This document shows, one piece after another, positions 1 to 64,000 of a DNA stretch of 64,000 bases. The DNA is from an uncultured Ruthenibacterium sp. (lineage in GTDB: Bacteria; Bacillota; Clostridia; Oscillospirales; Ruminococcaceae), in contig CALXBN010000018.1 in assembly GCA_944386555.1 (NCBI GenBank), positions 124,001 through 188,000 of the forward strand, in the 5' to 3' direction. The translations under genes and the position numbers were made by a program. The notes under the pieces were generated by a model. That model saw only the letters and a list, made by a program, of their open reading frames with translations, made no database searches and was not told the DNA's origin. Each line of letters begins with the position of its first letter. Position 1 is the stretch's first letter.

Positions 1-130
1 GCCGTTCTGCGTCAAACTTTCCTGAAAGAGCAAAATTGATCAGCGTCTTGCACACCTGGGCCGTGGCCCAGCTGAGCAGCGCCACCGAGAGGATGTAATT
101 GCCAAAACAGATTCGTTGCAGAAATTGCAT
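1..130 (-). CDS. Divergent PAP2 family protein (DUF212/YuiD-like), N-terminal fragment
   Basis: Partial gene: 43 codons from the ATG at 130 run off the left edge. The start reads MQFLQRICFGNYIL, followed by a hydrophobic stretch containing WATAQVCK. This resembles the N-terminus of the small membrane proteins called divergent PAP2 (acid phosphatase/vanadium haloperoxidase-related). It lies just downstream of ispA and is probably the last visible gene of the same operon. In many Clostridia I recall a gene of this family between ispA and dxs, but dxs is not in the window. The family's biochemical function is not established, and the assignment rests on a short fragment plus position. Confidence 0.6.
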   Translation of the reverse strand, partial: MQFLQRICFGNYILSVALLSWATAQVCKTLINFALSGKFDAER

Positions 131-145
131 AGTGTCAACCGCCCT

Positions 146-1024
146 TTATTTGCGCCGCGCCAGCAGCTTGTCCGCCAATTGCTTTAAGAATTCCGCCCGC
201 GGGCCAAAATCGGCCAGGGCTTTCACCGCCCGAATATTGACCGTTTGCGCAAACTGACGGGCGCCATCCGCCCCCAGCAAGGTGAAAAACGTCGTCTTCC
301 CGTTTTCCGCATCGCTGCCGGTCGGTTTGCCCAGTTCGGCCTCATCGGCGGTCGCATCCAAAATGTCATCTACAACCTGGAATACCAATCCCACATCAAA
401 AGCGTATTGTGTCAGTGCGCGGCACTGCTCTTCCGATGCATCAGCTGCAATGGCCCCCAGCTGAACCGCTGCGTTGATCAGCATGCCGGTTTTGCAGCGA
501 TGCACCTCGCGCAGCTGTTCCTCACCGGGATGATGGTTTTCATAATAAAGATCCAGCTCCTGCCCATAAACCATACCGCGGGTACCGGCAGCCTGTGCAA
601 GACATGCCGCCGCCCGGGCATTGGCTCCACCAGGTGCCGGAGCCGTGGCAAGCGCTTCAAAAGCCGCGGTCAGCAAAGCATCTCCGGCCAGCAGTGCATT
701 GGCCTCGCCGTACACTTTGTGGCAGCTGGGCTTGCCCCGGCGCATGTCGTCATTGTCCATACAGGGCAGATCATCATGGATCAGTGAATAGCAGTGCAGC
801 ATCTCCACACCTGCGGCATACCGTTCCGCAGCGTTCAAACTGCCGCCCAGCATGTCACACACCGCCAAACACAGCACAGCCCGCACCCGTTTACCGCCGG
901 AAAACAAGCTGTAGCGGGCGGCCTGCGCCACGCGGGAATCTGCATTCAGGCAATCATCCGCCGCAGTGCGGAGCGCCTGTTCGGCCCGGTTTAAATAAAG
1001 GCGGTACTGGCCGGTATAGTCCAT
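146..1024 (-). CDS. ispA: Polyprenyl (farnesyl/geranyl) diphosphate synthase
   Basis: A 292-residue trans-prenyltransferase that condenses dimethylallyl or geranyl diphosphate with isopentenyl diphosphate in the cytoplasm, feeding undecaprenyl and other isoprenoids. Both Asp-rich motifs are present: DDLPCMD at residues 84-90 (first, metal binding, followed by RRG) and DDILD at 219-223 (second). The substrate-binding GGKRVR lies at 43-48. The ATG at 1024 was chosen because it begins directly after the xseB stop (TGA at 1028-1026); the longer frame would run through xseB. Length fits bacterial IspA (about 290-300). It belongs to the nusB-xseA-xseB-ispA run. Chain length (C15 or other) cannot be told from sequence alone. 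Confidence 0.93.
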   Translation of the reverse strand: MDYTGQYRLYLNRAEQALRTAADDCLNADSRVAQAARYSLFSGGKRVRAVLCLAVCDMLGGSLNAAERYAAGVEMLHCYSLIHDDLPCMDNDDMRRGKPSCHKVYGEANALLAGDALLTAAFEALATAPAPGGANARAAACLAQAAGTRGMVYGQELDLYYENHHPGEEQLREVHRCKTGMLINAAVQLGAIAADASEEQCRALTQYAFDVGLVFQVVDDILDATADEAELGKPTGSDAENGKTTFFTLLGADGARQFAQTVNIRAVKALADFGPRAEFLKQLADKLLARRK

Positions 1025-1025
1025 A

Positions 1026-1250
1026 TCATTGTTCCTCCGTCCCTGCCGTACGGCGCGCGTCCAGTGCGGCATCGATCTCGTCGATCCGAATCTGCGCCTG
1101 TTTGAGCGTTTCATCACAGAAAGCAATCAGCTCTGCTGCCTGGGCATATAAGGTCAGGCTGTCTGAAAGCGGCGTTTTTTCATCAGATAATTTTTCCAGG
1201 ATCTCATCCAGCTGTGCAGCCGCCGCCTCAAAATCCATTTTCTTTTTCAT
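1026..1250 (-). CDS. xseB: Exodeoxyribonuclease VII small subunit
   Basis: A 74-residue protein of the size and pattern of XseB, the small subunit that assembles in several copies on XseA to form exonuclease VII, which degrades single-stranded DNA from both ends. It is predicted to be almost all helical and coiled, with the family pattern DFEAAAAQLDEILEKL near the N-terminus and LYAQAAELIAFC in the middle. Its start overlaps the end of xseA by four bases (ATGA type) and ispA begins one base after its stop, so the three are translationally coupled. Confidence 0.93.
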   Translation of the reverse strand: MKKKMDFEAAAAQLDEILEKLSDEKTPLSDSLTLYAQAAELIAFCDETLKQAQIRIDEIDAALDARRTAGTEEQ

Positions 1251-2467
1251 ACTGCAGACGTCCTTTTCAAATCAGCTTTTTCCACCTGGCACAGCAGCGA
1301 ACCATCCGCCAGCTCCACTTCCACCCGGTCACCTGGGCTGGCCGCCCTGCAGCTTCTCAATACACTGCCTTCACGGCGCACAATGGCATACCCCCGCGCC
1401 AGCACACCGTACGGATTCAGGGAATCAGCCAGGCGTGCGGCGTGCAGCAGCCTGTCCGCACAACGGCTGCTGCGCACTGCCATGGATGACCGCATGCGCT
1501 GCACAACTTCGGCCAATTCCTGTGCCAGCTGTACGGGCTGGCCTTTTGCCCGAGCCAGCACAGGGCTTTGGGCCAGCTGCTGATACCTATTATAGCATAA
1601 ATTCGCCCGGTTTTGAATTTGTTTGCGAATATTCTCAAATACCCTGCACACGGCGGCGTACTCCGCCGCCATATCCGGCATTACCAGTTCAGCCGCCGCA
1701 CTGGGGGTAGGCGCGCGCAGGTCCGCCACAAAATCCAGGATACAGAAGTCGATCTCATGGCCAATGGCCGACACGATCGGCGTGCGGCAGGCATAAGCCG
1801 CCCGGGCAATCTGTTCACTGTTGAAAACCCACAGATCCTCCCGGGAACCGCCGCCCCGGGCTACAATGATCACATCCACCCGGCCGCTGTTGTCCAGCGC
1901 CTGAATAGCCCGCACAATTTCCGGGGCGGCTTCCTGTCCTTGCACGTTAACCGGGCAGAGCAGGAAATGCGCCATGGGATAGCGCCGGCGCGTAACATTG
2001 AAAATATCCTGAATGGCGGCGCCTGTCTTGCTGGTAACAAGCCCAATACACCGGGGCATTGCCGGAAGCATCTGCTTGTGTTCCGGCGCAAACAATCCTT
2101 CGGCGGCCAACTTCTCTTTCAGTTGTTCAAACGCCATCTGCATGGCACCGACCCCGTCGGGGAACATATCTTCCACATACACCTGGAACGAGCCACTGCG
2201 TTCATACAGCGAAATGCGGCATCGTACTACCACCCGCATACCGTCCCGCGGCGCAAAGTTCAGCCGCTGGGCATCGCTGCGGAACATTACCGCGCTGACA
2301 GCGCACTGTTCATCTTTTAGGGAAAAATAGAGATGCCCTGTCTTAAAGTGGTTTTTGAAATTTGAGATCTCACCGCGCAATGCAATATCCGCCAGTACCG
2401 GGTCCCGCTCCAGCAAAGTGCGCACATACCGGTTCAGCGCGGTGACAGTGATCACATTGCCGGCCAT
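1247..2467 (-). CDS. xseA: Exodeoxyribonuclease VII large subunit
   Basis: A 406-residue catalytic subunit of exonuclease VII. It opens with an OB-fold that binds single-stranded DNA (about residues 5-100, starting ITVTALNRYV and containing the family block LRGEISNFK). The catalytic domain follows, with LVTSKTGAAIQDI, the Gly-rich RGGGSREDLW, a conserved GHEIDFCI and the DLRAPTPSAAAE motif. The C-terminal half is coiled and ends in a region contacting the small subunit. The ATG at 2467 has GGAGG five bases upstream and overlaps the end of the preceding TsaD-like gene by 16 bases. Length is slightly under the E. coli protein (456), normal for Firmicutes. Confidence 0.95.
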   Translation of the reverse strand: MAGNVITVTALNRYVRTLLERDPVLADIALRGEISNFKNHFKTGHLYFSLKDEQCAVSAVMFRSDAQRLNFAPRDGMRVVVRCRISLYERSGSFQVYVEDMFPDGVGAMQMAFEQLKEKLAAEGLFAPEHKQMLPAMPRCIGLVTSKTGAAIQDIFNVTRRRYPMAHFLLCPVNVQGQEAAPEIVRAIQALDNSGRVDVIIVARGGGSREDLWVFNSEQIARAAYACRTPIVSAIGHEIDFCILDFVADLRAPTPSAAAELVMPDMAAEYAAVCRVFENIRKQIQNRANLCYNRYQQLAQSPVLARAKGQPVQLAQELAEVVQRMRSSMAVRSSRCADRLLHAARLADSLNPYGVLARGYAIVRREGSVLRSCRAASPGDRVEVELADGSLLCQVEKADLKRTSAV

Positions 2468-3390
2468 GCGCCCACCTCCCTGGCAGCGATCCACGCCGTC
2501 CCGATGGCGTTGTCACTGGAAAAGCGCCCGGGTACGAACACTGCGTTCGGCACTTGGCGCTGCACAATGGGCCGGATGATTTCACTGCTCATCACGCCCC
2601 CTGCGCACACCACCGGCAGGTTGGGGAACCGCCTGCGAGCGCCGTCTATCATTCCCAGCACGGTATATGCCACGGCAGACAGACAGTATTTCGCCACATA
2701 AGCCGGCTGTGCCCCCTGTTCCATCAGTTTGACACACTGGTTTTCCAGGCCGGACAGGCTGCAGTCCGTGCCGTGTACGCTGACTTTGGGGCGGATTTCT
2801 TCCCGGCACTGTGCGGCCAGGTGCGAAAGCTGTTCTCCGGCCGGAAACGGGAAGCCCAGGCGCACACCGGTGCGATCCACCGCCTGGCCGGCATAGAGAT
2901 CTGTTGTGGTGCCCACACGCTCCAAGATTTCCGTGCCGCAGCAATGCAGCAGTTCTGTGGTGCCGCCGGAAATGTGAAACACCAGCGCTTCCCGTTCCGA
3001 TAGGCTGCCGCCTGCGGCGTATAAGGCCGCCGCCACATGCCCCTGCTGATGGCTGGTACGCACCAGCCGGACATTCCTGGCCAGGGCAATGGCCCGGGCC
3101 GCCCCCTCGCCCACCAAAAAGCATGGCATATAAGAACCCGGGGCCGGGCGCGGGCGCACGGAAACTCCTACTGCACCGATCTGCGGCAGGGGAACACGGC
3201 TGTTCAAGGCTTCCAGCATCTCAGGCAAGGCTGCCGTGTGGTGGAACACCGCATCCGACTGGCGCAGCCCTCTCTGCCCTTCCTTTACAGGCAAAAACCG
3301 TTTACTATCACAAACAACCTCTTTTGTCTCGGTGCTCAGCACCGCCAAAGAGGTTGCGTAATTGCTCGTATCAATGCCCAGCACCAGCAT
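2452..3390 (-). CDS. TsaD/Kae1-like ASKHA-fold paralogue (short 'peptidase M22' type)
   Basis: A 312-residue member of the Kae1/TsaD (old name Gcp, peptidase M22) family. It opens LGIDTSNYATS, the phosphate-binding start of the fold. The family metal motif HxxxH is present as HQQGH at residues 114-118, and a late Gly-rich nucleotide loop reads CAGGVMSSE. The loop that in true TsaD reads GPGLxGsL is replaced by RPRPAPGSYMP (79-89), and the protein is shorter than TsaD (about 335-340). It is therefore more likely the clostridial paralogue often found beside xseA than the housekeeping tRNA t6A enzyme. Its start overlaps the nusB stop by one base (TGATG). The substrate is unknown. Confidence 0.8.
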   Translation of the reverse strand: MLVLGIDTSNYATSLAVLSTETKEVVCDSKRFLPVKEGQRGLRQSDAVFHHTAALPEMLEALNSRVPLPQIGAVGVSVRPRPAPGSYMPCFLVGEGAARAIALARNVRLVRTSHQQGHVAAALYAAGGSLSEREALVFHISGGTTELLHCCGTEILERVGTTTDLYAGQAVDRTGVRLGFPFPAGEQLSHLAAQCREEIRPKVSVHGTDCSLSGLENQCVKLMEQGAQPAYVAKYCLSAVAYTVLGMIDGARRRFPNLPVVCAGGVMSSEIIRPIVQRQVPNAVFVPGRFSSDNAIGTAWIAAREVGAWPAM

Positions 3391-3824
3391 CAGGCCTGGC
3401 CCTCCTCTGCGGCAGGCGCGGCTGCATCCCGTGCAATGGCACCCAGAACACCGTTGATAAACTGGTAATCTTCATCGCCGGCATATTTCTTGGCCAGTTC
3501 CACCGCTTCGTTGATGACCACGCTGTCCATATCTTCCTCTGTGCTGTAGCGCATCTCCGCAACAGCGAGACGCAGAATCGCCGCGTTCACCTTGGGCAGG
3601 CGGGCCAGTGTCCAGTTTTTCAGATGTGCGGAAATCAACGCATCGATTTCTTCCTCATGTGCCTGCAGATTGCACAGCAATGCCTCGCCATAAGGGTCCA
3701 CGGCATATTCGCCGCACTCCCGGGAGTAGGCGATGATCTCCGGCAGCTCACCGGGATGGAAAGAAGCCTCAAAGGCTGCGATAAAGGCGTTTTCACGCGC
3801 GGTCCTGCGTTTCATGGTTTTCAT
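3390..3824 (-). CDS. nusB: Transcription antitermination factor NusB
   Basis: A 144-residue all-helical RNA-binding protein that pairs with NusE (S10) on boxA of rRNA leaders and supports antitermination. The N-terminus MKTMKRRTARENAF matches the family pattern RRxARExA, and the C-terminal half has VVINEAVELAKKYA and FINGVLGAIARD, typical of the last NusB helices. The start at 3824 is chosen because GGGAG lies seven bases upstream; a second ATG three codons in is possible. It sits between asp23 and the TsaD-like gene, matching the common Firmicutes order asp23-nusB-xseA. Confidence 0.93.
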   Translation of the reverse strand: MKTMKRRTARENAFIAAFEASFHPGELPEIIAYSRECGEYAVDPYGEALLCNLQAHEEEIDALISAHLKNWTLARLPKVNAAILRLAVAEMRYSTEEDMDSVVINEAVELAKKYAGDEDYQFINGVLGAIARDAAAPAAEEGQA

Positions 3825-3882
3825 AACATTTCTCCCGTAAAAGCAAGCCCCCCTGCGCCACGCGGGAGGGCTCGCCTGCATT

Positions 3883-4254
3883 TTATTCTTCCTGTACAGC
3901 GTCTGCGCTGGGTACTGCGACGCCTGTAATAACAATATTGACTTTGGAAACAGTGATGCCCGTCATGTTCTGCACGGCATTTTTCACGCTTTCCTGTACA
4001 CGGCTCCCCAGCTGCGGAACCTTGCTGCCGTACTTCACCTGAACATAAACCGTGATTTCGGCCACATCGTCGGACAGCATCACCTCAATCGGCCTGCGGC
4101 CGCGCGCTTTTGGCAATAAGCCCTTAACGCCGGCAGTCCCCAAAGACACTGCGTTGACACCGTCCACCTCCAGCGTAGCCAACCGGGCGATTTTAGCGAT
4201 CACATCCGTGGAAATCTGCAAGCTTCCGCTCACAGAGGGATTTGCAACTTCCAT
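3883..4254 (-). CDS. Asp23/Gls24 family envelope stress response protein (YqhY-like)
   Basis: A 123-residue protein of the Asp23/Gls24 (DUF322) family. It shows the family blocks ISTDVIAKIARLATLEVDGV near the start, EITVYVQVKYGSKVPQL in the middle and VSKVNIVITGV near the end. In Bacillus the YqhY relative is linked to control of acetyl-CoA carboxylase and sits next to accBC; here accBC is absent and the gene directly precedes nusB. The ATG at 4254 has AAGGAGG seven bases upstream. A good promoter lies 84 bases upstream, so it can be transcribed apart from the sporulation operon. Exact function is unknown. Confidence 0.88.
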   Translation of the reverse strand: MEVANPSVSGSLQISTDVIAKIARLATLEVDGVNAVSLGTAGVKGLLPKARGRRPIEVMLSDDVAEITVYVQVKYGSKVPQLGSRVQESVKNAVQNMTGITVSKVNIVITGVAVPSADAVQEE

Positions 4255-4337
4255 GCTGAAACCTCCTTGCCCCAGGGCGTCCGGCGCCGGCAGGCAAGGC
4301 CGCGGCTTCCGGCCGGCATCGGGTTCAATTTGGTAAT

Positions 4338-4366
4338 ATTGTAACACAAATCCCGGTATTCCACAA
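4338..4366 (-). promoter_or_regulatory. Sigma-A type promoter for asp23-nusB-xseA operon
   Basis: On the minus strand, -35 TTGTGG (4366-4361), a 17-base spacer and -10 TACAAT (4343-4338). It lies between the spoIIIAH stop and asp23, giving the housekeeping genes expression independent of sporulation. Confidence 0.65.
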
Positions 4367-4369
4367 CAC

Positions 4370-4969
4370 CTATTTTACTTCCACCACACTGATGTTCTGG
4401 GCCGAGGTCTCCAGCTTGCCCAAAACGATATCCCGCAGCTGTGCCACTTCATTGGCTGTCAGGCCCTGCGCTCCGGTTTTTACCGCCAGGTTTACTTTCT
4501 GGCCATCAATAAAGGCAACGCAATCGGCAAACCCTTTTGCCTTCACCAGGTTTTCAATATCACTTTCTGCGGCGATGTTGTCAATCATTGCCGCCATATG
4601 GGCATTGGCTGCGTCTTTTTCCTCCTGTGACAACTGGCCCTGTGAAATGCTTTTCTGCAGCTGATCCAGCGCCTCGTCCCTGGTTTGCGAACGGTTGAGC
4701 CGCGCCTGCTCGAAATAGGCGTCAGAGCCGGAGGCATCTGCGCTCACCAGCTGTGCCTCGCCGTAATTCTTATCCGGCAGTGCCTCCAAAACCGGGGCCG
4801 ACTCTTCCTCCAGCGCATCCGTTGCCACGGCAGAAGCCTCTGCCGCTGCCGGCTGCATCGCATAAGGCGAATCCCCTTGGGCATATTCCCAATTCAGATA
4901 AACTGCCACACCCAGGGCCACCACCAAGGTAAGCAGGGTCAGCTGGCGTTTGCTTTTTGCGCTTTTCAT
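4370..4969 (-). CDS. spoIIIAH: Stage III sporulation protein AH (SpoIIIAH)
   Basis: A 199-residue mother-cell protein with one N-terminal membrane segment (about residues 8-25), an Ala/Ser/Glu-rich linker (35-80) and a C-terminal ring-building domain (about 95-199). In Bacillus it binds forespore SpoIIQ across the intermembrane space, forming the feeding-tube channel. Family signs are FEQARLNRSQTRDEALDQL, the AAESDIENLVKAKGF block and the closing ISVVEVK. The ATG at 4969 has GGAGG seven bases upstream. It is last in the spoIIIA operon, 15 bases after spoIIIAG. Confidence 0.93.
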   Translation of the reverse strand: MKSAKSKRQLTLLTLVVALGVAVYLNWEYAQGDSPYAMQPAAAEASAVATDALEEESAPVLEALPDKNYGEAQLVSADASGSDAYFEQARLNRSQTRDEALDQLQKSISQGQLSQEEKDAANAHMAAMIDNIAAESDIENLVKAKGFADCVAFIDGQKVNLAVKTGAQGLTANEVAQLRDIVLGKLETSAQNISVVEVK

Positions 4970-4984
4970 ATCGTTTCCTCCGTC

Positions 4985-5536
4985 TCAGCTCATTTTTGCA
5001 ACACACACACGATTGGTGGGTACATCCAGTACGGTTGCCACCAGATCGGTGATGCGTTTGACTACGGTAATGTCGCCTCCGCCGGCGCACAGCACCGCCA
5101 CGCCTTTCACGGACGGCTCCAAGCGGGTCTCCACCAGGGCCCGGCTGCCGGTGCCCGCGTCGTAAAGGATGTGCTCACTGGAACGGTCGCTGCTGCGTAC
5201 GACGGACGATCCATCTGTCTGTTCCTGGGTTTTGGCCTGGCTGTCCTGCGCGTAAATAGTTTCCCCGGTATTTTCCAGTGTTATCATCACCTGTACTTCC
5301 CCGGCACCGTCCACCTGCGCCAGCAGCTTTTCCAGCCGCTGTTCCAGCATCTGTTCCGTTTGCATGGCGCTATCGTTCTCATTTTGCGCCTCTGCCGCGG
5401 GCGGGGTGCCCGTCATCAGGTCGGACAGGCCGATCAGAAGGATCCCGGCCAGCCCCAGGGCGAACAACCAGTTTTTATGTCCCGGCAGACGGGCAAGCAA
5501 TTCTCGTATCGGCTGTTTTTTCTCTTGTTTATCCAT
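4985..5536 (-). CDS. spoIIIAG: Stage III sporulation protein AG (SpoIIIAG)
   Basis: A 183-residue membrane-anchored ring component of the SpoIIIA-SpoIIQ channel. The start MDKQEKKQ is followed by one membrane helix (about residues 24-42) and an extracytoplasmic ring-building domain with LEKLLAQVDGAGEVQVMITL and a closing DLVATVLDVPTNRVCVAKMS, both characteristic of SpoIIIAG. The start at 5536 has AAGAGG six bases upstream and overlaps the spoIIIAF stop by eight bases. Length is somewhat below the B. subtilis protein (229), with a shorter linker. Confidence 0.92.
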   Translation of the reverse strand: MDKQEKKQPIRELLARLPGHKNWLFALGLAGILLIGLSDLMTGTPPAAEAQNENDSAMQTEQMLEQRLEKLLAQVDGAGEVQVMITLENTGETIYAQDSQAKTQEQTDGSSVVRSSDRSSEHILYDAGTGSRALVETRLEPSVKGVAVLCAGGGDITVVKRITDLVATVLDVPTNRVCVAKMS

Positions 5537-6008
5537 CCTGTACCTCTTCTTCCAGGCTGATAACGGGTACCTGCGCACCCAGGAACTCCTGTACGGTACG
5601 CCCGGCGCATTCAAGGTCCGCTGCGCCGTACAGAGCGACTGATTCCACCTCCACCAGCCCCTCCGCACAGCCAAGGCGTACCGTGACACCGCAGGTTTCA
5701 CCCTCAGTATGAAGTGCCTCTGTCAGCTCTTCTTCCAGGCGATGGGCAGCTGCTTCCAGCGCCAATGCCCGGGCGTCAATGGTGCCGGCAGCCGGCAATG
5801 CCTGCTGCATCCTCTGCCATTCCGCGCCCAACCCGTCCATGCGCCACCGCGATATCGGCGCCAGGGCGGTTATTAAAATATATAGGCTCAACACCAGTTT
5901 TATGACAGGCTCCTTTCCCCGGCCTCCCGCCAAATGCCCCAGTACACCGGCCGCCGCACAAGCTAGGCATATAGACAGCGTCCACGCGCGCAGCGTCTCC
6001 ATCTTCAT
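5529..6008 (-). CDS. spoIIIAF: Stage III sporulation protein AF (SpoIIIAF)
   Basis: A 159-residue protein with two N-terminal hydrophobic segments (about residues 8-27 and 33-52), then a soluble domain with a helical part (LALEAAAHRLEEEL) and a small beta-rich end (VTVRLGCAEGLVEVESV). This matches SpoIIIAF in layout and operon position. The start at 6008 overlaps the spoIIIAE stop in an ATGA junction; a second ATG two codons on (6002) has a better-spaced G-rich Shine-Dalgarno and is equally plausible. It overlaps spoIIIAG by eight bases. Role: part of the mother-cell channel needed for late forespore gene expression. Confidence 0.88.
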   Translation of the reverse strand: MKMETLRAWTLSICLACAAAGVLGHLAGGRGKEPVIKLVLSLYILITALAPISRWRMDGLGAEWQRMQQALPAAGTIDARALALEAAAHRLEEELTEALHTEGETCGVTVRLGCAEGLVEVESVALYGAADLECAGRTVQEFLGAQVPVISLEEEVQDG

Positions 6009-7075
6009 CCCCCGCTTCCGAACAAGATCATCAAAATGGTAGCACTGGTCACCACAAAGCAGAAAAAGAACGCCATCGCCGCACACAGCCCGACGCAGTC
6101 GGCCATTCCCTTGAACAGGCGGATGCTTTTGCCTGCACCGGTTGCAGCGGCAACCATTTCCCCTGCCGCAAATACGGCGCCATACAGCAAACATTGGATC
6201 AGCACCGGAGCAAACAGCGCAACCACCACGGCCACGGCCGCAAACCCCACGGTGCCTTTCAAAAGGCGCAGGCCCGCCAATACACCGCCCATGGCATCCG
6301 ACACGGCCCTGCCCACTACGGGCACGCTGCTGCCCAGCAGGAATTTGCCCGTTTTCAGCGCCAGACTGTCGGCGCTGTGCGCAAATGTGCCCTGCAGGGT
6401 CATCAGCGCCGTAAAGATTGTAGCGCAGAAGCCCAGGATCCATCTGCACCAGCGCCGCAGCACCGCTGCCAGCCCGGAGAGGTCCAGCCCGCCGCCGACA
6501 CAGGCCGTGGCATCCATTGCCAGGAATACTTTGATCAGCGGGAATGCAGCCTGGCACAGCAGATGTGCCACCAAAGTAGCTGCCGCAAAAAAGAACCCGC
6601 TGTATACGGCTGCCGCCCCGGGTTGCCCGCAGGCCGTCAGCGCCGATGCAAACACCGGGATGAAGGCAGCCAAATAAACACGGCTGGACTCCACCGCCTG
6701 ATGCAGAACTTCTAAAAGGCCCAACAGCGTTCCGCCGCATAAGCTAAACGCCGAAAGCGTCACCACTGTATCCAAAACAGCCGTCAGCCCGCCGTCCTCC
6801 GCGCACAGGCTGCGCGCCAAGGCTGACAGCAGCAGCAGCGCACAAACTTTGGCAAACAGGCGCAGCGGTTCCTGCAGCTGGCCCGATACGGCATTCCAAA
6901 CGGCGTCAGTATAATCCGGCAGAGTCATCTCGCTGAACTCGTCGGCAGTAATCGGCGCCTGCTCGATCACATCCTCCCAGTCGGCGGGCACCTCCTCCGG
7001 GACGATCATATCCGCGTATACCGGCGCCGCCAGCGAAACAGTCAGCAATAAAATACACAGCAGCAATTTTTTCAT
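6005..7075 (-). CDS. spoIIIAE: Stage III sporulation protein AE (SpoIIIAE)
   Basis: A 356-residue polytopic membrane protein. It begins with a cleavable-looking signal (residues 1-21, ending APVYA), then a soluble stretch to about residue 75 and repeated hydrophobic helices to the C-terminus. Family blocks include GQLQEPLRLFAKVCALLLLSALA (no more than its core is quoted) and the Gly/Val-rich LLGSSVPVVGRAVSDAMGG. The real start is the ATG at 7075, which overlaps the spoIIIAD stop by four bases; the longer frame upstream is the shadow of spoIIIAD. It is the largest membrane component of the SpoIIIA complex. Confidence 0.92.
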   Translation of the reverse strand: MKKLLLCILLLTVSLAAPVYADMIVPEEVPADWEDVIEQAPITADEFSEMTLPDYTDAVWNAVSGQLQEPLRLFAKVCALLLLSALARSLCAEDGGLTAVLDTVVTLSAFSLCGGTLLGLLEVLHQAVESSRVYLAAFIPVFASALTACGQPGAAAVYSGFFFAAATLVAHLLCQAAFPLIKVFLAMDATACVGGGLDLSGLAAVLRRWCRWILGFCATIFTALMTLQGTFAHSADSLALKTGKFLLGSSVPVVGRAVSDAMGGVLAGLRLLKGTVGFAAVAVVVALFAPVLIQCLLYGAVFAAGEMVAAATGAGKSIRLFKGMADCVGLCAAMAFFFCFVVTSATILMILFGSGG

Positions 7076-7455
7076 ACCAGCAGTCCCGTCAAGATGTCTG
7101 TCAATTTTGTAAACAACGGCAGGGCGGCCAGCAGTACCGCCGCCTTGCCCGCCAGCTCCACACGTCCGGCCAAAGCCGGCTGGCCGGCTTCCACACACAG
7201 ATCCCGGATACATTGCGCCATGAGGGTGATGGCCACCGCCTTGGCCACACAGGCCAGATCCGACGCCATTCCCGCCTGCGCAAGCGTCCGCACAAATTCC
7301 AGCAAAGGCTGCGCGGCCCGCACCGTATACCCAAGCAGCAGCATACAGCAGGCCAGTGCCGTCAAGACGGCATATCCCGGCGCATACTGCCGCAGCACGC
7401 CGACCAGGATGGTGGCTACCACGCACAAAGCTGTCAGTTTGATCAATTCTTCCAT
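7072..7455 (-). CDS. spoIIIAD: Stage III sporulation protein AD (SpoIIIAD)
   Basis: A 127-residue, very hydrophobic protein with about four membrane helices, opening MEELIKLTALCVVATILVG. The C-terminal block PLFTKLTDILTGLLV is typical of SpoIIIAD. It follows spoIIIAC by four bases and overlaps spoIIIAE. The ATG at 7455 is favoured by position; it has a weak ribosome site and probably depends on coupling to spoIIIAC translation. Confidence 0.92.
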   Translation of the reverse strand: MEELIKLTALCVVATILVGVLRQYAPGYAVLTALACCMLLLGYTVRAAQPLLEFVRTLAQAGMASDLACVAKAVAITLMAQCIRDLCVEAGQPALAGRVELAGKAAVLLAALPLFTKLTDILTGLLV

Positions 7456-7459
7456 GGCA

Positions 7460-7654
7460 TTACAACGCAAACAGATCTTTGATCGTTTCAAACAGCACGC
7501 TGATCTGTGTAATAATCATCATCAAAACCACAATCAGCCCGGCTAAAGTGGTCATCATAGCCTGTTCTTCCCTGCCGGAACGGATCAACAGCTGATTGAG
7601 TACCGCCACAATGATGCCGATGGCTGCAATTCGGAACACAAAATCTATGGTCAT
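7460..7654 (-). CDS. spoIIIAC: Stage III sporulation protein AC (SpoIIIAC)
   Basis: A 64-residue protein with two membrane helices, the expected size for SpoIIIAC (about 65-68). It opens MTIDFVFRIAAIGIIVAVLNQ and has the inter-helix charged loop RSGREEQA followed by a second helix and the end LFETIKDLFAL. It lies between spoIIIAB and spoIIIAD. Confidence 0.93.
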   Translation of the reverse strand: MTIDFVFRIAAIGIIVAVLNQLLIRSGREEQAMMTTLAGLIVVLMMIITQISVLFETIKDLFAL

Positions 7655-7689
7655 TTCACCGTCTCCTTTTCAGCCCTGTACCGGTGATT

Positions 7690-8199
7690 TTACACAAGCA
7701 GCAGTGCGGCGGCCGCACCGGCACAAAGCCCCAGGGTATGGTAAAGTTTTCGGTCCTGCTGCGCCTGTTCAGCAGCCTGCTGCGCCTGTGCCGTCAGCTG
7801 GCGGCCGGTCATCGTCAGTGTCGGCACCACCTGCGGGGTATCCGCCTGCCCTACACGTTCTACCGCATTGGTGAACTGTATCCAAAGATGCTGCGGCACC
7901 TCCGGGCACAGCCGGCGCGCCTGTATCAAGGCCCGATGCACCTGCCCAGGCAGGCCGGGCCCGTCCCGCAGGGAGGCAAGATTCAGCGGCAGGCCGCCGG
8001 CCCCCGCCAATGCGCCCTGCAGCAGCCGGGCGGTCGGGCACGGGGCACATTGCATCGCAGCGGCAACTTCTTCCACATATGCAGCCATCGCTGCCAGCAG
8101 CCTGGCGCGCCGCAGGCTCCGGCCTGCTCTGTACGCACCCAATCCGGCTCCGGTCAGCACCAGGCAAACGCACCCCAGCAATTTACATAAAATCTGCAC
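7690..8199 (-). CDS. spoIIIAB: Stage III sporulation protein AB (SpoIIIAB)
   Basis: A 169-residue protein with hydrophobic helices at each end (about 4-22 and 152-169) and a helical soluble core, resembling SpoIIIAB and the GspF-like fold proposed for it. No well-placed in-frame ATG exists. The best start is a GTG at 8199, nine bases after GGGAGG; another GTG at 8205 sits only three bases from that site. The gene overlaps the end of spoIIIAA by 17 bases. Core motifs are ARLLAAMAAYVEEVAAAMQC and WIQFTNAVERVG. Confidence 0.88.
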   Translation of the reverse strand: MQILCKLLGCVCLVLTGAGLGAYRAGRSLRRARLLAAMAAYVEEVAAAMQCAPCPTARLLQGALAGAGGLPLNLASLRDGPGLPGQVHRALIQARRLCPEVPQHLWIQFTNAVERVGQADTPQVVPTLTMTGRQLTAQAQQAAEQAQQDRKLYHTLGLCAGAAAALLLV

Positions 8200-9100
8200 A
8201 GGCACGCACCTCCCGGATCGTTCCGGGCTGATCTCGTCCGGCCAGAAATACCACATGAGTGAAGGCTCCCGTGGCTGCCAGCTGGCGGTATTGAGGGCGG
8301 CGCAGCAGCGCCGCCGGCTCTGCCGCGTGAATAGAAGCCAGCAGGCCGGTGCCTCCGTTGGCCGCCGCCAGAACCGCCCGCACATCCTCGCCCGCTCCAA
8401 TTTCGTCGCAGACGATCACATCCGGCGCCAACCCACGCAGTGCGTGCTGCATTCCCACGGCCTTGGGATAGCCTGCCATCACGTCCCAGTCCTCAGGCTG
8501 TGTGCCGTCATCCGGTGCCAGTTCACACCGCTCGTCCACTACGGCCACCCGCTTCCCCTTTTGCGCCAAATAGCCCGCCGCGCTGCGCAGCACCGTGGTT
8601 TTTCCGCTGCCCGGTTCGCCGGCGATCAACACTCCCGGCTGCGGCATCTCCAAAAGCCTGCACAGGATTTCCGGCAGCCGAATCTGTACCCGGCGGGCGA
8701 TGCGAATGTTGATGGATGTGATCTCCCCCACGCCCATGGTTCCGTCAGGCCGCCAAAAAGCCGTGCCGCATACACCGGCCCGATGGCCGCCGGGCATGGC
8801 AACAAATCCCTGATCCACCGACCGCTGCGCCGTGTGCACCGAGTAGCCGCATACGGCACTGAAAACTGCCGCCAGCTCTTCCCTCCCGGTACGCAGGCAA
8901 TTCGGGCCGGCGCACACTGCCAGACGCCCGTCATTGCACACAAAACGCTCTCCGCAGGGTGTTGTCAGCTGGATCGGCCTGCGGGCACGCAGCCGGATCT
9001 CCGTAACTGCCTTCCCGTCATCCGGCGAAACACGGCACAGTGCTGCTGCCAGCGGCCCGGGTAATTGGTGCACTGCCCCGTAATACCCGTCCACAGCCAT
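8183..9100 (-). CDS. spoIIIAA: Stage III sporulation protein AA, secretion-type ATPase (SpoIIIAA)
   Basis: A 305-residue cytoplasmic ATPase related to type II/IV secretion motors, thought to power the SpoIIIA channel. Walker A reads GEPGSGKTT (residues 161-169). Further motifs are VVDERCEL (sensor-type acidic segment), VIVCDEIG (Walker B) and the secretion-ATPase-like SIHAAE. The start is uncertain. GGGAGG precedes the ATG at 9100 by only two bases but a GTG two codons on (9094) by eight. The still earlier TTG at 9148 lies inside the sigma-E-like promoter and is rejected. It is the first gene of the operon. Confidence 0.93.
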   Translation of the reverse strand: MAVDGYYGAVHQLPGPLAAALCRVSPDDGKAVTEIRLRARRPIQLTTPCGERFVCNDGRLAVCAGPNCLRTGREELAAVFSAVCGYSVHTAQRSVDQGFVAMPGGHRAGVCGTAFWRPDGTMGVGEITSINIRIARRVQIRLPEILCRLLEMPQPGVLIAGEPGSGKTTVLRSAAGYLAQKGKRVAVVDERCELAPDDGTQPEDWDVMAGYPKAVGMQHALRGLAPDVIVCDEIGAGEDVRAVLAAANGGTGLLASIHAAEPAALLRRPQYRQLAATGAFTHVVFLAGRDQPGTIREVRACADFM

Positions 9101-9124
9101 CGCCTCCCATCCCTGTTTGTCCTG

Positions 9125-9153
9125 ATTATATGAAAGGCGGACAGGCAATAGAA
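9125..9153 (-). promoter_or_regulatory. Sigma-E-like promoter of the spoIIIA operon
   Basis: On the minus strand, TTCTATT (9153-9147), 14 bases, then CATATAAT (9132-9125). This agrees with the mother-cell sigma-E pattern KMATATT-14-CATACAHT at 5 of 7 and 7 of 8 positions. Transcription would begin near 9118, about 20 bases before the spoIIIAA start. In Bacillus the spoIIIA operon is known to use sigma-E. Confidence 0.7.
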
Positions 9154-9216
9154 CCCGAAGGCTCCACTCTGCCTCTGTACCGGATGTGAAGATCTTTCGC
9201 CTCTGGGCGAGCGGAC

Positions 9217-9262
9217 AAAAAAAGCGCCCCGGGGCCGGTGCATCTCACCGGACCCGGGGCGG
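9217..9262 (-). terminator. Intrinsic terminator of the ABC transporter gene
   Basis: A GC-rich hairpin (arms of about 16 bases, CGCCCCGGG paired with CCCGGGGCG plus an inner GCCGGTG/CACCGG part) is followed on the minus strand by a run of seven T. It lies 20 bases after the transporter stop. Confidence 0.88.
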
Positions 9263-9282
9263 GCCGCATTCTTTAACCGTAT

Positions 9283-12200
9283 TCAATCGGTGCGCAGCGC
9301 GGCAACGGGATCCTGTTTGGCCGCCTTGCGGGAGGGCAGCAGCCCGCCCAGCAGGGTCAGCACAACACTCAGCAGAACCAGAACCACTGCCGCACCGGCC
9401 GGCAATACCGCGTTGATATCGCCGCTGCCTGCCAGATGATGGATCAGCATATTGCCGGGGATCAACAGCAACAGGGTGACCAAAATACCCAGCAGGCCCG
9501 CACACAGGCCGATGATAAAGGTTTCAGCATTGAACACCTGGGAGATGTTGCCCTTGGAGGCGCCAATGGCCCGCAGGATACCGATCTCCTTTTTGCGTTC
9601 CAACACACTGATATAGGTGATAACGCCGATCATGATAGAGGATACTACCAGGGAAATGGCCACAAACGCCACAAGGACATAGCTGATCACATTGATAATA
9701 TCCGTTACCGAACTCATCAGCGTGCCCACCACATCGGTATAGGTAATCACTTTTTCCTCCTGGCCTTCGGCCTGCATCCGGGCATTGTAGGCATCCAAAA
9801 TGGCCAGCACCTGCTCCTTGGCTTCAAAGTTGACGGGATAGATGCTGATGCCGCTGGGCTGGGCCGGATCGGCATAGCCCAGCGCCTGCAAATTGCTGTC
9901 GTACGTGCTGGAACGGCTGCTCATCAGGCTCATCAGCAGCTCACTGAGTTCCTCTTCCGTCATATTCACCTGAATGGCATTGGAAAACGCCTGCGGGTCC
10001 ACGCGGAAAGCATCCTGCAGGGCGTCCTGCAGCTGCGTGAATGCACGGGTCATACCGGAGGAGATCGCCGACTGCAGGGCCGGGGCCAGCGCCGAAGAAA
10101 GGCGTGAGACTACTTGCGGCATCATCTGCTGTATGGCACCAGCCATTGCCTGGCGGAAAACCTGCTGGACATCGGCCATTTGACCACTCAGCCATTCTTC
10201 CACACCGCTGGTGTCCACCATGGCGGAGATTCCCTGCGAGATCACCTGGCGTGCCGCATCCGTCTGCAGGTAAGCCAGGAAATAGTCACCGATCTTTGCC
10301 GGGTCCGTCATATTGTGGGCATTGGCATAATCCTGATAACCGGCCAGTACCGCCCGGGCCAATGTCTCCAGCTGCTGAGGCGTGATCTGAGCGCCCTGGG
10401 ATGAGGCGATGATTTTTGCCGCGCCGTCTGCCAGCATCTGCTGGGCTTCCGGCGTCTGCAGATACTGGGCCAGATACTGATTGAACTGGTTTGGGTCTGT
10501 ATATCCGTTTTGAGCCGCCCACACCTGATAGCCGGCCATCACATCCGTCACCAGCTGCTGCAGCTGCTGGGCCGATACGGTGAGCCCGCTCTCTTCCAGC
10601 AGCTGATCCAGTGCTTGGGACAGCGCGTCACAGGCCTCCTGGCTCTGCAGATACGCCAGAAAGTATTCGTCCAAACGGGTGAAATCTGCCGCCGGATTGT
10701 CCGCAGCATACGCGCAATACCCGTCGATCAGCTGTCCGGCCAAAGCCGCAAGCTGTTCAGGCGTCGCGTTGAAGCGGATGTGCTGCAGCAACTGGGCCAA
10801 GTCAACGTTGCCGAAGTCCAGGCCGGAAAGATCCATCCCGCTCAAATCCATACTGCTCCAGTCCAAATCGGAAAGGGCTGCCGGGTCGATGGGCAGGCCC
10901 GACAGGTCGAACAGCGCGGCCGGATCCAGCTGCAGGCTGCCGGTGTCAAATGAGAAAGCCCTGCGCAGAGCAGTCTCATCCACAGTGAACAGGTTTTCCA
11001 AGCTCAGACGGTCCTCTTCATTTTCCTGTCCAAAAGGGTCTCCTGTGAACACGTTGATACCGGGCTCTGCCAGTTGGCTGCGGACGATTTCGCTGGCGGC
11101 AGCCTGATCCATAATATGCCGCGTAAGCGCAGCCGGATAATTGATGCCGGGGCTGAGCATTGCAGCCGCCATCCCCTCGTCTGGCTGAGCAATGCCTACA
11201 ATGGTCAGGTCTTCCCCCCGCTGTACCAGCTGGCGCATGTACGTGCGGTTATCTGCGCGGTTGGTCCACACATTGTACTGGGGGTCGTACTCATACCGGT
11301 CGGCCGCATTCACCACTTTGAACTGAATGCCCAGAATGTCCTCGTAACTGTATCCCGTGATATCGTCAGGCACGCGGACCGCTTCTTCATTGGCAAACTG
11401 TTCCACCATTGCGTCCAGCTCAGCGCCGTCCCGCAGGCCCAGCGTGTACAGCAAAAAGTCGCTGATGCCGCCGCTGCCGGTGAGCACCAGGACGCACTCG
11501 TTATAATTTTCCGGCCAGCGTCCGGCCATGATGCGGTACTGCTCTTCATACAGCTGCGGATCTTCCGGCATCTGATAAAAAACATCCGTACTGACCATAG
11601 AGGACATCATGCTGTTGGTGGTATTGGATGACCCCAGGCCCAGCGGCGCAAAAGAGCGGTCCGGATTGACCTGCCGATAGTCCCCATCCTTCCACAGATA
11701 GATTTGGGGCGTCACGCCATAAGAATACTCTACAGCATTGGTATATGCGTCGATCCCACTTTCGCCGCTGTCCAGATAAGTTTTCAGTGACGCCAGATCA
11801 TTGGAGCCGATTTTGGAAAAAGTCTGGGTGATCATATCTATTACATGGATCTCGTTATCCGCTTTTCCCGCATCCCCATCTTCCGCCATGCCCGCCAACA
11901 TGGAGGTAAAGTCAAAGCCCGCGCTTTGGATCTGAAGCGGATACTCCGACAGGGTATCCTCCTCTACCGTTTCAATGTACTGATTGACACCGGTGGAAAG
12001 GGACAGGATCAGCGCAATGCCGATAATGCCGATAGAGCCGGCAAAAGAAGTAAGAAGGGTACGCGCTTTTTTGCTGCGCAGGTTCTGGAAGCTCAGCGAA
12101 AGTGCTGTCAGAAACGACATGGAAGAGCGCCGCGCCCACTTGCGGTGCTCCGGCTCTTTTTCCGGTCCATCCGGCTCAAAAGGCTTTGAATCCGAACGGA

Positions 12201-12852
12201 TGGTACCGTCGCTCAGGCGCACAATGCGCGTGGCATACTGTTCGGCCAATTCCGGGTTGTGGGTTACCATCACCACCAGGCGGTCCCGGGCTACTTCTTT
12301 CAGCAGATCCATCACCTGGATGCTGGTCTCACTGTCCAGCGCACCGGTGGGCTCGTCCGCCAGCAGCACGTCCGGGTCATTCACCAGCGCACGCGCAATA
12401 GCCACGCGCTGCATTTGCCCGCCGGACAGCTGATTGGGCAGCTTGTCCTTCTGTTCTCCCAGGCCTACCTGCTCCAACGCGCGCACGGCACGCTGCCGAC
12501 GCTCGGCACGTGAAATGCCGGAAACCGTCAGCGTCAGCTCTACATTGGAAAGGATGGTCTGGTGCGGGATCAGATTATAGCTTTGAAAAATAAAGCCCAC
12601 CGTGTGGTTGCGGTAGGTGTCCCAATCCCGGTCGGTATAGCGCTTGGTGGAAACACCATTGATGATCAAATCGCCGCTGTCATACCGGTCCAGTCCGCCG
12701 ATGATGTTCAAAAGGGTCGTTTTTCCCGAGCCGCTGGGCCCCAGAATGGCAACAAACTCATTGTCACGAAAACTCAGATCCACATGATCCAGCGCCTGCT
12801 GAACCAAACTGCCCGTCTGATACTGTTTGCAGATCTGCTTGACTTGAAGCAT
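9283..12852 (-). CDS. Fused ABC transporter ATPase/permease, MacB/FtsX type, with very large extracytoplasmic region
   Basis: A 1189-residue single-chain transporter. Residues 1-220 are a MacB/LolD-like ATPase: Walker A GPSGSGKTT (38-46), signature LSGGQ (142-146), Walker B VLLADEP (162-168), switch His 198. The permease follows, with one membrane helix (about 267-290), a roughly 750-residue outside region, and three C-terminal helices (about 1055-1080, 1111-1132, 1150-1172) of the FtsX domain, which holds the coupling block ERKKEIGILRAIGASKGNI. Inside the outer region lie a DLSG-type five-residue run (about 668-687) and three helical repeats (about 697-883). The start at 12852 has GGGAGG seven bases upstream. 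Such transporters often export peptides or drugs or act as mechanotransmitters; the substrate is unknown. It is monocistronic. Confidence 0.9.
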   Translation of the reverse strand: MLQVKQICKQYQTGSLVQQALDHVDLSFRDNEFVAILGPSGSGKTTLLNIIGGLDRYDSGDLIINGVSTKRYTDRDWDTYRNHTVGFIFQSYNLIPHQTILSNVELTLTVSGISRAERRQRAVRALEQVGLGEQKDKLPNQLSGGQMQRVAIARALVNDPDVLLADEPTGALDSETSIQVMDLLKEVARDRLVVMVTHNPELAEQYATRIVRLSDGTIRSDSKPFEPDGPEKEPEHRKWARRSSMSFLTALSLSFQNLRSKKARTLLTSFAGSIGIIGIALILSLSTGVNQYIETVEEDTLSEYPLQIQSAGFDFTSMLAGMAEDGDAGKADNEIHVIDMITQTFSKIGSNDLASLKTYLDSGESGIDAYTNAVEYSYGVTPQIYLWKDGDYRQVNPDRSFAPLGLGSSNTTNSMMSSMVSTDVFYQMPEDPQLYEEQYRIMAGRWPENYNECVLVLTGSGGISDFLLYTLGLRDGAELDAMVEQFANEEAVRVPDDITGYSYEDILGIQFKVVNAADRYEYDPQYNVWTNRADNRTYMRQLVQRGEDLTIVGIAQPDEGMAAAMLSPGINYPAALTRHIMDQAAASEIVRSQLAEPGINVFTGDPFGQENEEDRLSLENLFTVDETALRRAFSFDTGSLQLDPAALFDLSGLPIDPAALSDLDWSSMDLSGMDLSGLDFGNVDLAQLLQHIRFNATPEQLAALAGQLIDGYCAYAADNPAADFTRLDEYFLAYLQSQEACDALSQALDQLLEESGLTVSAQQLQQLVTDVMAGYQVWAAQNGYTDPNQFNQYLAQYLQTPEAQQMLADGAAKIIASSQGAQITPQQLETLARAVLAGYQDYANAHNMTDPAKIGDYFLAYLQTDAARQVISQGISAMVDTSGVEEWLSGQMADVQQVFRQAMAGAIQQMMPQVVSRLSSALAPALQSAISSGMTRAFTQLQDALQDAFRVDPQAFSNAIQVNMTEEELSELLMSLMSSRSSTYDSNLQALGYADPAQPSGISIYPVNFEAKEQVLAILDAYNARMQAEGQEEKVITYTDVVGTLMSSVTDIINVISYVLVAFVAISLVVSSIMIGVITYISVLERKKEIGILRAIGASKGNISQVFNAETFIIGLCAGLLGILVTLLLLIPGNMLIHHLAGSGDINAVLPAGAAVVLVLLSVVLTLLGGLLPSRKAAKQDPVAALRTD
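10204..10764 (-). repeat. Three tandem ~62-residue helical repeats inside the ABC transporter
   Basis: Residues about 697-757, 759-822 and 824-883 of the transporter share one pattern: (T/S)xxQL..L...(V/L)(L/I)(A/D)GYxxYA, then a D/P-containing loop, then YFLAYLQ(T/S) and a following helix with a QxxL/V-rich end. Copies 2 and 3 are the closest (AGYQ, TDP, YLQT in both). The repeats are seen at protein level; no long identical DNA stretch was noticed. Confidence 0.8.
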
Positions 12853-12897
12853 AGCGCCGCCTCCCGCATTGCATCGCCATATTTTACAGGCTATAGA

Positions 12898-12927
12898 TAA
12901 ATATTTAACACACCGCACCGCTGTCAA
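12898..12927 (-). promoter_or_regulatory. Probable promoter of the ABC transporter gene
   Basis: A consensus -35 TTGACA (12927-12922 on the minus strand) is followed after 17-18 bases by the AT-rich ATATTT/TATTTA, a weak -10. It sits 46 bases before the start codon. The weak -10 lowers confidence. Confidence 0.4.
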
Positions 12928-12971
12928 AGGCGCGATACCCGCGCCGCCCTTTTCCGCGTAAGCCATACGGC

Positions 12972-13008
12972 AACAAAAAGCGGGGTAAGCAAAATCTGCT
13001 TACCCCGC
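12972..13008 (-). terminator. Intrinsic terminator after tRNA-Cys
   Basis: An 11-bp perfect hairpin (GCGGGGTAAGC with GCTTACCCCGC, seven-base loop) is followed on the minus strand by TTTTTGT. It begins two bases after the tRNA CCA end. Confidence 0.88.
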
Positions 13009-13010
13009 AT

Positions 13011-13085
13011 TGGAGGTGCTGACCGGATTTGAACCGGTGCATAACGGTTTTGCAGACCGTTGCCTTACCACTTGGCTACAGCACC
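13011..13085 (-). tRNA. tRNA-Cys (anticodon GCA)
   Basis: 75-nt cloverleaf on the minus strand. Acceptor GGTGCTG pairs with CAGCACC, the anticodon loop is CTGCAAA (GCA), the T-arm contains GGTTCAAATCC, the discriminator is T and CCA is encoded. Confidence 0.96.
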
Positions 13086-13090
13086 TTATA

Positions 13091-13121
13091 AAAATCCCGC
13101 CGCCGGTCTCCAGCGGCGGGA
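13091..13121 (-). terminator. Hairpin with T-run between tRNA-Gly and tRNA-Cys
   Basis: TCCCGCCGC pairs with GCGGCGGGA around an eight- to ten-base loop and is followed on the minus strand by TTTTT. It lies between the two tRNAs, so it may end the Gly transcript or act as a processing structure, since no separate tRNA-Cys promoter is obvious. Confidence 0.7.
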
Positions 13122-13129
13122 TCGATGTG

Positions 13130-13205
13130 TGGAGCGGCTTACGAGGATCGAACTCGCTACCTCCACCTTGGCAAGGTGGCGCTCTACCAGATGAGCTAAA
13201 GCCGC
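13130..13205 (-). tRNA. tRNA-Gly (anticodon GCC), copy 1
   Basis: 76-nt cloverleaf on the minus strand: acceptor GCGGCTT with AAGCCGC, anticodon loop TTGCCAA, T-arm GAGTTCGATCCTC, encoded CCA. It is base-for-base identical to the tRNA-Gly at 51228-51303. Confidence 0.97.
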
Positions 13206-13233
13206 ACAGGCACCGGATTTTCGGTGCCCTATT

Positions 13234-13262
13234 ATCATACTATTTCCGAGCGGAAAAGGCAA
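13234..13262 (-). promoter_or_regulatory. Promoter of the tRNA-Gly/tRNA-Cys unit
   Basis: On the minus strand -35 TTGCCT (13262-13257), 17 bases, -10 TATGAT (13239-13234). A small hairpin (GGCACCG with CGGTGCC, 13208-13228) lies in the leader before the tRNA. The rest of the spacer from here to the GH2 stop holds only a perfect hairpin CCGTCCGGCA/TGCCGGACGG (13393-13415) with no T-run. Confidence 0.65.
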
Positions 13263-13476
13263 GCCCAATTTTCAAAAAAGAACGCATTTTCACATTTTAA
13301 ACAAAACGGAAAGGGAATTCAAAGAGTTGTGCAGTCAATTTGACCAAACGTCCGGCGGCTGCCGTCTGCCCAAACCTGTTTTAGGGGTTACCCCGTCCGG
13401 CAATCTGCCGGACGGAGGCCTCAGTTGTCAGGACTGGTTGCCGCAGCTGTTCAGCTGCACGGATGGCGCGGATGCC

Positions 13477-15660
13477 TCAGGATTTTTTGATCCCCTGCAG
13501 TACACGGTTGAGCTGCTGGATCTGTTCGGCGCTGGCGCCCCCCTGTTTCAGCAGGCTCAGCATGCTCATGCGGCCCAGCATTTTCTGCAGCGCGGGGTTA
13601 CCCATCACCGCGTCCGCCACATCGCCGCGGCTGGCCGCCCCTTTGGCCATCATCTGCTGCAGCAGTGCGCCGGCGCGGGGGTCTTTGCGCAAATCCTCCA
13701 TGCGGTCATTCACAGAATAGCAGGTGGGGTCAATATCGCCCTGATCAAACCAATTGGTGACGGGTGCGCGGCCGGGCATTAAATAAGCGGGATTGGGTTC
13801 CTCCACTTTGCGGATGGTGATGGTGTCGGTACAGCCGCAGGCTGTGGCCTGGATGATATGCCGGCCGCTGATGGGCACCTGGAAGGTGAACACCACGCGG
13901 CCCTGGGCGGTGCCAAAAGGCTTTCCATCCACAGTCAGGCACACCTGATCCTGGTTGGAATACACCTTCACCTCAGTGGTATCCTCGGTGCGGTCCACAT
14001 AGCGGCTGCCGCACAAGTGTACAAAGGGGTCGGTACGGTTCCAGGCAGCTTTGTACAGATAGAAGGCGTCCTTTTTCAGCTTGCGGTCGAAAGTGACGAG
14101 GCCTTTCTGATTCTCGCCGTGCTTACCGCCCTCGTCGCGGCCATCGGCGGCAAAATCAAACAAATTCCACACATGGGTGGCCCAAATCCATGGGCGTGCC
14201 TCCATCATACGCAGCATATGCTCATGGTACACACACTGGTAAGTCTCAGTGTAATCGCCTTTTTCGGGATACGCGCTCTGATAGGCCGGATTGGCATCGG
14301 CACCGAATTCCGACAGCCCGATGCAGCGATCGGGATATTTGGCATGGAATTCGTCAAAGAATTCATCATTCTGCTCCAAGTCACCGACGTACCAGCCAAA
14401 ATACAGGTTATAGCTGCTTACATCCGGGATCTCCACAATGGGGCTGTCTATATCCAGCATAAACACATGGGCCATCGTTGTGGGACGGGTTGGATCCAGC
14501 TGATGGCACAAATCATTCAGGGCCCGATGGTTATCCAGCAGGCTGTCATCCACCGGGCTGGCGGCAGTGATCTCATTGGACAGCCCCCACACCGCGATGG
14601 ACGGATGATTGTAATTCTGTACGATGAGTTCCGTCATCTGGCTCAGGGTATTGTCACGGCCGTTGGGCATGTGCTTGGTGATATAGGGAATTTCAGCCCA
14701 GACGATCAACCCGTTTTCATCGCACAGGTCATAAAACTCCTGAGCATGCTGATAATGCGCCAGGCGCAGGGTGTTGGCCCCCAGCTCCCGGATAATGGCC
14801 ATATCCTCTTTCAGCATATCCTCGGTAACGGCAACACCCACGCCTTTGCGGTCCTGATGGCGTGCCACGCCCCGCAGCGGATAGCTGCGCCCGTTGAGGA
14901 AGAAGCCCTCCTGCGGATCGATGCGGTAGGTGCGGCAGCCAAAACGGGTGCTTACACTGTCGCCGCTGGCCAGAGATGCTTCGGCACTGTACAGATAGGG
15001 ATCGTCCAGGCCGTCCCACAGATGGACGTTTTCAATGGTGAACACTGCTCTGGCCAAACCGTTTTCCACCGGGGCCGTTTTAACCTGTCCTGCAACCTTA
15101 AAAGACACTTCCCCGGCATTTCCGGACACCCATGCCTCAGCCGTCACTTCCGCGCTGTGGGCGTCCAGGTCCACCACCGGGGTCACTTTCAGCCCGGAAC
15201 CGCCGTGGTAATCCAGGCAGAAATGAGCCGACGGTACCAGCAGCAGATAAACCGACCGGTAAATACCGCCGTAAAAGGTGAAGTCTGCCTTCTGGGGATA
15301 AACCGTATCGTTGTCGGCGTTGTCAACCAACACTTCCAGGGAATTGGTATCCTGCAGCAGATCCGTCACATCCACGCGGAACGTGGAAAAACCGCCGCTG
15401 TGCGCAGCGATCTGCACCCCGTTGAGCAGGACCTGTGCACGCATCGCGACACCGCGAAATTCCAGCCAGGCCCGTTTTCCGCCGGAAAGATCCGGCTTTT
15501 TCAGGGTGCGCAGATAGCGGCAGGTGCCGCGGAAATAATCGTTGCCGCCGTCCTGCCCGTCTTCGGCATTCCACGTGTGCGGCAGCGTTACGGGTACTGC
15601 CGTTCCCTCCGTGCCTTTGACGAAATGCCAGTTTTCGTTCAAATTGATCAATTCGCGCAT
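13477..15660 (-). CDS. Glycoside hydrolase family 2 (beta-galactosidase/beta-glucuronidase type) with helical C-terminal tail
   Basis: A 727-residue cytoplasmic GH2 enzyme (no signal peptide). The N-terminal sugar-binding domain has the GVAMRAQVLLNG block, an immunoglobulin-like domain follows, and the catalytic TIM barrel starts near RGVARHQD (264-271). The acid/base Glu is E363 in GLSNE and the nucleophile E451 in GLSEFGAD. After the barrel comes a beta domain (about 560-640) and an unusual Ala/Met/Leu-rich helical tail (about 655-727). The ATG at 15660 has AAGGAG six bases upstream; the longer frame starts with TTG. The gene ends the GPH-TIM-Gfo-GH2 gene series. Substrate (galactoside, glucuronide or other) cannot be fixed. 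Confidence 0.9.
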   Translation of the reverse strand: MRELINLNENWHFVKGTEGTAVPVTLPHTWNAEDGQDGGNDYFRGTCRYLRTLKKPDLSGGKRAWLEFRGVAMRAQVLLNGVQIAAHSGGFSTFRVDVTDLLQDTNSLEVLVDNADNDTVYPQKADFTFYGGIYRSVYLLLVPSAHFCLDYHGGSGLKVTPVVDLDAHSAEVTAEAWVSGNAGEVSFKVAGQVKTAPVENGLARAVFTIENVHLWDGLDDPYLYSAEASLASGDSVSTRFGCRTYRIDPQEGFFLNGRSYPLRGVARHQDRKGVGVAVTEDMLKEDMAIIRELGANTLRLAHYQHAQEFYDLCDENGLIVWAEIPYITKHMPNGRDNTLSQMTELIVQNYNHPSIAVWGLSNEITAASPVDDSLLDNHRALNDLCHQLDPTRPTTMAHVFMLDIDSPIVEIPDVSSYNLYFGWYVGDLEQNDEFFDEFHAKYPDRCIGLSEFGADANPAYQSAYPEKGDYTETYQCVYHEHMLRMMEARPWIWATHVWNLFDFAADGRDEGGKHGENQKGLVTFDRKLKKDAFYLYKAAWNRTDPFVHLCGSRYVDRTEDTTEVKVYSNQDQVCLTVDGKPFGTAQGRVVFTFQVPISGRHIIQATACGCTDTITIRKVEEPNPAYLMPGRAPVTNWFDQGDIDPTCYSVNDRMEDLRKDPRAGALLQQMMAKGAASRGDVADAVMGNPALQKMLGRMSMLSLLKQGGASAEQIQQLNRVLQGIKKS

Positions 15661-15704
15661 ATGATACTCCTTTTTCAATGTGTGGAAGGGCGATATTTAT
15701 TAAT

Positions 15705-15733
15705 ATTATATCACATTCCAGTATGGGAAAGGA
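15705..15733 (-). promoter_or_regulatory. Possible promoter of the GH2 gene (extended -10)
   Basis: TGATATAAT on the minus strand gives an extended -10 with a perfect TATAAT (15710-15705). The -35 position reads TCCTTT and is poor, which would fit activator-dependent control. It follows the Gfo/Idh terminator, so GH2 is likely transcribed separately. Confidence 0.45.
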
Positions 15734-15737
15734 AGAG

Positions 15738-15781
15738 CGAAAAAGGAGGCCGGCGCAGCGTCTCAGGGCGCTGCGCCGGCC
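15738..15781 (-). terminator. Intrinsic terminator after the Gfo/Idh gene
   Basis: A 13-bp hairpin (GGCCGGCGCAGCG with CGCTGCGCCGGCC, eight-base loop) is followed on the minus strand by TCCTTTTT. It separates the oxidoreductase from GH2. Confidence 0.8.
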
Positions 15782-15795
15782 GGAAAGAGGAATAT

Positions 15796-16896
15796 TTAGA
15801 TGACGTAATCAGGCTTGGTAAATTTCTGCACCAGAGGATTCTGCCGCTCTACCTCGCACATGATGGCAATTTCCACTTTTACGTGCTCAGGTTTCATGAA
15901 CAGCTCTGCGCCCTTCACCAGATGGTCATACCAATCGTGATAGAAGCGGTTGGTGCATTTGCCGAAAGCATTCCACGCATCGGCTTCCAGCTTCACCGTT
16001 TCTTCATGCCAGCGAATGTGATTGTCACAGTAAGCAGGGCTGCCATCCTCGTGATGGATCGACCGGTGCTCCAGTACAGGCTGGGGGCACTCGCTGTCCA
16101 GGAAATATTTAAGCCGAATGTGGTCGCTGTACACCTGCATGGTGCCCCGCGTGCCATAAATACGGAACAGAGGCTCATCGGCGCCAAAAGCGTCGGAGGG
16201 GTTTACTTCCAGCTCATAGCGCACGCCATTGGGGTAGGACAGCACAACGAACACATAGTCTTCCGCGTCTCCCACAGCGTTCCAGATCGCCAGATGGGAA
16301 TCCACCTTGGGCATCTCGTCGGTTCCTGCCAGGCACATCACTTCTTCAATATAATGCGCGGCGTTGTTGCGCATGCTGCCCGCATCCCGGTAGATCAGGG
16401 TCTGCCAGTCATACCGGCGGTTAAAGCCGTTCTGCCAGTTGCGCACCAGTTTCACCTGGCCAATCGTCCCTGCGTCCAGCAGCTCCTTCATTTTGATGTA
16501 GTAATCGTTGTAACGATACTGATGGAAAATGGTGAATTCGGTGTTGCCGGCCTTGGCGGTATCGATCAGATCCTGCACCATTTCGGGCGTTTTGCACAAA
16601 GGTTTTTCGCACAGAACTTTGAATCCGTGCGCCAGCAGGTCTTTGGTGACCGGATAGTGTAAATCGGAATAGGATGCATTCACTACAAAATCAATATCCC
16701 TGCGTCCCAGCAGCTCGGTGTAGGATCTATAGGTGTCGCATCCAAAATCTTTCTTGGCAGCCTCGGCCCGTGCAGGGTCGTTCTCCACCACGGCCACTAC
16801 GTTGCAGATGTCATTGTCAGCGCTCTTCAAAAAAGCGCCGTGGATGTCACATCCGCTGCGGCCGTAGCCAATCAGAGCCACATTCAATTTTTTCAT
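15796..16896 (-). CDS. Gfo/Idh/MocA family NAD(P)-dependent sugar oxidoreductase
   Basis: A 366-residue oxidoreductase. The Rossmann fold starts at residue 1 (ALIGYGRSG, dinucleotide loop 8-15) and the family motif EKP is at 97-99 (Lys 98 contacts cofactor and substrate). The second alpha/beta domain carries RDAGSMRNNAAHYIEEVM, where the His is the usual catalytic base position. It probably oxidises or epimerises a sugar or inositol. The start at 16896 has AAGGAGG upstream. The neighbours (TIM-barrel epimerase, GPH symporter, GH2) suggest it acts on the sugar released or imported by this locus. It has its own promoter and terminator. The exact substrate is unknown. Confidence 0.85.
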   Translation of the reverse strand: MKKLNVALIGYGRSGCDIHGAFLKSADNDICNVVAVVENDPARAEAAKKDFGCDTYRSYTELLGRRDIDFVVNASYSDLHYPVTKDLLAHGFKVLCEKPLCKTPEMVQDLIDTAKAGNTEFTIFHQYRYNDYYIKMKELLDAGTIGQVKLVRNWQNGFNRRYDWQTLIYRDAGSMRNNAAHYIEEVMCLAGTDEMPKVDSHLAIWNAVGDAEDYVFVVLSYPNGVRYELEVNPSDAFGADEPLFRIYGTRGTMQVYSDHIRLKYFLDSECPQPVLEHRSIHHEDGSPAYCDNHIRWHEETVKLEADAWNAFGKCTNRFYHDWYDHLVKGAELFMKPEHVKVEIAIMCEVERQNPLVQKFTKPDYVI

Positions 16897-16938
16897 GGAT
16901 AAACCCTCCTTTTTTAATGGAGCAAAGCCCTTGCCTAT

Positions 16939-16967
16939 AGTGTACCGGATTTGGGCAAGCCTGTAAA
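16939..16967 (-). promoter_or_regulatory. Promoter of the Gfo/Idh gene
   Basis: On the minus strand -35 TTTACA (16967-16962), 17 bases, -10 TACACT (16944-16939), 43 bases before the start codon. Confidence 0.65.
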
Positions 16968-16972
16968 GAAGC

Positions 16973-16992
16973 GGAACGTGCACAATCGTTCC
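16973..16992. promoter_or_regulatory. Inverted repeat just upstream of the Gfo/Idh promoter
   Basis: GGAACG-8-CGTTCC, a perfect 6-bp inverted repeat five bases upstream of the -35 box. The position suits an activator or repressor site, for example for the locus AraC protein, but no binder is known. Confidence 0.35.
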
Positions 16993-17048
16993 ATACCGCG
17001 TAAAAATCCCAAAGGCTTTTTTATACAGTTTGTGATGCGTCACCTGCC

Positions 17049-17897
17049 TTAGTCCGGCAGGAACATCTCGCCGTATCCCATCTGTACCAGGTTGTCATGG
17101 CTGATTTTCAAACTTTCAAAAGGCGTGCGCCCATAGGTCAAGTCCTGCTCAATGAAGAAGTATTCACACCCGCTTGCCAGGCCCGATTCAATGCAATCCT
17201 TGATCGGCAAATTGCCCTCGCCTACCTCGGCGTACTCAATGATGTCGGCGCCAAAGCCCTCCTGGGCGTATTTACGCCCGTTGATACGGTAGTCTTTCAG
17301 GTGCAGCACCCGCACGCGGCCCTTGTAATCCCGGATGACCTCCACCGGGTTGGCGCCGCCCCGCTGGATCCAGTGGATGTCCAGTTCAAACCCAATGTGG
17401 GGCGCGTTGTCCCGTATGATATCCAGCACATACTGGCCGTCATATTTGGTAAATTCGGCATGGTGGGTGTGGAAATACAGGTCGATCCCCTGTTCTTTCA
17501 GCCGCACGCCCATCCCGTCGATGGCGGCTGCGAAGGCCAGCGCCCCCTCCCGGCTGCCCAGGGCCTCGTAGGGCAGCATGCTGATGCGCACCACAGTGCA
17601 CCCCAGGGTGCGGCAGTCCGCCACAATCTTGTCAAAGTCCTCCTCCAGGTTGTCCATGTCGGCGGCCCACTCCTCCTGCATAGGGGAGACCAGGGCTGTC
17701 ACGGCGCTGATGCGCGCCCCCAGCTCTTCCTCGGCCCGCTTCAGCGCGGCCACGTTCTCGGCCGTCATGGGAACCTGGCTCACCTCAAAGTGATACAGCC
17801 CCGCCTGGGTGCACTTGCGAATGGCCTCATACAGGCCGCATTCCTTCAAAATGGGCACGACCGTGCTCATCTGTACGCCAATATGCGCTTTGCTCAT
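17049..17897 (-). CDS. Sugar phosphate isomerase/epimerase (xylose-isomerase-like TIM barrel)
   Basis: A 282-residue TIM-barrel protein of the AP-endonuclease-2/xylose-isomerase-like family. Metal-ligand-type segments along the barrel are FHTHHAEF, GFELDIHWIQ, VLHLKDY and the late FIEQD; together these acidic and His residues form the usual divalent-metal site. Relatives isomerise or epimerise sugars and inositol derivatives or eliminate 3-keto-glycosides. AGGAGGG precedes the ATG at 17897 and the gene starts three bases after the GPH symporter stop, so the two are co-transcribed. It pairs functionally with the Gfo/Idh gene that follows. Confidence 0.82.
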   Translation of the reverse strand: MSKAHIGVQMSTVVPILKECGLYEAIRKCTQAGLYHFEVSQVPMTAENVAALKRAEEELGARISAVTALVSPMQEEWAADMDNLEEDFDKIVADCRTLGCTVVRISMLPYEALGSREGALAFAAAIDGMGVRLKEQGIDLYFHTHHAEFTKYDGQYVLDIIRDNAPHIGFELDIHWIQRGGANPVEVIRDYKGRVRVLHLKDYRINGRKYAQEGFGADIIEYAEVGEGNLPIKDCIESGLASGCEYFFIEQDLTYGRTPFESLKISHDNLVQMGYGEMFLPD

Positions 17898-17900
17898 TGC

Positions 17901-19322
17901 TTAACCCTCCTGTTTCTGCATCGCATGCCGTTTTTCCAGATCGGTGGTCACGGTCGCCATGGTTTTTTTGTCCAGGTTGTAAATCAGCCCTACGGAGATC
18001 AGCGTCAGCACCGCGGTCAGCAGATACAGCCCTGCTACCAAATATCGCATATTGCTGGCAACTGCCATGGGCTGGTCGGCTCCCAGCGTGGCATCATAGC
18101 CCAGCCAGGTGGCCAGCAGAATACCCGCCGAGGGGAATACACCCTGGGCCAGCTTGCGGAAGAAAGAGTGCAGGGCATAGTTGGTACCCTCGTTGCGCTC
18201 GCCGAATTTCCATTCACCATAATCGATGGCATCCGATACCATGGCCATGTTGATGCAATTGTAGTATCCACCGGCAACAGCCCCCAGCACCATGCACAGG
18301 GTGTACAGTGCAAGGCCCTTGCCATCCGGTGTAATGGGCAGAACAAACAGCAAACCGTAGGAAATGCACATGCCGACGGCACACAGCACAGAGCCCTCTT
18401 TTTTCCCCAGTTTTGGCGTAATTTTTCCGATGAATGGAACATACAGGAAAATGCCGACATAGGAGAGGTATCCCAGCAGGCCGGAGATCTGCACATTGTG
18501 GAAATAGGACTGGAACATGACCGTCATCGCTGTAGATGCGCCGTAAAACTGAATAAAACCAACTACGATTGCCAGCGTGATGCCGACAATGGCACGGTTG
18601 CGCATGAAATTCTTGCATGCGGTCAACACATTGAATTTCGGTGCATCCTCGCCCACCTTCACGTCTGCATCCACACGGATAACGGTTTTCCGCACCAGGT
18701 ACTGGAATGACACAACGCCGACGCCGCCCAGAATCAGGGCGATCCAGAACAGGCGGTTGCCCATCATGTTATTGGTGGCGTCATAAATCAGATACGGCAA
18801 AATGATACCCGTCAAAATGCCTGCCACGCATGCGCCCACATTGCGCCAGGTGGACAGCTGCGCACGGCCCGTGGGATCATCGGTGATCATCCCCAGCAGG
18901 CTGCCATAGGGCACGTTGGCCACGGTGTAGAAAGCATCCCATATGATGTACCCGGCCACAAACAGGATGTTTTTCGCCATGGCCGGCGCGCCCTGCCAGG
19001 GAATAAAGCACATGGCACCGCCAACCAGCAGCCCCCAGCCGCCCACATTGATGTACGCCAGGAACTTGTTTCGCTTGTAGTGATGCTTGTCCGTGTCGAC
19101 CATGGCGCCGATGATCGGGTCGTTAATCGCGTCCCACACCTGCACCAAAAGCAGCAGGCCGGCCATCAGCACTTGGTCGATGCCCATAAACTGTGTCCAG
19201 AAAATGGTTAGATAGCTTTTCAGGCCAAATGACATATTGCAGCCGAAGTCACCGGCGGCATAAGCCAGCTTGTCCACAATGCCAAATTTGCGCAGGGCTT
19301 TGGCCTCTGTTTTGCTTGCCAT
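17901..19322 (-). CDS. GPH-family glycoside-pentoside-hexuronide:cation symporter
   Basis: A 473-residue membrane protein with about twelve helices. It has GPH/MelB family signs: the N-terminal KLAYAAGDFGCNMSF, the loop DAINDPIIGAMVDTD with its conserved acidic residues for cation coupling, and ANVPYGSLLGMITDD. It should import a glycoside or uronide with Na+ or H+. AAGGAGG lies seven bases before the ATG. It is the first gene of the minus-strand unit, divergent from the AraC gene, and probably imports the substrate for the GH2, Gfo/Idh and TIM-barrel enzymes. The sugar itself cannot be named. Confidence 0.88.
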   Translation of the reverse strand: MASKTEAKALRKFGIVDKLAYAAGDFGCNMSFGLKSYLTIFWTQFMGIDQVLMAGLLLLVQVWDAINDPIIGAMVDTDKHHYKRNKFLAYINVGGWGLLVGGAMCFIPWQGAPAMAKNILFVAGYIIWDAFYTVANVPYGSLLGMITDDPTGRAQLSTWRNVGACVAGILTGIILPYLIYDATNNMMGNRLFWIALILGGVGVVSFQYLVRKTVIRVDADVKVGEDAPKFNVLTACKNFMRNRAIVGITLAIVVGFIQFYGASTAMTVMFQSYFHNVQISGLLGYLSYVGIFLYVPFIGKITPKLGKKEGSVLCAVGMCISYGLLFVLPITPDGKGLALYTLCMVLGAVAGGYYNCINMAMVSDAIDYGEWKFGERNEGTNYALHSFFRKLAQGVFPSAGILLATWLGYDATLGADQPMAVASNMRYLVAGLYLLTAVLTLISVGLIYNLDKKTMATVTTDLEKRHAMQKQEG

Positions 19323-19374
19323 TTTTGTTCCTCCTTATTGATTCCTGTCAGTGTACGGGCCCGTTGACAAGCTT

Positions 19375-19403
19375 ATTGTATCCGATATTGTGTGCCAATG
19401 AAA
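19375..19403 (-). promoter_or_regulatory. Weak, probably activator-dependent promoter of the GPH operon
   Basis: On the minus strand -10 TACAAT (19380-19375), 17-base spacer, poor -35 TTTCAT (19403-19398). A good -10 with a poor -35 is typical where an AraC protein activates. Confidence 0.4.
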
Positions 19404-19412
19404 CAGCTATTT

Positions 19413-19440
19413 TTGCACGAAATATTGCAATTCTCGCAAT
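19413..19440. promoter_or_regulatory. Overlapping inverted repeats in the divergent GPH/AraC region
   Basis: TTGCA-8-TGCAA (19413-19430) overlaps ATTGC-7-GCAAT (19424-19440). They cover the -35 of the AraC promoter and lie just upstream of the weak GPH promoter, a plausible operator for autoregulation and activation. Confidence 0.4.
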
Positions 19441-19453
19441 TTGATTGTATAAT
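19425..19453 (+). promoter_or_regulatory. Promoter of the AraC regulator gene
   Basis: -35 TTGCAA (19425-19430), 17 bases, perfect -10 TATAAT (19448-19453), 37 bases before the ATG. Confidence 0.7.
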
Positions 19454-19490
19454 ATCAACAATATTTTTTCTCATTTTGAGGGGCTGTTTT

Positions 19491-20423
19491 ATGAAAGATC
19501 CGATCATTTGTTTCGATGCCCGCCAGCAACCGCTGTCTTTTTGGGGAAACAGCATTATACGTTTAGAGCAGCGCCCGGATATTCTTGTCGAACATTATCC
19601 CGATGTCGACCGCTGGCTGATCTGGTACGGCGATTATCCGGAAAACGCCAGCTATCCCCTGGCCGCCCACCAGCAGGTTAAATTCATGTATTGCGTGGAT
19701 GAGTCGATAGAATACTACATCGGCAGCGAACGCTATCTTTTTGAAAAAGGAGACCTCATGCTCCTGGATACCTTCGTCCCCCATTGCCTTCTGGTTCCCG
19801 AAGGGCGAAGCATCCAATACAGACGATATGCGTTGATGATCAATTATGAATATTTTCGCCTTCTGCTGGAAGACCATCCGGATCCCCGCGCATCCGGTTT
19901 TTTCAAAAATCCGGTAGTCCATCTGCAGGAACCCGTTTTTCGTCAAATCATCGCCCTGTTCGAGGAAATCTTCCTGGAACGTTCCTCAAACCGCATCCAC
20001 AACCGCCTGTATGCGGAAAGCCTGGCCCTGCAGATCCTGTGCCTGACCATCCGCGCTGCCCTGAGCAAGGATGCACAACCCGTGGCCAAAGAGCAGGATG
20101 AGCTGGCTGACCGCATCGTAGCGTATATTGAAGGGCACTATGCCGAGCACATAACACTGAGCAGCACCGCCCGCGCTCTGTTCGTCAGCGAAAGCACCGT
20201 CAGCCACACCATCAAGAAAAAACTGGGCGTCAGCTTCTACGCCTATGTCACCCAGCGGCGCATGCTGGCAGCCCGCACCCTCATCAGTCACGGCACCCCC
20301 GCCGGCGAGGCCAGTGCCCGGGTCGGCTTTTCTGATTACACATCGTTCCTTCGCCTGTTCAAAAAAGCCTATGGTATCACCCCGCGCCAAATCAAACCCA
20401 CGGGCAATTCATGCCGGCCTTAG
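19491..20423 (+). CDS. AraC family transcriptional regulator with N-terminal cupin-like sensor
   Basis: A 310-residue regulator. Residues about 30-150 form an AraC-type sugar-binding beta domain (FEKGDLMLLDTFVPHCLLVP is the cupin-like core). The C-terminus (about 205-300) has two helix-turn-helix units: SSTARALFVSESTVSHTIKK and the closing AGEASARVGFSDYTSFLRLF with GITPRQ, the AraC signature. GAGGGG lies seven bases before the chosen ATG at 19491; the longer frame runs into the promoter. It is divergent from the GPH operon and probably its activator. Confidence 0.88.
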   Translation: MKDPIICFDARQQPLSFWGNSIIRLEQRPDILVEHYPDVDRWLIWYGDYPENASYPLAAHQQVKFMYCVDESIEYYIGSERYLFEKGDLMLLDTFVPHCLLVPEGRSIQYRRYALMINYEYFRLLLEDHPDPRASGFFKNPVVHLQEPVFRQIIALFEEIFLERSSNRIHNRLYAESLALQILCLTIRAALSKDAQPVAKEQDELADRIVAYIEGHYAEHITLSSTARALFVSESTVSHTIKKKLGVSFYAYVTQRRMLAARTLISHGTPAGEASARVGFSDYTSFLRLFKKAYGITPRQIKPTGNSCRP

Positions 20424-20532
20424 CGGCTGCTGCGGCCTGCACCCTTGTGTGCACCCCGGTTCTATGATAACATTACACTGCGGCATACACTGCCTGCCTT
20501 TCCAATTTGACGATCAAATGAGAGTGATCCCT

Positions 20533-21681
20533 ATGAAATTCTTTCACCTGTCTGATCTGCATATCGGGCTGAAGCTGCTGAACCGCGACCTGGCCGAGGA
20601 CCAAGCTTATATCCTGGATCAGATCATCGAACTTGCCCGGCGCCAGCGTCCGGACGCCATCCTCATCGCCGGTGATATCTACGACAAAGCCGTTCCCTCC
20701 GCCGAAGCGGTGGAACTGTTCGATCGCTTCGTGCGCCGCTGCACCGAAGCTGTGCCCCAGGCACGGCTGATGGTGATCAGCGGCAACCACGACAGCGCCC
20801 CGCGCATCAATTTATACCGCGGCCTGCTGTGCCGACAGCATGTACATATGATCGGCCTGCCGCCGCTGTCGGAAGGCGAGCGGATCGAAAAAGTAACCCT
20901 GCAGGATGCCTTCGGGCCGGTAAACTTCTACCTGCTGCCCTTTGTACGCCCCTCCATGGTGCGAAACCTGGTGGGGCCAGACGAAAATGGAGGTGCCTGT
21001 TCTTATGATGAAACGCTGCGCCGGATGCTTGAGCGCGAGCAGATCGACCGCACCCAGCGCAATGTGTTGGTGAGCCATCAGTTCTATCTGCCCCGCGGCG
21101 CCCGTGCGGAAGATATTGACCGGATGGATTCCGAAGTGTGCACCGTCGGGAATATCGACGCCGTGGATGCCGGTGTCCTGGCTCCATTTGATTATGCTGC
21201 CCTGGGGCATATCCATAAACCCATGCAGGTAGGCGGTGAATTCTGCCGCTACTGCGGCACGCCGCTGGCCTGTTCCGTCAGTGAAGCGGGGCAGCAAAAA
21301 GGCGTTGTCCAGGTGGAACTGGGGCCCAAAGGCGTTCGGACGGCCACCGTCCTGCCGCTGACGCCCTTGCGTGCCGTGCGTGTACTCAAAGGCACGCTGG
21401 CCGACGTACTGCTTCAGCGGTGCCGGGACTATGTGTCCGTGGTGCTCACCGATCCGGAGGATTTGGATGTATTGGATCTGCAGGACCGCCTGCGGGAGGC
21501 TTTCCCCTGCCTGTTGGACGTACGCCGGGAACAGACCGCCCGCCCCAGCGGGCACAGTATGCCTGCACCTTTGCCCCATTTGGATGCCATGGCGCTTTGC
21601 CAGGCTTTTCTGGGTGAAGTCAGCGAGAGAGAGACCGCCTTGCTGCAGGATGTGATCAACCGTGTAAAGGAGGCACAGTGA
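20533..21681 (+). CDS. sbcD: Exonuclease SbcCD, nuclease subunit D
   Basis: A 382-residue Mre11-type nuclease. Phosphoesterase motifs occur in order: SDLHIG (residues 7-12, metal ligands D8 and H10), AGDIYD, SGNHDS, VSHQF and GHIHKP, which together bind two Mn2+. With SbcC it opens hairpins and trims blocked double-strand ends. The ATG at 20533 starts at the conserved MKFFHLSD; an upstream ATG at 20518 (five residues longer) has a similar weak ribosome site. The next gene begins one base after its stop. The 109-base gap after the AraC gene shows no strong promoter. Confidence 0.95.
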   Translation: MKFFHLSDLHIGLKLLNRDLAEDQAYILDQIIELARRQRPDAILIAGDIYDKAVPSAEAVELFDRFVRRCTEAVPQARLMVISGNHDSAPRINLYRGLLCRQHVHMIGLPPLSEGERIEKVTLQDAFGPVNFYLLPFVRPSMVRNLVGPDENGGACSYDETLRRMLEREQIDRTQRNVLVSHQFYLPRGARAEDIDRMDSEVCTVGNIDAVDAGVLAPFDYAALGHIHKPMQVGGEFCRYCGTPLACSVSEAGQQKGVVQVELGPKGVRTATVLPLTPLRAVRVLKGTLADVLLQRCRDYVSVVLTDPEDLDVLDLQDRLREAFPCLLDVRREQTARPSGHSMPAPLPHLDAMALCQAFLGEVSERETALLQDVINRVKEAQ

Positions 21682-21682
21682 T

Positions 21683-24600
21683 ATGCGGCCCTTGACACTG
21701 ACCTTGCAGGCGTTCGGTTCCTACGCGCAGAAAACCGTCATCGACTTTTCTGCCCTGAACCAATCCCTGTTCCTGATCACCGGCGACACCGGTGCCGGCA
21801 AAACCACAATCTTTGACGCGCTGGTATTTGCGCTGTACGGCGAGGCCAGCTCCACAGTCAACCGAAAAGACGGTGTTGAACTGCAAAGCCAGTTTGCCCC
21901 CGCCGGCGTAACACCGTTTGTTGAGCTGACCTTCAACGAGCGCTGTGCCGGACGGGAACAGACGTATACCGTGCACCGCGTGCCCCGCCATGTGCGGCCG
22001 CTGAAAAAGGGCAGCGGCCTGAAAGAGGAGCGGGAAACAGTTTCCCTGCAGATGCCGGACGGCGCGGAATATTCCCAGAATCAGCGGGAAACCGACAGAA
22101 AGCTGGAAGAGATCCTCGGCTTGAACAAAGATCAGTTCATGCAGGTCGCCATGATTGCTCAGGGCGAATTCATGGAGATGCTTCGGATCCGCTCGGATGA
22201 AAAGAAGGAAATTTTCCGCCGTTTGTTCCACACAGAACTGTACCAGCAAATTGTGGACGAGCTGAGCCTGCGCCGCAAGCAGAAGCTGTCCAAACTGGCT
22301 TCGATCCGTGCTGTCTGTCAGCAGGAAATTTCCCGGACGGACCTGCCGTCCTCCGGTGAACAGGCGCCGGTGTTGCACACCCTCAAAGAAACCCTTTGCT
22401 CTGCGGAAAAGCTGGATATCACACAGCTGGAACAATTCGTTTCACTGCTTGGCGGATTATGCAGCCGGCAGGCCGCCCAACTGCAGGACGCCGCCAGCCT
22501 TGCCCGCCAGGCCGAGGACAAGCGCGACGAAGCGCTGAGTGCCTACCAGCGCGCCCAATCCCTTGCCGCCAGCTTTGCCCAGCTGGAAAAAGCGCAGGCG
22601 GACCTGGCCGATTGCGCTGCGGAAGAGCCGGCCATTGCACAGGATCTGGATCTGGCAAGGCAAATCGAACAGGCTTATGAAATCCTGCCGGTCTATCAAC
22701 TGGCCCAGCAGGCCCGGCAGAATGAGCGGCAGGCGGCGGAGAACCTGCGCATTCAGACAGAGGCGCTGCCCGGACTGTCCCTTTCCCTTAGCCAGGCCGA
22801 AAGCCTGGCATCCCAGACGCGCAGTGTACAGCAAGCCGCCGCCCGAAGCGAACAGCACATCCGTGAACAGGTGACCGCGGCACAGGCCCTGTTCACAGAG
22901 TGTGACCAAGCCCGGACCCTTCAGAGCCGGCTTTCCGCCACCTGCCAGGGTTTGGAGGATAAGCTGGGATCTGCTCGCCGCGACCTGCTGGCCTATGAGG
23001 CCCAACTTGCCGCCTGGAAAGCGCATCAGCAGCAGCTGGCCGGCGCGGACCTCCGCCTGGAGCGCTGGCGCGCCAAGCAAAAGGACGCGGATGCATTCGA
23101 TGCCGCCGTTGCCCAGCTTCGCCGCCTGCTGCAGCGCCGCAACACCGCCGCCGAACAGCTGCAGGTCCTGCAGCAGCAATACCGTTCTGCCGCAGAAGAA
23201 TCCGACGCGGCGGCTGCGGAATATCAGCGCGGCCAATCTGCCTATTTGGATGCACAAGCCGGCATTTTGGCCCGGGAAGCGCTGCACCCGGGTGCCCCCT
23301 GTCCGGTGTGTGGTTCGCTGGAACATCCCCGGCCTTGTCCCCTGCCGCCCGCCCGGGATCTTCCCACGCGGGAACAGATTGAAGGGTTGTCCGCCCGTGC
23401 CAGTGCCTGCAGCCAGCGGCAGAGCGAACTTGCCGGGCAGGCCGGCGCAGCCCGCCAGCAGCATCTTGCCTGTGAAGAGCAACTGCAGCAGGCAGCCGCG
23501 CAGCTGCGCAGCCAACTGTGCGCCTATCTGCCTGACCTGCCCGACCCGCTGACTGCCGAAGAGGCGGATCTGCGGCTGGTCGTCTGGAAGGAAGACCTGC
23601 GATTGGAAGGCGAGCGCCTGCGCAGCGATGCCGCATCCCTGGAAGAAATCCGCCAGCATCTGGCGGGCTCCGATGAGGCCCTTTCGAGCAGGCGCCAAAC
23701 TGTGGAAGACCTGCAGCAACAGTACGGCGACCGCAGCCGCGCCCTGGCTGTATGTCAAGAAAAGCTGCAAAATCTGACGGCACAGCAGCCTTTTGATTCA
23801 CGCCAAGCAGCGGCCCAAGCGCTGCAGCAGGCAGAACATGCCCTGCAAGACGCAGAGCAGCAGCTGGCCGCAGCCGAAGAAGGCGCCAAAAAAGCTGCCA
23901 GCCAAAAAAGTCAGGCCGAAGCACTGATCAACAGCTATCGCTCGGCCTTGCCCGGCCTGCGCAGCGCTGCGGAGGGCCGTCAGGCCGAATATGAAGCCAG
24001 GATGGCACAATATCAGCTGAGTGAAACCCAATGGCGCGGCCTTGTGCAGCACCACCGAAAAGAAGAATCCGCCGCCCTGCAGGAAAAGGCGGCACTGCAC
24101 CACAGCAAAGCCGCAGCCGCGCAGGCTGTACAGGAAAGCGCAGCCGCGGCCATTCAGGGCCGGCCTAGGCCGCACCTGGATGCCTTAAAAGATGCGCTTC
24201 AAGCCGCAGAACAGGCAAAGGCTGAAACTGTACAGGCGCTGGACCTGATTAAAAACAGTTATCAAAAAAACCAGAATGCTTACACTGCCCTTGCCCCTCA
24301 AATGGAGCAGCGCGTGCAAACGGTCACAGAATATAACGAACTTGACAGCCTGTGCAGCCGTTTGTCCGGCAAAGTATCCGGCGGGCGGATGGATCTGGAA
24401 ACCTATGTGCAGCGATACTATCTGCAGCAGATCCTTCAATCTGCCAACCTTCGTTTTGCAGAGATGAGCGCAGGCCAGTTCCAGCTGCGCATGGTCCCCG
24501 ACGAGATGGCCGGCCAAGGCAAAAACCGGGGCTTGGATTTGATGGTCTATTCCACCGTCACCGGTAAAGAACGCGAGGTGCGCACACTGTCCGGCGGCGA

Positions 24601-24880
24601 ATCGTTCATGGCCGCATTGTCCCTGGCCCTGGGCATGGCCGACCGGATCCAGCGCAGCGCCGCTGCTGTCAATTTGGACATTCTGTTCATCGACGAGGGT
24701 TTTGGCTCACTGGACGACCGCGCGCGCGGTCAGGCCGTACGCGTGCTGCAGCGCATGGCCGGCAGAGAAAAAATGGTCGCCATCATTTCCCATGTCACGG
24801 AACTCAAACAGGAAATTGAAGATCAGCTGCTGGTGTCCAAAGATGAAACCGGCAGCCATGTGCGCTGGCAGATCAGCTGA
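21683..24880 (+). CDS. sbcC: Exonuclease SbcCD, ATPase subunit C
   Basis: A 1065-residue Rad50-type SMC-like ATPase. The N-terminal half ATPase has Walker A GDTGAGKTT (34-42). Long Gln/Ala-rich coiled coils (about 190-900) are broken at the centre by the zinc hook CPVC (540-543), which joins two molecules. The C-terminal half ATPase has the signature LSGGE and Walker B ILFIDEGFGSLD, then the D-loop and a VTEL ending. AAGGAGG lies nine bases before the ATG. It is co-transcribed with sbcD. Length is normal for the family (about 1050). Confidence 0.96.
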   Translation: MRPLTLTLQAFGSYAQKTVIDFSALNQSLFLITGDTGAGKTTIFDALVFALYGEASSTVNRKDGVELQSQFAPAGVTPFVELTFNERCAGREQTYTVHRVPRHVRPLKKGSGLKEERETVSLQMPDGAEYSQNQRETDRKLEEILGLNKDQFMQVAMIAQGEFMEMLRIRSDEKKEIFRRLFHTELYQQIVDELSLRRKQKLSKLASIRAVCQQEISRTDLPSSGEQAPVLHTLKETLCSAEKLDITQLEQFVSLLGGLCSRQAAQLQDAASLARQAEDKRDEALSAYQRAQSLAASFAQLEKAQADLADCAAEEPAIAQDLDLARQIEQAYEILPVYQLAQQARQNERQAAENLRIQTEALPGLSLSLSQAESLASQTRSVQQAAARSEQHIREQVTAAQALFTECDQARTLQSRLSATCQGLEDKLGSARRDLLAYEAQLAAWKAHQQQLAGADLRLERWRAKQKDADAFDAAVAQLRRLLQRRNTAAEQLQVLQQQYRSAAEESDAAAAEYQRGQSAYLDAQAGILAREALHPGAPCPVCGSLEHPRPCPLPPARDLPTREQIEGLSARASACSQRQSELAGQAGAARQQHLACEEQLQQAAAQLRSQLCAYLPDLPDPLTAEEADLRLVVWKEDLRLEGERLRSDAASLEEIRQHLAGSDEALSSRRQTVEDLQQQYGDRSRALAVCQEKLQNLTAQQPFDSRQAAAQALQQAEHALQDAEQQLAAAEEGAKKAASQKSQAEALINSYRSALPGLRSAAEGRQAEYEARMAQYQLSETQWRGLVQHHRKEESAALQEKAALHHSKAAAAQAVQESAAAAIQGRPRPHLDALKDALQAAEQAKAETVQALDLIKNSYQKNQNAYTALAPQMEQRVQTVTEYNELDSLCSRLSGKVSGGRMDLETYVQRYYLQQILQSANLRFAEMSAGQFQLRMVPDEMAGQGKNRGLDLMVYSTVTGKEREVRTLSGGESFMAALSLALGMADRIQRSAAAVNLDILFIDEGFGSLDDRARGQAVRVLQRMAGREKMVAIISHVTELKQEIEDQLLVSKDETGSHVRWQIS

Positions 24881-24885
24881 AAGCA

Positions 24886-24922
24886 CAAAAGCCCCTTCCA
24901 CTGTTACGGGAAGGGGCTTTTG
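24886..24922. terminator. Bidirectional terminator between sbcC and the MATE gene
   Basis: CAAAAGCCCCTTCC pairs with GGAAGGGGCTTTTG around a nine-base loop, giving A- and T-rich flanks on both strands between convergent genes. Confidence 0.85.
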
Positions 24923-24948
24923 ATAAACCGGCTTGAAAAAGCGGGCTT

Positions 24949-26319
24949 TCACCGGGAAAGCGCACCTGACTGCATTGCCTTTCGGAACGCGCGCTTTCGC
25001 ACCAGCAAATAGCAGGCCAGATGGGCCAACACTGTCACAATCCAGGAGATCGGATAGGAAATATACAAGCTCAGCTGGGTGCGCTGGGCTTGGAACACCG
25101 TCATAATCCACGCAATGCGCAGCAGGCAGGCGCCCGTCAGCGACACTGCCATGGGCAGCACAGAGTATCCCAGCCCGCGGATGCTGCCGGCCAGCACGTC
25201 CATCATGCCGCACAAAAAGTATGTGCGGCTGACCACGCTGAGACGGTACAGCCCATAAGTGACCACCTGAGGGTCTGGCGTATAAATGCCCAGCAGCTGG
25301 TTGCCCAGCAAATAGGCGCCATTGCCCAGGGCCGCGCCAATCAGGGTCACCAGCACCAAACACTCCAGCAAAACACGGTCTACCCGCCTGAAGTTGCGTG
25401 CACCCATATTCTGGCTGGTAAAGCTCATGGCGGTCTGGTACACCGCATTCATGGAGGTATAAACGAATCCCTCGATATTGCTGGCTGCCGTGTTGCCCGC
25501 CATGACCGCCGAACCAAAGCTGTTGACGGAAGACTGGATCAGCACATTGGAAATATTGAAAATAACGCCCTGCAGCCCGGCAGGCAAACCGATGCGCAGG
25601 ATAGCCAGCAGCTGATCCTTATGAATACGCAGTTCAGAGGGGATCAACCGGCAGGCACCGGTTGTGTGCCAAAGGCAATACAGGATCAGGCCCGCAGAAA
25701 TCGTTTGGGAGATGATGGTGGCCAGCGCCACACCGGCCACGCCCATGGAGAATACAATGACAAAAAACAGGTTCAGCACGACATTCACAATACCTGCAAT
25801 GGTAAGAAAATACAGCGGCCTGCGCGTATCCCCCACCGCCCGCAGAATGGCGGCGCCGAAATTGTACAGCAGCACAGCGGGCATCCCCACAAAGTAAATG
25901 CGCAGATACACCGTCGCTTGGTCGATCACGTCTTCCGGCGTGTCCATCAGTTCCAGCATGGGGCGGGACAGCGCCAGGCCCACGAAGATCATCACCGTCC
26001 CGCACACGGCTGCCGCCAGGATGGACGTGTGCACACCGCGATGCACTGCCTGGCGGTCTCCCGCGCCATAGCTGCGGGCAATGACCACATTGGCGCCTAC
26101 AGACAGGCCGATGAACAGGTTGACCATCAGATTGATCAGCGATGTGGTGGACCCTACCGCCGCCATCGCCGTACTGCCGGTGAAACGGCCTACCACCACG
26201 ATATCCGCCGCATTGAACAGAAGCTGCAAAACGCCGGAAAATGCCAGCGGCAGCGCAAACAGCAAAATCTTGCGCAGCAGCGGCCCGCTGCACATATCCA
26301 TTTCATAACTTTTGGCCAT
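24949..26319 (-). CDS. MATE family efflux transporter (glmM-linked)
   Basis: A 456-residue protein with about twelve membrane helices in two homologous halves. It opens with the family pattern GPLLRKILLFALPLAFSGVLQ and LFNAADIVVVGRFTGSTAMAAVG, typical of MATE multidrug/Na+ antiporters. The second half has FGSAVMAGNTAASNIEG. It starts 37 bases after glmM, so the two may share a transcript. A ribosome site (GAGGA) precedes the ATG. The substrate is unknown; MATE pumps usually export cationic drugs, dyes or metabolites. Confidence 0.92.
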   Translation of the reverse strand: MAKSYEMDMCSGPLLRKILLFALPLAFSGVLQLLFNAADIVVVGRFTGSTAMAAVGSTTSLINLMVNLFIGLSVGANVVIARSYGAGDRQAVHRGVHTSILAAAVCGTVMIFVGLALSRPMLELMDTPEDVIDQATVYLRIYFVGMPAVLLYNFGAAILRAVGDTRRPLYFLTIAGIVNVVLNLFFVIVFSMGVAGVALATIISQTISAGLILYCLWHTTGACRLIPSELRIHKDQLLAILRIGLPAGLQGVIFNISNVLIQSSVNSFGSAVMAGNTAASNIEGFVYTSMNAVYQTAMSFTSQNMGARNFRRVDRVLLECLVLVTLIGAALGNGAYLLGNQLLGIYTPDPQVVTYGLYRLSVVSRTYFLCGMMDVLAGSIRGLGYSVLPMAVSLTGACLLRIAWIMTVFQAQRTQLSLYISYPISWIVTVLAHLACYLLVRKRAFRKAMQSGALSR

Positions 26320-26356
26320 TTTTCACAGTCCTCTTGCCCGCACCAAGCGGATATTT

Positions 26357-27760
26357 TTACAGCGCATACCCTTTACTGCGAATCACCGCAACGACATCGT
26401 CCACATATCTGCGGCAGATGTCGTGCTCAGGCGCCTCCACCATCACGCGCACCACGGGCTCCGTGCCCGATTCTCGCACCAGGATACGGCCTGTATCACC
26501 CAATGCCTCCGCCACTGATGCCACCGCTGCCCGAACGTCCGGATCCGCCTGTGCCGCCGCCTTGTCTGTGACGCGCACATTTTCCAGCACCTGCGGATAG
26601 ATTTTCAGCGGGGAAGCCAGCTGACTCAGCGGCTTTTTCTCGGCCAGCATCACTTCCATCATTTTCAGGCTGGTCAGAATACCGTCTCCCGTGGACGCAT
26701 ATTTGGAGAAAATGATATGCCCGCTCTGCTCTCCGCCGATCCTGCATCCATTCTGCTGCATGTACTCATAAACGTATTTGTCACCCACCTTGGTTTTGGC
26801 GTAGCCGATACCCTGCTCGTCCAGAGCTTTGTATAGGCCAAAATTGCTCATCACCGTGGTCACTACCGTATTGGGCACCATTTTTCCACGCTGCTTCATA
26901 TAGCATGCATAAATATACAAAATATGGTCTCCATCTACCACATTGCCCTTTTCGTCAACGCACAGACAGCGGTCGGCATCTCCGTCGTAGGCAAAGCCAA
27001 CGTCCAGGCCCTTTTCCACTACGAATTTTTGCAGGCCCGCAATATGAGTAGAACCCGCATCCCGGTTGATATTCAGGCCATTGGGCTCGGCGTTGATCAC
27101 ATAGGTAGAAGCACCCAGGGCGTCAAACACCGCCTTGGCAATGTTCCAGCTGCTGCCGTTGGCACAATCCAGCCCCACTTTGACGCCCCGGAAAGAATAC
27201 AGTCCCAGGCTGATGAGATAACCGATATACCGGTTGCGTCCGGCCACATAGTCCACCGTGCGGCCGATGGCATCCCGCGTGGCGAAGGGCAAGGCAGGCC
27301 AGTCCTGTCCAAAGGCATGCAGTTTTCCGTCGATATAGTCCTCCACCAAGGCGATGGTCTCTTCATCCATTTTTTCCCCTTGGCCGTTTATCAGCTTGAT
27401 ACCGTTGTCATAGTAAGGATTATGGGATGCCGAGATCATAATGCCACAGTCAAAGCCATCTACCCGGGCCACATAGGCCACGGACGGTGTGGTGGTGACA
27501 TGCAGCAGGTAAGCATCCGCGCCGGATGCCACCAGGCCGCCCACCAGGCTGTATTCAAACATATAGCTGGAGCGGCGCGTGTCTTTTCCGATGACGATGC
27601 GTGCGGGGCCTTCCTGGGCCACCAGGCCCTCCTGGGAGGCGCGGCGGCGTTTTTCATTGTAGTACCAGCCCAAAAACCTTCCTACCTGATAGGCGTGGTC
27701 AGCCGTCAAGCCGCAGTTGGCTTCCCCACGGAAACCGTCTGTACCGAAGTATTTCCCCAT
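26357..27760 (-). CDS. glmM: Phosphoglucosamine mutase
   Basis: A 467-residue alpha-D-phosphohexomutase that turns glucosamine-6-phosphate into glucosamine-1-phosphate for UDP-GlcNAc and cell-wall synthesis. It opens MGKYFGTDGFRGEAN, the GlmM signature start. The phosphoserine loop is ISASHNP (S112), the metal loop DGDADR and the late phosphate loop RESGTEP. An insertion rich in Arg/Glu (about residues 36-52) makes it slightly longer than usual (about 450). It has its own promoter. A phosphomannomutase/phosphoglucomutase role is less likely given the N-terminus. Confidence 0.93.
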   Translation of the reverse strand: MGKYFGTDGFRGEANCGLTADHAYQVGRFLGWYYNEKRRRASQEGLVAQEGPARIVIGKDTRRSSYMFEYSLVGGLVASGADAYLLHVTTTPSVAYVARVDGFDCGIMISASHNPYYDNGIKLINGQGEKMDEETIALVEDYIDGKLHAFGQDWPALPFATRDAIGRTVDYVAGRNRYIGYLISLGLYSFRGVKVGLDCANGSSWNIAKAVFDALGASTYVINAEPNGLNINRDAGSTHIAGLQKFVVEKGLDVGFAYDGDADRCLCVDEKGNVVDGDHILYIYACYMKQRGKMVPNTVVTTVMSNFGLYKALDEQGIGYAKTKVGDKYVYEYMQQNGCRIGGEQSGHIIFSKYASTGDGILTSLKMMEVMLAEKKPLSQLASPLKIYPQVLENVRVTDKAAAQADPDVRAAVASVAEALGDTGRILVRESGTEPVVRVMVEAPEHDICRRYVDDVVAVIRSKGYAL

Positions 27761-27835
27761 GAATCACTGTCTCCTTTGCATGGATTGTCCGCGGTGCCGG
27801 CTATCACCTGCTGCCGCGGGACAGATTGCTTTTCC

Positions 27836-27864
27836 ATTTTACAACCGAATAGACAAAGAATCAA
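27836..27864 (-). promoter_or_regulatory. Promoter of glmM
   Basis: On the minus strand -35 TTGATT (27864-27859), 17 bases, -10 TAAAAT (27841-27836). No terminator for the upstream punA gene was recognised in the remaining spacer. Confidence 0.7.
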
Positions 27865-27913
27865 GCAGATTGTGCAACTTTCCCCCGGCTTTTTGTGTGC
27901 TTGCCTTTAGCCT

Positions 27914-28753
27914 TTACAATTCACCGTGTGCAAGAATCTCCAAAATCAAAGCCTGCAGCTGGGCGCCCTTCTGGGCGCCGATCTCGATCACTTCCTCTTC
28001 GGTCAGCTTTTGATCCAGCACGCCGGCCGCCATATTGGTGATGAGGGAAAAGGCCAGTACCTGAATGCCGCAGTGGGATGCAGCGATCACTTCAGGCACC
28101 GTTGACATGCCCACAGCATCGGCGCCCAAGGTGCGAAATGCCCGAATTTCGGCGGGTGTCTCAAAGCTGGGGCCGGTTACCGCCAGATAAACACCTTCCT
28201 GCAGCGGGATCCCCAGGCGGTCAGCGGCTTCCCGGGCCGTTTTGCGCAGCGCCGCCGGATAAGCATAGCTCATGTCGCAGAAACGCGGCCCGAAATCCTC
28301 CTCGTTGGGCCCGATCAGCGGATTGGTCCCCATCAGGTTGATGTGATCGGCAATCAGCATCAGATCTCCTACCTGAAAGCCGGTGTTGATCCCACCGGCA
28401 GCATTGGTCACGATCAGCGTCTGCACACCCAGCAGTTTCATCACCCGGATGGGAAAGATAATGTCCGCCATTTCATGCCCTTCATACCGGTGCAGACGTC
28501 CCTGCATGCACACCACAGGCCGGCCGCCCAGGCGGCCGGCCACCAGGCGGCCGGCATGGCCCGGCGCCGTGGAACACGCAAAGTGCGGAATCTCCCTATA
28601 AGGGATCACCGTTGGGGACTCGATCCTCTCGGCAATACCGCCCAGCCCGCTGCCCAGGATCATACCTGTACGGGGCGGCTCCGGCAGGCGGGCAGCCACA
28701 TAAGCCGCTGCCTCACGGGCCCATGCGGCACGCAGGTCATTGCACTTATCCAT
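27914..28753 (-). CDS. punA: Purine nucleoside phosphorylase (trimeric class)
   Basis: A 279-residue phosphorylase that splits (deoxy)inosine and guanosine with phosphate to base plus ribose-1-phosphate. Phosphate-site motifs are GSGLGG (34-39) and GRLHRYEG (85-92). NAAGGI, the GPSFETPAEI block, GMSTVPEV and TNMAAG follow, all typical of the trimeric 6-oxopurine class. The ATG at 28753 follows AAGGAGG. It lies 16 bases after mtaD and is probably co-transcribed, linking purine salvage with S-adenosylhomocysteine/methylthioadenosine deamination. Xanthosine-type specificity cannot be excluded. Confidence 0.92.
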   Translation of the reverse strand: MDKCNDLRAAWAREAAAYVAARLPEPPRTGMILGSGLGGIAERIESPTVIPYREIPHFACSTAPGHAGRLVAGRLGGRPVVCMQGRLHRYEGHEMADIIFPIRVMKLLGVQTLIVTNAAGGINTGFQVGDLMLIADHINLMGTNPLIGPNEEDFGPRFCDMSYAYPAALRKTAREAADRLGIPLQEGVYLAVTGPSFETPAEIRAFRTLGADAVGMSTVPEVIAASHCGIQVLAFSLITNMAAGVLDQKLTEEEVIEIGAQKGAQLQALILEILAHGEL

Positions 28754-28769
28754 TGTCCTTGTCCTCCTT

Positions 28770-30062
28770 TTACAGCTGCGCTGCAATGCGCCGCGCAGCT
28801 GCCGCTGCATCATGGCGCACACGCTGAATGTCCAGTGTCAGGTATTCCCCGTCCCGGTACAGGATTTTCCCGTCGCACATCGTCAGGCATACGTCCGTTC
28901 CTTTGGCAGAATAGACCAGATCCGTCACCGTATCAAACCCCGGCGTCCACCACGGCGCGGTGCAGTCCAGCACGATCAGGTCGGCGCAGGCGCCCACGCG
29001 GATGAGCCCGCTGTCCGCGCGTCCCTGGGACAGCGCCCCGGCACGGGTCGCCGCATACAGCGCCTGGCCGGCCGTCACTGTCTGCGGATCTCTTGTAATG
29101 CCCTTGGCTCCCAGTGCCAGCAGCTTCATATCGGCCATCATGTCCAGGCCATTGTTGCTTGCCGCGCCATCGGTTCCCAACGCCACCGGCACACCGGCCT
29201 GCAGCAAACAGCTGACAGGGGCAAACCCGCTTCCCAGCTTCATATTGCTGGCGGGGCAGCTGGCAACCGTCACAGGTTTTTCCCGCAGAAGCGCAATGTC
29301 TTCATCGGTCAGCCACACACCATGGGCCACTGTAGTCGGCACGTCAAAGAGGCCCAGGTCACAGAAATACCGGGCAGGTGTTTTGCCGTGACGCTGGATG
29401 CATTCGTCATGCTCCGACTTTGTCTCCGACATATGCACATGCATATGCAGCCCGGTGCCGGCCACACGCTGGGCCATCTGACGCACCACTTTCGGTGTGG
29501 TGGTATATTCGGCGTGCAGTGAAAGATCCGTGATCAGGCGCCCGCCGCCGGCCCCGTTGTAGGTGCGGATCATCGCTTCTGCTTCCTGCTGACGGGGAAG
29601 ATCCGCCAAATCGCTGTCATCAAAACAGGTGGCTGCCACGCTGAGGTTCATTTTTGCTCCGCTCTCCAGCAAGGCTCGGGCTATGGCATCGGCGCCGAAA
29701 TACATCTCCGTAGAGGACACGGTCCCGGTGCGGATCATCTCCGCCAGGGCTAGGCATGTACCGGCATACACATCATCGTCCGTCATTTTTGCTTCAAACG
29801 GAAAGATGCGCTGATTGAGCCAGTCCTGCAGGGAAAGCCCTTCCCCCCATCCGCGCAGCAGTGTCATCGGCGCATGAGCGTGGGCATTCACAAAGGCCGG
29901 CATCAGCAGTTTGCCGCGTCCATCATACACTTCTTCATTTTCCAGCGGCTCCAGCGGCTGCGTTCCGACGGCTGTGATCTGCCGGCCTTCCACGCGTATG
30001 CAGCCCTGCTTTTGCAGCTGAAACGTTTCGTCCAGGTAGTTGATATTCTGAAACAGCATCAT
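28770..30062 (-). CDS. mtaD: 5'-methylthioadenosine/S-adenosylhomocysteine deaminase-type amidohydrolase
   Basis: A 430-residue member of the metal-dependent amidohydrolase superfamily. The metal site has HAHAPMTLLRGW (first HxH with the MTA/SAH-deaminase MTLLRG context), HMHVHMSET, VAHGVW and the catalytic Asp in GTDGAASNN. Deamination would give S-inosylhomocysteine or methylthioinosine. The product could be fed to the adjacent nucleoside phosphorylase. The start at 30062 lies five bases after AAGGAAG; the longer frame crosses the promoter. Guanine deaminase or other amidohydrolase activity is a weaker alternative. Confidence 0.85.
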   Translation of the reverse strand: MMLFQNINYLDETFQLQKQGCIRVEGRQITAVGTQPLEPLENEEVYDGRGKLLMPAFVNAHAHAPMTLLRGWGEGLSLQDWLNQRIFPFEAKMTDDDVYAGTCLALAEMIRTGTVSSTEMYFGADAIARALLESGAKMNLSVAATCFDDSDLADLPRQQEAEAMIRTYNGAGGGRLITDLSLHAEYTTTPKVVRQMAQRVAGTGLHMHVHMSETKSEHDECIQRHGKTPARYFCDLGLFDVPTTVAHGVWLTDEDIALLREKPVTVASCPASNMKLGSGFAPVSCLLQAGVPVALGTDGAASNNGLDMMADMKLLALGAKGITRDPQTVTAGQALYAATRAGALSQGRADSGLIRVGACADLIVLDCTAPWWTPGFDTVTDLVYSAKGTDVCLTMCDGKILYRDGEYLTLDIQRVRHDAAAAARRIAAQL

Positions 30063-30122
30063 TCCATCTTCCTTTCCTGTCCAAATTCCGCGCTTTGGCT
30101 CCTGCGCGGCTGTGATGGTTAC

Positions 30123-30151
30123 ATTATAACAGTCCGCAGCGGAAATGTCCA
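30123..30151 (-). promoter_or_regulatory. Promoter of the mtaD-punA operon
   Basis: On the minus strand -35 TGGACA (30151-30146), 17 bases, perfect -10 TATAAT (30128-30123). The -35 sits one base from the uracil-permease terminator. Confidence 0.75.
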
Positions 30152-30152
30152 T

Positions 30153-30180
30153 GAAAAAAGGCCGGGAAGTCCCGGCCTTT
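30153..30180 (-). terminator. Intrinsic terminator of the uracil permease gene
   Basis: AAAGGCCGGG pairs with CCCGGCCTTT around four bases, followed on the minus strand by TTTTTT. It begins 24 bases after the permease stop. Confidence 0.9.
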
Positions 30181-30203
30181 GGCGCATGCTGCGCAATCTG
30201 TTA

Positions 30204-31598
30204 TTATTCCCGCTCGGCCTTTTTCTTTTCGCCAAAGCTCAGGATCAGATTCAAGATGATGCCGAACACCGCCGCGCCGGCAATGCAGGGTACCTGGATG
30301 CCGAAGAAGGGGATGTTGCCGCCGAAAGCGTAGTTGCCGCCGATGCCGATAACCATAATGGAGGCAATGATGGCAATATTCTTGGAGGAGAACATGTCGA
30401 CCTTTTTCTCGATCATGATGGCAATACCCTGGGCCGCAATGGCACCGAACAGATAAACTTCCAGTCCGCCGATCACCGCCAGGGGGATACCGTAAATCAC
30501 ACGGATCAGCGGGGTGAAGAAACTGACAATCATGGCGATGATTGCCGCCACCGCCAGTACAGGCACCGAGAACACTTTGGTGATGGCCATGGTGCTGATA
30601 TTCTCGCCGTAGTTGGTGCCCGCAGGGCCGCCCACCACACCGGAGATCATATCGCAGATACCGTCACCAATGAGGTTGCGGTCCAGCAGATCCACCAGAT
30701 TGTAGCGTTCCTTTTTGCCTTTGCGCTTGGCCACATCATTGACGTAAATGTCCAGCTGATACATGTGCGCCGTAGATTCGGGGATGGTGGCAATGGCGAT
30801 GGGCATGATGGCCGCCACGGCCGTCCAGGACACACGCGGCAGTGAGAAAGCCGGCACCGCGAAAATGGAACCGTCTCCCAGTTTCCAGATAGAGGCGTCC
30901 AGCGCGGCTGCAGGCATCTCGCGGAACAGGTTAATGCCGCCGGCAAAATAAGCGACGGCTGCCACGGCACTGCCTGTCAGCACACCCAGCAGCAGCGGCA
31001 GCTGGCCCAAAAAGCCCTTCAGATATTTGGCGTACAGGATGGTAGACACCAAGGTGACCAGAGCCACTACCGTCCACATCACACTCTCTCCGGTAACCTC
31101 GGTCACATTGGGGATGGCGTCACTCAAAGCGTTGCCAGCCAGCGTCAGGCCGATAATCATGGCCACCGGGCCGGTGATCGTAGCCGGCAGGATAGCTTCC
31201 ACAGATTTGCGCCCAAAAAAGCGCACCAGCAGGCCGGCCGCAATGGATACCAGACCCGAGAAGATGATGCCGAACTGGGCATATTGAATGGCCTCCGTGG
31301 GCAGAATGCCGTCCACCTTTACAAAGCCCTCCGCAGCGCACATGCTGGAAATGGCCGTCAGGTACGCAAAACTGGAACCGTAATACAGCGGGATCTTCTT
31401 GCCGGTGATGAGGATAAAGCACAGCGTAGCCAAGCCGCTGGCAAAAATGGTGGTAGACACCTGGAAGCCGGTGACCAGCGCCACAGTAACCGTAGCCGGG
31501 AACATGACGATGACCTGCTGGATCGCGTACAGCAACAGACGGACAAAACCCGGCCGCTCTTCCGGCAGATAACCCACAGGGGCAATGCTAGTGTTCAT
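30204..31598 (-). CDS. uraA: NCS2 family uracil permease
   Basis: A 464-residue nucleobase:proton symporter with about fourteen membrane segments. The start region contains IQQVIVMFPATVTVALVTGF. The segment GGPAGTNYGENISTMAITKV is the uracil-type version of the NCS2 substrate motif (Glu in YGENI), whereas xanthine/urate carriers have a Gln-Asn pattern. VTGESVMWTVVALVTL lies in the middle. The ATG at 31598 follows AGGAA. The leader carries a short GGCCC/GGGCC hairpin but no PyrR-type element was recognised. It is a single-gene unit with its own promoter and terminator. Confidence 0.9.
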   Translation of the reverse strand: MNTSIAPVGYLPEERPGFVRLLLYAIQQVIVMFPATVTVALVTGFQVSTTIFASGLATLCFILITGKKIPLYYGSSFAYLTAISSMCAAEGFVKVDGILPTEAIQYAQFGIIFSGLVSIAAGLLVRFFGRKSVEAILPATITGPVAMIIGLTLAGNALSDAIPNVTEVTGESVMWTVVALVTLVSTILYAKYLKGFLGQLPLLLGVLTGSAVAAVAYFAGGINLFREMPAAALDASIWKLGDGSIFAVPAFSLPRVSWTAVAAIMPIAIATIPESTAHMYQLDIYVNDVAKRKGKKERYNLVDLLDRNLIGDGICDMISGVVGGPAGTNYGENISTMAITKVFSVPVLAVAAIIAMIVSFFTPLIRVIYGIPLAVIGGLEVYLFGAIAAQGIAIMIEKKVDMFSSKNIAIIASIMVIGIGGNYAFGGNIPFFGIQVPCIAGAAVFGIILNLILSFGEKKKAERE

Positions 31599-31665
31599 GA
31601 GACAGGATTCCTTTCTTTTTCGCAGTTTGCGGCCCATACCGGGCCTTTCACACCAAATTCAACTT

Positions 31666-31694
31666 AGTATAGTATATTTTGCGTTGAGATACAA
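31666..31694 (-). promoter_or_regulatory. Promoter of the uracil permease gene
   Basis: On the minus strand -35 TTGTAT (31694-31689), 17 bases, -10 TATACT (31671-31666). Confidence 0.65.
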
Positions 31695-31732
31695 GACCTT
31701 TTTTCAAAAAATGAGAAAGTTTTCCTTTTTGC

Positions 31733-31767
31733 GCAAAAAAGTCCGGCAGGATCCTTTCCTGCCGGAC
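31733..31767 (-). terminator. Intrinsic terminator of the aminotransferase gene
   Basis: GTCCGGCAGG pairs with CCTGCCGGAC around seven bases, followed on the minus strand by TTTTTT. Confidence 0.9.
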
Positions 31768-31779
31768 GGGCAATGAAGT

Positions 31780-32961
31780 TTATTGGCGCAGGATTTCCGC
31801 CAGTTTTTCAAATCGATGCAGCACTTCCGCCAGACTCTCTTTGCTGCGGGCAAAATGCAGGCGGATCAGATGATTGACCGGTTCGCGGAAGAAACTGGAG
31901 CCGGGGACAGCCGCCACACCGATCTCTTTGATCATCCACTCGCAAAACGCCATATCGGTCCATCCGGAAAACTGCGGCTTCGCCAGAAAGTCTGAAATAT
32001 CCAGCAGCAGGAAATATGTTCCCTGGGGCACTGTATGGTGCAGTCCCAGCCGCTGCAGCCCGCTGCAGAAATAATCCCGCTTTTCACGGTATTGCTCGGC
32101 CAGATCCCGATAATACTGCTCGGGGAAGCATACCCCTACACAGGCGGCTTCCTGCAGCGGGGCCGGTGCGCCCACTGTAAGAAAATCATGTACTTTTTTG
32201 GCATTCTCCACCACACCGGCCGGGCCGATCAGCCAGCCCAGCCGCCAGCCTGTGATGGAATAGGTCTTGGAAAGGGAATTGCAGGTGATGGTATGGTCAT
32301 ACATACCGGGCAGGCCGGCCATGCGCACATGGACTGCCGGCGCAAAGACAATGTGCTCGTACACTTCATCGGTGATGACCCAGGCATCATACTGCAGCGC
32401 CAAACGGCCGATGGCCGTCAATTCTTCCGCTGTAAATACTTTACCGGTCGGATTTGAAGGGTTGCACACCACAATGGCTTTGGCCCCGGCCTGGAACGCC
32501 GCCTCCACTGCTGCGGGATCGAAAGAGAAATCCGGCGGCACCAGCGGGATGTAAATGGGGTCTGCACCGGAAAGAATGGCGTCGGCACCGTAGTTTTCAT
32601 AAAAAGGGCTGAACACCGCCACCTTGTCCCCGGGATTGCACACCGTCATCATAGCGCACATCATCGCCTCGGTACCGCCGCAGGTCACCAGGACTTCTTC
32701 TTCGGGGTCAATGGTGCGGCCGACGGCGCGGCCATGCTTCTCCGCCAAAGCCCGGCGGAGATTTTCTGCGCCATAAGTCACTGAATATTGATGAGGCCCC
32801 TCGTATGCCACCTGGGCCAGGCGATCCAGCATGGGACGGGGCGGGTCAAAATCGGGAAACCCCTGAGACAAATTGATGGCGCCATATTCGTCGCTGATGC
32901 GGGTCATACGGCGGATCACAGAATCGGTGAACCGGCCTACCCGGTCACTGAGCTGAGGCAT
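31780..32961 (-). CDS. Class I/II pyridoxal-phosphate aminotransferase
   Basis: A 393-residue fold-type I aminotransferase. It has INLSQGFPDFDPP near the N-terminus (typical of the methionine/kynurenine/aromatic aminotransferase subgroup), CNPSNPTGKV, ITDEVYEH and the PLP lysine K232 in NSLSKTYSITGWR. The carboxylate-binding Arg is in IRLHFARS. It transfers amino groups between amino acids and 2-oxo acids; the precise amino acid is not clear (methionine or aromatic amino acids are possible). GAAGG precedes the ATG. The gene has its own probable promoter and terminator, downstream of a binding lipoprotein gene. Confidence 0.88.
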   Translation of the reverse strand: MPQLSDRVGRFTDSVIRRMTRISDEYGAINLSQGFPDFDPPRPMLDRLAQVAYEGPHQYSVTYGAENLRRALAEKHGRAVGRTIDPEEEVLVTCGGTEAMMCAMMTVCNPGDKVAVFSPFYENYGADAILSGADPIYIPLVPPDFSFDPAAVEAAFQAGAKAIVVCNPSNPTGKVFTAEELTAIGRLALQYDAWVITDEVYEHIVFAPAVHVRMAGLPGMYDHTITCNSLSKTYSITGWRLGWLIGPAGVVENAKKVHDFLTVGAPAPLQEAACVGVCFPEQYYRDLAEQYREKRDYFCSGLQRLGLHHTVPQGTYFLLLDISDFLAKPQFSGWTDMAFCEWMIKEIGVAAVPGSSFFREPVNHLIRLHFARSKESLAEVLHRFEKLAEILRQ

Positions 32962-33033
32962 AAAACCGACCTTCTTTCTTCATTCACTTGCACGCAACGC
33001 GCCGAATTCCCGGTGCATTGCACAGCACAGCAC

Positions 33034-33061
33034 ATCATAGCACATTCCGAACCCCTTGAAA
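33034..33061 (-). promoter_or_regulatory. Probable promoter of the aminotransferase gene
   Basis: On the minus strand an extended -10 TGCTATGAT (TATGAT at 33039-33034), 16-base spacer and -35 TTTCAA (33061-33056). Confidence 0.5.
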
Positions 33062-33079
33062 AGGGCCGACGGCATGGGA

Positions 33080-33103
33080 AGGCGGCGGGCTGCCCCGCCG
33101 CCT
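33080..33103 (-). other. GC-rich hairpin after the amino-acid binding protein gene
   Basis: AGGCGGCGGG pairs perfectly with CCCGCCGCCT around four bases but no T-run follows, so it may stabilise the mRNA end or act as a factor-dependent terminator. Confidence 0.5.
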
Positions 33104-33111
33104 GTCTGGGG

Positions 33112-33978
33112 TCATTCCTCTTCCCCGATGCCTGCCAGTTTCTGGGCCTCGCCCATCAACTGGTTAACTTCCTCGTCGCTCAAGCCGTCAAAGATTTCAC
33201 TGATAAAACCGGCCAGGTCCGTATCGCCCTTTTTCACGGCCGCTACATTGCCATCGCTGTCGTACTCGATGCCAATATCGTTCATCACTAGCTCATCATA
33301 CAGCGTATCATAACCGGCCGCAATGGTATTATCCAGGAACAGCGCCTCTACCTTGCCGCCCATCAGTTCCGTGACCATATCGCTTACTTTTACCAGCTGC
33401 ACCACATTTTCTTCGCCTGCAATCTCGTTTGCAATCGGCACCTGGATGGCTCCCCGCTGCACCGCCACCGGACAGCCGGCCAGGCTCTCCTGGGTGGTAT
33501 ATGTATCGGCATCTTCTGCCCGTACCAGGATCACCTGCCCGCCTTTATAATAAGGGGTTGTAAAATCCACCTGTTTGGCCCGTTCAGGCGTGCTGGACAG
33601 GGTGGCCATCACAAAATCAAAGTCCCCGTTGTCCAGGCCCAGCAGCAGATTGTCAAAAGCCATATCCACCACTTCCAGCTCCACTCCCAGTGCATCCGCC
33701 ACTTTCTGCGCCAGCGAGATGTCAAAGCCTACAATGGTATCTGTTCCGTCTATCTGCGCGTGGAACTCAAAGGGCGCATAGTCGGCCGAGGTTCCCATCA
33801 CGATCTTCCCCGCCGCCTGGATCTCTGCCAGCCGTTCACTGTCTGCCCATTGCCCGGTCAGCGTCACCGCAGCCGTCTCCGCCGAGGCCGACTGGTCCTT
33901 CGATGTACTGTCGCCGCCGCAGGCGGCCAGGGACAGGGCCATTGCCCCCGCCAGCATCCATACCATCCATTTTTTCAT
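33112..33978 (-). CDS. Amino-acid ABC transporter substrate-binding lipoprotein (orphan)
   Basis: A 288-residue family-3 solute-binding protein. A lipoprotein signal (MKKWMVWMLAGAMALSLAAC, Cys at residue 20) is followed by an Ala/Ser linker and the binding domain: IVMGTSADYAPFEF, GFDISLAQKVADALG, DFDFVMATLSSTPERAKQV and the FTTPYYKGGQVILV strand, all family-3 signs for polar amino acids. GGGAGGG precedes the ATG. No permease or ATPase gene lies beside it, so it must use a transporter encoded elsewhere or act as a sensor. The upstream ornithine-cyclodeaminase-like gene is probably in the same transcript. Confidence 0.9.
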   Translation of the reverse strand: MKKWMVWMLAGAMALSLAACGGDSTSKDQSASAETAAVTLTGQWADSERLAEIQAAGKIVMGTSADYAPFEFHAQIDGTDTIVGFDISLAQKVADALGVELEVVDMAFDNLLLGLDNGDFDFVMATLSSTPERAKQVDFTTPYYKGGQVILVRAEDADTYTTQESLAGCPVAVQRGAIQVPIANEIAGEENVVQLVKVSDMVTELMGGKVEALFLDNTIAAGYDTLYDELVMNDIGIEYDSDGNVAAVKKGDTDLAGFISEIFDGLSDEEVNQLMGEAQKLAGIGEEE

Positions 33979-34037
33979 CCGTTTTCCCTCCCTCTTCTTA
34001 CGTGGATCAATCCGTTTGATCGCCGGATTTTCTCCGC

Positions 34038-35078
34038 TCACTCCCACAAGGGCTTTTCCCACAGCTTCAGCATCGTGCCCAGGCCCTGCTTCTGCGCATT
34101 CTGGAACAGCTGATAGCCGATCATGATATCCAGCGCCGCCAGCCCCAGGGATGAACAGTTGATCACCTGCCGGTCGTCTTGACGGCCCGGCCACTTGCCC
34201 AATACCATGTCGGCGATCTCTACCACTTGTTCTTTATGCAGTTTACCCGCCTTGTACAGCTGAGCCGCAGCCTTGCTTTCATACGTGATAATCTGGTCCC
34301 AGTAATCCACGGCAATCACATCGCTGCCCATCACCACGTCCAGATCCGCTTCATTGCTGCCCATGTTGATCACTGTGACACCCGGCCGGATCCAGGATTG
34401 ATCCAGGAAGGGCTGGCGGGCTGTGGTCTCGGTGACGATCACCTGAGACTGCAGGGCAGCCGCCTTGGCATCCGCCGTGGGGATGATCTGCTGAGGATAT
34501 GTCTCTTTGTATTCGGCGGCCAACTTCTCCGCCTTGGACAGATCCAAATCCGACAGATAGATGGTTTTTACCTGGGGCAGCGCCTCACAGATAGCCATTA
34601 CCATTGTGCGGCCGATCACACCCGCTCCCACCAGCGTCACCGTCTGTGTATTGGATGGCGCCGTATATTTGGCAAACACGCCTGCGACCGCCGAGGTACG
34701 CATGGCGGTGATCAACGTGCCGTCCAGGATGCAGAACGGCAGCACTGTCTCCGGATCAGACAGAATGGTGATATCGATCCCGTAGGGGATTCCGGGGATT
34801 GTGCTGTTCTTTTTGGACTCTGCCGCCCATTTGATGCCGCCGACATTGACCGAGCCGCCGATGTAGCAAGGCATGGAATTGAAGTAAGATGCCCAGTTGA
34901 TGCCGGAATTGATGGGCATTGCCAAATGCACTTTGGGCGGATTGTAGATCTGCCCCTGTCCCAGCATTTTATACACCTGTTCGGTGACGGCCAGGTTCAT
35001 CTTCATGTCCAGTGCACCAGCCTTGATGACATCTTCCTCCTGCAAAAACAGAATGCCCGGATCGATAGAATGGATCAT
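34038..35078 (-). CDS. Ornithine cyclodeaminase/mu-crystallin family protein
   Basis: A 346-residue NAD-dependent protein. The Rossmann half has VTLVGAGVIGRTM (dinucleotide loop), IYLSDLDLSKAEKLA and VTETTARQPF, followed by VINMGSNEADLDV. Upstream are KWAAESKKN and GTLITAMRTSAVAGV, which hold the family's Lys and Arg substrate contacts. Family members cyclise ornithine to proline with ammonia loss, or reduce or oxidise other amino acids (as in SbnB and alanine dehydrogenase types). GGGAGG lies eight bases before the ATG. Its pairing with an amino-acid binding lipoprotein points to amino-acid use, but the substrate is open. Confidence 0.83.
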   Translation of the reverse strand: MIHSIDPGILFLQEEDVIKAGALDMKMNLAVTEQVYKMLGQGQIYNPPKVHLAMPINSGINWASYFNSMPCYIGGSVNVGGIKWAAESKKNSTIPGIPYGIDITILSDPETVLPFCILDGTLITAMRTSAVAGVFAKYTAPSNTQTVTLVGAGVIGRTMVMAICEALPQVKTIYLSDLDLSKAEKLAAEYKETYPQQIIPTADAKAAALQSQVIVTETTARQPFLDQSWIRPGVTVINMGSNEADLDVVMGSDVIAVDYWDQIITYESKAAAQLYKAGKLHKEQVVEIADMVLGKWPGRQDDRQVINCSSLGLAALDIMIGYQLFQNAQKQGLGTMLKLWEKPLWE

Positions 35079-35128
35079 TGTGTTTTCCTCCCGCTTTTCA
35101 AATTGCCCACAGGCTTTCCAATGGTTGT

Positions 35129-35158
35129 ATTGTAGCACAAGTTTGAATAAAAATGCAA
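35129..35158 (-). promoter_or_regulatory. Promoter of the ornithine-cyclodeaminase-like gene
   Basis: On the minus strand -35 TTGCAT (35158-35153), 18 bases, -10 TACAAT (35134-35129) preceded by TTGTGC. A GCAAT repeat (35155-35159 and 35169-35173) straddles the -35. Confidence 0.55.
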
Positions 35159-35424
35159 TAGTTTTTGCAATATTTTTCATATTTATGCATTTTAGCAAGG
35201 AGGAACACAGAATTCCGTTGAATATTCACACAAACTCACAAAAATGCTCCGACAGCGGCTGCGCGGCCCGACGTGCCAGCGCTCTTTCCGTCCGCTGTAT
35301 TTCTGCCGCCAAGCCGCTTTCTTCGTTTGGGCTGTGCCTGGACGGGCTTTCCCCCTTTATTCAAACACCAACCACCCACGGCCAATCCTCCCGGTTTGAA
35401 AATATTTCCTCTTTTATGCCATAA
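35159..35424. other. Gene-poor spacer with one weak small ORF
   Basis: No convincing gene. The only candidate is a 47-codon minus-strand frame from a GTG near 35376 to 35236 (starting VGGWCLNKGGKP), with GGGAGG seven bases upstream. Its product is basic and of low complexity and resembles nothing I recognise. A plus-strand frame across 35190-35424 has no usable start. Confidence 0.3.
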
Positions 35425-35471
35425 CAAAAAGCCCTCCGATACAGCTAAACGGCCATATCAGAGAGCTTTTT
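35425..35471 (-). terminator. Probable terminator of the sulfatase-locus operon
   Basis: AAAAAGC-CTC-GATA pairs with TATC-GAG-GCTTTTT across single-base bulges, with a T-rich 3' side on the minus strand (TTTTTGTT). It follows the ROK stop by 18 bases. Confidence 0.65.
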
Positions 35472-35489
35472 CAGTTTTGTGGGAGCCTG

Positions 35490-36473
35490 TCATACAATCG
35501 GTATCTGCCGCTCAGCTTCCTGTTCTTTGCCCAAAAGTGCCGCACCGATGACGCCCGCATCATTTTGCAAAACAGCCGCTGCGATGCGCGTCTGCCTGAC
35601 ACTTCCCCGCGCGTAGCCATGCTGCGCGGCAAAAGCACGCACAGGGCCCAGCAGCGTTTCCCCTTCCCGGCTGATGCCGCCGCCCAGGCACAGCATTTCC
35701 GGCTGAAAAATATTGATGATGCTGGTTATGCCAAGGCACAAATACCGCACATAGGCCTGTACCACTTTTTTCGCCGCAGAATCACCAGCCCGCATTGCTT
35801 CAAAAGGTGTGCGCCCGTCGACACAACCTCCATGTTCCGCCGCCCAACGGTGCATCAAGCTGTCCGGCGTTGTCCGCATTGCAAATTTTGTCTGTTCGAT
35901 CAAAGCGGTTACACTGCCGTACTGCTCAAAACATCCGCGCAGACCACAGTTGCAGGGCTTTCCTTTCAGGTCTAAAACGAAATGCCCCAGTTCTCCGGCT
36001 GCTCCGTTGCAGCCGGAAAGAAGGCGCCCGTTTTCAATGATCCCGCCGCCTATGCCTGTCCCCAGTGTCAGCATCACCATACTGGAGCATCCTTTGCCTG
36101 CTCCGATTTGATATTCTCCCCAAGCCGCTGAATTGGCATCATTTTCTATATAGGCCCTGCAGTTCAATCGTTCCTCTAACATCTGCCGCAGCGGCACCTG
36201 TACAAAATTAATGTTGTTGGCATATTCCACCGTCCCGGTTTTCTTTTCAACACTTCCCGGAACCCCTACGCCTATCCACTGCACCGATTGCCATGCAATA
36301 CCGGATTCTTGCACCAGCTCCCTGCAGAGGGCTGCAATCTGATCGGCAATTCGTTCCGGGGAGCAACCCTGTCCTGTTGGGACGCTTTGCCTGCACAGCA
36401 CTTTTCCTTCCTCTGAAACAATTCCTCCTGCTATATTGGTTCCACCCAAATCAATTCCGACCTGCAGTCCCAT
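35490..36473 (-). CDS. ROK family sugar kinase
   Basis: A 327-residue ROK protein. It has the ATP-phosphate loop DLGGTN (8-13), the catalytic Asp in ENDAN (D112), GTGIGGGI (138-145) and the ROK zinc site: H164, C174, C176 and C181 in CNCGLRGC. No DNA-binding domain precedes it, so it is a kinase rather than a NagC/XylR repressor. It would phosphorylate glucose, N-acetylglucosamine/mannosamine, fructose or another released sugar. GGGGGG lies seven bases before the ATG, which comes three bases after the sulfatase stop. It is the last gene of the long operon and likely does the final trapping step. Confidence 0.9.
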   Translation of the reverse strand: MGLQVGIDLGGTNIAGGIVSEEGKVLCRQSVPTGQGCSPERIADQIAALCRELVQESGIAWQSVQWIGVGVPGSVEKKTGTVEYANNINFVQVPLRQMLEERLNCRAYIENDANSAAWGEYQIGAGKGCSSMVMLTLGTGIGGGIIENGRLLSGCNGAAGELGHFVLDLKGKPCNCGLRGCFEQYGSVTALIEQTKFAMRTTPDSLMHRWAAEHGGCVDGRTPFEAMRAGDSAAKKVVQAYVRYLCLGITSIINIFQPEMLCLGGGISREGETLLGPVRAFAAQHGYARGSVRQTRIAAAVLQNDAGVIGAALLGKEQEAERQIPIV

Positions 36474-36476
36474 CTG

Positions 36477-37832
36477 TTATCCCCCCTCATTTGGTTCACA
36501 TTTGCATGAAGATTCTTCGCACAGCTGCCGCGTAACCTGCTCTGCCACCGCCATTCCCGATTGCCCATTTTCCCGCCCCAGCTGTTCCAGCAAATCCGGC
36601 CCATCCTCCAATACTTCCGACAGCCACTTCTTTTCCAGGCGCTGCAGTTCCTCCAAAACTCTCGGATGCCGTTTTTTTACGTCCTCGCACTCTGCCGGGT
36701 CCGCCTCGCGGTCATATAGCGCATATTCCGGGAAATCCCACAGGCCGGGGCTGTAGGTATGTACCATTTTCCATTTGCCGCAGAGCACTGCCCTTTGGCA
36801 GGTATAAAGTCCATGTTCACATACTAAATAGTTTCGCCTTTCTGCTTTGCCCGACAGGGTCTCCTGCAGCGGTATGCCGTCCCATTCCCCGGGTGGCTCG
36901 ATCCCCCAAAAGCGCGTGATTGTCGGCGCAATATCCAGCCCGTAAACCGGCGCGCTGCATCGGGCAGATTTGTTCTTATTTCCCGGATACTTCAAAATCA
37001 GCGGGATATGGATACAGCTGTCATGGACTGTCCCATGTTCCAAAATCATCTGCCCTTCCCCATACTGCTCCCCATGGTCTGCACTGAGCACAATGGCACA
37101 GTCCTGATACCATCCGCGGCATCTGAGTGCATCGCACATTTGTCCAATCAAAAAATCTGTATAGCGGACTTCTGCATCATAGAGGCAAATCAATTCCTCC
37201 AGATCGCTCCGCGTGACTATTTTCATATGCCGCCCGCCGCGATACAGCGGCGAAGCCGCCAGATCCGCCAGCATTTTGTCGGAAATTAATGAAGTATCCG
37301 GAGTATAGCTTCGGTCGATCCACGCTTCAGGCGGCGTCAGCGGGCCATGAGGATCCCAATAATGCAGATGCAGGAACAAATCTTCTCCACGGAACCCGTC
37401 CAGGAATTCAATTGCCGCATCGTTGACAGCCTGCCCTGCAAAGCGCTGGAAATTTTCTGCCCGGCAGCGATAAGAAGGATCCATCACATGTGAAAAGCCA
37501 TTATAAAACCAAGGAGCCGGATGCCGTCCGAAAGAAGAAACCGTTGCCGTATGAAATCCATGCCAGGCCAGCACACGCGCAAGGGCGTTTTGGGGCGGCA
37601 GTTTTATCTCACATCCCGCCCTTCCATGCGTCTCCACGCCATTGCGGACGCCGAAGCATCCCGTCAGGACGGCGGCCCGCGACGGCATACAGGGTGTGTT
37701 GGAGGCATATGCCTGCGTAAAGCACACGCCGTCAGCCGCCAGCGCGTCAATATACGGCGTTTTAATGCTGCCGCCATAGCAGGAAAGATGGTCAGGGCGC
37801 AAAGTATCCACATCAAAATAGATGACTTTCAT
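36477..37832 (-). CDS. Type I (formylglycine) sulfatase, Cys-type, cytoplasmic
   Basis: A 451-residue alkaline-phosphatase-fold sulfatase. Metal ligands start at FDVDTLRPDHL (residues 6-16). The maturation motif is TPCMPSRAAVLTG, where C48 becomes formylglycine and R52 follows; LSADHGEQYGE carries the second metal pair. With Cys instead of Ser, either anSME-type or FGE maturation is possible, and neither gene is in the window. There is no signal peptide, so it should act on imported substrates inside the cell. GAGGT precedes the ATG, and the start overlaps the Gfo/Idh stop by four bases. It removes sulfate from a sugar or another sulfate ester; the position attacked is unknown. Confidence 0.9.
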   Translation of the reverse strand: MKVIYFDVDTLRPDHLSCYGGSIKTPYIDALAADGVCFTQAYASNTPCMPSRAAVLTGCFGVRNGVETHGRAGCEIKLPPQNALARVLAWHGFHTATVSSFGRHPAPWFYNGFSHVMDPSYRCRAENFQRFAGQAVNDAAIEFLDGFRGEDLFLHLHYWDPHGPLTPPEAWIDRSYTPDTSLISDKMLADLAASPLYRGGRHMKIVTRSDLEELICLYDAEVRYTDFLIGQMCDALRCRGWYQDCAIVLSADHGEQYGEGQMILEHGTVHDSCIHIPLILKYPGNKNKSARCSAPVYGLDIAPTITRFWGIEPPGEWDGIPLQETLSGKAERRNYLVCEHGLYTCQRAVLCGKWKMVHTYSPGLWDFPEYALYDREADPAECEDVKKRHPRVLEELQRLEKKWLSEVLEDGPDLLEQLGRENGQSGMAVAEQVTRQLCEESSCKCEPNEGG

Positions 37833-38863
37833 GTATTACCTCGAGCAAAATGCGCACAGCCTTCATGATAAATGGCACAAATCAATTCCTGCGTGTGAAA
37901 TGCATCTTCGGCGCGAATATACATGGCGCCCCTTCCCAAGATGCTGTCGTAAAAGTTATTGATCTGCTTTACATGGCTTGTGCCCCAATACTGTTTCACG
38001 TCGCCGTATTCAAACACCTGCGACGGGTCATTGTCTGCAATATAGGTGCGCCCGTTGTACAGACTGACCGTCGCTTTAGGCCCTTCCATCACTGCTTTTC
38101 CCCGTTCGCAAAACAATTCCAGACGAACCGCCTCATCCACGCAGAAATGATTCATGACGTAGAACGCGCAATATGCCCCACCTTCAAATTCAATGCGGCC
38201 TTCCGCCGTGTCTTCCACCAAAATATTCGGATGTGTCCAGTTGGACAAGCTGGCTTTGACCTGTACGACGGGCTTTCCGAAAAACCAGCGCATCAGGTCC
38301 AGCGTATGGATCGCCTGATCAATCACTACACCGCCGCCCTCTTTTTCCCAGGTACCCTTCCAGTCGCTTTGGGAATAATACTCTGACGACCTGTTCCAGG
38401 TGAGCAGTAAGCGCCCGGCCTGTACCTGCCCCAGTTCCCCGCTGTCCAAGCATTGTCGAATGAGCTGTGAACCGGCATTGTAGCGATTTTGAAAGATAAC
38501 CCCCAACGTTTTTCCGGTGCTCTCTGCAGTATCCAGCATCCGGCGGGCATCTTTCAATTTGATCGCCATCGGCTTTTCTGTCAAAACATGGCATCCCTGC
38601 TGCATGGCGTAGCAGGCCAGCGGCGCATGCAGATAGTGCGGGGTGCAAATATGTACCACATCTGGCCGCTCTTCATCCAGCATACGCTTGTAATCTGTGT
38701 AACCACGGCATGAAAAACGGTGAGCCGCACTTTGCGCCCGCTCTGGTTTTATGTCACAAACCGCCGTTAGCTGTGTATATGGATTTTTGCTGACCGGCAC
38801 CGCATGCATTGGGAAGATATTGCCGCATCCAATGATAGCCGACCGTAATTTTCGATTTTCCAT
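37829..38863 (-). CDS. Gfo/Idh/MocA family oxidoreductase (sulfatase-linked)
   Basis: A 344-residue NAD(P)-dependent sugar oxidoreductase. Its Rossmann start is SAIIGCGNIFPMH, the EKP motif is at 96-98 and the catalytic-domain block GGGVVIDQAIHTLDLMRWF contains the expected His. The extra VQVKASLSNW and the EFEGGAYCAFYVMNH strand are typical of the C-terminal domain. It is encoded between the cupin and sulfatase genes and overlaps the sulfatase start (ATGA). It is distinct in sequence from the other two oxidoreductases of the window. It probably oxidises a hydroxyl of the imported sugar (often C3). Confidence 0.86.
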   Translation of the reverse strand: MENRKLRSAIIGCGNIFPMHAVPVSKNPYTQLTAVCDIKPERAQSAAHRFSCRGYTDYKRMLDEERPDVVHICTPHYLHAPLACYAMQQGCHVLTEKPMAIKLKDARRMLDTAESTGKTLGVIFQNRYNAGSQLIRQCLDSGELGQVQAGRLLLTWNRSSEYYSQSDWKGTWEKEGGGVVIDQAIHTLDLMRWFFGKPVVQVKASLSNWTHPNILVEDTAEGRIEFEGGAYCAFYVMNHFCVDEAVRLELFCERGKAVMEGPKATVSLYNGRTYIADNDPSQVFEYGDVKQYWGTSHVKQINNFYDSILGRGAMYIRAEDAFHTQELICAIYHEGCAHFARGNT

Positions 38864-38888
38864 CGTATCCGCCCTCTTTTGAAACAGC

Positions 38889-38926
38889 AGGCCGCTTCGG
38901 CAGGCAAATGCCCCCCGAAGCAGCCT
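38889..38926 (-). other. Intercistronic hairpin
   Basis: AGGCTGCTTCGG pairs with CCGAAGCGGCCT (one mismatch) around a 14-base loop; no T-run. It lies between the cupin and second Gfo/Idh genes and may set relative mRNA levels. Confidence 0.5.
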
Positions 38927-38952
38927 CCCGGTGACGCTCTGCCTGAACGGAA

Positions 38953-39672
38953 TCAGGCCTCTCTTTCTTTCACAAACCGCTCAAACCAGATATATGCCAC
39001 TTCTTTGCCAGGCTCCGCCGTAAGCGAATGATCCAGCCCGGCGGGAACGAAACTCCAGTCACCGGCATGATGCGAAACGCTTTCCGTTTCCACCGTCAGC
39101 GTAAAGTCCGCATGATCTAGTCCATAGTTCCACTGATCCACCGCGGGATGCCCTTTCTCTACCGTTCCCTCACCGACGGCTTTCACTACGCCCAGCAGGT
39201 TACGGCCTACCTCGCCGGAATACAGTACCTGCCAGCTGCGGGTATGCGGGCCTTTGCAGTCCTGCGTATATTCGTGGCATTCGCTAAAGGAGCGGAATAT
39301 GGGCAGCGTTGTGTGGCAAGCATCATAATTTTTCTTGTCGCCCTCCGTCATATCCAGCACCAGGCACAGGAACTCCAGGTCTTCGACCGCATGGATCGTA
39401 AACTCTCCTTGGTCAAAATTCGGCACAAAAAACGACAGCTCTGTGATATTGCGGGCGAAACGGTCCGTCGTGACATATCCCTTGCCGCTAGTGAAACAAT
39501 ACACTGCGGTTTTGTCCGCATACTTCTCCGGCTGTACACTGCAGCCGGCTTTCAAAAAGCATTTATAGTTGTGCGCCATCGGAAAGGTACCGGGCAGCAT
39601 TTCAAGACGTGCATAACCGTTGGCGTCATACTGGGGAACCATTTCTTCTTTGCGAACAATTGCGATGGACAT
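38953..39672 (-). CDS. Double-cupin domain protein (sugar-locus, uncharacterised)
   Basis: A 239-residue protein with two cupin-like halves. The first (about 35-115) holds VYCFTSGKGYVTTD and a late CLVLDMTEG; the second (about 130-235) has HTRSWQVLYSG, HPAVDQWNYGLDHADFTL, SVSHHAGDWSFVPAGLDHSL. The His and Glu/Asp pattern of the second half could bind a metal. Relatives include mannose-isomerase-like and (S)-ureidoglycine-aminohydrolase-like bicupins, but I cannot assign an activity. The ATG at 39672 has AAGGAAGG eight bases upstream. Given its neighbours it may isomerise or tautomerise a keto-sugar intermediate. Confidence 0.7.
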   Translation of the reverse strand: MSIAIVRKEEMVPQYDANGYARLEMLPGTFPMAHNYKCFLKAGCSVQPEKYADKTAVYCFTSGKGYVTTDRFARNITELSFFVPNFDQGEFTIHAVEDLEFLCLVLDMTEGDKKNYDACHTTLPIFRSFSECHEYTQDCKGPHTRSWQVLYSGEVGRNLLGVVKAVGEGTVEKGHPAVDQWNYGLDHADFTLTVETESVSHHAGDWSFVPAGLDHSLTAEPGKEVAYIWFERFVKEREA

Positions 39673-39733
39673 AATCAATACCTTCCTTCTTTATTTTCCG
39701 CTGCTGGCCGCCCGGCAGCTGGTTTAAATGGTT

Positions 39734-41209
39734 TTACCGGATTTGTGCATAAATCGGGGAAATAAACGCCCACTGATTGTTCTTCTGCACAAATTCCGCA
39801 TGATACACATCGGTTCCGCCGGTGCCTGTATCCTCTATTTCAAGTACCATTTCACTGGCGTAATCAGGCACGGCTGCATGGATCTTCACCGCTTCAGAGT
39901 GCCAGGGCTTTATATGCCAGGACACCCCTCCCTCCAGCAGCTGTGCAATGCTTGCCGTATAGGTTCGGCCATTTACTTTTACAGTGACCAGTGTCTCAGG
40001 ATTTCCCTCAATCTCCACGACGGCAGCATCTGTCTGCGGATGGAGCGTACTTTTATTCCGTACCGTTTCACATTGCCAGGCAAACATCTGCGCACTGCGT
40101 TCCAGCACACGATTGTCGATGTCATTCACCTCAGCCGGCTGCCCGTCAACATTTGTGGGTGAGAGCACACTGCGTCCGCGCAGATAGAGGTTTGCCCCCG
40201 CAATATGCCCATCAGTGGTGATGCACCCCTGCCAGCGCGTCAGGTCTTCACTGTTGCCCCATCCCATTTCCACACGGAGCTTGTAGCTGCGTGAACGGCG
40301 CTTCGCAAGCTGCTCACCACACAGAACTGCCAGCGGTTTACAGTTTTTGTAAATCACCAGCTTATCTGCCCAGTACTCGCCCTTCACTGCGCAGCGGATC
40401 GTCCGCCGGCTGCCTTCTGCTGTTTCCCCCAGACCTTTGCCATTGACGCTGAAGGTGCAGACAATGCGGTCGCCGGTCACCGCATAAGCGCGCCCGGCGA
40501 GCAGTGCTTCCCAAATTCCTTTTCTGCTCTTTTCTTCTGTCAGAACTGCCGTCAGGCCATCTCCGTATGAACCGGGGAAACCCGCATGGTGATCCGTCGA
40601 ACCCAAAAAGCAAAAGCGGTTGCCGCGCTGCAGCCCGTGATATACCGTATTGCGGGAATCCCGGGGGCCCATATCATGGTAATAAGGATACGGGGCTGCC
40701 TCACTCATGGCGCATCCGTGCTTTGAAAACACTTCAACGCAGGGAGAAATGCGCTGTTCGTACAAATCCCAATTGATGCCGCGGTACTCTGGCGTGTAGC
40801 CGATGTGATGGGGCACTGCAATGGCCTGTACCCCGCAGTCGTTCACCAATTGTGCGGGGCTGTCCCGGTAAATCAGCGGAAACGAGTCGTCGGGGGAGAT
40901 GATATGGTGATCGCCGTATAGGGAAGAGTGCATCTCATAACTCTGAAAGGTGACCAATTCATCATCATTTTGCCTTGCCATCTCCGCACGGATTTCTTCC
41001 CAATGATCGTGCAGCTTTTGAAAGCCTTCCTGATGGAAATCCACAATGAATTCTGTCTCAGATGTCCGCTGGTAAATATCCGGCCACATCGCATGCCCGG
41101 TGATACAGCAGAAATCCAAATGGCTGCGGGCAATTTTCAAAGCGTTTTCCAGGCTTCCAAACCCATATGTAATGCCGCAGTGATTATGAAAATCTCCCCA
41201 TAAAATCAT
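39734..41209 (-). CDS. PHP-superfamily metallohydrolase (CehA/McbA or DUF3604-like)
   Basis: A 491-residue protein. The N-terminal two thirds form a PHP-type metal site: WGDFHNHC (residues 4-11), CCITGHAMWPD, AVPHHIGY and GSTDHHAGFPGS, matching the His/Asp order of PHP hydrolases in the CehA/DUF3604 group. The rest (about 265-491) is beta-rich and may be an accessory domain. There is no signal peptide. AAAGGAG lies seven bases before the ATG. Related genes occur with sulfatases in sugar loci, but their reaction is not established. Phosphoester, lactone or other hydrolysis are all possible; this is one of the least understood proteins here. Confidence 0.7.
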   Translation of the reverse strand: MILWGDFHNHCGITYGFGSLENALKIARSHLDFCCITGHAMWPDIYQRTSETEFIVDFHQEGFQKLHDHWEEIRAEMARQNDDELVTFQSYEMHSSLYGDHHIISPDDSFPLIYRDSPAQLVNDCGVQAIAVPHHIGYTPEYRGINWDLYEQRISPCVEVFSKHGCAMSEAAPYPYYHDMGPRDSRNTVYHGLQRGNRFCFLGSTDHHAGFPGSYGDGLTAVLTEEKSRKGIWEALLAGRAYAVTGDRIVCTFSVNGKGLGETAEGSRRTIRCAVKGEYWADKLVIYKNCKPLAVLCGEQLAKRRSRSYKLRVEMGWGNSEDLTRWQGCITTDGHIAGANLYLRGRSVLSPTNVDGQPAEVNDIDNRVLERSAQMFAWQCETVRNKSTLHPQTDAAVVEIEGNPETLVTVKVNGRTYTASIAQLLEGGVSWHIKPWHSEAVKIHAAVPDYASEMVLEIEDTGTGGTDVYHAEFVQKNNQWAFISPIYAQIR

Positions 41210-41231
41210 GAAACGGCTCCTTTCTCTGTTT

Positions 41232-42047
41232 TCAACGGATCATGAATTGTTCCAAATGGCGTTTGGACAGCATGATATGCTTCCAGCGGTTTTTAGGGTC
41301 AGCCCATACCTCGCCATGCGGTTCAATGATGATATAACCGTCGTATCCGGCATTCCACAGCATCCCCATCATGACATTCCATTTCAGCTGTCCCATGCCT
41401 ACTATCGGTTCGATCTCCCAGCCATCATCCCCATAGCGGAAAATATCTTTGGCATGGAAATGAGCGATTCGCCCTGCGTACCGTTTCATAATCTCATAGG
41501 GATCGTCTTTCATGTTTCGCATCACACCCACTGGATCCAGCTTGATGTTGAATTCAGGTACTTCCCGCAGCAGTTGGTCCAGAATGGCGCGTGAATGGAC
41601 AAAATTTCCGCCGTGGCCCAAATAGCAGGCCAGTTTGATGCCCTTGCCGTCGGCAATTCCTTTATAATACAGATACTCTTTCTTGAATTCGGCGATATTT
41701 TTATCCGGGTCGTCCAGGGCATACTCACCGGTATTGAAAAACACCATCTTACAGCCGATAGCTTCTGCCATATCCAAGAATTCCAGCATGGTTTTGCGCA
41801 CTGCGGCACGCTCGTCCGGGTCCGGGCTGATCGTATTCAGCCACCACAGGCCGCAGGCAGCGGGTTCCACCGGCGTGTTTTCAAACGCCGGCTTGATCTT
41901 ATCCAGAGAAAAATCCAGGCCGCATTTCGAGTTGAACAGCAATTCCACTCCGTCGATTCCCTGCTGCTGGGCAAGATCCACCCATCGGCGCAGATCCTGT
42001 GCGTCCCGGCAATCCTTCATCTCTACGATAAAGCCGATTTTGTTCAT
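41232..42047 (-). CDS. Sugar phosphate isomerase/epimerase-type TIM barrel (sulfatase-linked)
   Basis: A 271-residue xylose-isomerase-like barrel. Metal-ligand candidates are in GVELLFNSK, VFFNTGEYA, LACYLGHGGNF, FNIKLDPVGVM, IAHFHAKDIF and YIIIEPHGEVW, the usual Glu-Asp/His-Glu pattern. It starts 14 bases after the first Gfo/Idh gene of the operon, the same Gfo-plus-TIM pairing seen in the locus at 15.8-17.9 kb. In known systems such pairs oxidise a glycoside to the 3-keto form and then epimerise or eliminate it. AAAGGGG precedes the ATG at 42047. Confidence 0.83.
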   Translation of the reverse strand: MNKIGFIVEMKDCRDAQDLRRWVDLAQQQGIDGVELLFNSKCGLDFSLDKIKPAFENTPVEPAACGLWWLNTISPDPDERAAVRKTMLEFLDMAEAIGCKMVFFNTGEYALDDPDKNIAEFKKEYLYYKGIADGKGIKLACYLGHGGNFVHSRAILDQLLREVPEFNIKLDPVGVMRNMKDDPYEIMKRYAGRIAHFHAKDIFRYGDDGWEIEPIVGMGQLKWNVMMGMLWNAGYDGYIIIEPHGEVWADPKNRWKHIMLSKRHLEQFMIR

Positions 42048-42061
42048 CTCAAATTCCCCTT

Positions 42062-43102
42062 TCAAATGCCCAGGACATGCTCAATGCGCCCGGAATGATA
42101 GGAGCGGCGCGCCGCCTCCACCACCTGCAGCGGCACAAACGCATCCCGCGGCTTTTTGCTGTTGTCCGTCCCATTCAGCAGGTCATCCACAAATGTTTTG
42201 TGGTGGATATATCCAAAGAATTGCGGATCCACAGCCGCCGCCTGCCAATGGATATCTTTGCGGGGATGCCCGTCCAAATTCCACCCGTAATAGACCATAT
42301 CGCTGCGATGCGGATTATACAAATAAATCACGCCTTTGGTCCCGTAAATTTCCATTTCAAAGCGGTTGGTCAGCGCCACCTGCGTCCAGAATATCTCATG
42401 AAACACCGTTGCACCATTCGCAAGACGGTAATTGAGAATCGCCGTGTTTTCCGCACCGTTCAGATTTGCATGCTCGCCGAATTCTTCCTGGCCGTCTTCG
42501 GCCCGCGGCGAAAGATGCAGCGCAAACACCTCTTCGATGGGCGAGCCTGCAATCGTATGGATTAGATCCATCCCATGGCAGCCTATGTCCATCATGCATC
42601 CGCCGTAGCTTGGCGCCGTATCAAACGGGTTTTTGGTGGCATTGCGCATCCGGATGTGACGAATCTCGCCGATTTTTCCTTCTTGCACCAATTTGCGTGC
42701 AGCAATGGAGCCGTCCATATAGCTGTGCATAAAAGAAGGCGTCAGCTTTACGCCGGCACGCTCCACCGCCTGGATGATTCTGCGCCCTTCTTCAATGCTG
42801 TAGGCAAAGGGCTTCTGCGAAAAGATATGCTTGCCTGCGGCGGCGGTTTCAATGCACAATGTGGCATGCATTTCTATTTTTGTAAAAATACAAACTGCGT
42901 CGATGCTTTCGTCCTGCAGGATCTCATGGTAATCCAGTGTGTATTTTTCGAAGCCATAATCCTCTTTGGCTTTGCGCGCCCGTTCTTCAATCAGGTCGCA
43001 CGCCCATACAAGCTGTGCGCCCTCCACCCGCTGCAGCGCAGGCAGATGGTATTCATTGGCAATGCTGCCGCAGCCGATAACTCCGAATCTGATCTTTTTC
43101 AT
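42062..43102 (-). CDS. Gfo/Idh/MocA family oxidoreductase with QKP in place of EKP
   Basis: A 346-residue oxidoreductase. The Rossmann loop is GVIGCGSIANEYH (7-19). The conserved EKP motif reads QKP (Q96-K97-P98): the Lys is kept and the Glu lost. The second domain has GGCMMDIGCHGMDLIHTI with the expected acid and His. The region ALHLSPRAEDGQEEFGEHANL looks like a family insertion. The ATG at 43102 has AAAGGAG six bases upstream; the longer frame enters the binding-protein gene. It stands first among the catabolic genes after the ABC importer, so it may act early on the imported substrate. Confidence 0.86.
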   Translation of the reverse strand: MKKIRFGVIGCGSIANEYHLPALQRVEGAQLVWACDLIEERARKAKEDYGFEKYTLDYHEILQDESIDAVCIFTKIEMHATLCIETAAAGKHIFSQKPFAYSIEEGRRIIQAVERAGVKLTPSFMHSYMDGSIAARKLVQEGKIGEIRHIRMRNATKNPFDTAPSYGGCMMDIGCHGMDLIHTIAGSPIEEVFALHLSPRAEDGQEEFGEHANLNGAENTAILNYRLANGATVFHEIFWTQVALTNRFEMEIYGTKGVIYLYNPHRSDMVYYGWNLDGHPRKDIHWQAAAVDPQFFGYIHHKTFVDDLLNGTDNSKKPRDAFVPLQVVEAARRSYHSGRIEHVLGI

Positions 43103-43122
43103 TCCATACTCCTTTGGGCAAG

Positions 43123-43150
43123 GCCCGCGCCCGCCACAGCGGGCGCGGGC
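43123..43150 (-). other. Strong GC hairpin after the solute-binding protein gene
   Basis: GCCCGCGCCCGC pairs perfectly with GCGGGCGCGGGC around four bases, with no T-run. Such hairpins after binding-protein genes often protect the upstream mRNA and raise binding-protein levels over the downstream genes. Confidence 0.65.
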
Positions 43151-43172
43151 TTTCGCCTGAATTGGTAGTTGC

Positions 43173-44795
43173 TCAGGCAAGCCAACGATCATAGGCGTCC
43201 TGATTGATTTGAATATAGTCTTCCACCGGCATATTGTTCAGCTCTTCCACATAAGCATCCCACTCGTCCAGGCTCTTTTCACCCGTAATAAACTGCACAA
43301 CATTTTCCGTAGCGTAGTTGACGATATCCTGTGCATAAGTTCCCAGCTTAATGCTCTCCTCTTCGGTAAGCTTCACTCTGGGCACCTTCTCAAACGGCAC
43401 AACATAATCGCGCACCACATCGTTTGCAGCTTTCGTCTCAGGCAGCTGAGCGGCGCTTTGGTCCACTTCGTCGGTTACATACTGCGGCAAATACCCGCCG
43501 GGATAGATGGCCCACTGGCCCAAAGCCTGGTCCAGGGTCAGCCCGTCCGGATTGTTGGTGATGTTGTCCAGCAGCTGATACTTGCCGTCTACCACTTCGT
43601 AGCTTTCTCCTTCGATGCCCAGCCGGCACAGAACCGTGCCCTCTTCGCTGTAGAAGTAATCCAGCCAGCGCATAGTCGCTTCAGGGTATTTGTTTGCAGA
43701 AGTGATGACCGCCACACCGGTCATCTGCACATTGCTCTCCACGTCGATCAGTGCACGATCGCCATAAGGCCCTTCCAGGACCGGGCACTGCACATAGTTT
43801 TCGGCAGCGGCGCCCATCCACTGCGTATTCTGCGCGCGTGCCACAAAGCCCACCTGGTCAGCATTCACTTTCGCGGCAACCTGCGTTTGGTCTTGAGAGT
43901 AGCTCTCCTTATCGGTGAGCCCTTCCTCCCACAGTTTATTGAGGAATTCCACCATATTTTTGAATTTCTCCTCACGGCCAATGAACCGCACTTTGCCGTT
44001 GTCGTCAATGTCCAGCCAGCTGAAAGAGTAATCGCTGTTCACGATGCCGTTGACACCAAATCCCCAGGAACCCAGCAGGTCATAGAACATACGGTGGGGA
44101 TAATCCTTGCCCACAACGCAATAGGGGATCTCATCCTTCTGCCCATTGCCGTTCGGGTCTTGATCCCGGAAAGCGATTAGCACATCATACAGCTCGTCAA
44201 TGGTGGTTGGCTCTTCCAGGCCCAGGTTATCCAGCCATGTTTTGTTGATCCAATAATGGTGGATCAAATTGCCTTCCGTCTTATTGAGCTGCGGGCAGGA
44301 ATAAACATGGCCGTCCGGCATCGTGATCCCCTTGCGGATCGCTTCGTCGCTGTCGATCAGCGCTTTCAGATTGGGAGCGTAGTCAAAATAATCATCCAGC
44401 GCAATGATCTGGCCATTGGCCGCATACTTCATTTCTTCCTGCGGACTCAATTTTGCACGCACAATGATATCCGGCAGTGTATTGGATGCAAACAGCAGGT
44501 TGCGTTTTTCGGTAAACCCTTCGTCCGGGACGCATTCCCACTCAATATGGATGCCTGTCAGCTCTTCCATGCGTTTGAGTGCAGGGTGCTCGTTCCAGTC
44601 TGTCACATTGGCGTTCAGCGCCACCAAACCGTGCAGCGTAATGGGCTCGTCCACAATGGGCATCCCATCTTGGCTGACATTTACCGAAGTATCCTGTGCC
44701 TGTGCAGACGCACCGCTGCTTGCAGTGTCCCCACACCCTGCCATTGTGCCAAGCAGCATAATGGCCGCCAAAAACATTGTCAACAATTTTTTCAT
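43173..44795 (-). CDS. Extracellular solute-binding lipoprotein (LplA-type, family 1)
   Basis: A 540-residue lipoprotein with signal MKKLLTMFLAAIMLLGTMAGC (Cys 21), followed by a Ser/Ala linker and a large two-lobe sugar-binding domain: GLVALNANVTDW, ASNTLPDIIVRAKLS, NPNGNGQKDEIPY (a calcium-like D-x-N-x-N loop often seen in this group) and the C-terminal helices. It resembles LplA/YtcQ proteins, which bind complex oligosaccharides (often pectic or uronic). It is encoded after the two matching permeases. No ATPase gene is present, as usual for this type, which shares an MsmK-like ATPase from elsewhere. A ribosome site AAGG precedes the ATG. Confidence 0.92.
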   Translation of the reverse strand: MKKLLTMFLAAIMLLGTMAGCGDTASSGASAQAQDTSVNVSQDGMPIVDEPITLHGLVALNANVTDWNEHPALKRMEELTGIHIEWECVPDEGFTEKRNLLFASNTLPDIIVRAKLSPQEEMKYAANGQIIALDDYFDYAPNLKALIDSDEAIRKGITMPDGHVYSCPQLNKTEGNLIHHYWINKTWLDNLGLEEPTTIDELYDVLIAFRDQDPNGNGQKDEIPYCVVGKDYPHRMFYDLLGSWGFGVNGIVNSDYSFSWLDIDDNGKVRFIGREEKFKNMVEFLNKLWEEGLTDKESYSQDQTQVAAKVNADQVGFVARAQNTQWMGAAAENYVQCPVLEGPYGDRALIDVESNVQMTGVAVITSANKYPEATMRWLDYFYSEEGTVLCRLGIEGESYEVVDGKYQLLDNITNNPDGLTLDQALGQWAIYPGGYLPQYVTDEVDQSAAQLPETKAANDVVRDYVVPFEKVPRVKLTEEESIKLGTYAQDIVNYATENVVQFITGEKSLDEWDAYVEELNNMPVEDYIQINQDAYDRWLA

Positions 44796-44853
44796 CGTAA
44801 ACCTTACCTTCTTTCTTTTATTTGAATATACCGAAGGCCTTGCGGCCTTTCGC

Positions 44854-45756
44854 TTACCCTTTCACAGCGCCGATCATAACACCTTTCACAAAGAACTTTT
44901 GCAAAAAAGGATACAAAACCAGCATGGGAACACTTGACACAATGATCACCGCATATTTGATACTTTCGCTGACCATATATTGGCTAATATCAATTCCGGC
45001 TGTATCAATCATACTGTCTGCCATATTATTCAGCAGAATCTCCCGCAGGAACAGCTGCAGCGGATACGATGCACGGTCGCTCAAATAGATCAGGCCGTTG
45101 AAATAGCTGTTCCAGAAATTCACGCCGTAAAACAGCACCAGCACCGCCAGGATCGGCGCAGACAGCGGCAGTACTACACGGAAAAACACGCGGATATCCC
45201 CGCACCCATCCATCGCCGCAGCCTCGTACAGTTCTTCCGGAATCGTGTTTTGCATAAATGTGCGCGCAACGATGATGTTGTACACCGAAACCGTGCCCAC
45301 CAGGATGACCGCCCACATCGTGTTGTAAAGGCCCAACTGCCGCACAATCAGATACGTTGGGATCATGCCGCCGGAAAAAAACATCGTGAACAGGAAAAAG
45401 CTCATCAGCTTGTTTCGGCCGTACAGTTTTTTCCGTGAAAGCGGGTAGGCGGCGCTGAATGTGATGACAATCGTCACAACGGTACCCACCACTGTATACA
45501 GCAATGTATTCTTATAGCCGGTAAAGATGTCGTCGTTGCGGAATACTTGCTTGTACGCATCCAGGTTAAACCCTTTGGGCCACAGCCAAACGTTGCCCTG
45601 GAATATTTCCATCGGGTCGCTGACGGAAGCGGATGCTACAAATACCAGCGGATACAAAATGACCAAAACGCTCAGAATCGTCAGTACCGCCAAAACAACA
45701 TCAAAGGCCCGGTCTCCGGCGCTGATGCTTGTGCGCCGTTTTTTTACTGCAGTCAT
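44854..45756 (-). CDS. Carbohydrate ABC transporter permease (LplC/YtcP-type)
   Basis: A 300-residue permease with six membrane helices and the ATPase-coupling EAA loop EELYEAAAMDGCGDIRVFF (about residues 180-198) followed by RVVLPLSAPILAVL. The N-terminal cytosolic stretch has TSISAGDRAFD and the first outer loop VSDPMEIFQGNVWLWP, typical of the YtcP/LplC branch. It follows the other permease by 23 bases and precedes the binding protein. The C-terminal KFFVKGVMIGAVKG is the branch's usual ending. Confidence 0.93.
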   Translation of the reverse strand: MTAVKKRRTSISAGDRAFDVVLAVLTILSVLVILYPLVFVASASVSDPMEIFQGNVWLWPKGFNLDAYKQVFRNDDIFTGYKNTLLYTVVGTVVTIVITFSAAYPLSRKKLYGRNKLMSFFLFTMFFSGGMIPTYLIVRQLGLYNTMWAVILVGTVSVYNIIVARTFMQNTIPEELYEAAAMDGCGDIRVFFRVVLPLSAPILAVLVLFYGVNFWNSYFNGLIYLSDRASYPLQLFLREILLNNMADSMIDTAGIDISQYMVSESIKYAVIIVSSVPMLVLYPFLQKFFVKGVMIGAVKG

Positions 45757-45779
45757 TGCCCCTCACCCTCTTTCATCTG

Positions 45780-46787
45780 TTAAAACAGGCTGGTGCCGCT
45801 TATTTTCTTCGCGAGCTTATTGACCACCAGCAGCAATATGATATTGATCACATTATTGAATAAACCAATGGCCGTCGAGAAACCATAGTCACTGTTGATC
45901 AGGCCCGCTTCATATACGAATGTCGAAATTACCTGTGATGTCTCCGTATTCTGCGCATTTTGCATCAGGAAGACCTTTTCAAACCCCATGTTCATCACTT
46001 GGCCAATATCCAAAATGAACATAATGATCGCCGTAGGAAGAATTCCCGGCAGATTGATGTGCAGGATCCGCTGCAGCCGGGATGCGCCGTCAATCTGCGC
46101 CGCTTCGTGAAGCTGCGGATCAATGGAAGCCAGAGCCGCAATATAAATGATGGAATTCCAGCCGGCATTTTGCCAGACACCCGACCACACATACATGGAA
46201 GGAAACGCAGCTGCACTTGTCAGGAACCCAAATTTTTCGAACCCCATTTTGGCCAGCAGCACATTGATCAGCCCGTTGCCCTGGTTGAAAAACAGATTCA
46301 GGATGCCCACCAGCACCACCACAGATATGAAATGCGGTGCATAGGATATCGTTTGAACCACTTTTTTCATTTTGGGGCTCTGCACTTCGTTGAAGATCAG
46401 TGCCAGGAGGATCGGAAAGGGAAAAGAGACAATTAAGTTGTACAAGCTCAGGCCCACTGTATTCCGGATCAGGCGCCAAAAATAGTAAGAATCAAAAAAG
46501 CGGTTCAGGTTTTTCATCCCTGTCCACTGGCTTCCCCAAATGCCTTCAATCGGTGAATAATACTTAAAAGCGATTTGTACACCATACATGGGCAAATAGC
46601 AAAACACAAGGAAATAGAGAATCGCGGGGATCAAAAACACATACAAGCCCTTACTCTGATTCAATTTGGTCCGTATGCGCCTGCGCTTCAGTGCATTGAC
46701 TGCCCTCTTTTCTTCGCGCGACATGATTGGCTTTGGATCTTTCTGCTTTTTGAAGAAGCCCACCGCGCCGTTGAGCATCTTGACCAT
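45780..46787 (-). CDS. Carbohydrate ABC transporter permease (LplB/YteP-type)
   Basis: A 335-residue permease with six helices. LLFxx-like start LYVFLIPAILYFLVFCYLPMYG is the LplB/YteP signature first helix; the EAA loop is QLHEAAQIDGASRLQRILHI. It has a basic cytosolic N-terminal stretch of about 45 residues. The start is uncertain: the ATG at 46787 is taken because the longer frame crosses the probable promoter; 46778 and 46724 are other in-frame ATGs. It is the first gene of the minus-strand operon, divergent from the AraC regulator. Confidence 0.88.
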   Translation of the reverse strand: MVKMLNGAVGFFKKQKDPKPIMSREEKRAVNALKRRRIRTKLNQSKGLYVFLIPAILYFLVFCYLPMYGVQIAFKYYSPIEGIWGSQWTGMKNLNRFFDSYYFWRLIRNTVGLSLYNLIVSFPFPILLALIFNEVQSPKMKKVVQTISYAPHFISVVVLVGILNLFFNQGNGLINVLLAKMGFEKFGFLTSAAAFPSMYVWSGVWQNAGWNSIIYIAALASIDPQLHEAAQIDGASRLQRILHINLPGILPTAIIMFILDIGQVMNMGFEKVFLMQNAQNTETSQVISTFVYEAGLINSDYGFSTAIGLFNNVINIILLLVVNKLAKKISGTSLF

Positions 46788-46820
46788 ATTTTTCACCGCC
46801 CAGCATCTAATTTTGTGCTT

Positions 46821-46849
46821 ATCATACAGTTCCGGCGTCTGTTTGTGTA
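46821..46849 (-). promoter_or_regulatory. Probable promoter of the sulfatase-locus operon
   Basis: On the minus strand -35 TACACA (46849-46844), 17 bases, -10 TATGAT (46826-46821), 34 bases before the chosen lplB-type start. The -35 is imperfect, consistent with activation. Confidence 0.45.
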
Positions 46850-46864
46850 TGTGCAAGAATTGAC

Positions 46865-46899
46865 ATTCCACGCAATATTTGACCTGATCGGCATGGAAT
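46865..46899. promoter_or_regulatory. Candidate operator between divergent promoters
   Basis: Arms ATTCCACGC and GCATGGAAT form a 9-bp inverted repeat with one mismatch, 17 bases apart. It lies upstream of both the lplB-type promoter and the regulator promoter, a natural place for AraC-type binding. Confidence 0.4.
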
Positions 46900-46901
46900 C
46901 C

Positions 46902-46930
46902 TTGTTTTTGTTGTCGAATATTCCTATAAT
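46902..46930 (+). promoter_or_regulatory. Promoter of the membrane AraC regulator
   Basis: -35 TTGTTT (46902-46907), 17 bases, perfect -10 TATAAT (46925-46930), 53 bases before the ATG. Confidence 0.7.
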
Positions 46931-46983
46931 AAATGATATAAATGGTAAATTTCTTGTGAATTCTATGTCTGGAGGGGATGTCT

Positions 46984-47799
46984 ATGAAGGAAAAGACACC
47001 CGGATTGTTTCGTTCAATGATGAAATTCAATGCCTCCGCTGTTGTTGGAATCATTTTCTTGTTTTCTATTTTCAATATTTTCTCCATTGCACAAATCCAG
47101 CAGCGCCAGGCCAGCCTTCAGACAATGGCTCTTCAGCAGGCCAGCCAGTCCATTGCAGACTTCATTGCAAGTGCAGATCAGCTGGGAATCGTCGTTCAGA
47201 ACAACACCCAGCTGCAGGCATATAATGTATATAAAAACCGCCACCTGCCCCATAACATCGTATGGGAAGTGGAAATGCTCACACCTTCCGTCAATTCCTT
47301 ATCTTCTTTGGGGATCGTATATATCAGCTCCAACTATTACCCAATCAATAATGTCATCTATTCCAGCAACGGCCGTTTTACTTACAGCGAATACTGCCGG
47401 AATGAACTGGGCGGCAGCATGGACGAAGCCAGCCTGATTTCTGCCGTCCAGAACGCCGAAACCGCCCATTTCGTCCCGCAGTTTGAAAACAATTTTTCCA
47501 GCCTGCTCTACGTCATGCCGATCCCTTCACCCTACCTGTTCTCCTCGGGACGGATGCTGCTGAGGCTGGACTACACCACGTTTACCAGTGCACTGCGCAC
47601 GGCAGCCGGCCAGGAAAGCGATCTGTATGTTTTTGACAGCAGCGGGAATCTGCTGCTGTATTGGGGACCCACCTACAATAACGATATTTCCTTGGCACGT
47701 ACCAGCGTATCCTTGGACGGCCCGTTTCCCGGCAAGGCCACTTTTCGCTGTCAGCTGGACAATGCCGGCATTCAGGTTATCCAGGCACTGGACTTTTGA
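46984..47799 (+). pseudogene. Membrane-bound AraC-type regulator, 5' part (sensor) ending at an in-frame TGA
   Basis: The first 271 codons of a regulator that continues in the same frame after one TGA (47797-47799). It has a membrane helix (about residues 15-37), then an extracytoplasmic sensor domain (about 40-270) with LYVFDSSGNLLLYW near its end. The second membrane helix lies beyond the stop. The ATG at 46984 is chosen because GGAGGGG lies six bases upstream; the ATG at 46978 touches it. Family relatives sit beside LplA/B/C transporters and sense the sugar outside. Alone, this fragment has no DNA-binding domain. The stop may be a real mutation, a sequencing error or a recoded site. Confidence 0.8.
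47797..47799 (+). other. In-frame TGA splitting the AraC-type regulator
   Basis: Frame continues without a shift: ALDF, then TGA, then SYYQPTLTAVASLVF. The following T gives TGA-T. Both flanks read as one protein of about 753 codons. Confidence 0.85.
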
Positions 47800-47826
47800 T
47801 CTTACTATCAACCTACGCTCACGGCC

Positions 47827-49245
47827 GTGGCCAGTTTGGTTTTTCTGTCCGTTTTTATCACTATTTTTGGCATCCGCATTTTTAACGCAGTCGCTCGCTA
47901 TACCGCGCAGCCTTTGTCGCAGCTGGTTCAGCGCGCCAGCGCTCTGGACCATGGATCGCCCGCCGAAGGGACCGACGAAATCACACGTCTTTCCCATGTA
48001 TTTGAAGAGTTGGTTGCACAGCAAGCCACACTCTCAGCCGCAATGGAAAGCCACACGGAGTTGGAATCAGCGCAATATTTGTTGTATCGCCTGGGCGTTT
48101 TCGCCCCCAGGGATTTCAGTTTCGCCGTAACCGAAAAGCTGGATCGGGACTTGGATCAATGGCTTATCTGCGGCCTGCGTGTACTGGTGTATCGCTTCGA
48201 TGACACCATCCACTTTGTGGAAAACTATCCGCCGCGGGAACAATGGGCTATCAAATCTGCCCTGCGGCAGGAATTTTCTGCTCTATGCCAGGCGCAGCAC
48301 GGATTTGGTCTTGCCGCAGACCTGCCCAACGGCCAAGGCGTTACCGCCGTGGCCGCCTTTCCACCCAATCAAAACAGTGAACAGCTTTTGGATGAAATTC
48401 GTGAGGCGCTGAGCCGGAACTGCGGGCTGTCTCTCTCCTGCAGTATCAGCGACATCATCCATCAGGTTTCTGAATTGCCCACAGCATTTCATGAAGCCAA
48501 TCACAACTGCCGCTACCGGCTGTTTTATGCCAACTCAACCATTACACCGAATTTCGTCTCCAGCATCCGCAGCCAGCGCACCAATCTCTCATATGCCGGT
48601 GCGGAAGAAATCCTGCAGGCCGTTAAGGCTTGCAGCTATCCGGATATTTCCAGAGGGATCAATCACTTTTTTGCCGATATCACACAGCGTGCCACGCTTT
48701 CCTCTTATAAACTGGCCTATTTTGATATACTGTCACGCCTGAACAAACTGGTGTCAGAATGCCCGCGTGCTGAGCAAACCCGCCTGATCAACATGCTGGA
48801 TGTCCTATACGAAAAATGCTATGAGGATATCTCCCATCTGCAAAACGACTTATACCAGTTCTGTACTGCCTTGGCCGACACGACCTTTGCACACCGCTCT
48901 TCACAGCTGAGCGGTGACCTGCTGAGCAAAATCTATTCTTATGTGGACTCAAACTACGCATCCCCCCTGCTTTCCCTCTCTTCAATTGCAGAGAATCTTG
49001 CGTTTTCTCCATCCTACCTTACTCGGTATTTCAAGGAAAAGACCGGCGTGTCACTGATGCAGTATATCGACCGCAGGCGCTTTGAAGAAAGCAAGCATCT
49101 GCTCGCAGCCACTAACCTGCCGATCAAAGCAATCGTAGAACGGGTAGGTTATACCGATGAAGCCAATTTCTCGCGGAAATTCAAAAAGCATGAAGGCATT
49201 ACACCAACGCAATACCGCACCATGCAAAAGCAAAAGAAACCATGA
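47827..49245 (+). pseudogene. Membrane-bound AraC-type regulator, 3' part (TM2, HAMP-like linker, AraC DNA-binding domain)
   Basis: 472 codons from the first GTG after the in-frame TGA. It starts with the second membrane helix (SLVFLSVFITIFG), continues with a HAMP-like linker (ARYTAQPLSQLVQRA), a middle signalling region and the C-terminal AraC domain (about 370-465): two helix-turn-helix units, with SIAENLAFSPSYLTRYFKEKTG and AIVERVGYTDEANFSRKFKKHEGITPTQYR. No ribosome site precedes the GTG, so this part would need read-through or re-initiation to be made. When intact, the protein would switch on the divergent sulfatase/ABC operon on sugar binding. Confidence 0.82.
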
Positions 49246-49284
49246 AAATGCCCGCCGCAGCTCTGGCCTGCGGCGGGCATTTTC
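49244..49284. terminator. Bidirectional terminator between AraC regulator and MATE gene
   Basis: GAAAATGCCCGCCGCAG pairs with CTGCGGCGGGCATTTTC around seven bases, followed on the plus strand by TTTTC; A/T-rich on both sides between convergent genes. Confidence 0.85.
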
Positions 49285-49299
49285 TTTTCTATTTATTTT

Positions 49300-50649
49300 C
49301 TACAATTGGGCGACGCGTACCAGCCCTTTATGCCAGCGCCCTGTCAAAATATACCAGAGATAGATTGATACACTGACCAGCGGCCCCACCAAAACAGCAA
49401 CGCCAACACCGGGAAACCCCATCCAAGCGGAAAATATAAATGATGCCGGGATCCGGCAAAACAGCTGCGCCACAACACCCACCAGAATGCTCGCCTCTAC
49501 ATTGCCCGTTCCGCGGATAAAGCCGATCAGCGGGCCAACGGTTGCAAACAGCGGATAAGACCAAACGGTCACCTTCAAAAAAGCCACCGATTCTTCAATG
49601 ACTGCCGGACTTGAATCAAAGCAAGCTGCAAATTGCCCGGCAAAGCAAAGCACCAACACCGCAGTGCACAGCGCAATACCGGCGGACAGCAGGATCGCCC
49701 TCCACAGCCCCTGCAGGGCACGGTTTCTGTTTCCGGTGCCAATATTCTGTGAGGCATATGCCGACATGGTCTGGTTCATAACCCCATCAGAAAAAATCGC
49801 CAAACTGTTGATCCGAGACCCCACACCATAGGCTGCGCTGGCTGCCAAGCCGAAACTGTTGGCTACCCCACTGACTGTCAGCATCGCCAGGTTGACCATC
49901 ACTTCATTGAGCGCGGTGGGCACACCAAACAGCAGGATATTTTTCAAATGCTTCCTGTGGAAGCGGACCTTTCGCACAGAAATGCGCAGTACACCGGCGC
50001 CTTTGGCGAACTGCAGCGCACCAATCGCAAAAGCAGCTACCTGGGCCAGCACTGTCCCCAGTGCAGCGCCGAAAGCCCCCATATCCCACCATACAATGAA
50101 TACCGCATCCAGTACCACATTGACCAGTGAAGAAATCAGAACAAATGACATCGACGCCACCGCATTTCCAATTCCGCGCTGCAGCGCCCCAATCAGATTA
50201 TATCCGAAGGAAAAAAACGTTCCTGCAAATACCGTATACAAGTACCGCTTGGCCTCTTCCATCGCTTGTGCCGGCGTTTGCACCAGCTGCAGAATCTGCG
50301 GCACAAACAGCAGCCCCAACACCGTGGTAATCGCTGCCATCAATGTATACAACGCCACACTGGTGCAGGCGGCCTCCTGCGCCTGTTCCACATCTCCGGC
50401 CCCCAGCAGGCCGCTGATCACTACCAGTACCCCGGCCGACATCCCCGACAATGTAATGACCATCACATTCATAATCGGTCCGCAAACAGAAACAGCTGCC
50501 AGGCTTTCCGTTCCGGTGAATTGGCCCACGAACAGCATATCCACTGCATTATACGTGGATTGTACGACACTGGAGATCATAATGGGAATTGAAAAACGCA
50601 GCAGACACCGCCAAATAGATCCCGCTGTCATATCATGTGCGCGCGCCAA
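49300..50649 (-). CDS. MATE family efflux transporter (tRNA-cluster side), TTG start
   Basis: A 449-residue MATE antiporter with about twelve helices in two halves: FSIPIMISSVVQSTYNAVDML, LFVGQFTGTESLAAVSV near the start and FGVPTALNEVMVNLAM opening the second half. The start is taken as the TTG at 50649, because GGGGAGGG lies seven bases upstream, whereas the in-frame ATG at 50631 has no ribosome site. It resembles the pump at 24949-26319 in family only. A TATAAT box at about 50687-50692 without a good -35 may drive it. Substrate unknown. Confidence 0.9.
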   Translation of the reverse strand: MARAHDMTAGSIWRCLLRFSIPIMISSVVQSTYNAVDMLFVGQFTGTESLAAVSVCGPIMNVMVITLSGMSAGVLVVISGLLGAGDVEQAQEAACTSVALYTLMAAITTVLGLLFVPQILQLVQTPAQAMEEAKRYLYTVFAGTFFSFGYNLIGALQRGIGNAVASMSFVLISSLVNVVLDAVFIVWWDMGAFGAALGTVLAQVAAFAIGALQFAKGAGVLRISVRKVRFHRKHLKNILLFGVPTALNEVMVNLAMLTVSGVANSFGLAASAAYGVGSRINSLAIFSDGVMNQTMSAYASQNIGTGNRNRALQGLWRAILLSAGIALCTAVLVLCFAGQFAACFDSSPAVIEESVAFLKVTVWSYPLFATVGPLIGFIRGTGNVEASILVGVVAQLFCRIPASFIFSAWMGFPGVGVAVLVGPLVSVSIYLWYILTGRWHKGLVRVAQL

Positions 50650-50859
50650 GCAGGAGCCCTCCCCTTCAGGTATTTCCTTTCCATATTATAAAACAAATTG
50701 GATGGACAATGCCATTGCCAGAAATTGATTTTTCTCGCAGGAATTGACCACTTTCTGCGCAAAGCGGTAGGTTGCTCCGCAAAACAGCGGGCGTGCGGAA
50801 CAGCTGCAGGGAACAGGCCGCCTCCATTTTACAATCAGTGGCAAAACCTTTGCCTGAAA

Positions 50860-50898
50860 CAAAAAAATCGGAGCAAGCGTTTGATCGCTTGCTCCGAT
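50860..50898 (-). terminator. Terminator of the tRNA cluster
   Basis: A perfect 13-bp hairpin (ATCGGAGCAAGCG with CGCTTGCTCCGAT, six-base loop) followed on the minus strand by TTTTTTT, one base after the tRNA-Phe end. The spacer from here back to the MATE start holds no gene I can support. Confidence 0.93.
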
Positions 50899-50899
50899 A

Positions 50900-50975
50900 T
50901 GGTGCCTCCGATCGGAATCGAACCAATGACACGGGGATTTTCAGTCCCCTGCTCTACCGACTGAGCTACAGAGGC
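50900..50975 (-). tRNA. tRNA-Phe (anticodon GAA)
   Basis: 76-nt cloverleaf: acceptor GCCTCTG with CGGAGGC, anticodon loop CTGAAAA, T-arm GGTTCGATTCC, discriminator A, encoded CCA. Confidence 0.96.
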
Positions 50976-50979
50976 ATAA

Positions 50980-51056
50980 TGGCGACCCGGATGAGGCTCG
51001 AACTCACGACCTCCAGCGTGACAGGCTGGCGTTCTAACCGACTGAACTACCGGGCC
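50980..51056 (-). tRNA. tRNA-Asp (anticodon GTC)
   Basis: 77-nt cloverleaf: acceptor GGCCCGG with CCGGGTC (one G-T pair), anticodon loop CTGTCAC, T-arm GAGTTCGAGCCTC, discriminator G, encoded CCA. Four bases separate it from tRNA-Phe. Confidence 0.96.
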
Positions 51057-51065
51057 ATATAAAGT

Positions 51066-51141
51066 TGGTGGAAGTTACAGGGCTCGAACCTGTGACCCCC
51101 TGCTTGTAAGGCAGGTGCTCTCCCAGCTGAGCTAAACTTCC
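51066..51141 (-). tRNA. tRNA-Val (anticodon TAC)
   Basis: 76-nt cloverleaf: acceptor GGAAGTT with AACTTCC, anticodon loop CTTACAA, T-arm AGGTTCGAGCCCT, discriminator A, encoded CCA. Confidence 0.96.
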
Positions 51142-51157
51142 AAGACAAACCGGTTGT

Positions 51158-51186
51158 ATTATAGCACAAAACCCTGTACTTGTCCA
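51158..51186 (-). promoter_or_regulatory. Promoter of tRNA-Val-Asp-Phe
   Basis: On the minus strand -35 TGGACA (51186-51181), 17 bases, perfect -10 TATAAT (51163-51158), 16 bases before tRNA-Val. Confidence 0.8.
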
Positions 51187-51227
51187 GCCCCAACTGGGTC
51201 GGGGCAACCGGCCTGAACCACAAAAAA

Positions 51228-51303
51228 TGGAGCGGCTTACGAGGATCGAACTCGCTACCTCCACCTTGGCAAGGTGGCGCTCTACCAGATGAGCTAAAGC
51301 CGC
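51228..51303 (-). tRNA. tRNA-Gly (anticodon GCC), copy 2
   Basis: Identical over all 76 nt to the copy at 13130-13205, including the encoded CCA. It heads the Gly-Val-Asp-Phe cluster. Confidence 0.97.
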
Positions 51304-51335
51304 ACATCGCGCCGCCGTTTTCAGCGGCGAGATTT

Positions 51336-51364
51336 ATTTTACCGCATTCTGGTCATTTTGTCAA
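51336..51364 (-). promoter_or_regulatory. Promoter of the tRNA-Gly cluster
   Basis: On the minus strand consensus -35 TTGACA (51364-51359), 17 bases, -10 TAAAAT (51341-51336). A short CGCCG/CGGCG hairpin lies in the leader, as at the other tRNA-Gly. Confidence 0.8.
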
Positions 51365-51399
51365 CCCTTTTTTTCAATTTATATGCTTTTTACGCTTTT

Positions 51400-52269
51400 T
51401 TATTTTAGCTGCACCAGCAACGCACCTGGGGCAAAATGATATTTCTTATCGCAAAACTGGCAGCATACTTCCAAGTCTTCACCCTGCTCGGCCAGGTTTT
51501 CCAATTCCTGACGGCCCAAGCTCAGCAAGGCGCGTTCTGTGCGCTCAGCGCTGCAGTCACACACATAAGCTGCCCGGCTCTCATCCAGCACATGCGGATC
51601 AAAGCCATCCATGGCCCGATTCATGATCTCCTCCAGGCCCATACCTTCGCTGAGCATTTTGGTAACACTGGGCATTGCCGCAATATTCTGCTCCAGGCGG
51701 ACGATCTCACTGTCCGCAGCACCGGGCAGCAGCTGCAGCAGATACCCGCCGGCCGCAGCAATGGTCAAATCGGGGTTCACCAGCACCCCCAACGCGCAAA
51801 CCGTGGGTATCTGTTCACTGGTCGCATAATAGGCAGTAATATCTTCAGCCACTTCACCGCTGACCAGCGGAATCTGCCCCACATAGGGCTCCTTCAGCCC
51901 CAGATCTTTTACCACACTCAGCGTGCCGGCACGGCCCACAGCCCCGCCTACGTCCAATTTCCCATCCGCGCGCAGGGGAAGCTCCACCACAGGGTTTTCC
52001 ACATAACCTTTCACCTGGTTTTTGCCGTTGGCAACCGCCAGCAGCAGGCCGGCCGGGCCGCCTCCCTCCATACGCAGTGTCACGTTGTCCTCATCCCGTT
52101 TCAGCACAGCGCTCATCAGTACTGCACCGGTCATCAGGCGCCCCAGAGCCGCCGAGGTAACCGCACTGGTCTGATGGATCCTTTCTGCTTCCCGAACAAT
52201 ATCGGCGGAATCCACTGCGAACAGCACCACACCGCCGTTTTCTGAAATGGCACGAATCATTCTTCCCAT
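51400..52269 (-). CDS. hslO: Redox-regulated chaperone Hsp33
   Basis: A 289-residue holdase that is switched on when oxidants release zinc from its C-terminal cysteines. The N-terminal domain shows TSAALGRLMTGAVLMSA and MEGGGPAGLLLAVA. The redox switch is intact: C237-x-C239 and C270-x-x-C273 bind the zinc (C269 is an additional Cys). The ATG at 52269 follows AAGGAG by ten bases; a second ATG three codons on is less likely. It starts five bases after the methyltransferase stop, so it belongs to the tig-clpP-clpX-lon-engB run of protein-quality genes. No terminator hairpin was seen after it. Confidence 0.95.
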   Translation of the reverse strand: MGRMIRAISENGGVVLFAVDSADIVREAERIHQTSAVTSAALGRLMTGAVLMSAVLKRDEDNVTLRMEGGGPAGLLLAVANGKNQVKGYVENPVVELPLRADGKLDVGGAVGRAGTLSVVKDLGLKEPYVGQIPLVSGEVAEDITAYYATSEQIPTVCALGVLVNPDLTIAAAGGYLLQLLPGAADSEIVRLEQNIAAMPSVTKMLSEGMGLEEIMNRAMDGFDPHVLDESRAAYVCDCSAERTERALLSLGRQELENLAEQGEDLEVCCQFCDKKYHFAPGALLVQLK

Positions 52270-52274
52270 GGCTC

Positions 52275-53048
52275 TTATACTCCTTTATACTCTCGGTTGC
52301 AGTTGCGTTCCGCCAGTTTGCGCGCCGCAATCAGGTAGCGCTGGCTGTCCTCGGCCAGTGGTCCGAAGCACTCGCCGTCACACACTGATTCCACTTCCAA
52401 GCCCGCCTGTTCACACGCTTCATACACCTGCTGCAGCGTATAAGCATACTCTGTAAACGTTTCTTCATAGGTCTCGCCGTCATCGCAATAAGTGATCGCC
52501 AGGCAGATGTCTGTCGCACGGCGCTGCGGGTCATAGCGGTTGCTCCACACCACGCGAATATCTTCATCTTCCATGGTGTAGCTGTTATCTGCCAAAATGT
52601 TCTGCTGTTTATACGGAGTGTTCAAATCAAAAAGGAACATACCGCCCGGCTCCACAAACAGTGCACAGCGCGCCAATGCCTGGCAGAAACGCGGAAAAGG
52701 CCCGATATGATTGAATGTATCAAATGTAGAGACCGCCGCCCGCACAGTACCGTACAAGTCCAGCTCACACAGATCCTGCTGCAGCAGCAGGATCCCGCCG
52801 GTCTCCTGTTCGGCCATTTTATCCTGCAGGACGCACAGCATTTCTTCCGACCTGTCTACGGCGATCATCTCATATCCGGCCTTTGCCAGACGAAGGGTCA
52901 GATCTCCCGTACCGCAGCCCAGGTCAGCGATCAATCCATCCCGGATGCCGCAGTCGCACAGCTGCGCAATCAGATGCGCCGCCAAGGCGTCGTAATCGGC
53001 ATCCTCGTTGCAGGCATCATATACGCCGGCAAATACTTCATAAGCCAT
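52275..53048 (-). CDS. Class I SAM-dependent methyltransferase
   Basis: A 257-residue methyltransferase. It opens MAYEVFAGVYDACNEDADYD, the usual small-molecule methyltransferase start. Motif I is LIADLGCGTGDLTL (SAM binding), then MIAVDRSEEML, and the post-I strand is followed by FDTFNHIGPF, FLFDLNTPYK and late substrate-domain strands. GGAGGG lies eight bases before the ATG at 53048, which overlaps the engB end by 11 bases. The substrate is unknown; its tight coupling to engB and hslO suggests a housekeeping role. Confidence 0.88.
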   Translation of the reverse strand: MAYEVFAGVYDACNEDADYDALAAHLIAQLCDCGIRDGLIADLGCGTGDLTLRLAKAGYEMIAVDRSEEMLCVLQDKMAEQETGGILLLQQDLCELDLYGTVRAAVSTFDTFNHIGPFPRFCQALARCALFVEPGGMFLFDLNTPYKQQNILADNSYTMEDEDIRVVWSNRYDPQRRATDICLAITYCDDGETYEETFTEYAYTLQQVYEACEQAGLEVESVCDGECFGPLAEDSQRYLIAARKLAERNCNREYKGV

Positions 53049-53667
53049 ACGTGTCACCCTCCGCGGCATCTGCGCCGCCAGCCGCACGGGCTACAGCTCT
53101 GTCCAGAATCTCCCTCAGTTTCTCTACGCCATATCCGCTGTCGGCACTGGTCAGATAAACCCCGCGGCAGCCATAGGGCATGCAAAACCGACGGAACGCT
53201 TCCTCCGTGCTTTCATACTGTCCTTTTTTCAATTTGTCCGCCTTGGTAAGGGCAGCCACAAAAGGGACGGCATAGTGATGCAGGTACTCCAGCATGGTCA
53301 CATCGTCCGCACTGGGGGCGTGACGGCTGTCCAGCAGCTGCACCAGCAGCACACCGCGGCGTTCCTGGGCAAAATAGCTGTTAATCAGCCGGTCCCACCG
53401 GCGGCGCTCTTCACGCCCCACCTTCGCATAGCCATAGCCCGGCAGATCTACCAGATAAGCGCCGTCTACATCGTAGAAATTGATCGTCGCCGTCTTGCCC
53501 GGCACAGCAGACACCCTCGCCAGGTTTTTACGGTTGCACAGCTTGTTGATCAGCGAAGATTTACCCACATTGGATCGGCCGGAGAATACAATCTCCGGCC
53601 GATCACTGGCGGGCAGCTGAGATGAAAGCCCATAGGATGCCTGAAAGGCCGCTTTCGCATAGTTCAT
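53038..53667 (-). CDS. engB: Ribosome biogenesis GTPase EngB/YsxC
   Basis: A 209-residue TrmE-Era-EngA-EngB-type GTPase needed for large ribosomal subunit maturation. G1 is GRSNVGKSS (30-38), G2 includes the T in PGKTATINFY, G3 is DLPGYG and G4 TKAD. The C-terminal part ends in an Ala/Gly-rich tail. GGAGGG precedes the ATG. It comes 31 bases after lon, the common Firmicutes arrangement lon-ysxC. Confidence 0.95.
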   Translation of the reverse strand: MNYAKAAFQASYGLSSQLPASDRPEIVFSGRSNVGKSSLINKLCNRKNLARVSAVPGKTATINFYDVDGAYLVDLPGYGYAKVGREERRRWDRLINSYFAQERRGVLLVQLLDSRHAPSADDVTMLEYLHHYAVPFVAALTKADKLKKGQYESTEEAFRRFCMPYGCRGVYLTSADSGYGVEKLREILDRAVARAAGGADAAEGDTYGL

Positions 53668-53698
53668 GGCAGCTTCCCTCCGTTGCTCGTTTGATATT

Positions 53699-56191
53699 TT
53701 ACTGTGTCAAAGCCACATTGCCCGGAACCGCCGGTGCCGGCGGCATCGGCTGGGCCGCCGCATCCGGTTGCTGCACTGTCTGGGCAACCGGTTCAGCCGC
53801 CAGCGGCTTGCGGGCCCGCCGCCGGGGCGCAATCTTTCTCGCACTGGCTAAAGCCACGTGCAGAACTTCTTCCAGCGTGGAAACCGGACGGAAGGTCAAA
53901 TGCTCCTTGACCTCATCATCCACTTCATACAAGTCAGGCATATTTGCTTTGGGGATCAGAACCAGTTTCATCCCCTCCCGGTAGGCGGCCATACTTTTTT
54001 CCTTCAGGCCGCCGATGGGCAGCACTTGGCCGTGGAGAGTGATTTCTCCCGTCATGGCCACGTCACAGCGCACCGGACGCCCGGACAGGCAGGAGATCAG
54101 CGCCGTGGTCAGCGTCACACCGGCCGACGGGCCATCCTTCGGAATCGCCCCTTCAGGCGCATGGATGTGGATGTCAGCATTCTTGAACAGTTCCACATTG
54201 TACCCATATTCCTTGGCATGGGCCTTGGCATAGGTGATGGCCAGCTTGGCGCTTTCTTTCATCACTTCCCCCAGTGATCCCGTCAGCTCCAGTTTACCGG
54301 TTCCGCCCTCTACAACCTGCACCTCAATGGGCAGGATCTCACCGCCCACGCTGGTCCAGGCCAGGCCATTGGCAACGCCAACGGCATCCCGGCGGGACAA
54401 AAACGACGGCTTGACGCGTTTGGGCCCCAGAATTTCTTCCAGTTGGGCCGCTGTAACCGAGATTTCTTCCACATCCCCCCCGGCAATCCGCTTGGCACAT
54501 TTGCGCAGCAGCTCAGTGATCACCCGCTCCAGATTGCGCACGCCGGCCTCCTGCGTATAGCCGTCGATCAGGCCATACAGTGCCGAATTGGCCACCTTGA
54601 CATGGCCCTTCAGCCCTGTGGCCTCCAGCTGCTTGGGCAGCAAATGGCGTTTGGCAATATTGAATTTCTCTACACGGGTATAACTGGGCAGTTCAATCAC
54701 ATCCATCCGGTCCAGAAGCGGGCGCGGAATGGTATCCAGCGTATTGGCGGTGGTGATGAACAGCACATCCCGCAAGTCAAACGGGATATCCAAATAATGA
54801 TCCTTAAAGGCGAAGTTCTGCTCCGGATCCAACGCTTCCAGCAGAGCCGCCGCGGGGTCACCGCGGAAATCGCTGGCCATTTTATCAATTTCATCCATCA
54901 GGATCAGAGGGTTGGCACTTTTCGCAGTCAGGATCGCACTGATGATCTTGCCGGGCATAGCCCCGATATACGTGCGCCGGTGCCCGCGGATCTCGGCCTC
55001 GTCCCGCACGCCGCCCAGGCTCATACGGGCGTATTTGCGCCCCAGGCATTCGGCAATGGATTTGGCAATGGATGTTTTGCCCACACCCGGAGGCCCTACC
55101 AGGCAGAGGATCTGCCCTTTGACGCTGGGCGCCAGCTTGCGCACCGCCAGAATCTCCAGGATGCGCTCTTTCACTTTTGTCAAGCCATAATGGCCTTTGT
55201 CCAGAATGGCAGCGGCTTTCTTGATGTCAATATTGTCATCTGTATAGGTATGCCAGGGCAGAGCCAAACAGGTATCCAGATAGGTCCGGATCACTGTCGC
55301 TTCCTGGGAAGATCCCTGCATTTTATACAAGCGGTCCGCCTCTTTGGTCAGTTTTTCATCCGCCTCTTCCGGCAGGCCCAGCGCTTTGATCTTCTCTTTG
55401 TATTCTTCCGCTTCTTCCCGCGTGTCGTCGAAATCCTCCAGCTCATCACTGATCACACGCATCTGTTCGCGCAGATAGTAGTCCCGCTGGTTTTTATCCA
55501 TCTGCTCGCTGACTTTCGACTGGATATCCCGCTCGATGCGCAGCACCTTGATCTCCTGGCGCATCACCGACAGGATCTTCTCCAGGCGGCCCGTCAGCAG
55601 TCCCTCGTCCAGGATGGCCTGCTTATCTGTGTACTTGAACAGCAGGTTGCCCGGAAGATAATCGGCCAAAACCATGGGATCATCACAAGTGATAATATGA
55701 TAGGCCACATCTTTGGGCATGCGCTGCGTCAGCGTCAGATACTCTTCAAACGCCTCCCGAATGCTGCGCACCAGCGCCTCCACACGGGCAGGGTCTGCCG
55801 ACTTTCCGCCCCGCAGGGGGGCTGCTTTATTGGCTGCCAGCAGGAAACGTCCGCTGGAATCCAGCGTCAGCAGCTTGGCGCGGTACTTTCCCTCTACCAA
55901 CACTTTTACCAGGTCATCCGACACACGCAGCACCTGTTTGATCTCCGCTACCACGCCATACGGATACAGGTCATGAAAACCGGGGTCCTCCGTATCCAGC
56001 TCTTTCTGTGCCGTAAGGAACACCGCATTGGCGTTGTTCATGGCCCATTCAATGGCTGCGATGGATTTTTTCCTTCCCACTTCAAAGTGGATCACATTTC
56101 CAGGAAAAACCACCAGCCCCCGCAGCGCAATGGCCGGCAGGCGCAGGATATCAGCGTTTTTATCCAAAATAATTTTAACTTTTTCCGCCAT
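53699..56191 (-). CDS. lon: ATP-dependent protease Lon (LonA) with Pro/Ala-rich C-terminal tail
   Basis: An 830-residue LonA. N-terminal substrate-binding domain (about 15-210) with PAIALRGLVVFPG; coiled linker; AAA+ module with Walker A GPPGVGKT (366-373) and Walker B ILMDEID; protease domain with the Ser-Lys dyad S689 in KDGPSAG and K732 in GGLKEK. After about residue 787 a non-conserved tail of roughly 40 residues follows, rich in Arg then Pro, Ala and Gln (RRRARKPLAAEP, PMPPAPAVPG). GGAGGG precedes the ATG. The gene has its own strong promoter. It degrades misfolded and regulatory proteins in the cytoplasm. Confidence 0.97.
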   Translation of the reverse strand: MAEKVKIILDKNADILRLPAIALRGLVVFPGNVIHFEVGRKKSIAAIEWAMNNANAVFLTAQKELDTEDPGFHDLYPYGVVAEIKQVLRVSDDLVKVLVEGKYRAKLLTLDSSGRFLLAANKAAPLRGGKSADPARVEALVRSIREAFEEYLTLTQRMPKDVAYHIITCDDPMVLADYLPGNLLFKYTDKQAILDEGLLTGRLEKILSVMRQEIKVLRIERDIQSKVSEQMDKNQRDYYLREQMRVISDELEDFDDTREEAEEYKEKIKALGLPEEADEKLTKEADRLYKMQGSSQEATVIRTYLDTCLALPWHTYTDDNIDIKKAAAILDKGHYGLTKVKERILEILAVRKLAPSVKGQILCLVGPPGVGKTSIAKSIAECLGRKYARMSLGGVRDEAEIRGHRRTYIGAMPGKIISAILTAKSANPLILMDEIDKMASDFRGDPAAALLEALDPEQNFAFKDHYLDIPFDLRDVLFITTANTLDTIPRPLLDRMDVIELPSYTRVEKFNIAKRHLLPKQLEATGLKGHVKVANSALYGLIDGYTQEAGVRNLERVITELLRKCAKRIAGGDVEEISVTAAQLEEILGPKRVKPSFLSRRDAVGVANGLAWTSVGGEILPIEVQVVEGGTGKLELTGSLGEVMKESAKLAITYAKAHAKEYGYNVELFKNADIHIHAPEGAIPKDGPSAGVTLTTALISCLSGRPVRCDVAMTGEITLHGQVLPIGGLKEKSMAAYREGMKLVLIPKANMPDLYEVDDEVKEHLTFRPVSTLEEVLHVALASARKIAPRRRARKPLAAEPVAQTVQQPDAAAQPMPPAPAVPGNVALTQ

Positions 56192-56250
56192 GTCTTATCC
56201 CTCCATCGGAAAAAAGCAATCATCTCCAAAGCCCCATTCAGGACGGCTTC

Positions 56251-56279
56251 ATTATACCCTAAATTTGTGAACATTTCAA
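56251..56279 (-). promoter_or_regulatory. Promoter of lon
   Basis: On the minus strand -35 TTGAAA (56279-56274), 17 bases, perfect -10 TATAAT (56256-56251), about 60 bases before the start. No CtsR or CIRCE box was recognised. Confidence 0.8.
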
Positions 56280-56370
56280 GAAACGCCTCGGTCCGCTCCC
56301 GGAAAAGGCGCGCCAAATTGAGGAAAATTGGTGAAACTTTTACCGGTTGCCCGGCCTTACGGATACATAA

Positions 56371-56427
56371 GCGGCACAGTGCCGGCCGGCGGCAAATCCC
56401 TTGCCGCCGCACCATACACTGTGCCGC
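56371..56427 (-). other. Large nested hairpin between clpX and lon
   Basis: An outer 11-bp stem (GCGGCACAGTG with CACTGTGCCGC) encloses a second stem (GGCGGCAA with TTGCCGCC, five-base loop). No T-run follows on either strand. It starts 32 bases after the clpX stop and lies upstream of the lon promoter; it may be a factor-dependent terminator, an mRNA end stabiliser or a structured RNA. Confidence 0.6.
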
Positions 56428-56459
56428 AGTTCAAAGCATCCTTCATACCAATCGGGAAA

Positions 56460-57758
56460 TTAGGCGCTGGCCTCCTTTTCGCTGTAACGCACATGGGGCA
56501 CACCGCGCTCCACTATCGGGCTGCCGCCCTGAATGGTTTCAGCCGTAACAGTGACCTTGCTGATGGTTTTATCGCTGGGGATATCGAACATCACGCCGAT
56601 CAGCGCCTGTTCCATCACACTGCGCAGGCCGCGGGCGCCGCTCTTCAGTGCAATGGCCTTCTTGGCAATTTCGTGCAAAGCGCCATCGGTGATCTCCAGC
56701 TCCACATTGTCCAGCTTCATCAGCGTCTCATACTGCTTCACCAGGCTGTTTTTTGGCTCTTTCAGCACACGCACCAGGGCATCCTCATCCAGCGGATCCA
56801 GCACAGTCACCACCGGGATCCGGCCCACCAGCTCAGGAATCAGGCCGAAATGCACAAGGTCGTGGGGTTCCACCAGGCGCAGCAGGCTCTGCTTGCGCTC
56901 CTCGGGCTTTTCGCGCAGCGTGCTTCCAAAACCCAAGGATGAACGGTCCGTCCGTTTTTCAATATGCTTTTCCAGCCCGTCAAACGCTCCGCCGCAGATG
57001 AACAGAATATTTTTGGTATTGATCTGGATAAACTCCTGCTGGGGATGCTTACGCCCGCCTTGCGGCGGCACATTGCTGACCGTTCCCTCCAGGATTTTCA
57101 GCAGCGCCTGCTGAACGCCCTCGCCGCCCACATCCCTTGTGATGGAGGGATTTTCGCTCTTACGTGTGATCTTATCGATCTCATCAATGTAAATGATGCC
57201 TTTTTCGGCACGCTCAATGTCAAAATCAGCGGCCTGGATCAATTTCAGCAAAATATTTTCCACATCTTCGCCCACATAGCCGGCCTCCGTCAGCGTCGTC
57301 GCGTCCGCAATGGCAAATGGAACATTCAGCATCCGCGCCAGTGTCTGGGCCAGCAGCGTCTTACCCACGCCGGAGGGCCCCAGCAGCAGCACGTTGCTTT
57401 TTTGCAAGTCCACATCGGTCTGTTCGCCCGACAGGATCCGTTTATAATGGTTATACACCGAGACAGCCAGGACAGTTTTGGCCGCATCTTGGCCGATAAC
57501 ATACTGATCCAAATTGTGTTTGATCTCGGCAGGCGTCAGGATGTTCACCTGCGGCTTTGTCTCTGCGGGACGCGCCGCACGGCGCTCCGGCTCACGGCGG
57601 CGGTCTGGTTTATTCTCTTCATCCAGCAAAGAGTAGCACAAATCAATGCACTCATTGCAGATGTTGACGCCGGGGCCAATGATCATACGGTCTACTTCTT
57701 CCTGGGTTTTGCCGCAGAAACTGCAGACCAGTTCTTTTTCTCTGTGATTCTGTGCCAT
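56460..57758 (-). CDS. clpX: ClpX, ATP-dependent unfoldase of ClpXP
   Basis: A 432-residue AAA+ unfoldase. The N-terminal zinc domain has C12, C15, C34 and C37 (CSFCGKT and CNECIDLC). The ATPase module has Walker A GPSGVGKT (127-134), GYVGEDVEN, the Walker [10 protein letters not shown] and the pore/RKH region with [10 protein letters not shown]. The ClpP-binding loop LGFGSTLRE is in place of the usual IGF tripeptide (here LGF). GGAAGGG precedes the ATG. It lies 29 bases after clpP. Confidence 0.97.
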
Positions 57759-57787
57759 AGTCTCTTCCCTTCCAATAGGTTGGAAAA

Positions 57788-58381
57788 TCAGTGCCGATCG
57801 ATCACCTTGTCGATCAGGCCGTAAGCGATGGCCTCCTGGGCCGTCATATAATGATCACGCTCTGTATCGCGCTCGATCACATCCAGCGGCTGTCCGGTGC
57901 ACTCCGACAAAATACGATTCATCTTCTGGCGGGTACGTACCAGGTGTTCTGCATGGATCTTAATATCGGTAGTCTGCCCCTGCAGGCCAACCTGCCCGCC
58001 GATCAGCGGCTGGTGGATCAGGATCTCACTGTTGGGCAGCGCCAGGCGCTTTCCCTTTGCACCGGCAGCCAGCAGCACGGAAGCCATGGAAGCTGCCATG
58101 CCCACGCAGATTGTCGATACATCACATTTGATGTAATTCATCGTATCATAAATAGCCATGCCCGCGGTGATGGAGCCGCCGGGGCTGTTGATATAAAAGC
58201 TGATATCCTTATCCGGGTCCTGCCCCTCCAGATACAGCAGCTGCGCCACCACCAAGCTGGCGGTCGTGTCGTTCACATCTTCCGACAGGACAATGATGCG
58301 GTCATTCAGCAGGCGGGAAAAGATATCGTAGGAACGCTCCCCGCGGGATGTCTGTTCAATGACATACGGAACTAAGCTCAT
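57788..58381 (-). CDS. clpP: ClpP, serine protease subunit of ClpXP
   Basis: A 197-residue protease subunit with the full triad S98 (GMAASMAS), H123 (LIHQPL) and D172 (ERDTERD). [15 protein letters not shown] forms the substrate groove. The ATG at 58381 follows AAAGGAGG by seven bases; the longer frame reads into the hairpin-rich spacer. It assembles as a tetradecamer with ClpX and degrades tagged proteins. Confidence 0.97.
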
Positions 58382-58400
58382 GGTTATGCCTCCTTTGGTT

Positions 58401-58466
58401 TGCCGGCTGCGCCGGCACGGGAATGAGACGACCGATACGCATGCACCCGGTGCGCGCGTATCGGTC
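58401..58466 (-). other. Hairpin-rich tig-clpP spacer
   Basis: Two structures lie just before the clpP ribosome site. TGCCGGC-3-GCCGGCA (58401-58417) is a perfect 7-bp stem. GACCGATACGC with GCGTATCGGTC (58430-58466) is an 11-bp stem whose loop contains a further GCACC/GGTGC palindrome. Neither has a T-run. They may adjust clpP relative to tig. Confidence 0.55.
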
Positions 58467-58547
58467 AAAAAGGTTGCTTCTGCACGCATACTGCCGCCGC
58501 TCAGCCGGCTCGGGAGAAGCAGCTGTCCTCCCGGGCCTCACTGCGCC

Positions 58548-59906
58548 TTATTCGGCACTCTGCTCCGCTTTTTCTTCTTTGGCCTCAGCCTGGTCTGCCT
58601 TTTTGGCTTTTTTTGCCTTCGGCTTTTCCACTGTCACTTTGGCATTGGATTTGATAAAATCAATGGCCTTGTTGACGGCCAGATCTTTCTTTACTTCGTC
58701 CTCGGGGACAATGCTGCGCACCTTATCAGCTTCCATGCTGTAGGCTTCGGCGATGCGCTTGACCTCGTTTTCAAAATCCTCATCGCTGGCGGCAATGTTC
58801 TCCAACTCGGCCACTTTTTCCAAAGCCAGCCGGATCTTCACCTGTTTTTCCGCCTGCTCTTTGAAGCTCTGGCGGAAATTGGCGGTATCGCCGCCCAGGT
58901 ACTTCAGGTAATCCTGCAGGCGCAGGCCCTGCTGCTGCAGGCGATACTCAAAGTCTCGCACCATTTCGTCGATGCGCGTCTCGATCATGCAGTCGGGGAT
59001 ATCGCCTTCCATCGAGGCGACTACCTGATCCACCAGTTCGTTTTCCACTTCCAGCTCGTGTTCTTTGTCCTGGCGTTCTTCCATTTCCTTTCGGATGCTG
59101 GCTTTCAGCTCCTCCAGGGTATCGTACTCCGAGACATCCTTGGCAAATTCATCGTCCGCTTCCGGCAGCTCTTTCATCTTTACTTCGTGCAGCTTCACCT
59201 TGAACACTGCCTCTTTGCCAGCCAGTTCCTTGGCCTGATAATCTTCCGGGAAGGTGACAGTCACATCGAATTCATCGCCGGCACTGTGCCCGATCACCTG
59301 ATCCTCAAAGCCGGGAATAAACTGGCCGGACCCCAGCACCAGGGGGAAGTCCTCCCCTTTGCCGCCCTGGAAGGGTGTGCCGTCCATAAAGCCTTCAAAG
59401 TCAATATGGGCAGTATCACCGCTTTGGGCAGCGCCCTCGCGGGTGATAATGCGGGCGTTGCGCTCACGCATACGGTCGATCTCTGCATCCACCTGGGCGT
59501 CGTCCACAGTATTGGCCTTTTTGGTCGCCTTTAAACCGGCGTACTTGCCCAGCTTTACTTCCGGTTTTACAGTGACGGTCACCTTCAATACAACGCCGTT
59601 GTCCAAGTCGGCAGAAACCACATCGGCCTCGGGACGGTCAACGGGTTCAATACCGCTCTCTTTTACTGCAGCGTCATAAGCTTCCGGGAACAAGTCATTG
59701 ATGGCAGGATAGTAAAACACGTCCGCACCATACATTTTTTCGATCATATGGCGGGGTGCTTTGCCTTTGCGGAAGCCGGGGATATTATAATTGGCGGATT
59801 CACGTTTGAACGCCTCGTCCACAGCGGCGCCGAAAGCGGCGGGGTCGATGGAGAACTGCAGTTCGTGGCGGTTGTTTTCCAGCTTTTCACTTTTTACGAG
59901 ATTCAT
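58548..59906 (-). CDS. tig: Trigger factor (ribosome-associated chaperone and prolyl isomerase)
   Basis: A 452-residue trigger factor. The ribosome-binding N-terminal domain carries FRKGKAPRHMIEK (the GFRxxxxP-type signature, here PGFRKGKAPRH). The FKBP-type isomerase domain (about 150-245) has DTAHIDFEGFMDG and GSGQFIPGFEDQVIGH. A helical chaperone domain follows, and the last 35 residues are rich in Lys/Ala/Glu. GGAGG precedes the ATG. It heads tig-clpP-clpX. Confidence 0.96.
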   Translation of the reverse strand: MNLVKSEKLENNRHELQFSIDPAAFGAAVDEAFKRESANYNIPGFRKGKAPRHMIEKMYGADVFYYPAINDLFPEAYDAAVKESGIEPVDRPEADVVSADLDNGVVLKVTVTVKPEVKLGKYAGLKATKKANTVDDAQVDAEIDRMRERNARIITREGAAQSGDTAHIDFEGFMDGTPFQGGKGEDFPLVLGSGQFIPGFEDQVIGHSAGDEFDVTVTFPEDYQAKELAGKEAVFKVKLHEVKMKELPEADDEFAKDVSEYDTLEELKASIRKEMEERQDKEHELEVENELVDQVVASMEGDIPDCMIETRIDEMVRDFEYRLQQQGLRLQDYLKYLGGDTANFRQSFKEQAEKQVKIRLALEKVAELENIAASDEDFENEVKRIAEAYSMEADKVRSIVPEDEVKKDLAVNKAIDFIKSNAKVTVEKPKAKKAKKADQAEAKEEKAEQSAE

Positions 59907-59941
59907 TGTATTTCCTCCAATGCAGAAATCTACAGTTTGAT

Positions 59942-59970
59942 ATTATAGCACAACTTTCCGCGGATTGCTA
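59942..59970 (-). promoter_or_regulatory. Promoter of tig-clpP-clpX
   Basis: On the minus strand an extended -10 TGCTATAAT (TATAAT at 59947-59942), 17 bases, weak -35 TAGCAA (59970-59965), 35 bases before the start. Confidence 0.65.
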
Positions 59971-59999
59971 GAGATTGGGCGGGGAAAATCGGCTGTTTT

Positions 60000-60689
60000 T
60001 CAAATTTTTACCGGGCAAAATGTCAGTGCGTCAGCGCTGATCAGCGTATAGTCGATGCCGCCGGCCACTCCCTGCCGGGCATAGCGGATCGCGCTGCCGT
60101 GCAGATGGCCGTAATAGCAGCGCCGCACGCCATACTCGCCCAAAATGGCCACGATCTCTTTTGCCTCGGCCCCGGGGTATACCGGCGGATAATGCAGAAA
60201 GGCCACGCGCTCGGCCCCGGGGGCACTTTGCAAGGCTTGCTGCAGCGAAGCGCGCAGGCGTCCGCACTCCCGGGCCATCATTTTTTCATCGTGGGGCTGT
60301 CCCTGATCAAACATCCAGCCGCGTGTACCGCACAGGGCCACACCCTCGGCCAAGGCAAAATTGTTGTGCAGGAATCCGATACTGCCGCACCCCAGAGCCT
60401 CCAGATGCGAACGCATTTTGGCCATGGTGCACCACCAGTAATCGTGGTTGCCTTTCAGCAGCAATTTCCGCCCGGGCAGCCGTTCCAGAAAAAGGAAGTC
60501 CTCCCGGCACTGCTCCAGGCTCATCCCCCAGCTGGTATCCCCTGCCAGCACCACGGTATCCTCCGGCCCTACCAGCTTGTGCCAGTTCTCCGCCAGGCGC
60601 GGCACATAATTCTGCCACCCCGGAAAAACATCCATGGGCTTGGACGTACCCAACGACAAATGCAGGTCTCCAATTGCAAAAATTGCCAT
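60000..60689 (-). CDS. Calcineurin-like metallophosphoesterase (YkuE/YmdB-unlike small cytosolic type)
   Basis: A 229-residue phosphoesterase with all family motifs: GDLHLS (7-12), AGDTSWG, KGNHDYWW, FLHYPP and YGHLHG, which bind two metals. There is no signal peptide. The substrate is unknown; related clostridial genes are simply called metallophosphoesterase. GGAGGG precedes the ATG with a short gap. It lies upstream of tig and is divergent from the small DUF1540 gene. Confidence 0.88.
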   Translation of the reverse strand: MAIFAIGDLHLSLGTSKPMDVFPGWQNYVPRLAENWHKLVGPEDTVVLAGDTSWGMSLEQCREDFLFLERLPGRKLLLKGNHDYWWCTMAKMRSHLEALGCGSIGFLHNNFALAEGVALCGTRGWMFDQGQPHDEKMMARECGRLRASLQQALQSAPGAERVAFLHYPPVYPGAEAKEIVAILGEYGVRRCYYGHLHGSAIRYARQGVAGGIDYTLISADALTFCPVKI

Positions 60690-60751
60690 AATCCCTCCGA
60701 ATATCCGGCCTTCCCGCCGGGCAAGCTAACGGCGTAAAGGAGGCGCAAAAC

Positions 60752-60916
60752 ATGGAATACAACCAGGAAAAGACTTTGGACGGAGTGCGCTGCGATGTAA
60801 CCAAATGCGTATACAACAACGGCCACAACTGCTGCACTGCCGACCACATCAATGTAAAAAACCGCATGGCCATCCTGGGCGAGGAAACCATGTGCGAGAC
60901 CTTTGAACAGGTTTGA
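60752..60916 (+). CDS. DUF1540 domain small Cys-rich protein
   Basis: A 54-residue protein: it starts MEYNQEKTLDGVRCDVTKC, continues VYNNGHNCCTADHI, then an Asn/Lys stretch and ETMCETFEQV. The Cys pattern C-x4-C-x7-CC ... C (five Cys) with CDVxxCxYN and the final ETxCxTF is the DUF1540 signature. Such small proteins are common in Clostridia, likely bind metal, and have no known function. AAAGGAGG lies eight bases before the ATG and a good terminator follows, so it is a real single-gene unit. It is too short for usual ORF length limits. Confidence 0.9.
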   Translation: MEYNQEKTLDGVRCDVTKCVYNNGHNCCTADHINVKNRMAILGEETMCETFEQV

Positions 60917-60932
60917 ACTTTCCCGCCCGCAG

Positions 60933-60959
60933 GCCCGTGCCGTCGGCACGGGCTTTTTT
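60933..60959 (+). terminator. Terminator of the DUF1540 gene
   Basis: GCCCGTGCC pairs with GGCACGGGC around three bases, followed by TTTTTT on the plus strand. Confidence 0.92.
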
Positions 60960-60979
60960 ATGCCGGTGCGGGGCTGCAT

Positions 60980-62443
60980 TCAAACCGAGAGAGCCGCTTC
61001 TCCAATGCCGCCTTTGGGGATGACCCGGGCAAAGCGCACAGGCCGCCCCTGCAGGGCCGCTAAATTTGCCGGCGCGGGGATGCCGGTATACTGTTCCAGC
61101 CGGTGCAACGCATCAAATTCGCCTGCCGGGACATCCTGCCCCAGGGCCCCCAGCACAACAGCCGGGAATTTATAGGGGCTGGCTGTTGACAGCACCACGC
61201 AGGCCCGGCCCGGAGTGCGTTTGCGCTGAGCCGCATGGAAAGCCACCGCCGTGTGAGGATCCATCAGATAACCATGCTGTTCAAAGAAAAAGCGGATGGT
61301 CTTTGCCGCCTGTTCATCTCCGGCCCAGCCGGCGGAAAAGTCCTCCGTCAGGCGCTGCAGTGCCGAGACCGGGATCCGATACCTGCGATCCGCGTTCAGG
61401 CCGCTCATCCACGCCGCCACCTGCGAGGCATCACCCGTGGTATGATACAGCAGCCGCTCCAGATTGGAAGATACCAGGATATCCATGGAGGGACTGGTCG
61501 TCTTGTGAAACGCCCGGCGCGCATCGTAATCTCCGCTGTCCAGAAAATCCGTCAGCACATTGTTGCTGTTGGACGCACAGATCAGCCTGCCCACCGGCAA
61601 ACCCATTTGTTTCGCGTACCACCCGGCCAGGATATCGCCAAAATTTCCGGTAGGTACGCAGAAGTCCACCGCCTCCCCTTCGGCAATGTGACCGGCCTCC
61701 AGCAGCTGCACATAGCTAAAATAGTAATAAACGATCTGCGGCACCAGACGGCCCCAGTTGATAGAGTTTGCGCTGGAGAGCACCGTGCCGCGCTGCGCCA
61801 GAGCCTGGGCCACTGCGGGATCCGAAAAGACCCGTTTGACACCTGTCTGGGCATCGTCAAAATTGCCGTCCACGGCAAACACTGCTACATTGTCCCCCTG
61901 CTGGGTAGCCATCTGCAGACGCTGGATCTCACTGGTACCGTCATTCGGATAAAACACTGCGATCTTGATGCCCGGCAGGTCACGATATCCTTCCAGTGCC
62001 GCCTTACCGGTGTCGCCGGAGGTGGCTACCAGGATCTCAGTGGTTTCTTTCCTTCCCAACAGGCGCTTGCCTTCCACCAGCAGGCGGGGCATCAGCTGCA
62101 GCGCATAATCCTTAAAGGCGCTGGTGGGGCCATGCCACAGCTCCAGCGCATATAGGCCGTCCCCGGTCACCGGCACCGTACGTCCCAGGGCATCCTCCCA
62201 GCGCGTCCCGTCATAGGCAGCCCGGGTGGCTTCATCCAAAAATTCGCCGCTGTATTCGCCCAGGAAGCGCTCCAGCACCAACCGGGCCGTCCGGGCATAC
62301 GTTTTGCCTCGCACATCTTCCACTGTTAAGCGGGGAAATTCCATCGGGACAAACAGCCCGCCGTCTGGCGCAAGGCCGGTGACAATGGCCTGTGCCGCGC
62401 TCACACGTAGAGTATCATCCCTTGTACTGGTATACTGCATCAT
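60980..62443 (-). CDS. thrC: Threonine synthase
   Basis: A 487-residue PLP enzyme (the long class I/II type) making threonine from O-phosphohomoserine. It opens YTSTRDDTLRVSAAQAI (compare YxSTR in the family), has the PLP lysine K111 in GPTSAFKDYALQ, ATSGDTGKAAL (phosphate and PLP ring), PTGNFGDILAGW and the late STASPYKFPAVV. AAGGAGG lies five bases before the first ATG; a second ATG follows immediately. It ends a minus-strand series rbgA-rnhB-yraN-thrC, with 39 bases after yraN, and no separate promoter or T-box was seen. Confidence 0.95.
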   Translation of the reverse strand: MMQYTSTRDDTLRVSAAQAIVTGLAPDGGLFVPMEFPRLTVEDVRGKTYARTARLVLERFLGEYSGEFLDEATRAAYDGTRWEDALGRTVPVTGDGLYALELWHGPTSAFKDYALQLMPRLLVEGKRLLGRKETTEILVATSGDTGKAALEGYRDLPGIKIAVFYPNDGTSEIQRLQMATQQGDNVAVFAVDGNFDDAQTGVKRVFSDPAVAQALAQRGTVLSSANSINWGRLVPQIVYYYFSYVQLLEAGHIAEGEAVDFCVPTGNFGDILAGWYAKQMGLPVGRLICASNSNNVLTDFLDSGDYDARRAFHKTTSPSMDILVSSNLERLLYHTTGDASQVAAWMSGLNADRRYRIPVSALQRLTEDFSAGWAGDEQAAKTIRFFFEQHGYLMDPHTAVAFHAAQRKRTPGRACVVLSTASPYKFPAVVLGALGQDVPAGEFDALHRLEQYTGIPAPANLAALQGRPVRFARVIPKGGIGEAALSV

Positions 62444-62482
62444 CCCATCCTCCTTAAATTGCGCTGTCCTGCCTTTCAGGCA

Positions 62483-62848
62483 TCATCCGTTTTCTTCAAA
62501 GGCGTTTTCCAGCCGGTGGACGGAAAACCCGCCGTCTCCATCAGCCAGCACTTCCACAACGTCCAGTCGAACCGGCACATCACCCAATTCCCGCTCGGAC
62601 AGAAACATTCGGGCCGCCAGCAAAATCCGCTGGCGCTTGTGCCGTGTTACCGACTCCCGCGGAGCGGCAATGGCACCGGGCGAGCGCGTTTTCACCTCGG
62701 CAAAAACATACAGTTTCCCTTTCCGGACGATCAGGTCTACTTCCCCCTGGCGGGTGCGGTAATTCGCCGCCACCATTTCATAACCGTCCTTCCGGTAATC
62801 CGCAGCAGCCATACTCTCCCCCAGGGCCCCCAGCAGCCGGCGGTCCAT
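62483..62848 (-). CDS. yraN: YraN/UPF0102 family nuclease-like protein
   Basis: A 121-residue protein with the PD-(D/E)XK nuclease-like core: GEVDLIVRKG (Asp 38) and AEVKTRS (Glu 51, Lys 53). It starts MDRRLLGALGESMAA, matching the family's N-terminal helix. The ATG at 62848 has GAGGG eight bases upstream and overlaps the rnhB stop (TGATG); a GTG one codon earlier is less well placed. Gene order rnhB-yraN is widely conserved. Function is unproven. Confidence 0.9.
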   Translation of the reverse strand: MDRRLLGALGESMAAADYRKDGYEMVAANYRTRQGEVDLIVRKGKLYVFAEVKTRSPGAIAAPRESVTRHKRQRILLAARMFLSERELGDVPVRLDVVEVLADGDGGFSVHRLENAFEENG

Positions 62849-63489
62849 CACACATACCCTCGTTTCTTCAAAAAACTTTTGCGGTAAAAAGGCTGAATGC
62901 CATATTCATCCAGCAGCTGATAATGCAGCTTCGTGGGATAGCCTTTGTGCTTTTCCAGCTGATACTGCGGATATTGCCTGGCCAGTTCCACCATATAGCG
63001 GTCCCGCGTCACTTTGGCCAAAATCGAAGCCGCTGCCACCGATGCGCTCCTGGCGTCCCCTTTGATCACCGCACGGCAAGGCACTGCGGTCTCGGGACAA
63101 CGGTTGCCGTCAATCAGGGCCAGGTTCGGCTGCACTGCCAGGTTTGCCAGCGCCTGCTTCATTCCCAGCATCGTAGCCCCCAGAATATTCAGCCGGTCGA
63201 TGGTCTCGGGCCCTATCAGCTGAATGTCATAGGCCAGCGCCTGCTGAAGGATCACATCGTACAACGCCTCCCGCTTTTTTTCGCTGAGCCGCTTGGAATC
63301 ATTCAGGCCCGGCACAAGGGTACCGGGGCCCAGCACCACAGCCGCCACACACACCGGGCCGCAAAGCGGGCCGCGGCCCGCCTCGTCCACACCGGCCAGG
63401 ATGCCGAACTGTCCCCGCAGGCAGTCATCATATCGCCACAGTTCATCCAAAGCGGGATCATCTGCTTTCTTTGCCTTCCGAGCGCTCAC
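62848..63489 (-). CDS. rnhB: Ribonuclease HII
   Basis: A 213-residue type 2 RNase H that cuts single ribonucleotides and RNA-DNA hybrids. The first acidic pair is in GVDEAGRGPLCGPV (D35, E36), followed by LNDSKRLSEKKRE, the Asp in ALIDGN, the DARSASVAAASILAKVTRDR block and the late YPTKLH. The GTG start at 63489 has GGAGG seven bases upstream and overlaps the rbgA stop. Confidence 0.95.
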   Translation of the reverse strand: MSARKAKKADDPALDELWRYDDCLRGQFGILAGVDEAGRGPLCGPVCVAAVVLGPGTLVPGLNDSKRLSEKKREALYDVILQQALAYDIQLIGPETIDRLNILGATMLGMKQALANLAVQPNLALIDGNRCPETAVPCRAVIKGDARSASVAAASILAKVTRDRYMVELARQYPQYQLEKHKGYPTKLHYQLLDEYGIQPFYRKSFLKKRGYV

Positions 63490-64000
63490 TGTACCGCCTC
63501 CGCTTCTCCATCGGCACCGGCCGGCAGCTCCTCCCGCGGCGGCTGCTCTAGGGAGATGCGTCCCAGCTTGCTGTCGCGGAACTCATCCACAACGGTGACG
63601 GCGGCACGCTCGGTATTCACCACGCCTCCGCTCATCAGCATGCCGCGCCGCCGCCCGATTGTTTCCAACAACTCATAAGGCTCCTGGGCCAAGTCATCCC
63701 CATCCAGCTTATACCGCTCTATCAGGCGAAGTGCCGCTGTCTGCTGCAGTTGAGCCAGCAGATTGCAGGCCAGTGCTTCCACATCCAAAATGTCATCCCG
63801 AATGGAACCGATAAAGGCCAAATTGGATGCAACAGTCTGATTTTCGAATTTTTTCCACAGCACGCCGGGCATGTCCAGCAGGTCGTATCCGCCGGCGCGC
63901 ACCCACTGCTTGCCGCGGGTGACACCGGGGCGGTCAGCTGTCTGCGCACGGGCTGCACCCGCAAAGCTGTTGATAAAGGTAGACTTTCCCACATTGGGGA
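63486..64000 (-). CDS. rbgA: Ribosome biogenesis GTPase RbgA/YlqF, C-terminal part
   Basis: Partial: the start lies beyond the right edge. The visible 171 codons begin at the G1 loop PNVGKSTFINS, followed by ADRPGVTRGKQW (G2-type) and LLDMPGVLWKKF (G3). This is the circularly permuted order, as G4 would precede G1, outside the window. The C-terminal RNA-binding helices and a Glu/Pro-rich end follow. It matures the 50S subunit. Its stop overlaps the rnhB GTG, starting the series rbgA-rnhB-yraN-thrC. Confidence 0.93.
   Translation of the reverse strand, partial: PNVGKSTFINSFAGAARAQTADRPGVTRGKQWVRAGGYDLLDMPGVLWKKFENQTVASNLAFIGSIRDDILDVEALACNLLAQLQQTAALRLIERYKLDGDDLAQEPYELLETIGRRRGMLMSGGVVNTERAAVTVVDEFRDSKLGRISLEQPPREELPAGADGEAEAVQ

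Follow-up and report, generated by a model that had tools for sequence, protein, structure and literature searches.

Gene organization of the locus

In the window (the whole 64,000-nucleotide stretch of DNA analyzed, from an uncultured Ruthenibacterium sp.), ten genes on the minus strand run from 46787 to 35490 (Table 1), with 4-base overlaps at 37832/37829 and 42065/42062 and short gaps between the others. Coordinates, strand, and named domains confirm the one-direction ten-gene series that an earlier note on this DNA had placed at these positions; its domain names were all borne out by Pfam, except for the PHP protein, which gave no match over threshold, and the "double cupin", for which Pfam support was weak. 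The two permeases and the binding lipoprotein constitute a CUT1 oligosaccharide importer of the LplBC type, with no gene for its ATPase within the operon. An internal codon at about 43100 is a possible true start of Gfo1. The hairpin at the operon end was absent from the output of a terminator consensus scan.

Table 1. Features of the operon and its flanks; L045 denotes the related locus of Provencibacterium
Feature	Position	Strand	Evidence and remarks
AraC-type regulator with sensor region, divergent	46978..49245	+	in-frame TGA at 47797-47799 interrupts the gene
LplB-type ABC permease	45780..46787	-	BPD_transp_1, 50 bits; 68% identity to L045
LplC-type ABC permease	44854..45756	-	BPD_transp_1, 42 bits; 71% identity to L045
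Binding lipoprotein, SBP_bac_1	43173..44795	-	lipobox in MKKLLTMFLAAIMLLGTMAGC; 57% identity to L045
Gfo/Idh/MocA oxidoreductase 1 (Gfo1)	42062..43192	-	Pfam; K of QKP and DxxxH retained; 61% identity to L045
AP_endonuc_2 (xylose-isomerase-like) TIM barrel, weakly IolE-like	41232..42065	-	Pfam, 67 bits; 60% identity to L045
PHP-fold metallohydrolase, candidate N-desulfatase, BT4655-slot family	39734..41209	-	homology, predicted fold, synteny of relatives
Cupin-like protein, no family over threshold	38953..39678	-	76% identity to the PHP partner in L030
Gfo/Idh/MocA oxidoreductase 2 (Gfo2)	37829..38863	-	Pfam; TEKP and DxxxH motifs retained
Cys-type S1 sulfatase	36477..37832	-	Sulfatase, 117 bits; SGSH_C, 43 bits; CMPSRAAVLTG at residue 48
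ROK sugar kinase	35490..36473	-	Pfam, 237 bits; TIGR00744, 262.4 (cut-off, 260.35)
Terminator-like hairpin and T run, operon end	35426..35471	-	by eye, AGCTCTCTGATA...TATCGGAGGGCTTTTT

The sulfatase is of the formylglycine (FGly)-type S1 class, having a Sulfatase domain and the C-x-P-S-R motif, with a maturase gene in the same genome; this anSME, a radical-SAM enzyme that matures Cys sulfatases, was detected at 368.6 bits (cut-off, 349). No signal peptide was seen on the sulfatase, which is therefore taken as cytoplasmic, and its PDB matches were weak and mixed (best, 84 bits). None of the ten proteins matched a GH or PL family in the Pfam profile scan. The earlier claim that no glycosidase or lyase is encoded here thus holds, for the operon only, since a GH2 gene is located ~20 kb away, together with a GPH symporter, a third Gfo/Idh, and a second TIM barrel (13477–19322); the best match of the GH2 protein is the β-glucuronidase LacZ4 (533 bits; cut-off, 950).

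The order regulator–LplB–LplC–SBP–Gfo1–TIM–sulfatase–PHP is repeated in L045, in which a regulator homologue occupies the same place as the AraC-type regulator of the window. The permeases, SBP, Gfo1, TIM barrel, and PHP protein are 55–71% identical between the two loci, as against just 24% for the sulfatase and 28% for the regulator. Linkage across genomes, proposed in the earlier note as a check, is seen in this second genus for the ABC–Gfo–TIM–sulfatase–PHP set, and given this recurrence the grouping of these genes goes beyond chance. The PHP gene is missing from ten genus mates, and the operon has a lower G+C content (52%) than the window (56%), which suggests gain by transfer.

Fold and active site of the PHP protein

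The nearest named model for the PHP protein of the window is CehA/McbA (NF038032), an ester/carbamate hydrolase family, with a score (48.5 bits) below the curated cut-off of 80. Structure prediction, suggested in the earlier note for the PHP and cupin proteins, succeeded for the former, giving a confident AlphaFold2 model with a PHP fold (pLDDT, 92.6) that resembles the PHP structures 2anu and 3e38 (Z, 18), and failed for the latter, whose model was unusable (pLDDT, 34.7). The N-terminal domain is matched structurally solely by PHP-type proteins, and the C-terminal region by many immunoglobulin-like β domains at middling and little informative Z. Residues D6, H8, H10, H39, E92, H94, H134, H135, H164, D206, and H208 are invariant in all of the 102 alignment rows that cover them. 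A glycosidase or lyase hidden in this protein, which would have spoken against the earlier proposal, was looked for by Pfam and by structure and none was found. The protein also gave no match to the Sulfatase domain and has a PHP fold, so it falls outside the S1_8 N-sulfamidases.

PHP relatives and the BT4655 slot

Relatives of the PHP protein number 242 in the species-level genome set and frequently adjoin sulfatases, GH88, heparinase II/III, and ROK kinases. Among the 35 Firmicutes loci with at least 6 kb on both sides, a sulfatase is found within 10 kb in 23, LplB in 18, GH88 in 15, and heparinase II/III and ROK in 12 each; about a third have no sulfatase nearby. The idea that GH88 and Gfo/Idh are mutually exclusive options in PHP loci was dropped (Fisher p = 0.39). 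The PHP protein carries a Tat/lipoprotein leader, and is thus exported, at loci whose sulfatase and lyases are periplasmic, and is cytoplasmic at the others; as predicted from leaders, the PHP protein of the window is cytoplasmic, whereas the Bacteroidales members, retrieved by the family HMM at over 630 bits, are exported.

In the Bacteroidales, the PHP gene fills one slot in heparan-sulfate loci comprising GH88, PL12, S1_11 6-O-sulfatase, PHP, and ROK; in 20 Bacteroidales loci it comes after an S1_11 sulfatase in 17–18 and before a ROK kinase in 18 of 19. A Bacteroides closely related to B. thetaiotaomicron (L153; S1_11, 1168 bits to 5G2V; PL12, 1441 bits to 5JMD) has a locus with the order SusC–SusD–GH88–PL12–S1_11–PHP–ROK–MFS–heparinase-like, and these nine genes pair one to one with BT4660–BT4652 of the B. 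thetaiotaomicron locus (gene list in PMC9067506), with PHP landing on BT4655, a placement made by gene order in the near relative, not by BT4655's own sequence. Deletion of BT4655 leaves GlcNS in the medium and reduces growth in line with GlcNS content, and glucosamine N-desulfation in B. thetaiotaomicron has been assigned by these genetics to BT4655 (PMC10154612), which is not predicted to be FGly-dependent (PMC11980591). Reviews regard BT4655 as a novel, biochemically uncharacterized sulfatase family absent from SulfAtlas; our literature search found no published BT4655 assay and no paper tying PHP proteins to desulfation.

In an alignment of 487 columns, the PHP protein of the window shows 34–36% identity to the proteins of L153/L145 and L108, the homology being full-length and including the C-terminal β region, and a long branch separates its clade from the BT4655-slot clade in the tree. 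Because the PHP gene falls on the slot of a gene to which genetics assign glucosamine N-desulfation, the window protein is probably a metal-dependent (N-)desulfatase and not a glycosidase, as judged from this identity, the metal site, and the predicted fold, and the likely substrate shifts to a sulfated glucosamine compound. The sulfatase–PHP–cupin set, called unusual in the earlier note, accordingly contains no unexplained extra in its PHP member, whose membership of the BT4655-slot family had been overlooked. The operon lacks the heparan-sulfate locus partners PL12, GH88, and S1_11, which limits the claim to a protein that works like the heparan-sulfate enzyme; heparinase II/III and GH88 (PF07940, PF07470) were not found in the genome by profile search, so the link to heparan sulfate depends on the relatives.

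Proposed pathway and alternatives

Our preferred reading, of which we are about half persuaded, is that the operon scavenges a small sulfated glucosamine-containing saccharide, which the PHP protein desulfates without FGly. The substrate would most likely be a fragment that other gut bacteria release in breaking down heparin, heparan sulfate, or a similar sulfated glycan, and the ABC importer would bring it in intact. In the cytoplasm, the anSME-matured Cys-type sulfatase would strip an ester sulfate, and the PHP protein would take off the remaining sulfate, most likely the glucosamine N-sulfate, by means of metal-activated water in its active site, as modeled on the Bacteroides relative in the BT4655 slot with its genetic evidence. 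The two Gfo/Idh proteins may act together with the cupin and the IolE-like TIM barrel to oxidize, rearrange, and possibly eliminate the partner sugar or the glycosidic bond, and the freed sugar would be phosphorylated by ROK. Import, intracellular desulfation, oxidoreductases, and a kinase without GH or PL, as the earlier note had it, stand as gene content; the oxidation and elimination steps are putative.

A reading along the lines of that note takes oxidative deglycosylation of a C- or O-glycoside as the core, in which Gfo1 oxidizes C3 and the TIM barrel β-eliminates, with the sulfatase and PHP protein as accessories, which we consider rather unlikely. An operon without GH or PL would suit it, as would the Gfo1–TIM pair kept with the transporter in L045 (60–61%), the catalytic K and DxxxH retained in the Gfo proteins, and the D/H/E ligands retained in the TIM barrel; TIM barrel Mn enzymes β-eliminate 3-keto-glycosides (PMC10628242). 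However, named glycoside 3-dehydrogenase models of the BT_2158/BT_2159 type gave only 35–58 bits against cut-offs of 650–750 (no DgpA-specific model is known in the libraries), and no second CGE-type subunit was found among the ten proteins, none of which matched the C-glycoside deglycosidase subunit models of Pfam/NCBIfam (the cupin being unclassified). The TIM homologue is rare, being above threshold in none of 196 other genomes of the order and present at 1 of 80 PHP loci, whereas PHP–sulfatase linkage is widespread, which points to desulfation as the conserved core. A pathway of the DgpA–DgpB/C type is thus not borne out, and an oxidation/elimination route is possible in view of the intact catalytic residues and the ABC–Gfo–TIM–sulfatase–PHP set in a second genus. 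It is doubtful, too, that the GH2 β-glucuronidase-like enzyme cuts an imported or external glycoside while the operon desulfates and metabolizes the monosaccharides, with the Gfo, TIM, and cupin proteins converting a rare sugar through oxidation and isomerization as in inositol catabolism. The nearest named models are IolG for both operon Gfo proteins (140.8 and 144.4 bits; cut-off, 355) and IolE for the TIM barrel (34.9 bits, partial; cut-off, 290), and the GH2 gene stands beside a symporter, a Gfo/Idh, and a TIM barrel of its own; but it belongs to another operon with its own transporter, lies under the equivalog cut-off, and shows no sign of co-regulation.

Removal of a different group by the PHP protein, acting as an O-sulfatase, N-deacetylase, or CehA/McbA-like hydrolase in an operon for a sulfated GalNAc- or other uronate-containing saccharide, is in our judgment unlikely. 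In some Paenibacillus loci (L069, L070, and L072), a PL8 chondroitinase-type lyase, whose substrate carries no N-sulfate, lies beside PHP, GH88, and sulfatases, so the PHP substrate is possibly clade-dependent; the deep split between the window and BT4655 clades and the CehA/McbA match also favor another group. Against it, the same metal-site residues occur on both sides of that split, the NagB-family gene immediately after PHP in Paenibacillus and the ROK kinases beside PHP suit free glucosamine, and the BT4655 genetics indicate N-desulfation specifically (PMC10154612).

For the family as a whole, we see even chances that these proteins are FGly-independent sulfohydrolases on a metal-dependent PHP fold, cleaving the N–S bond of N-sulfoglucosamine across Bacteroidota, Bacillota, Planctomycetota, Verrucomicrobiota, Chloroflexota, and others, with export in Bacteroidales and a cytoplasmic location in Firmicutes, and accounting for BT4655. 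The breakdown of heparin and heparan sulfate in the gut requires glucosamine N-desulfation. With the BT4655 slot placed in the PHP family, there are a fold and an active site to work from, as well as a metal dependence; more than 200 relatives become open to testing, and candidate N-desulfation extends to many other bacteria; if true, this would be a new sulfatase type independent of formylglycine maturation, unlike the known sulfatases.

Comparison with known systems

The slot of BT4655, from the heparin/heparan-sulfate PUL of B. thetaiotaomicron, is taken in the near relative by a protein homologous to the window PHP protein along its whole length, and both are paired with a sulfatase and a ROK kinase; the Bacteroidales protein is exported and set in a lyase/GH88/SusCD locus, whereas that of the window is cytoplasmic and ABC-linked, in a genome without heparinase II/III or GH88. 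The CehA/McbA and DUF3604 proteins share the PHP fold and metal motifs with the window protein, which lies below both cut-offs and carries an extra conserved C-terminal β region; the L153 protein matches DUF3604 at 30 bits, above its cut-off. The S1_8 N-sulfamidases (Phep_2826; human SGSH) catalyze the reaction proposed here, glucosamine N-desulfation, with a sulfatase fold and formylglycine, in contrast to the PHP metallohydrolase fold of the window protein. The 3-keto β-elimination systems DgpA/DgpB-C (CGE) and AtOGE (PMC10628242) combine an oxidoreductase with a metal-dependent TIM barrel, as does the operon, in which elimination is putative, similarity is low, no small CGE subunit was found, and the substrate would be sulfated. 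The IolG–IolE–IolB system of inositol catabolism likewise unites Gfo/Idh, TIM barrel, and cupin-type proteins in one operon; those of the window fall far under the IolG and IolE cut-offs, and the cupin-like protein (15.7 bits to Cupin_2; cut-off, 27.2) has no IolB/KduI identity by Pfam, its profile reaching only an E of 0.012 to quercetin dioxygenase in the PDB.

Organization of the operon

The ten-gene series delimited in the earlier note was confirmed in its coordinates, on the minus strand (see table), with junctions consisting of two 4-base overlaps and otherwise short gaps. Pfam and NCBIfam searches also returned the domains named there: two CUT1 permeases, an SBP_bac_1 lipoprotein, two Gfo/Idh proteins (Gfo1 and Gfo2), an AP_endonuc_2 TIM barrel (TIM), a Cys-type sulfatase, and a ROK kinase, the last being narrowly over the NCBIfam glucokinase subfamily cut-off. 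The PHP-fold (PHP) and cupin proteins gave nothing above threshold in Pfam. The proposed absence of a glycosidase or lyase was borne out, as Pfam detected no glycoside hydrolase or polysaccharide lyase domain in any of the ten proteins. The in-frame TGA breaking the AraC-type regulator is either a nonsense mutation or an assembly error; the homologue in the Provencibacterium locus L045 has no stop at the matching position.

The genome (2.2 Mb, 93% complete) contains six sulfatase genes and an anaerobic sulfatase maturase above the curated cut-off; a search of this 93% complete genome found neither a heparinase II/III domain nor GH88. The PHP gene was not found in ten genus mates; within the order, 3 of 295 genomes carry it, the window's own among them. 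The operon has a G+C content of 52%, compared with 56% for the window, and on these observations it looks like an accessory locus that was gained.

Coordinates of features in the window and in related loci
Feature	Location	Position	Strand
Ten-gene operon	window	46787 to 35490	-
4-base overlap	operon	42065/42062	-
4-base overlap	operon	37832/37829	-
PHP gene	operon	39734..41209	-
Terminator-like hairpin	3' of ROK gene		
AraC-type regulator, divergent from operon	window	start 46978	+
In-frame TGA in regulator	window	47797-47799	+
GH2, Gfo/Idh, AP_endonuc_2 TIM barrel, GPH sugar symporter (second cluster)	window	13477-19322	-
PHP relative (43% identical) near DUF3604, URO-D-type, LplBC-type permeases, NagC/ROK-type protein, sulfatase	L023	6396-18451	
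Conserved 590 aa protein with PHP and DUF2264 protein	L044	6315-8096	
Glycyl radical enzyme and activase, cupin, ManA-like isomerase, TIM epimerase, two Gfo/Idh	L028	1256-9265	
Same gene set	L029	4733-12735	

Structure and relatives of the PHP protein

The structural model of the window PHP, built from an alignment of 46 relatives, is confident (pLDDT 92.6), and its N-terminal domain resembles the PHP phosphoesterase structures 2anu and 3e38 (Z 18); no solved structure was found among its sequence relatives. Scanning one genome per species gave 242 relatives, 80 of which were retained. Among 35 Firmicutes loci with at least 6 kb on each side, genes within 10 kb of PHP encode a sulfatase in 23, LplB in 18, GH88 in 15, and heparinase II/III and ROK in 12 each. 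Sulfatase density falls from 0.11 per kb in the first kb from PHP to ~0.03 per kb at 4–10 kb, compared with 0.003 per kb (6 genes in 2227 kb) over the whole window genome.

Elsewhere, a recurrent set of Gfo/Idh, nucleoside-H+-symporter-type MFS, PHP, and Gfo/Idh, often lacking a sulfatase, occurs in Planctomycetota and Verrucomicrobiota (L083–L107) and is possibly a distinct pathway. In L043, L044, L037, and L078, PHP is accompanied by a DUF2264 protein and by a conserved protein of 590 aa that has no Pfam family.

PHP in Bacteroidales heparan-sulfate loci

The PHP gene lies within a heparan-sulfate locus in two Bacteroidales cases; in one of them, L108, the adjoining lyase scores 1124 bits to 5JMD and is a heparinase III, while the sulfatase scores 978 bits to 5G2V. 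A wider search with reading of the flanks revealed a common gene order in 20 Bacteroidales loci, with an S1_11 sulfatase immediately before PHP in 17–18 of the 20 and ROK immediately after it in 18 of 19. The L153 genome is a Bacteroides near B. thetaiotaomicron, and its S1_11 and PL12 proteins score 1168 bits to 5G2V and 1441 bits to 5JMD, which we take to be the structures of BT4656 and BT4657, in agreement with the PDB molecule names. Its gene order, SusC-SusD-GH88-PL12-S1_11-PHP-ROK-MFS-heparinase-like lyase, corresponds one to one to the BT4660–BT4652 listing (PMC9067506), so that PHP occupies the BT4655 slot, an assignment made by synteny in a near relative. Loss of BT4655 leaves N-sulfated glucosamine (GlcNS) in the medium, with a growth drop that tracks GlcNS content, and the protein is regarded as representing a novel sulfatase family, uncharacterised and outside SulfAtlas (PMC10154612), and as not formylglycine-dependent (PMC11980591). 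We found no PHP family assignment for this slot in the literature searched; subscription papers may state it.

Several observations bear on whether this role carries over to the window. The window and L153 PHP proteins align over their full length with 34% identity, and in a 102-sequence alignment the PHP motif residues are all invariant among the rows that cover them. A NagB-family gene directly 3' of PHP in Paenibacillus L058, L060, and L064 fits free glucosamine as the product and counts for the same role. Further support comes from location: PHP carries a Tat/lipoprotein leader in Bacteroidales, where it is exported, and is leaderless in Firmicutes, mirroring the accompanying enzymes. On the other hand, the two proteins fall on opposite sides of a deep split in the tree, and therefore their substrates could differ. 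In the three sister loci L069, L070, and L072 of Paenibacillus, the neighbours of PHP include GH88, sulfatases, and a lyase of the PL8 chondroitinase-ABC type, for which a signal peptide was detected in L069; these loci, together with the PHP loci without a sulfatase, count against a fixed N-sulfate role.

Putative oxidation module and proposed pathway

Gfo1 and TIM are 60–61% identical to the pair in L045. The gene order is conserved there, with the same importer ahead of the pair and the sulfatase and PHP after it; that locus additionally holds a leaderless heparinase-like lyase. Compared with the canonical motifs, both window Gfo/Idh enzymes retain the lysine and DxxxH residues, and TIM retains the D, H, and E ligand positions, with YLGHGG at the position of the glutamate in canonical epimerases. 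The best NCBIfam match of TIM, a partial one, is to the inosose dehydratase IolE, a keto-sugar eliminase, and hence an oxidation/elimination step, as proposed in the earlier note, is a reasonable candidate. Elsewhere, relatives of the cupin and a glycyl radical enzyme occur together in modules of the Gfo-Gfo-TIM type, where no sulfatase was seen; in L030, a cupin 76% identical to that of the window is partnered with PHP.

We infer all catalytic steps of the pathway from family membership. A small sulfated amino-sugar compound would be imported, the Cys-type sulfatase would remove the ester sulfate and PHP the N- (or other) sulfate, Gfo1, TIM, the cupin, and Gfo2 would oxidize and rearrange the partner sugar, and the ROK kinase would phosphorylate. 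The second cluster again pairs a Gfo/Idh with a TIM barrel, here alongside a glycosidase. Its GH2 best matches the beta-glucuronidase LacZ4, below cut-off, and because this beta-glucuronidase-like enzyme lies within the window, a conventional glycosidase in the substrate's route is possible. The operon is a variant of sulfated-sugar scavenging, which is already known as a type.
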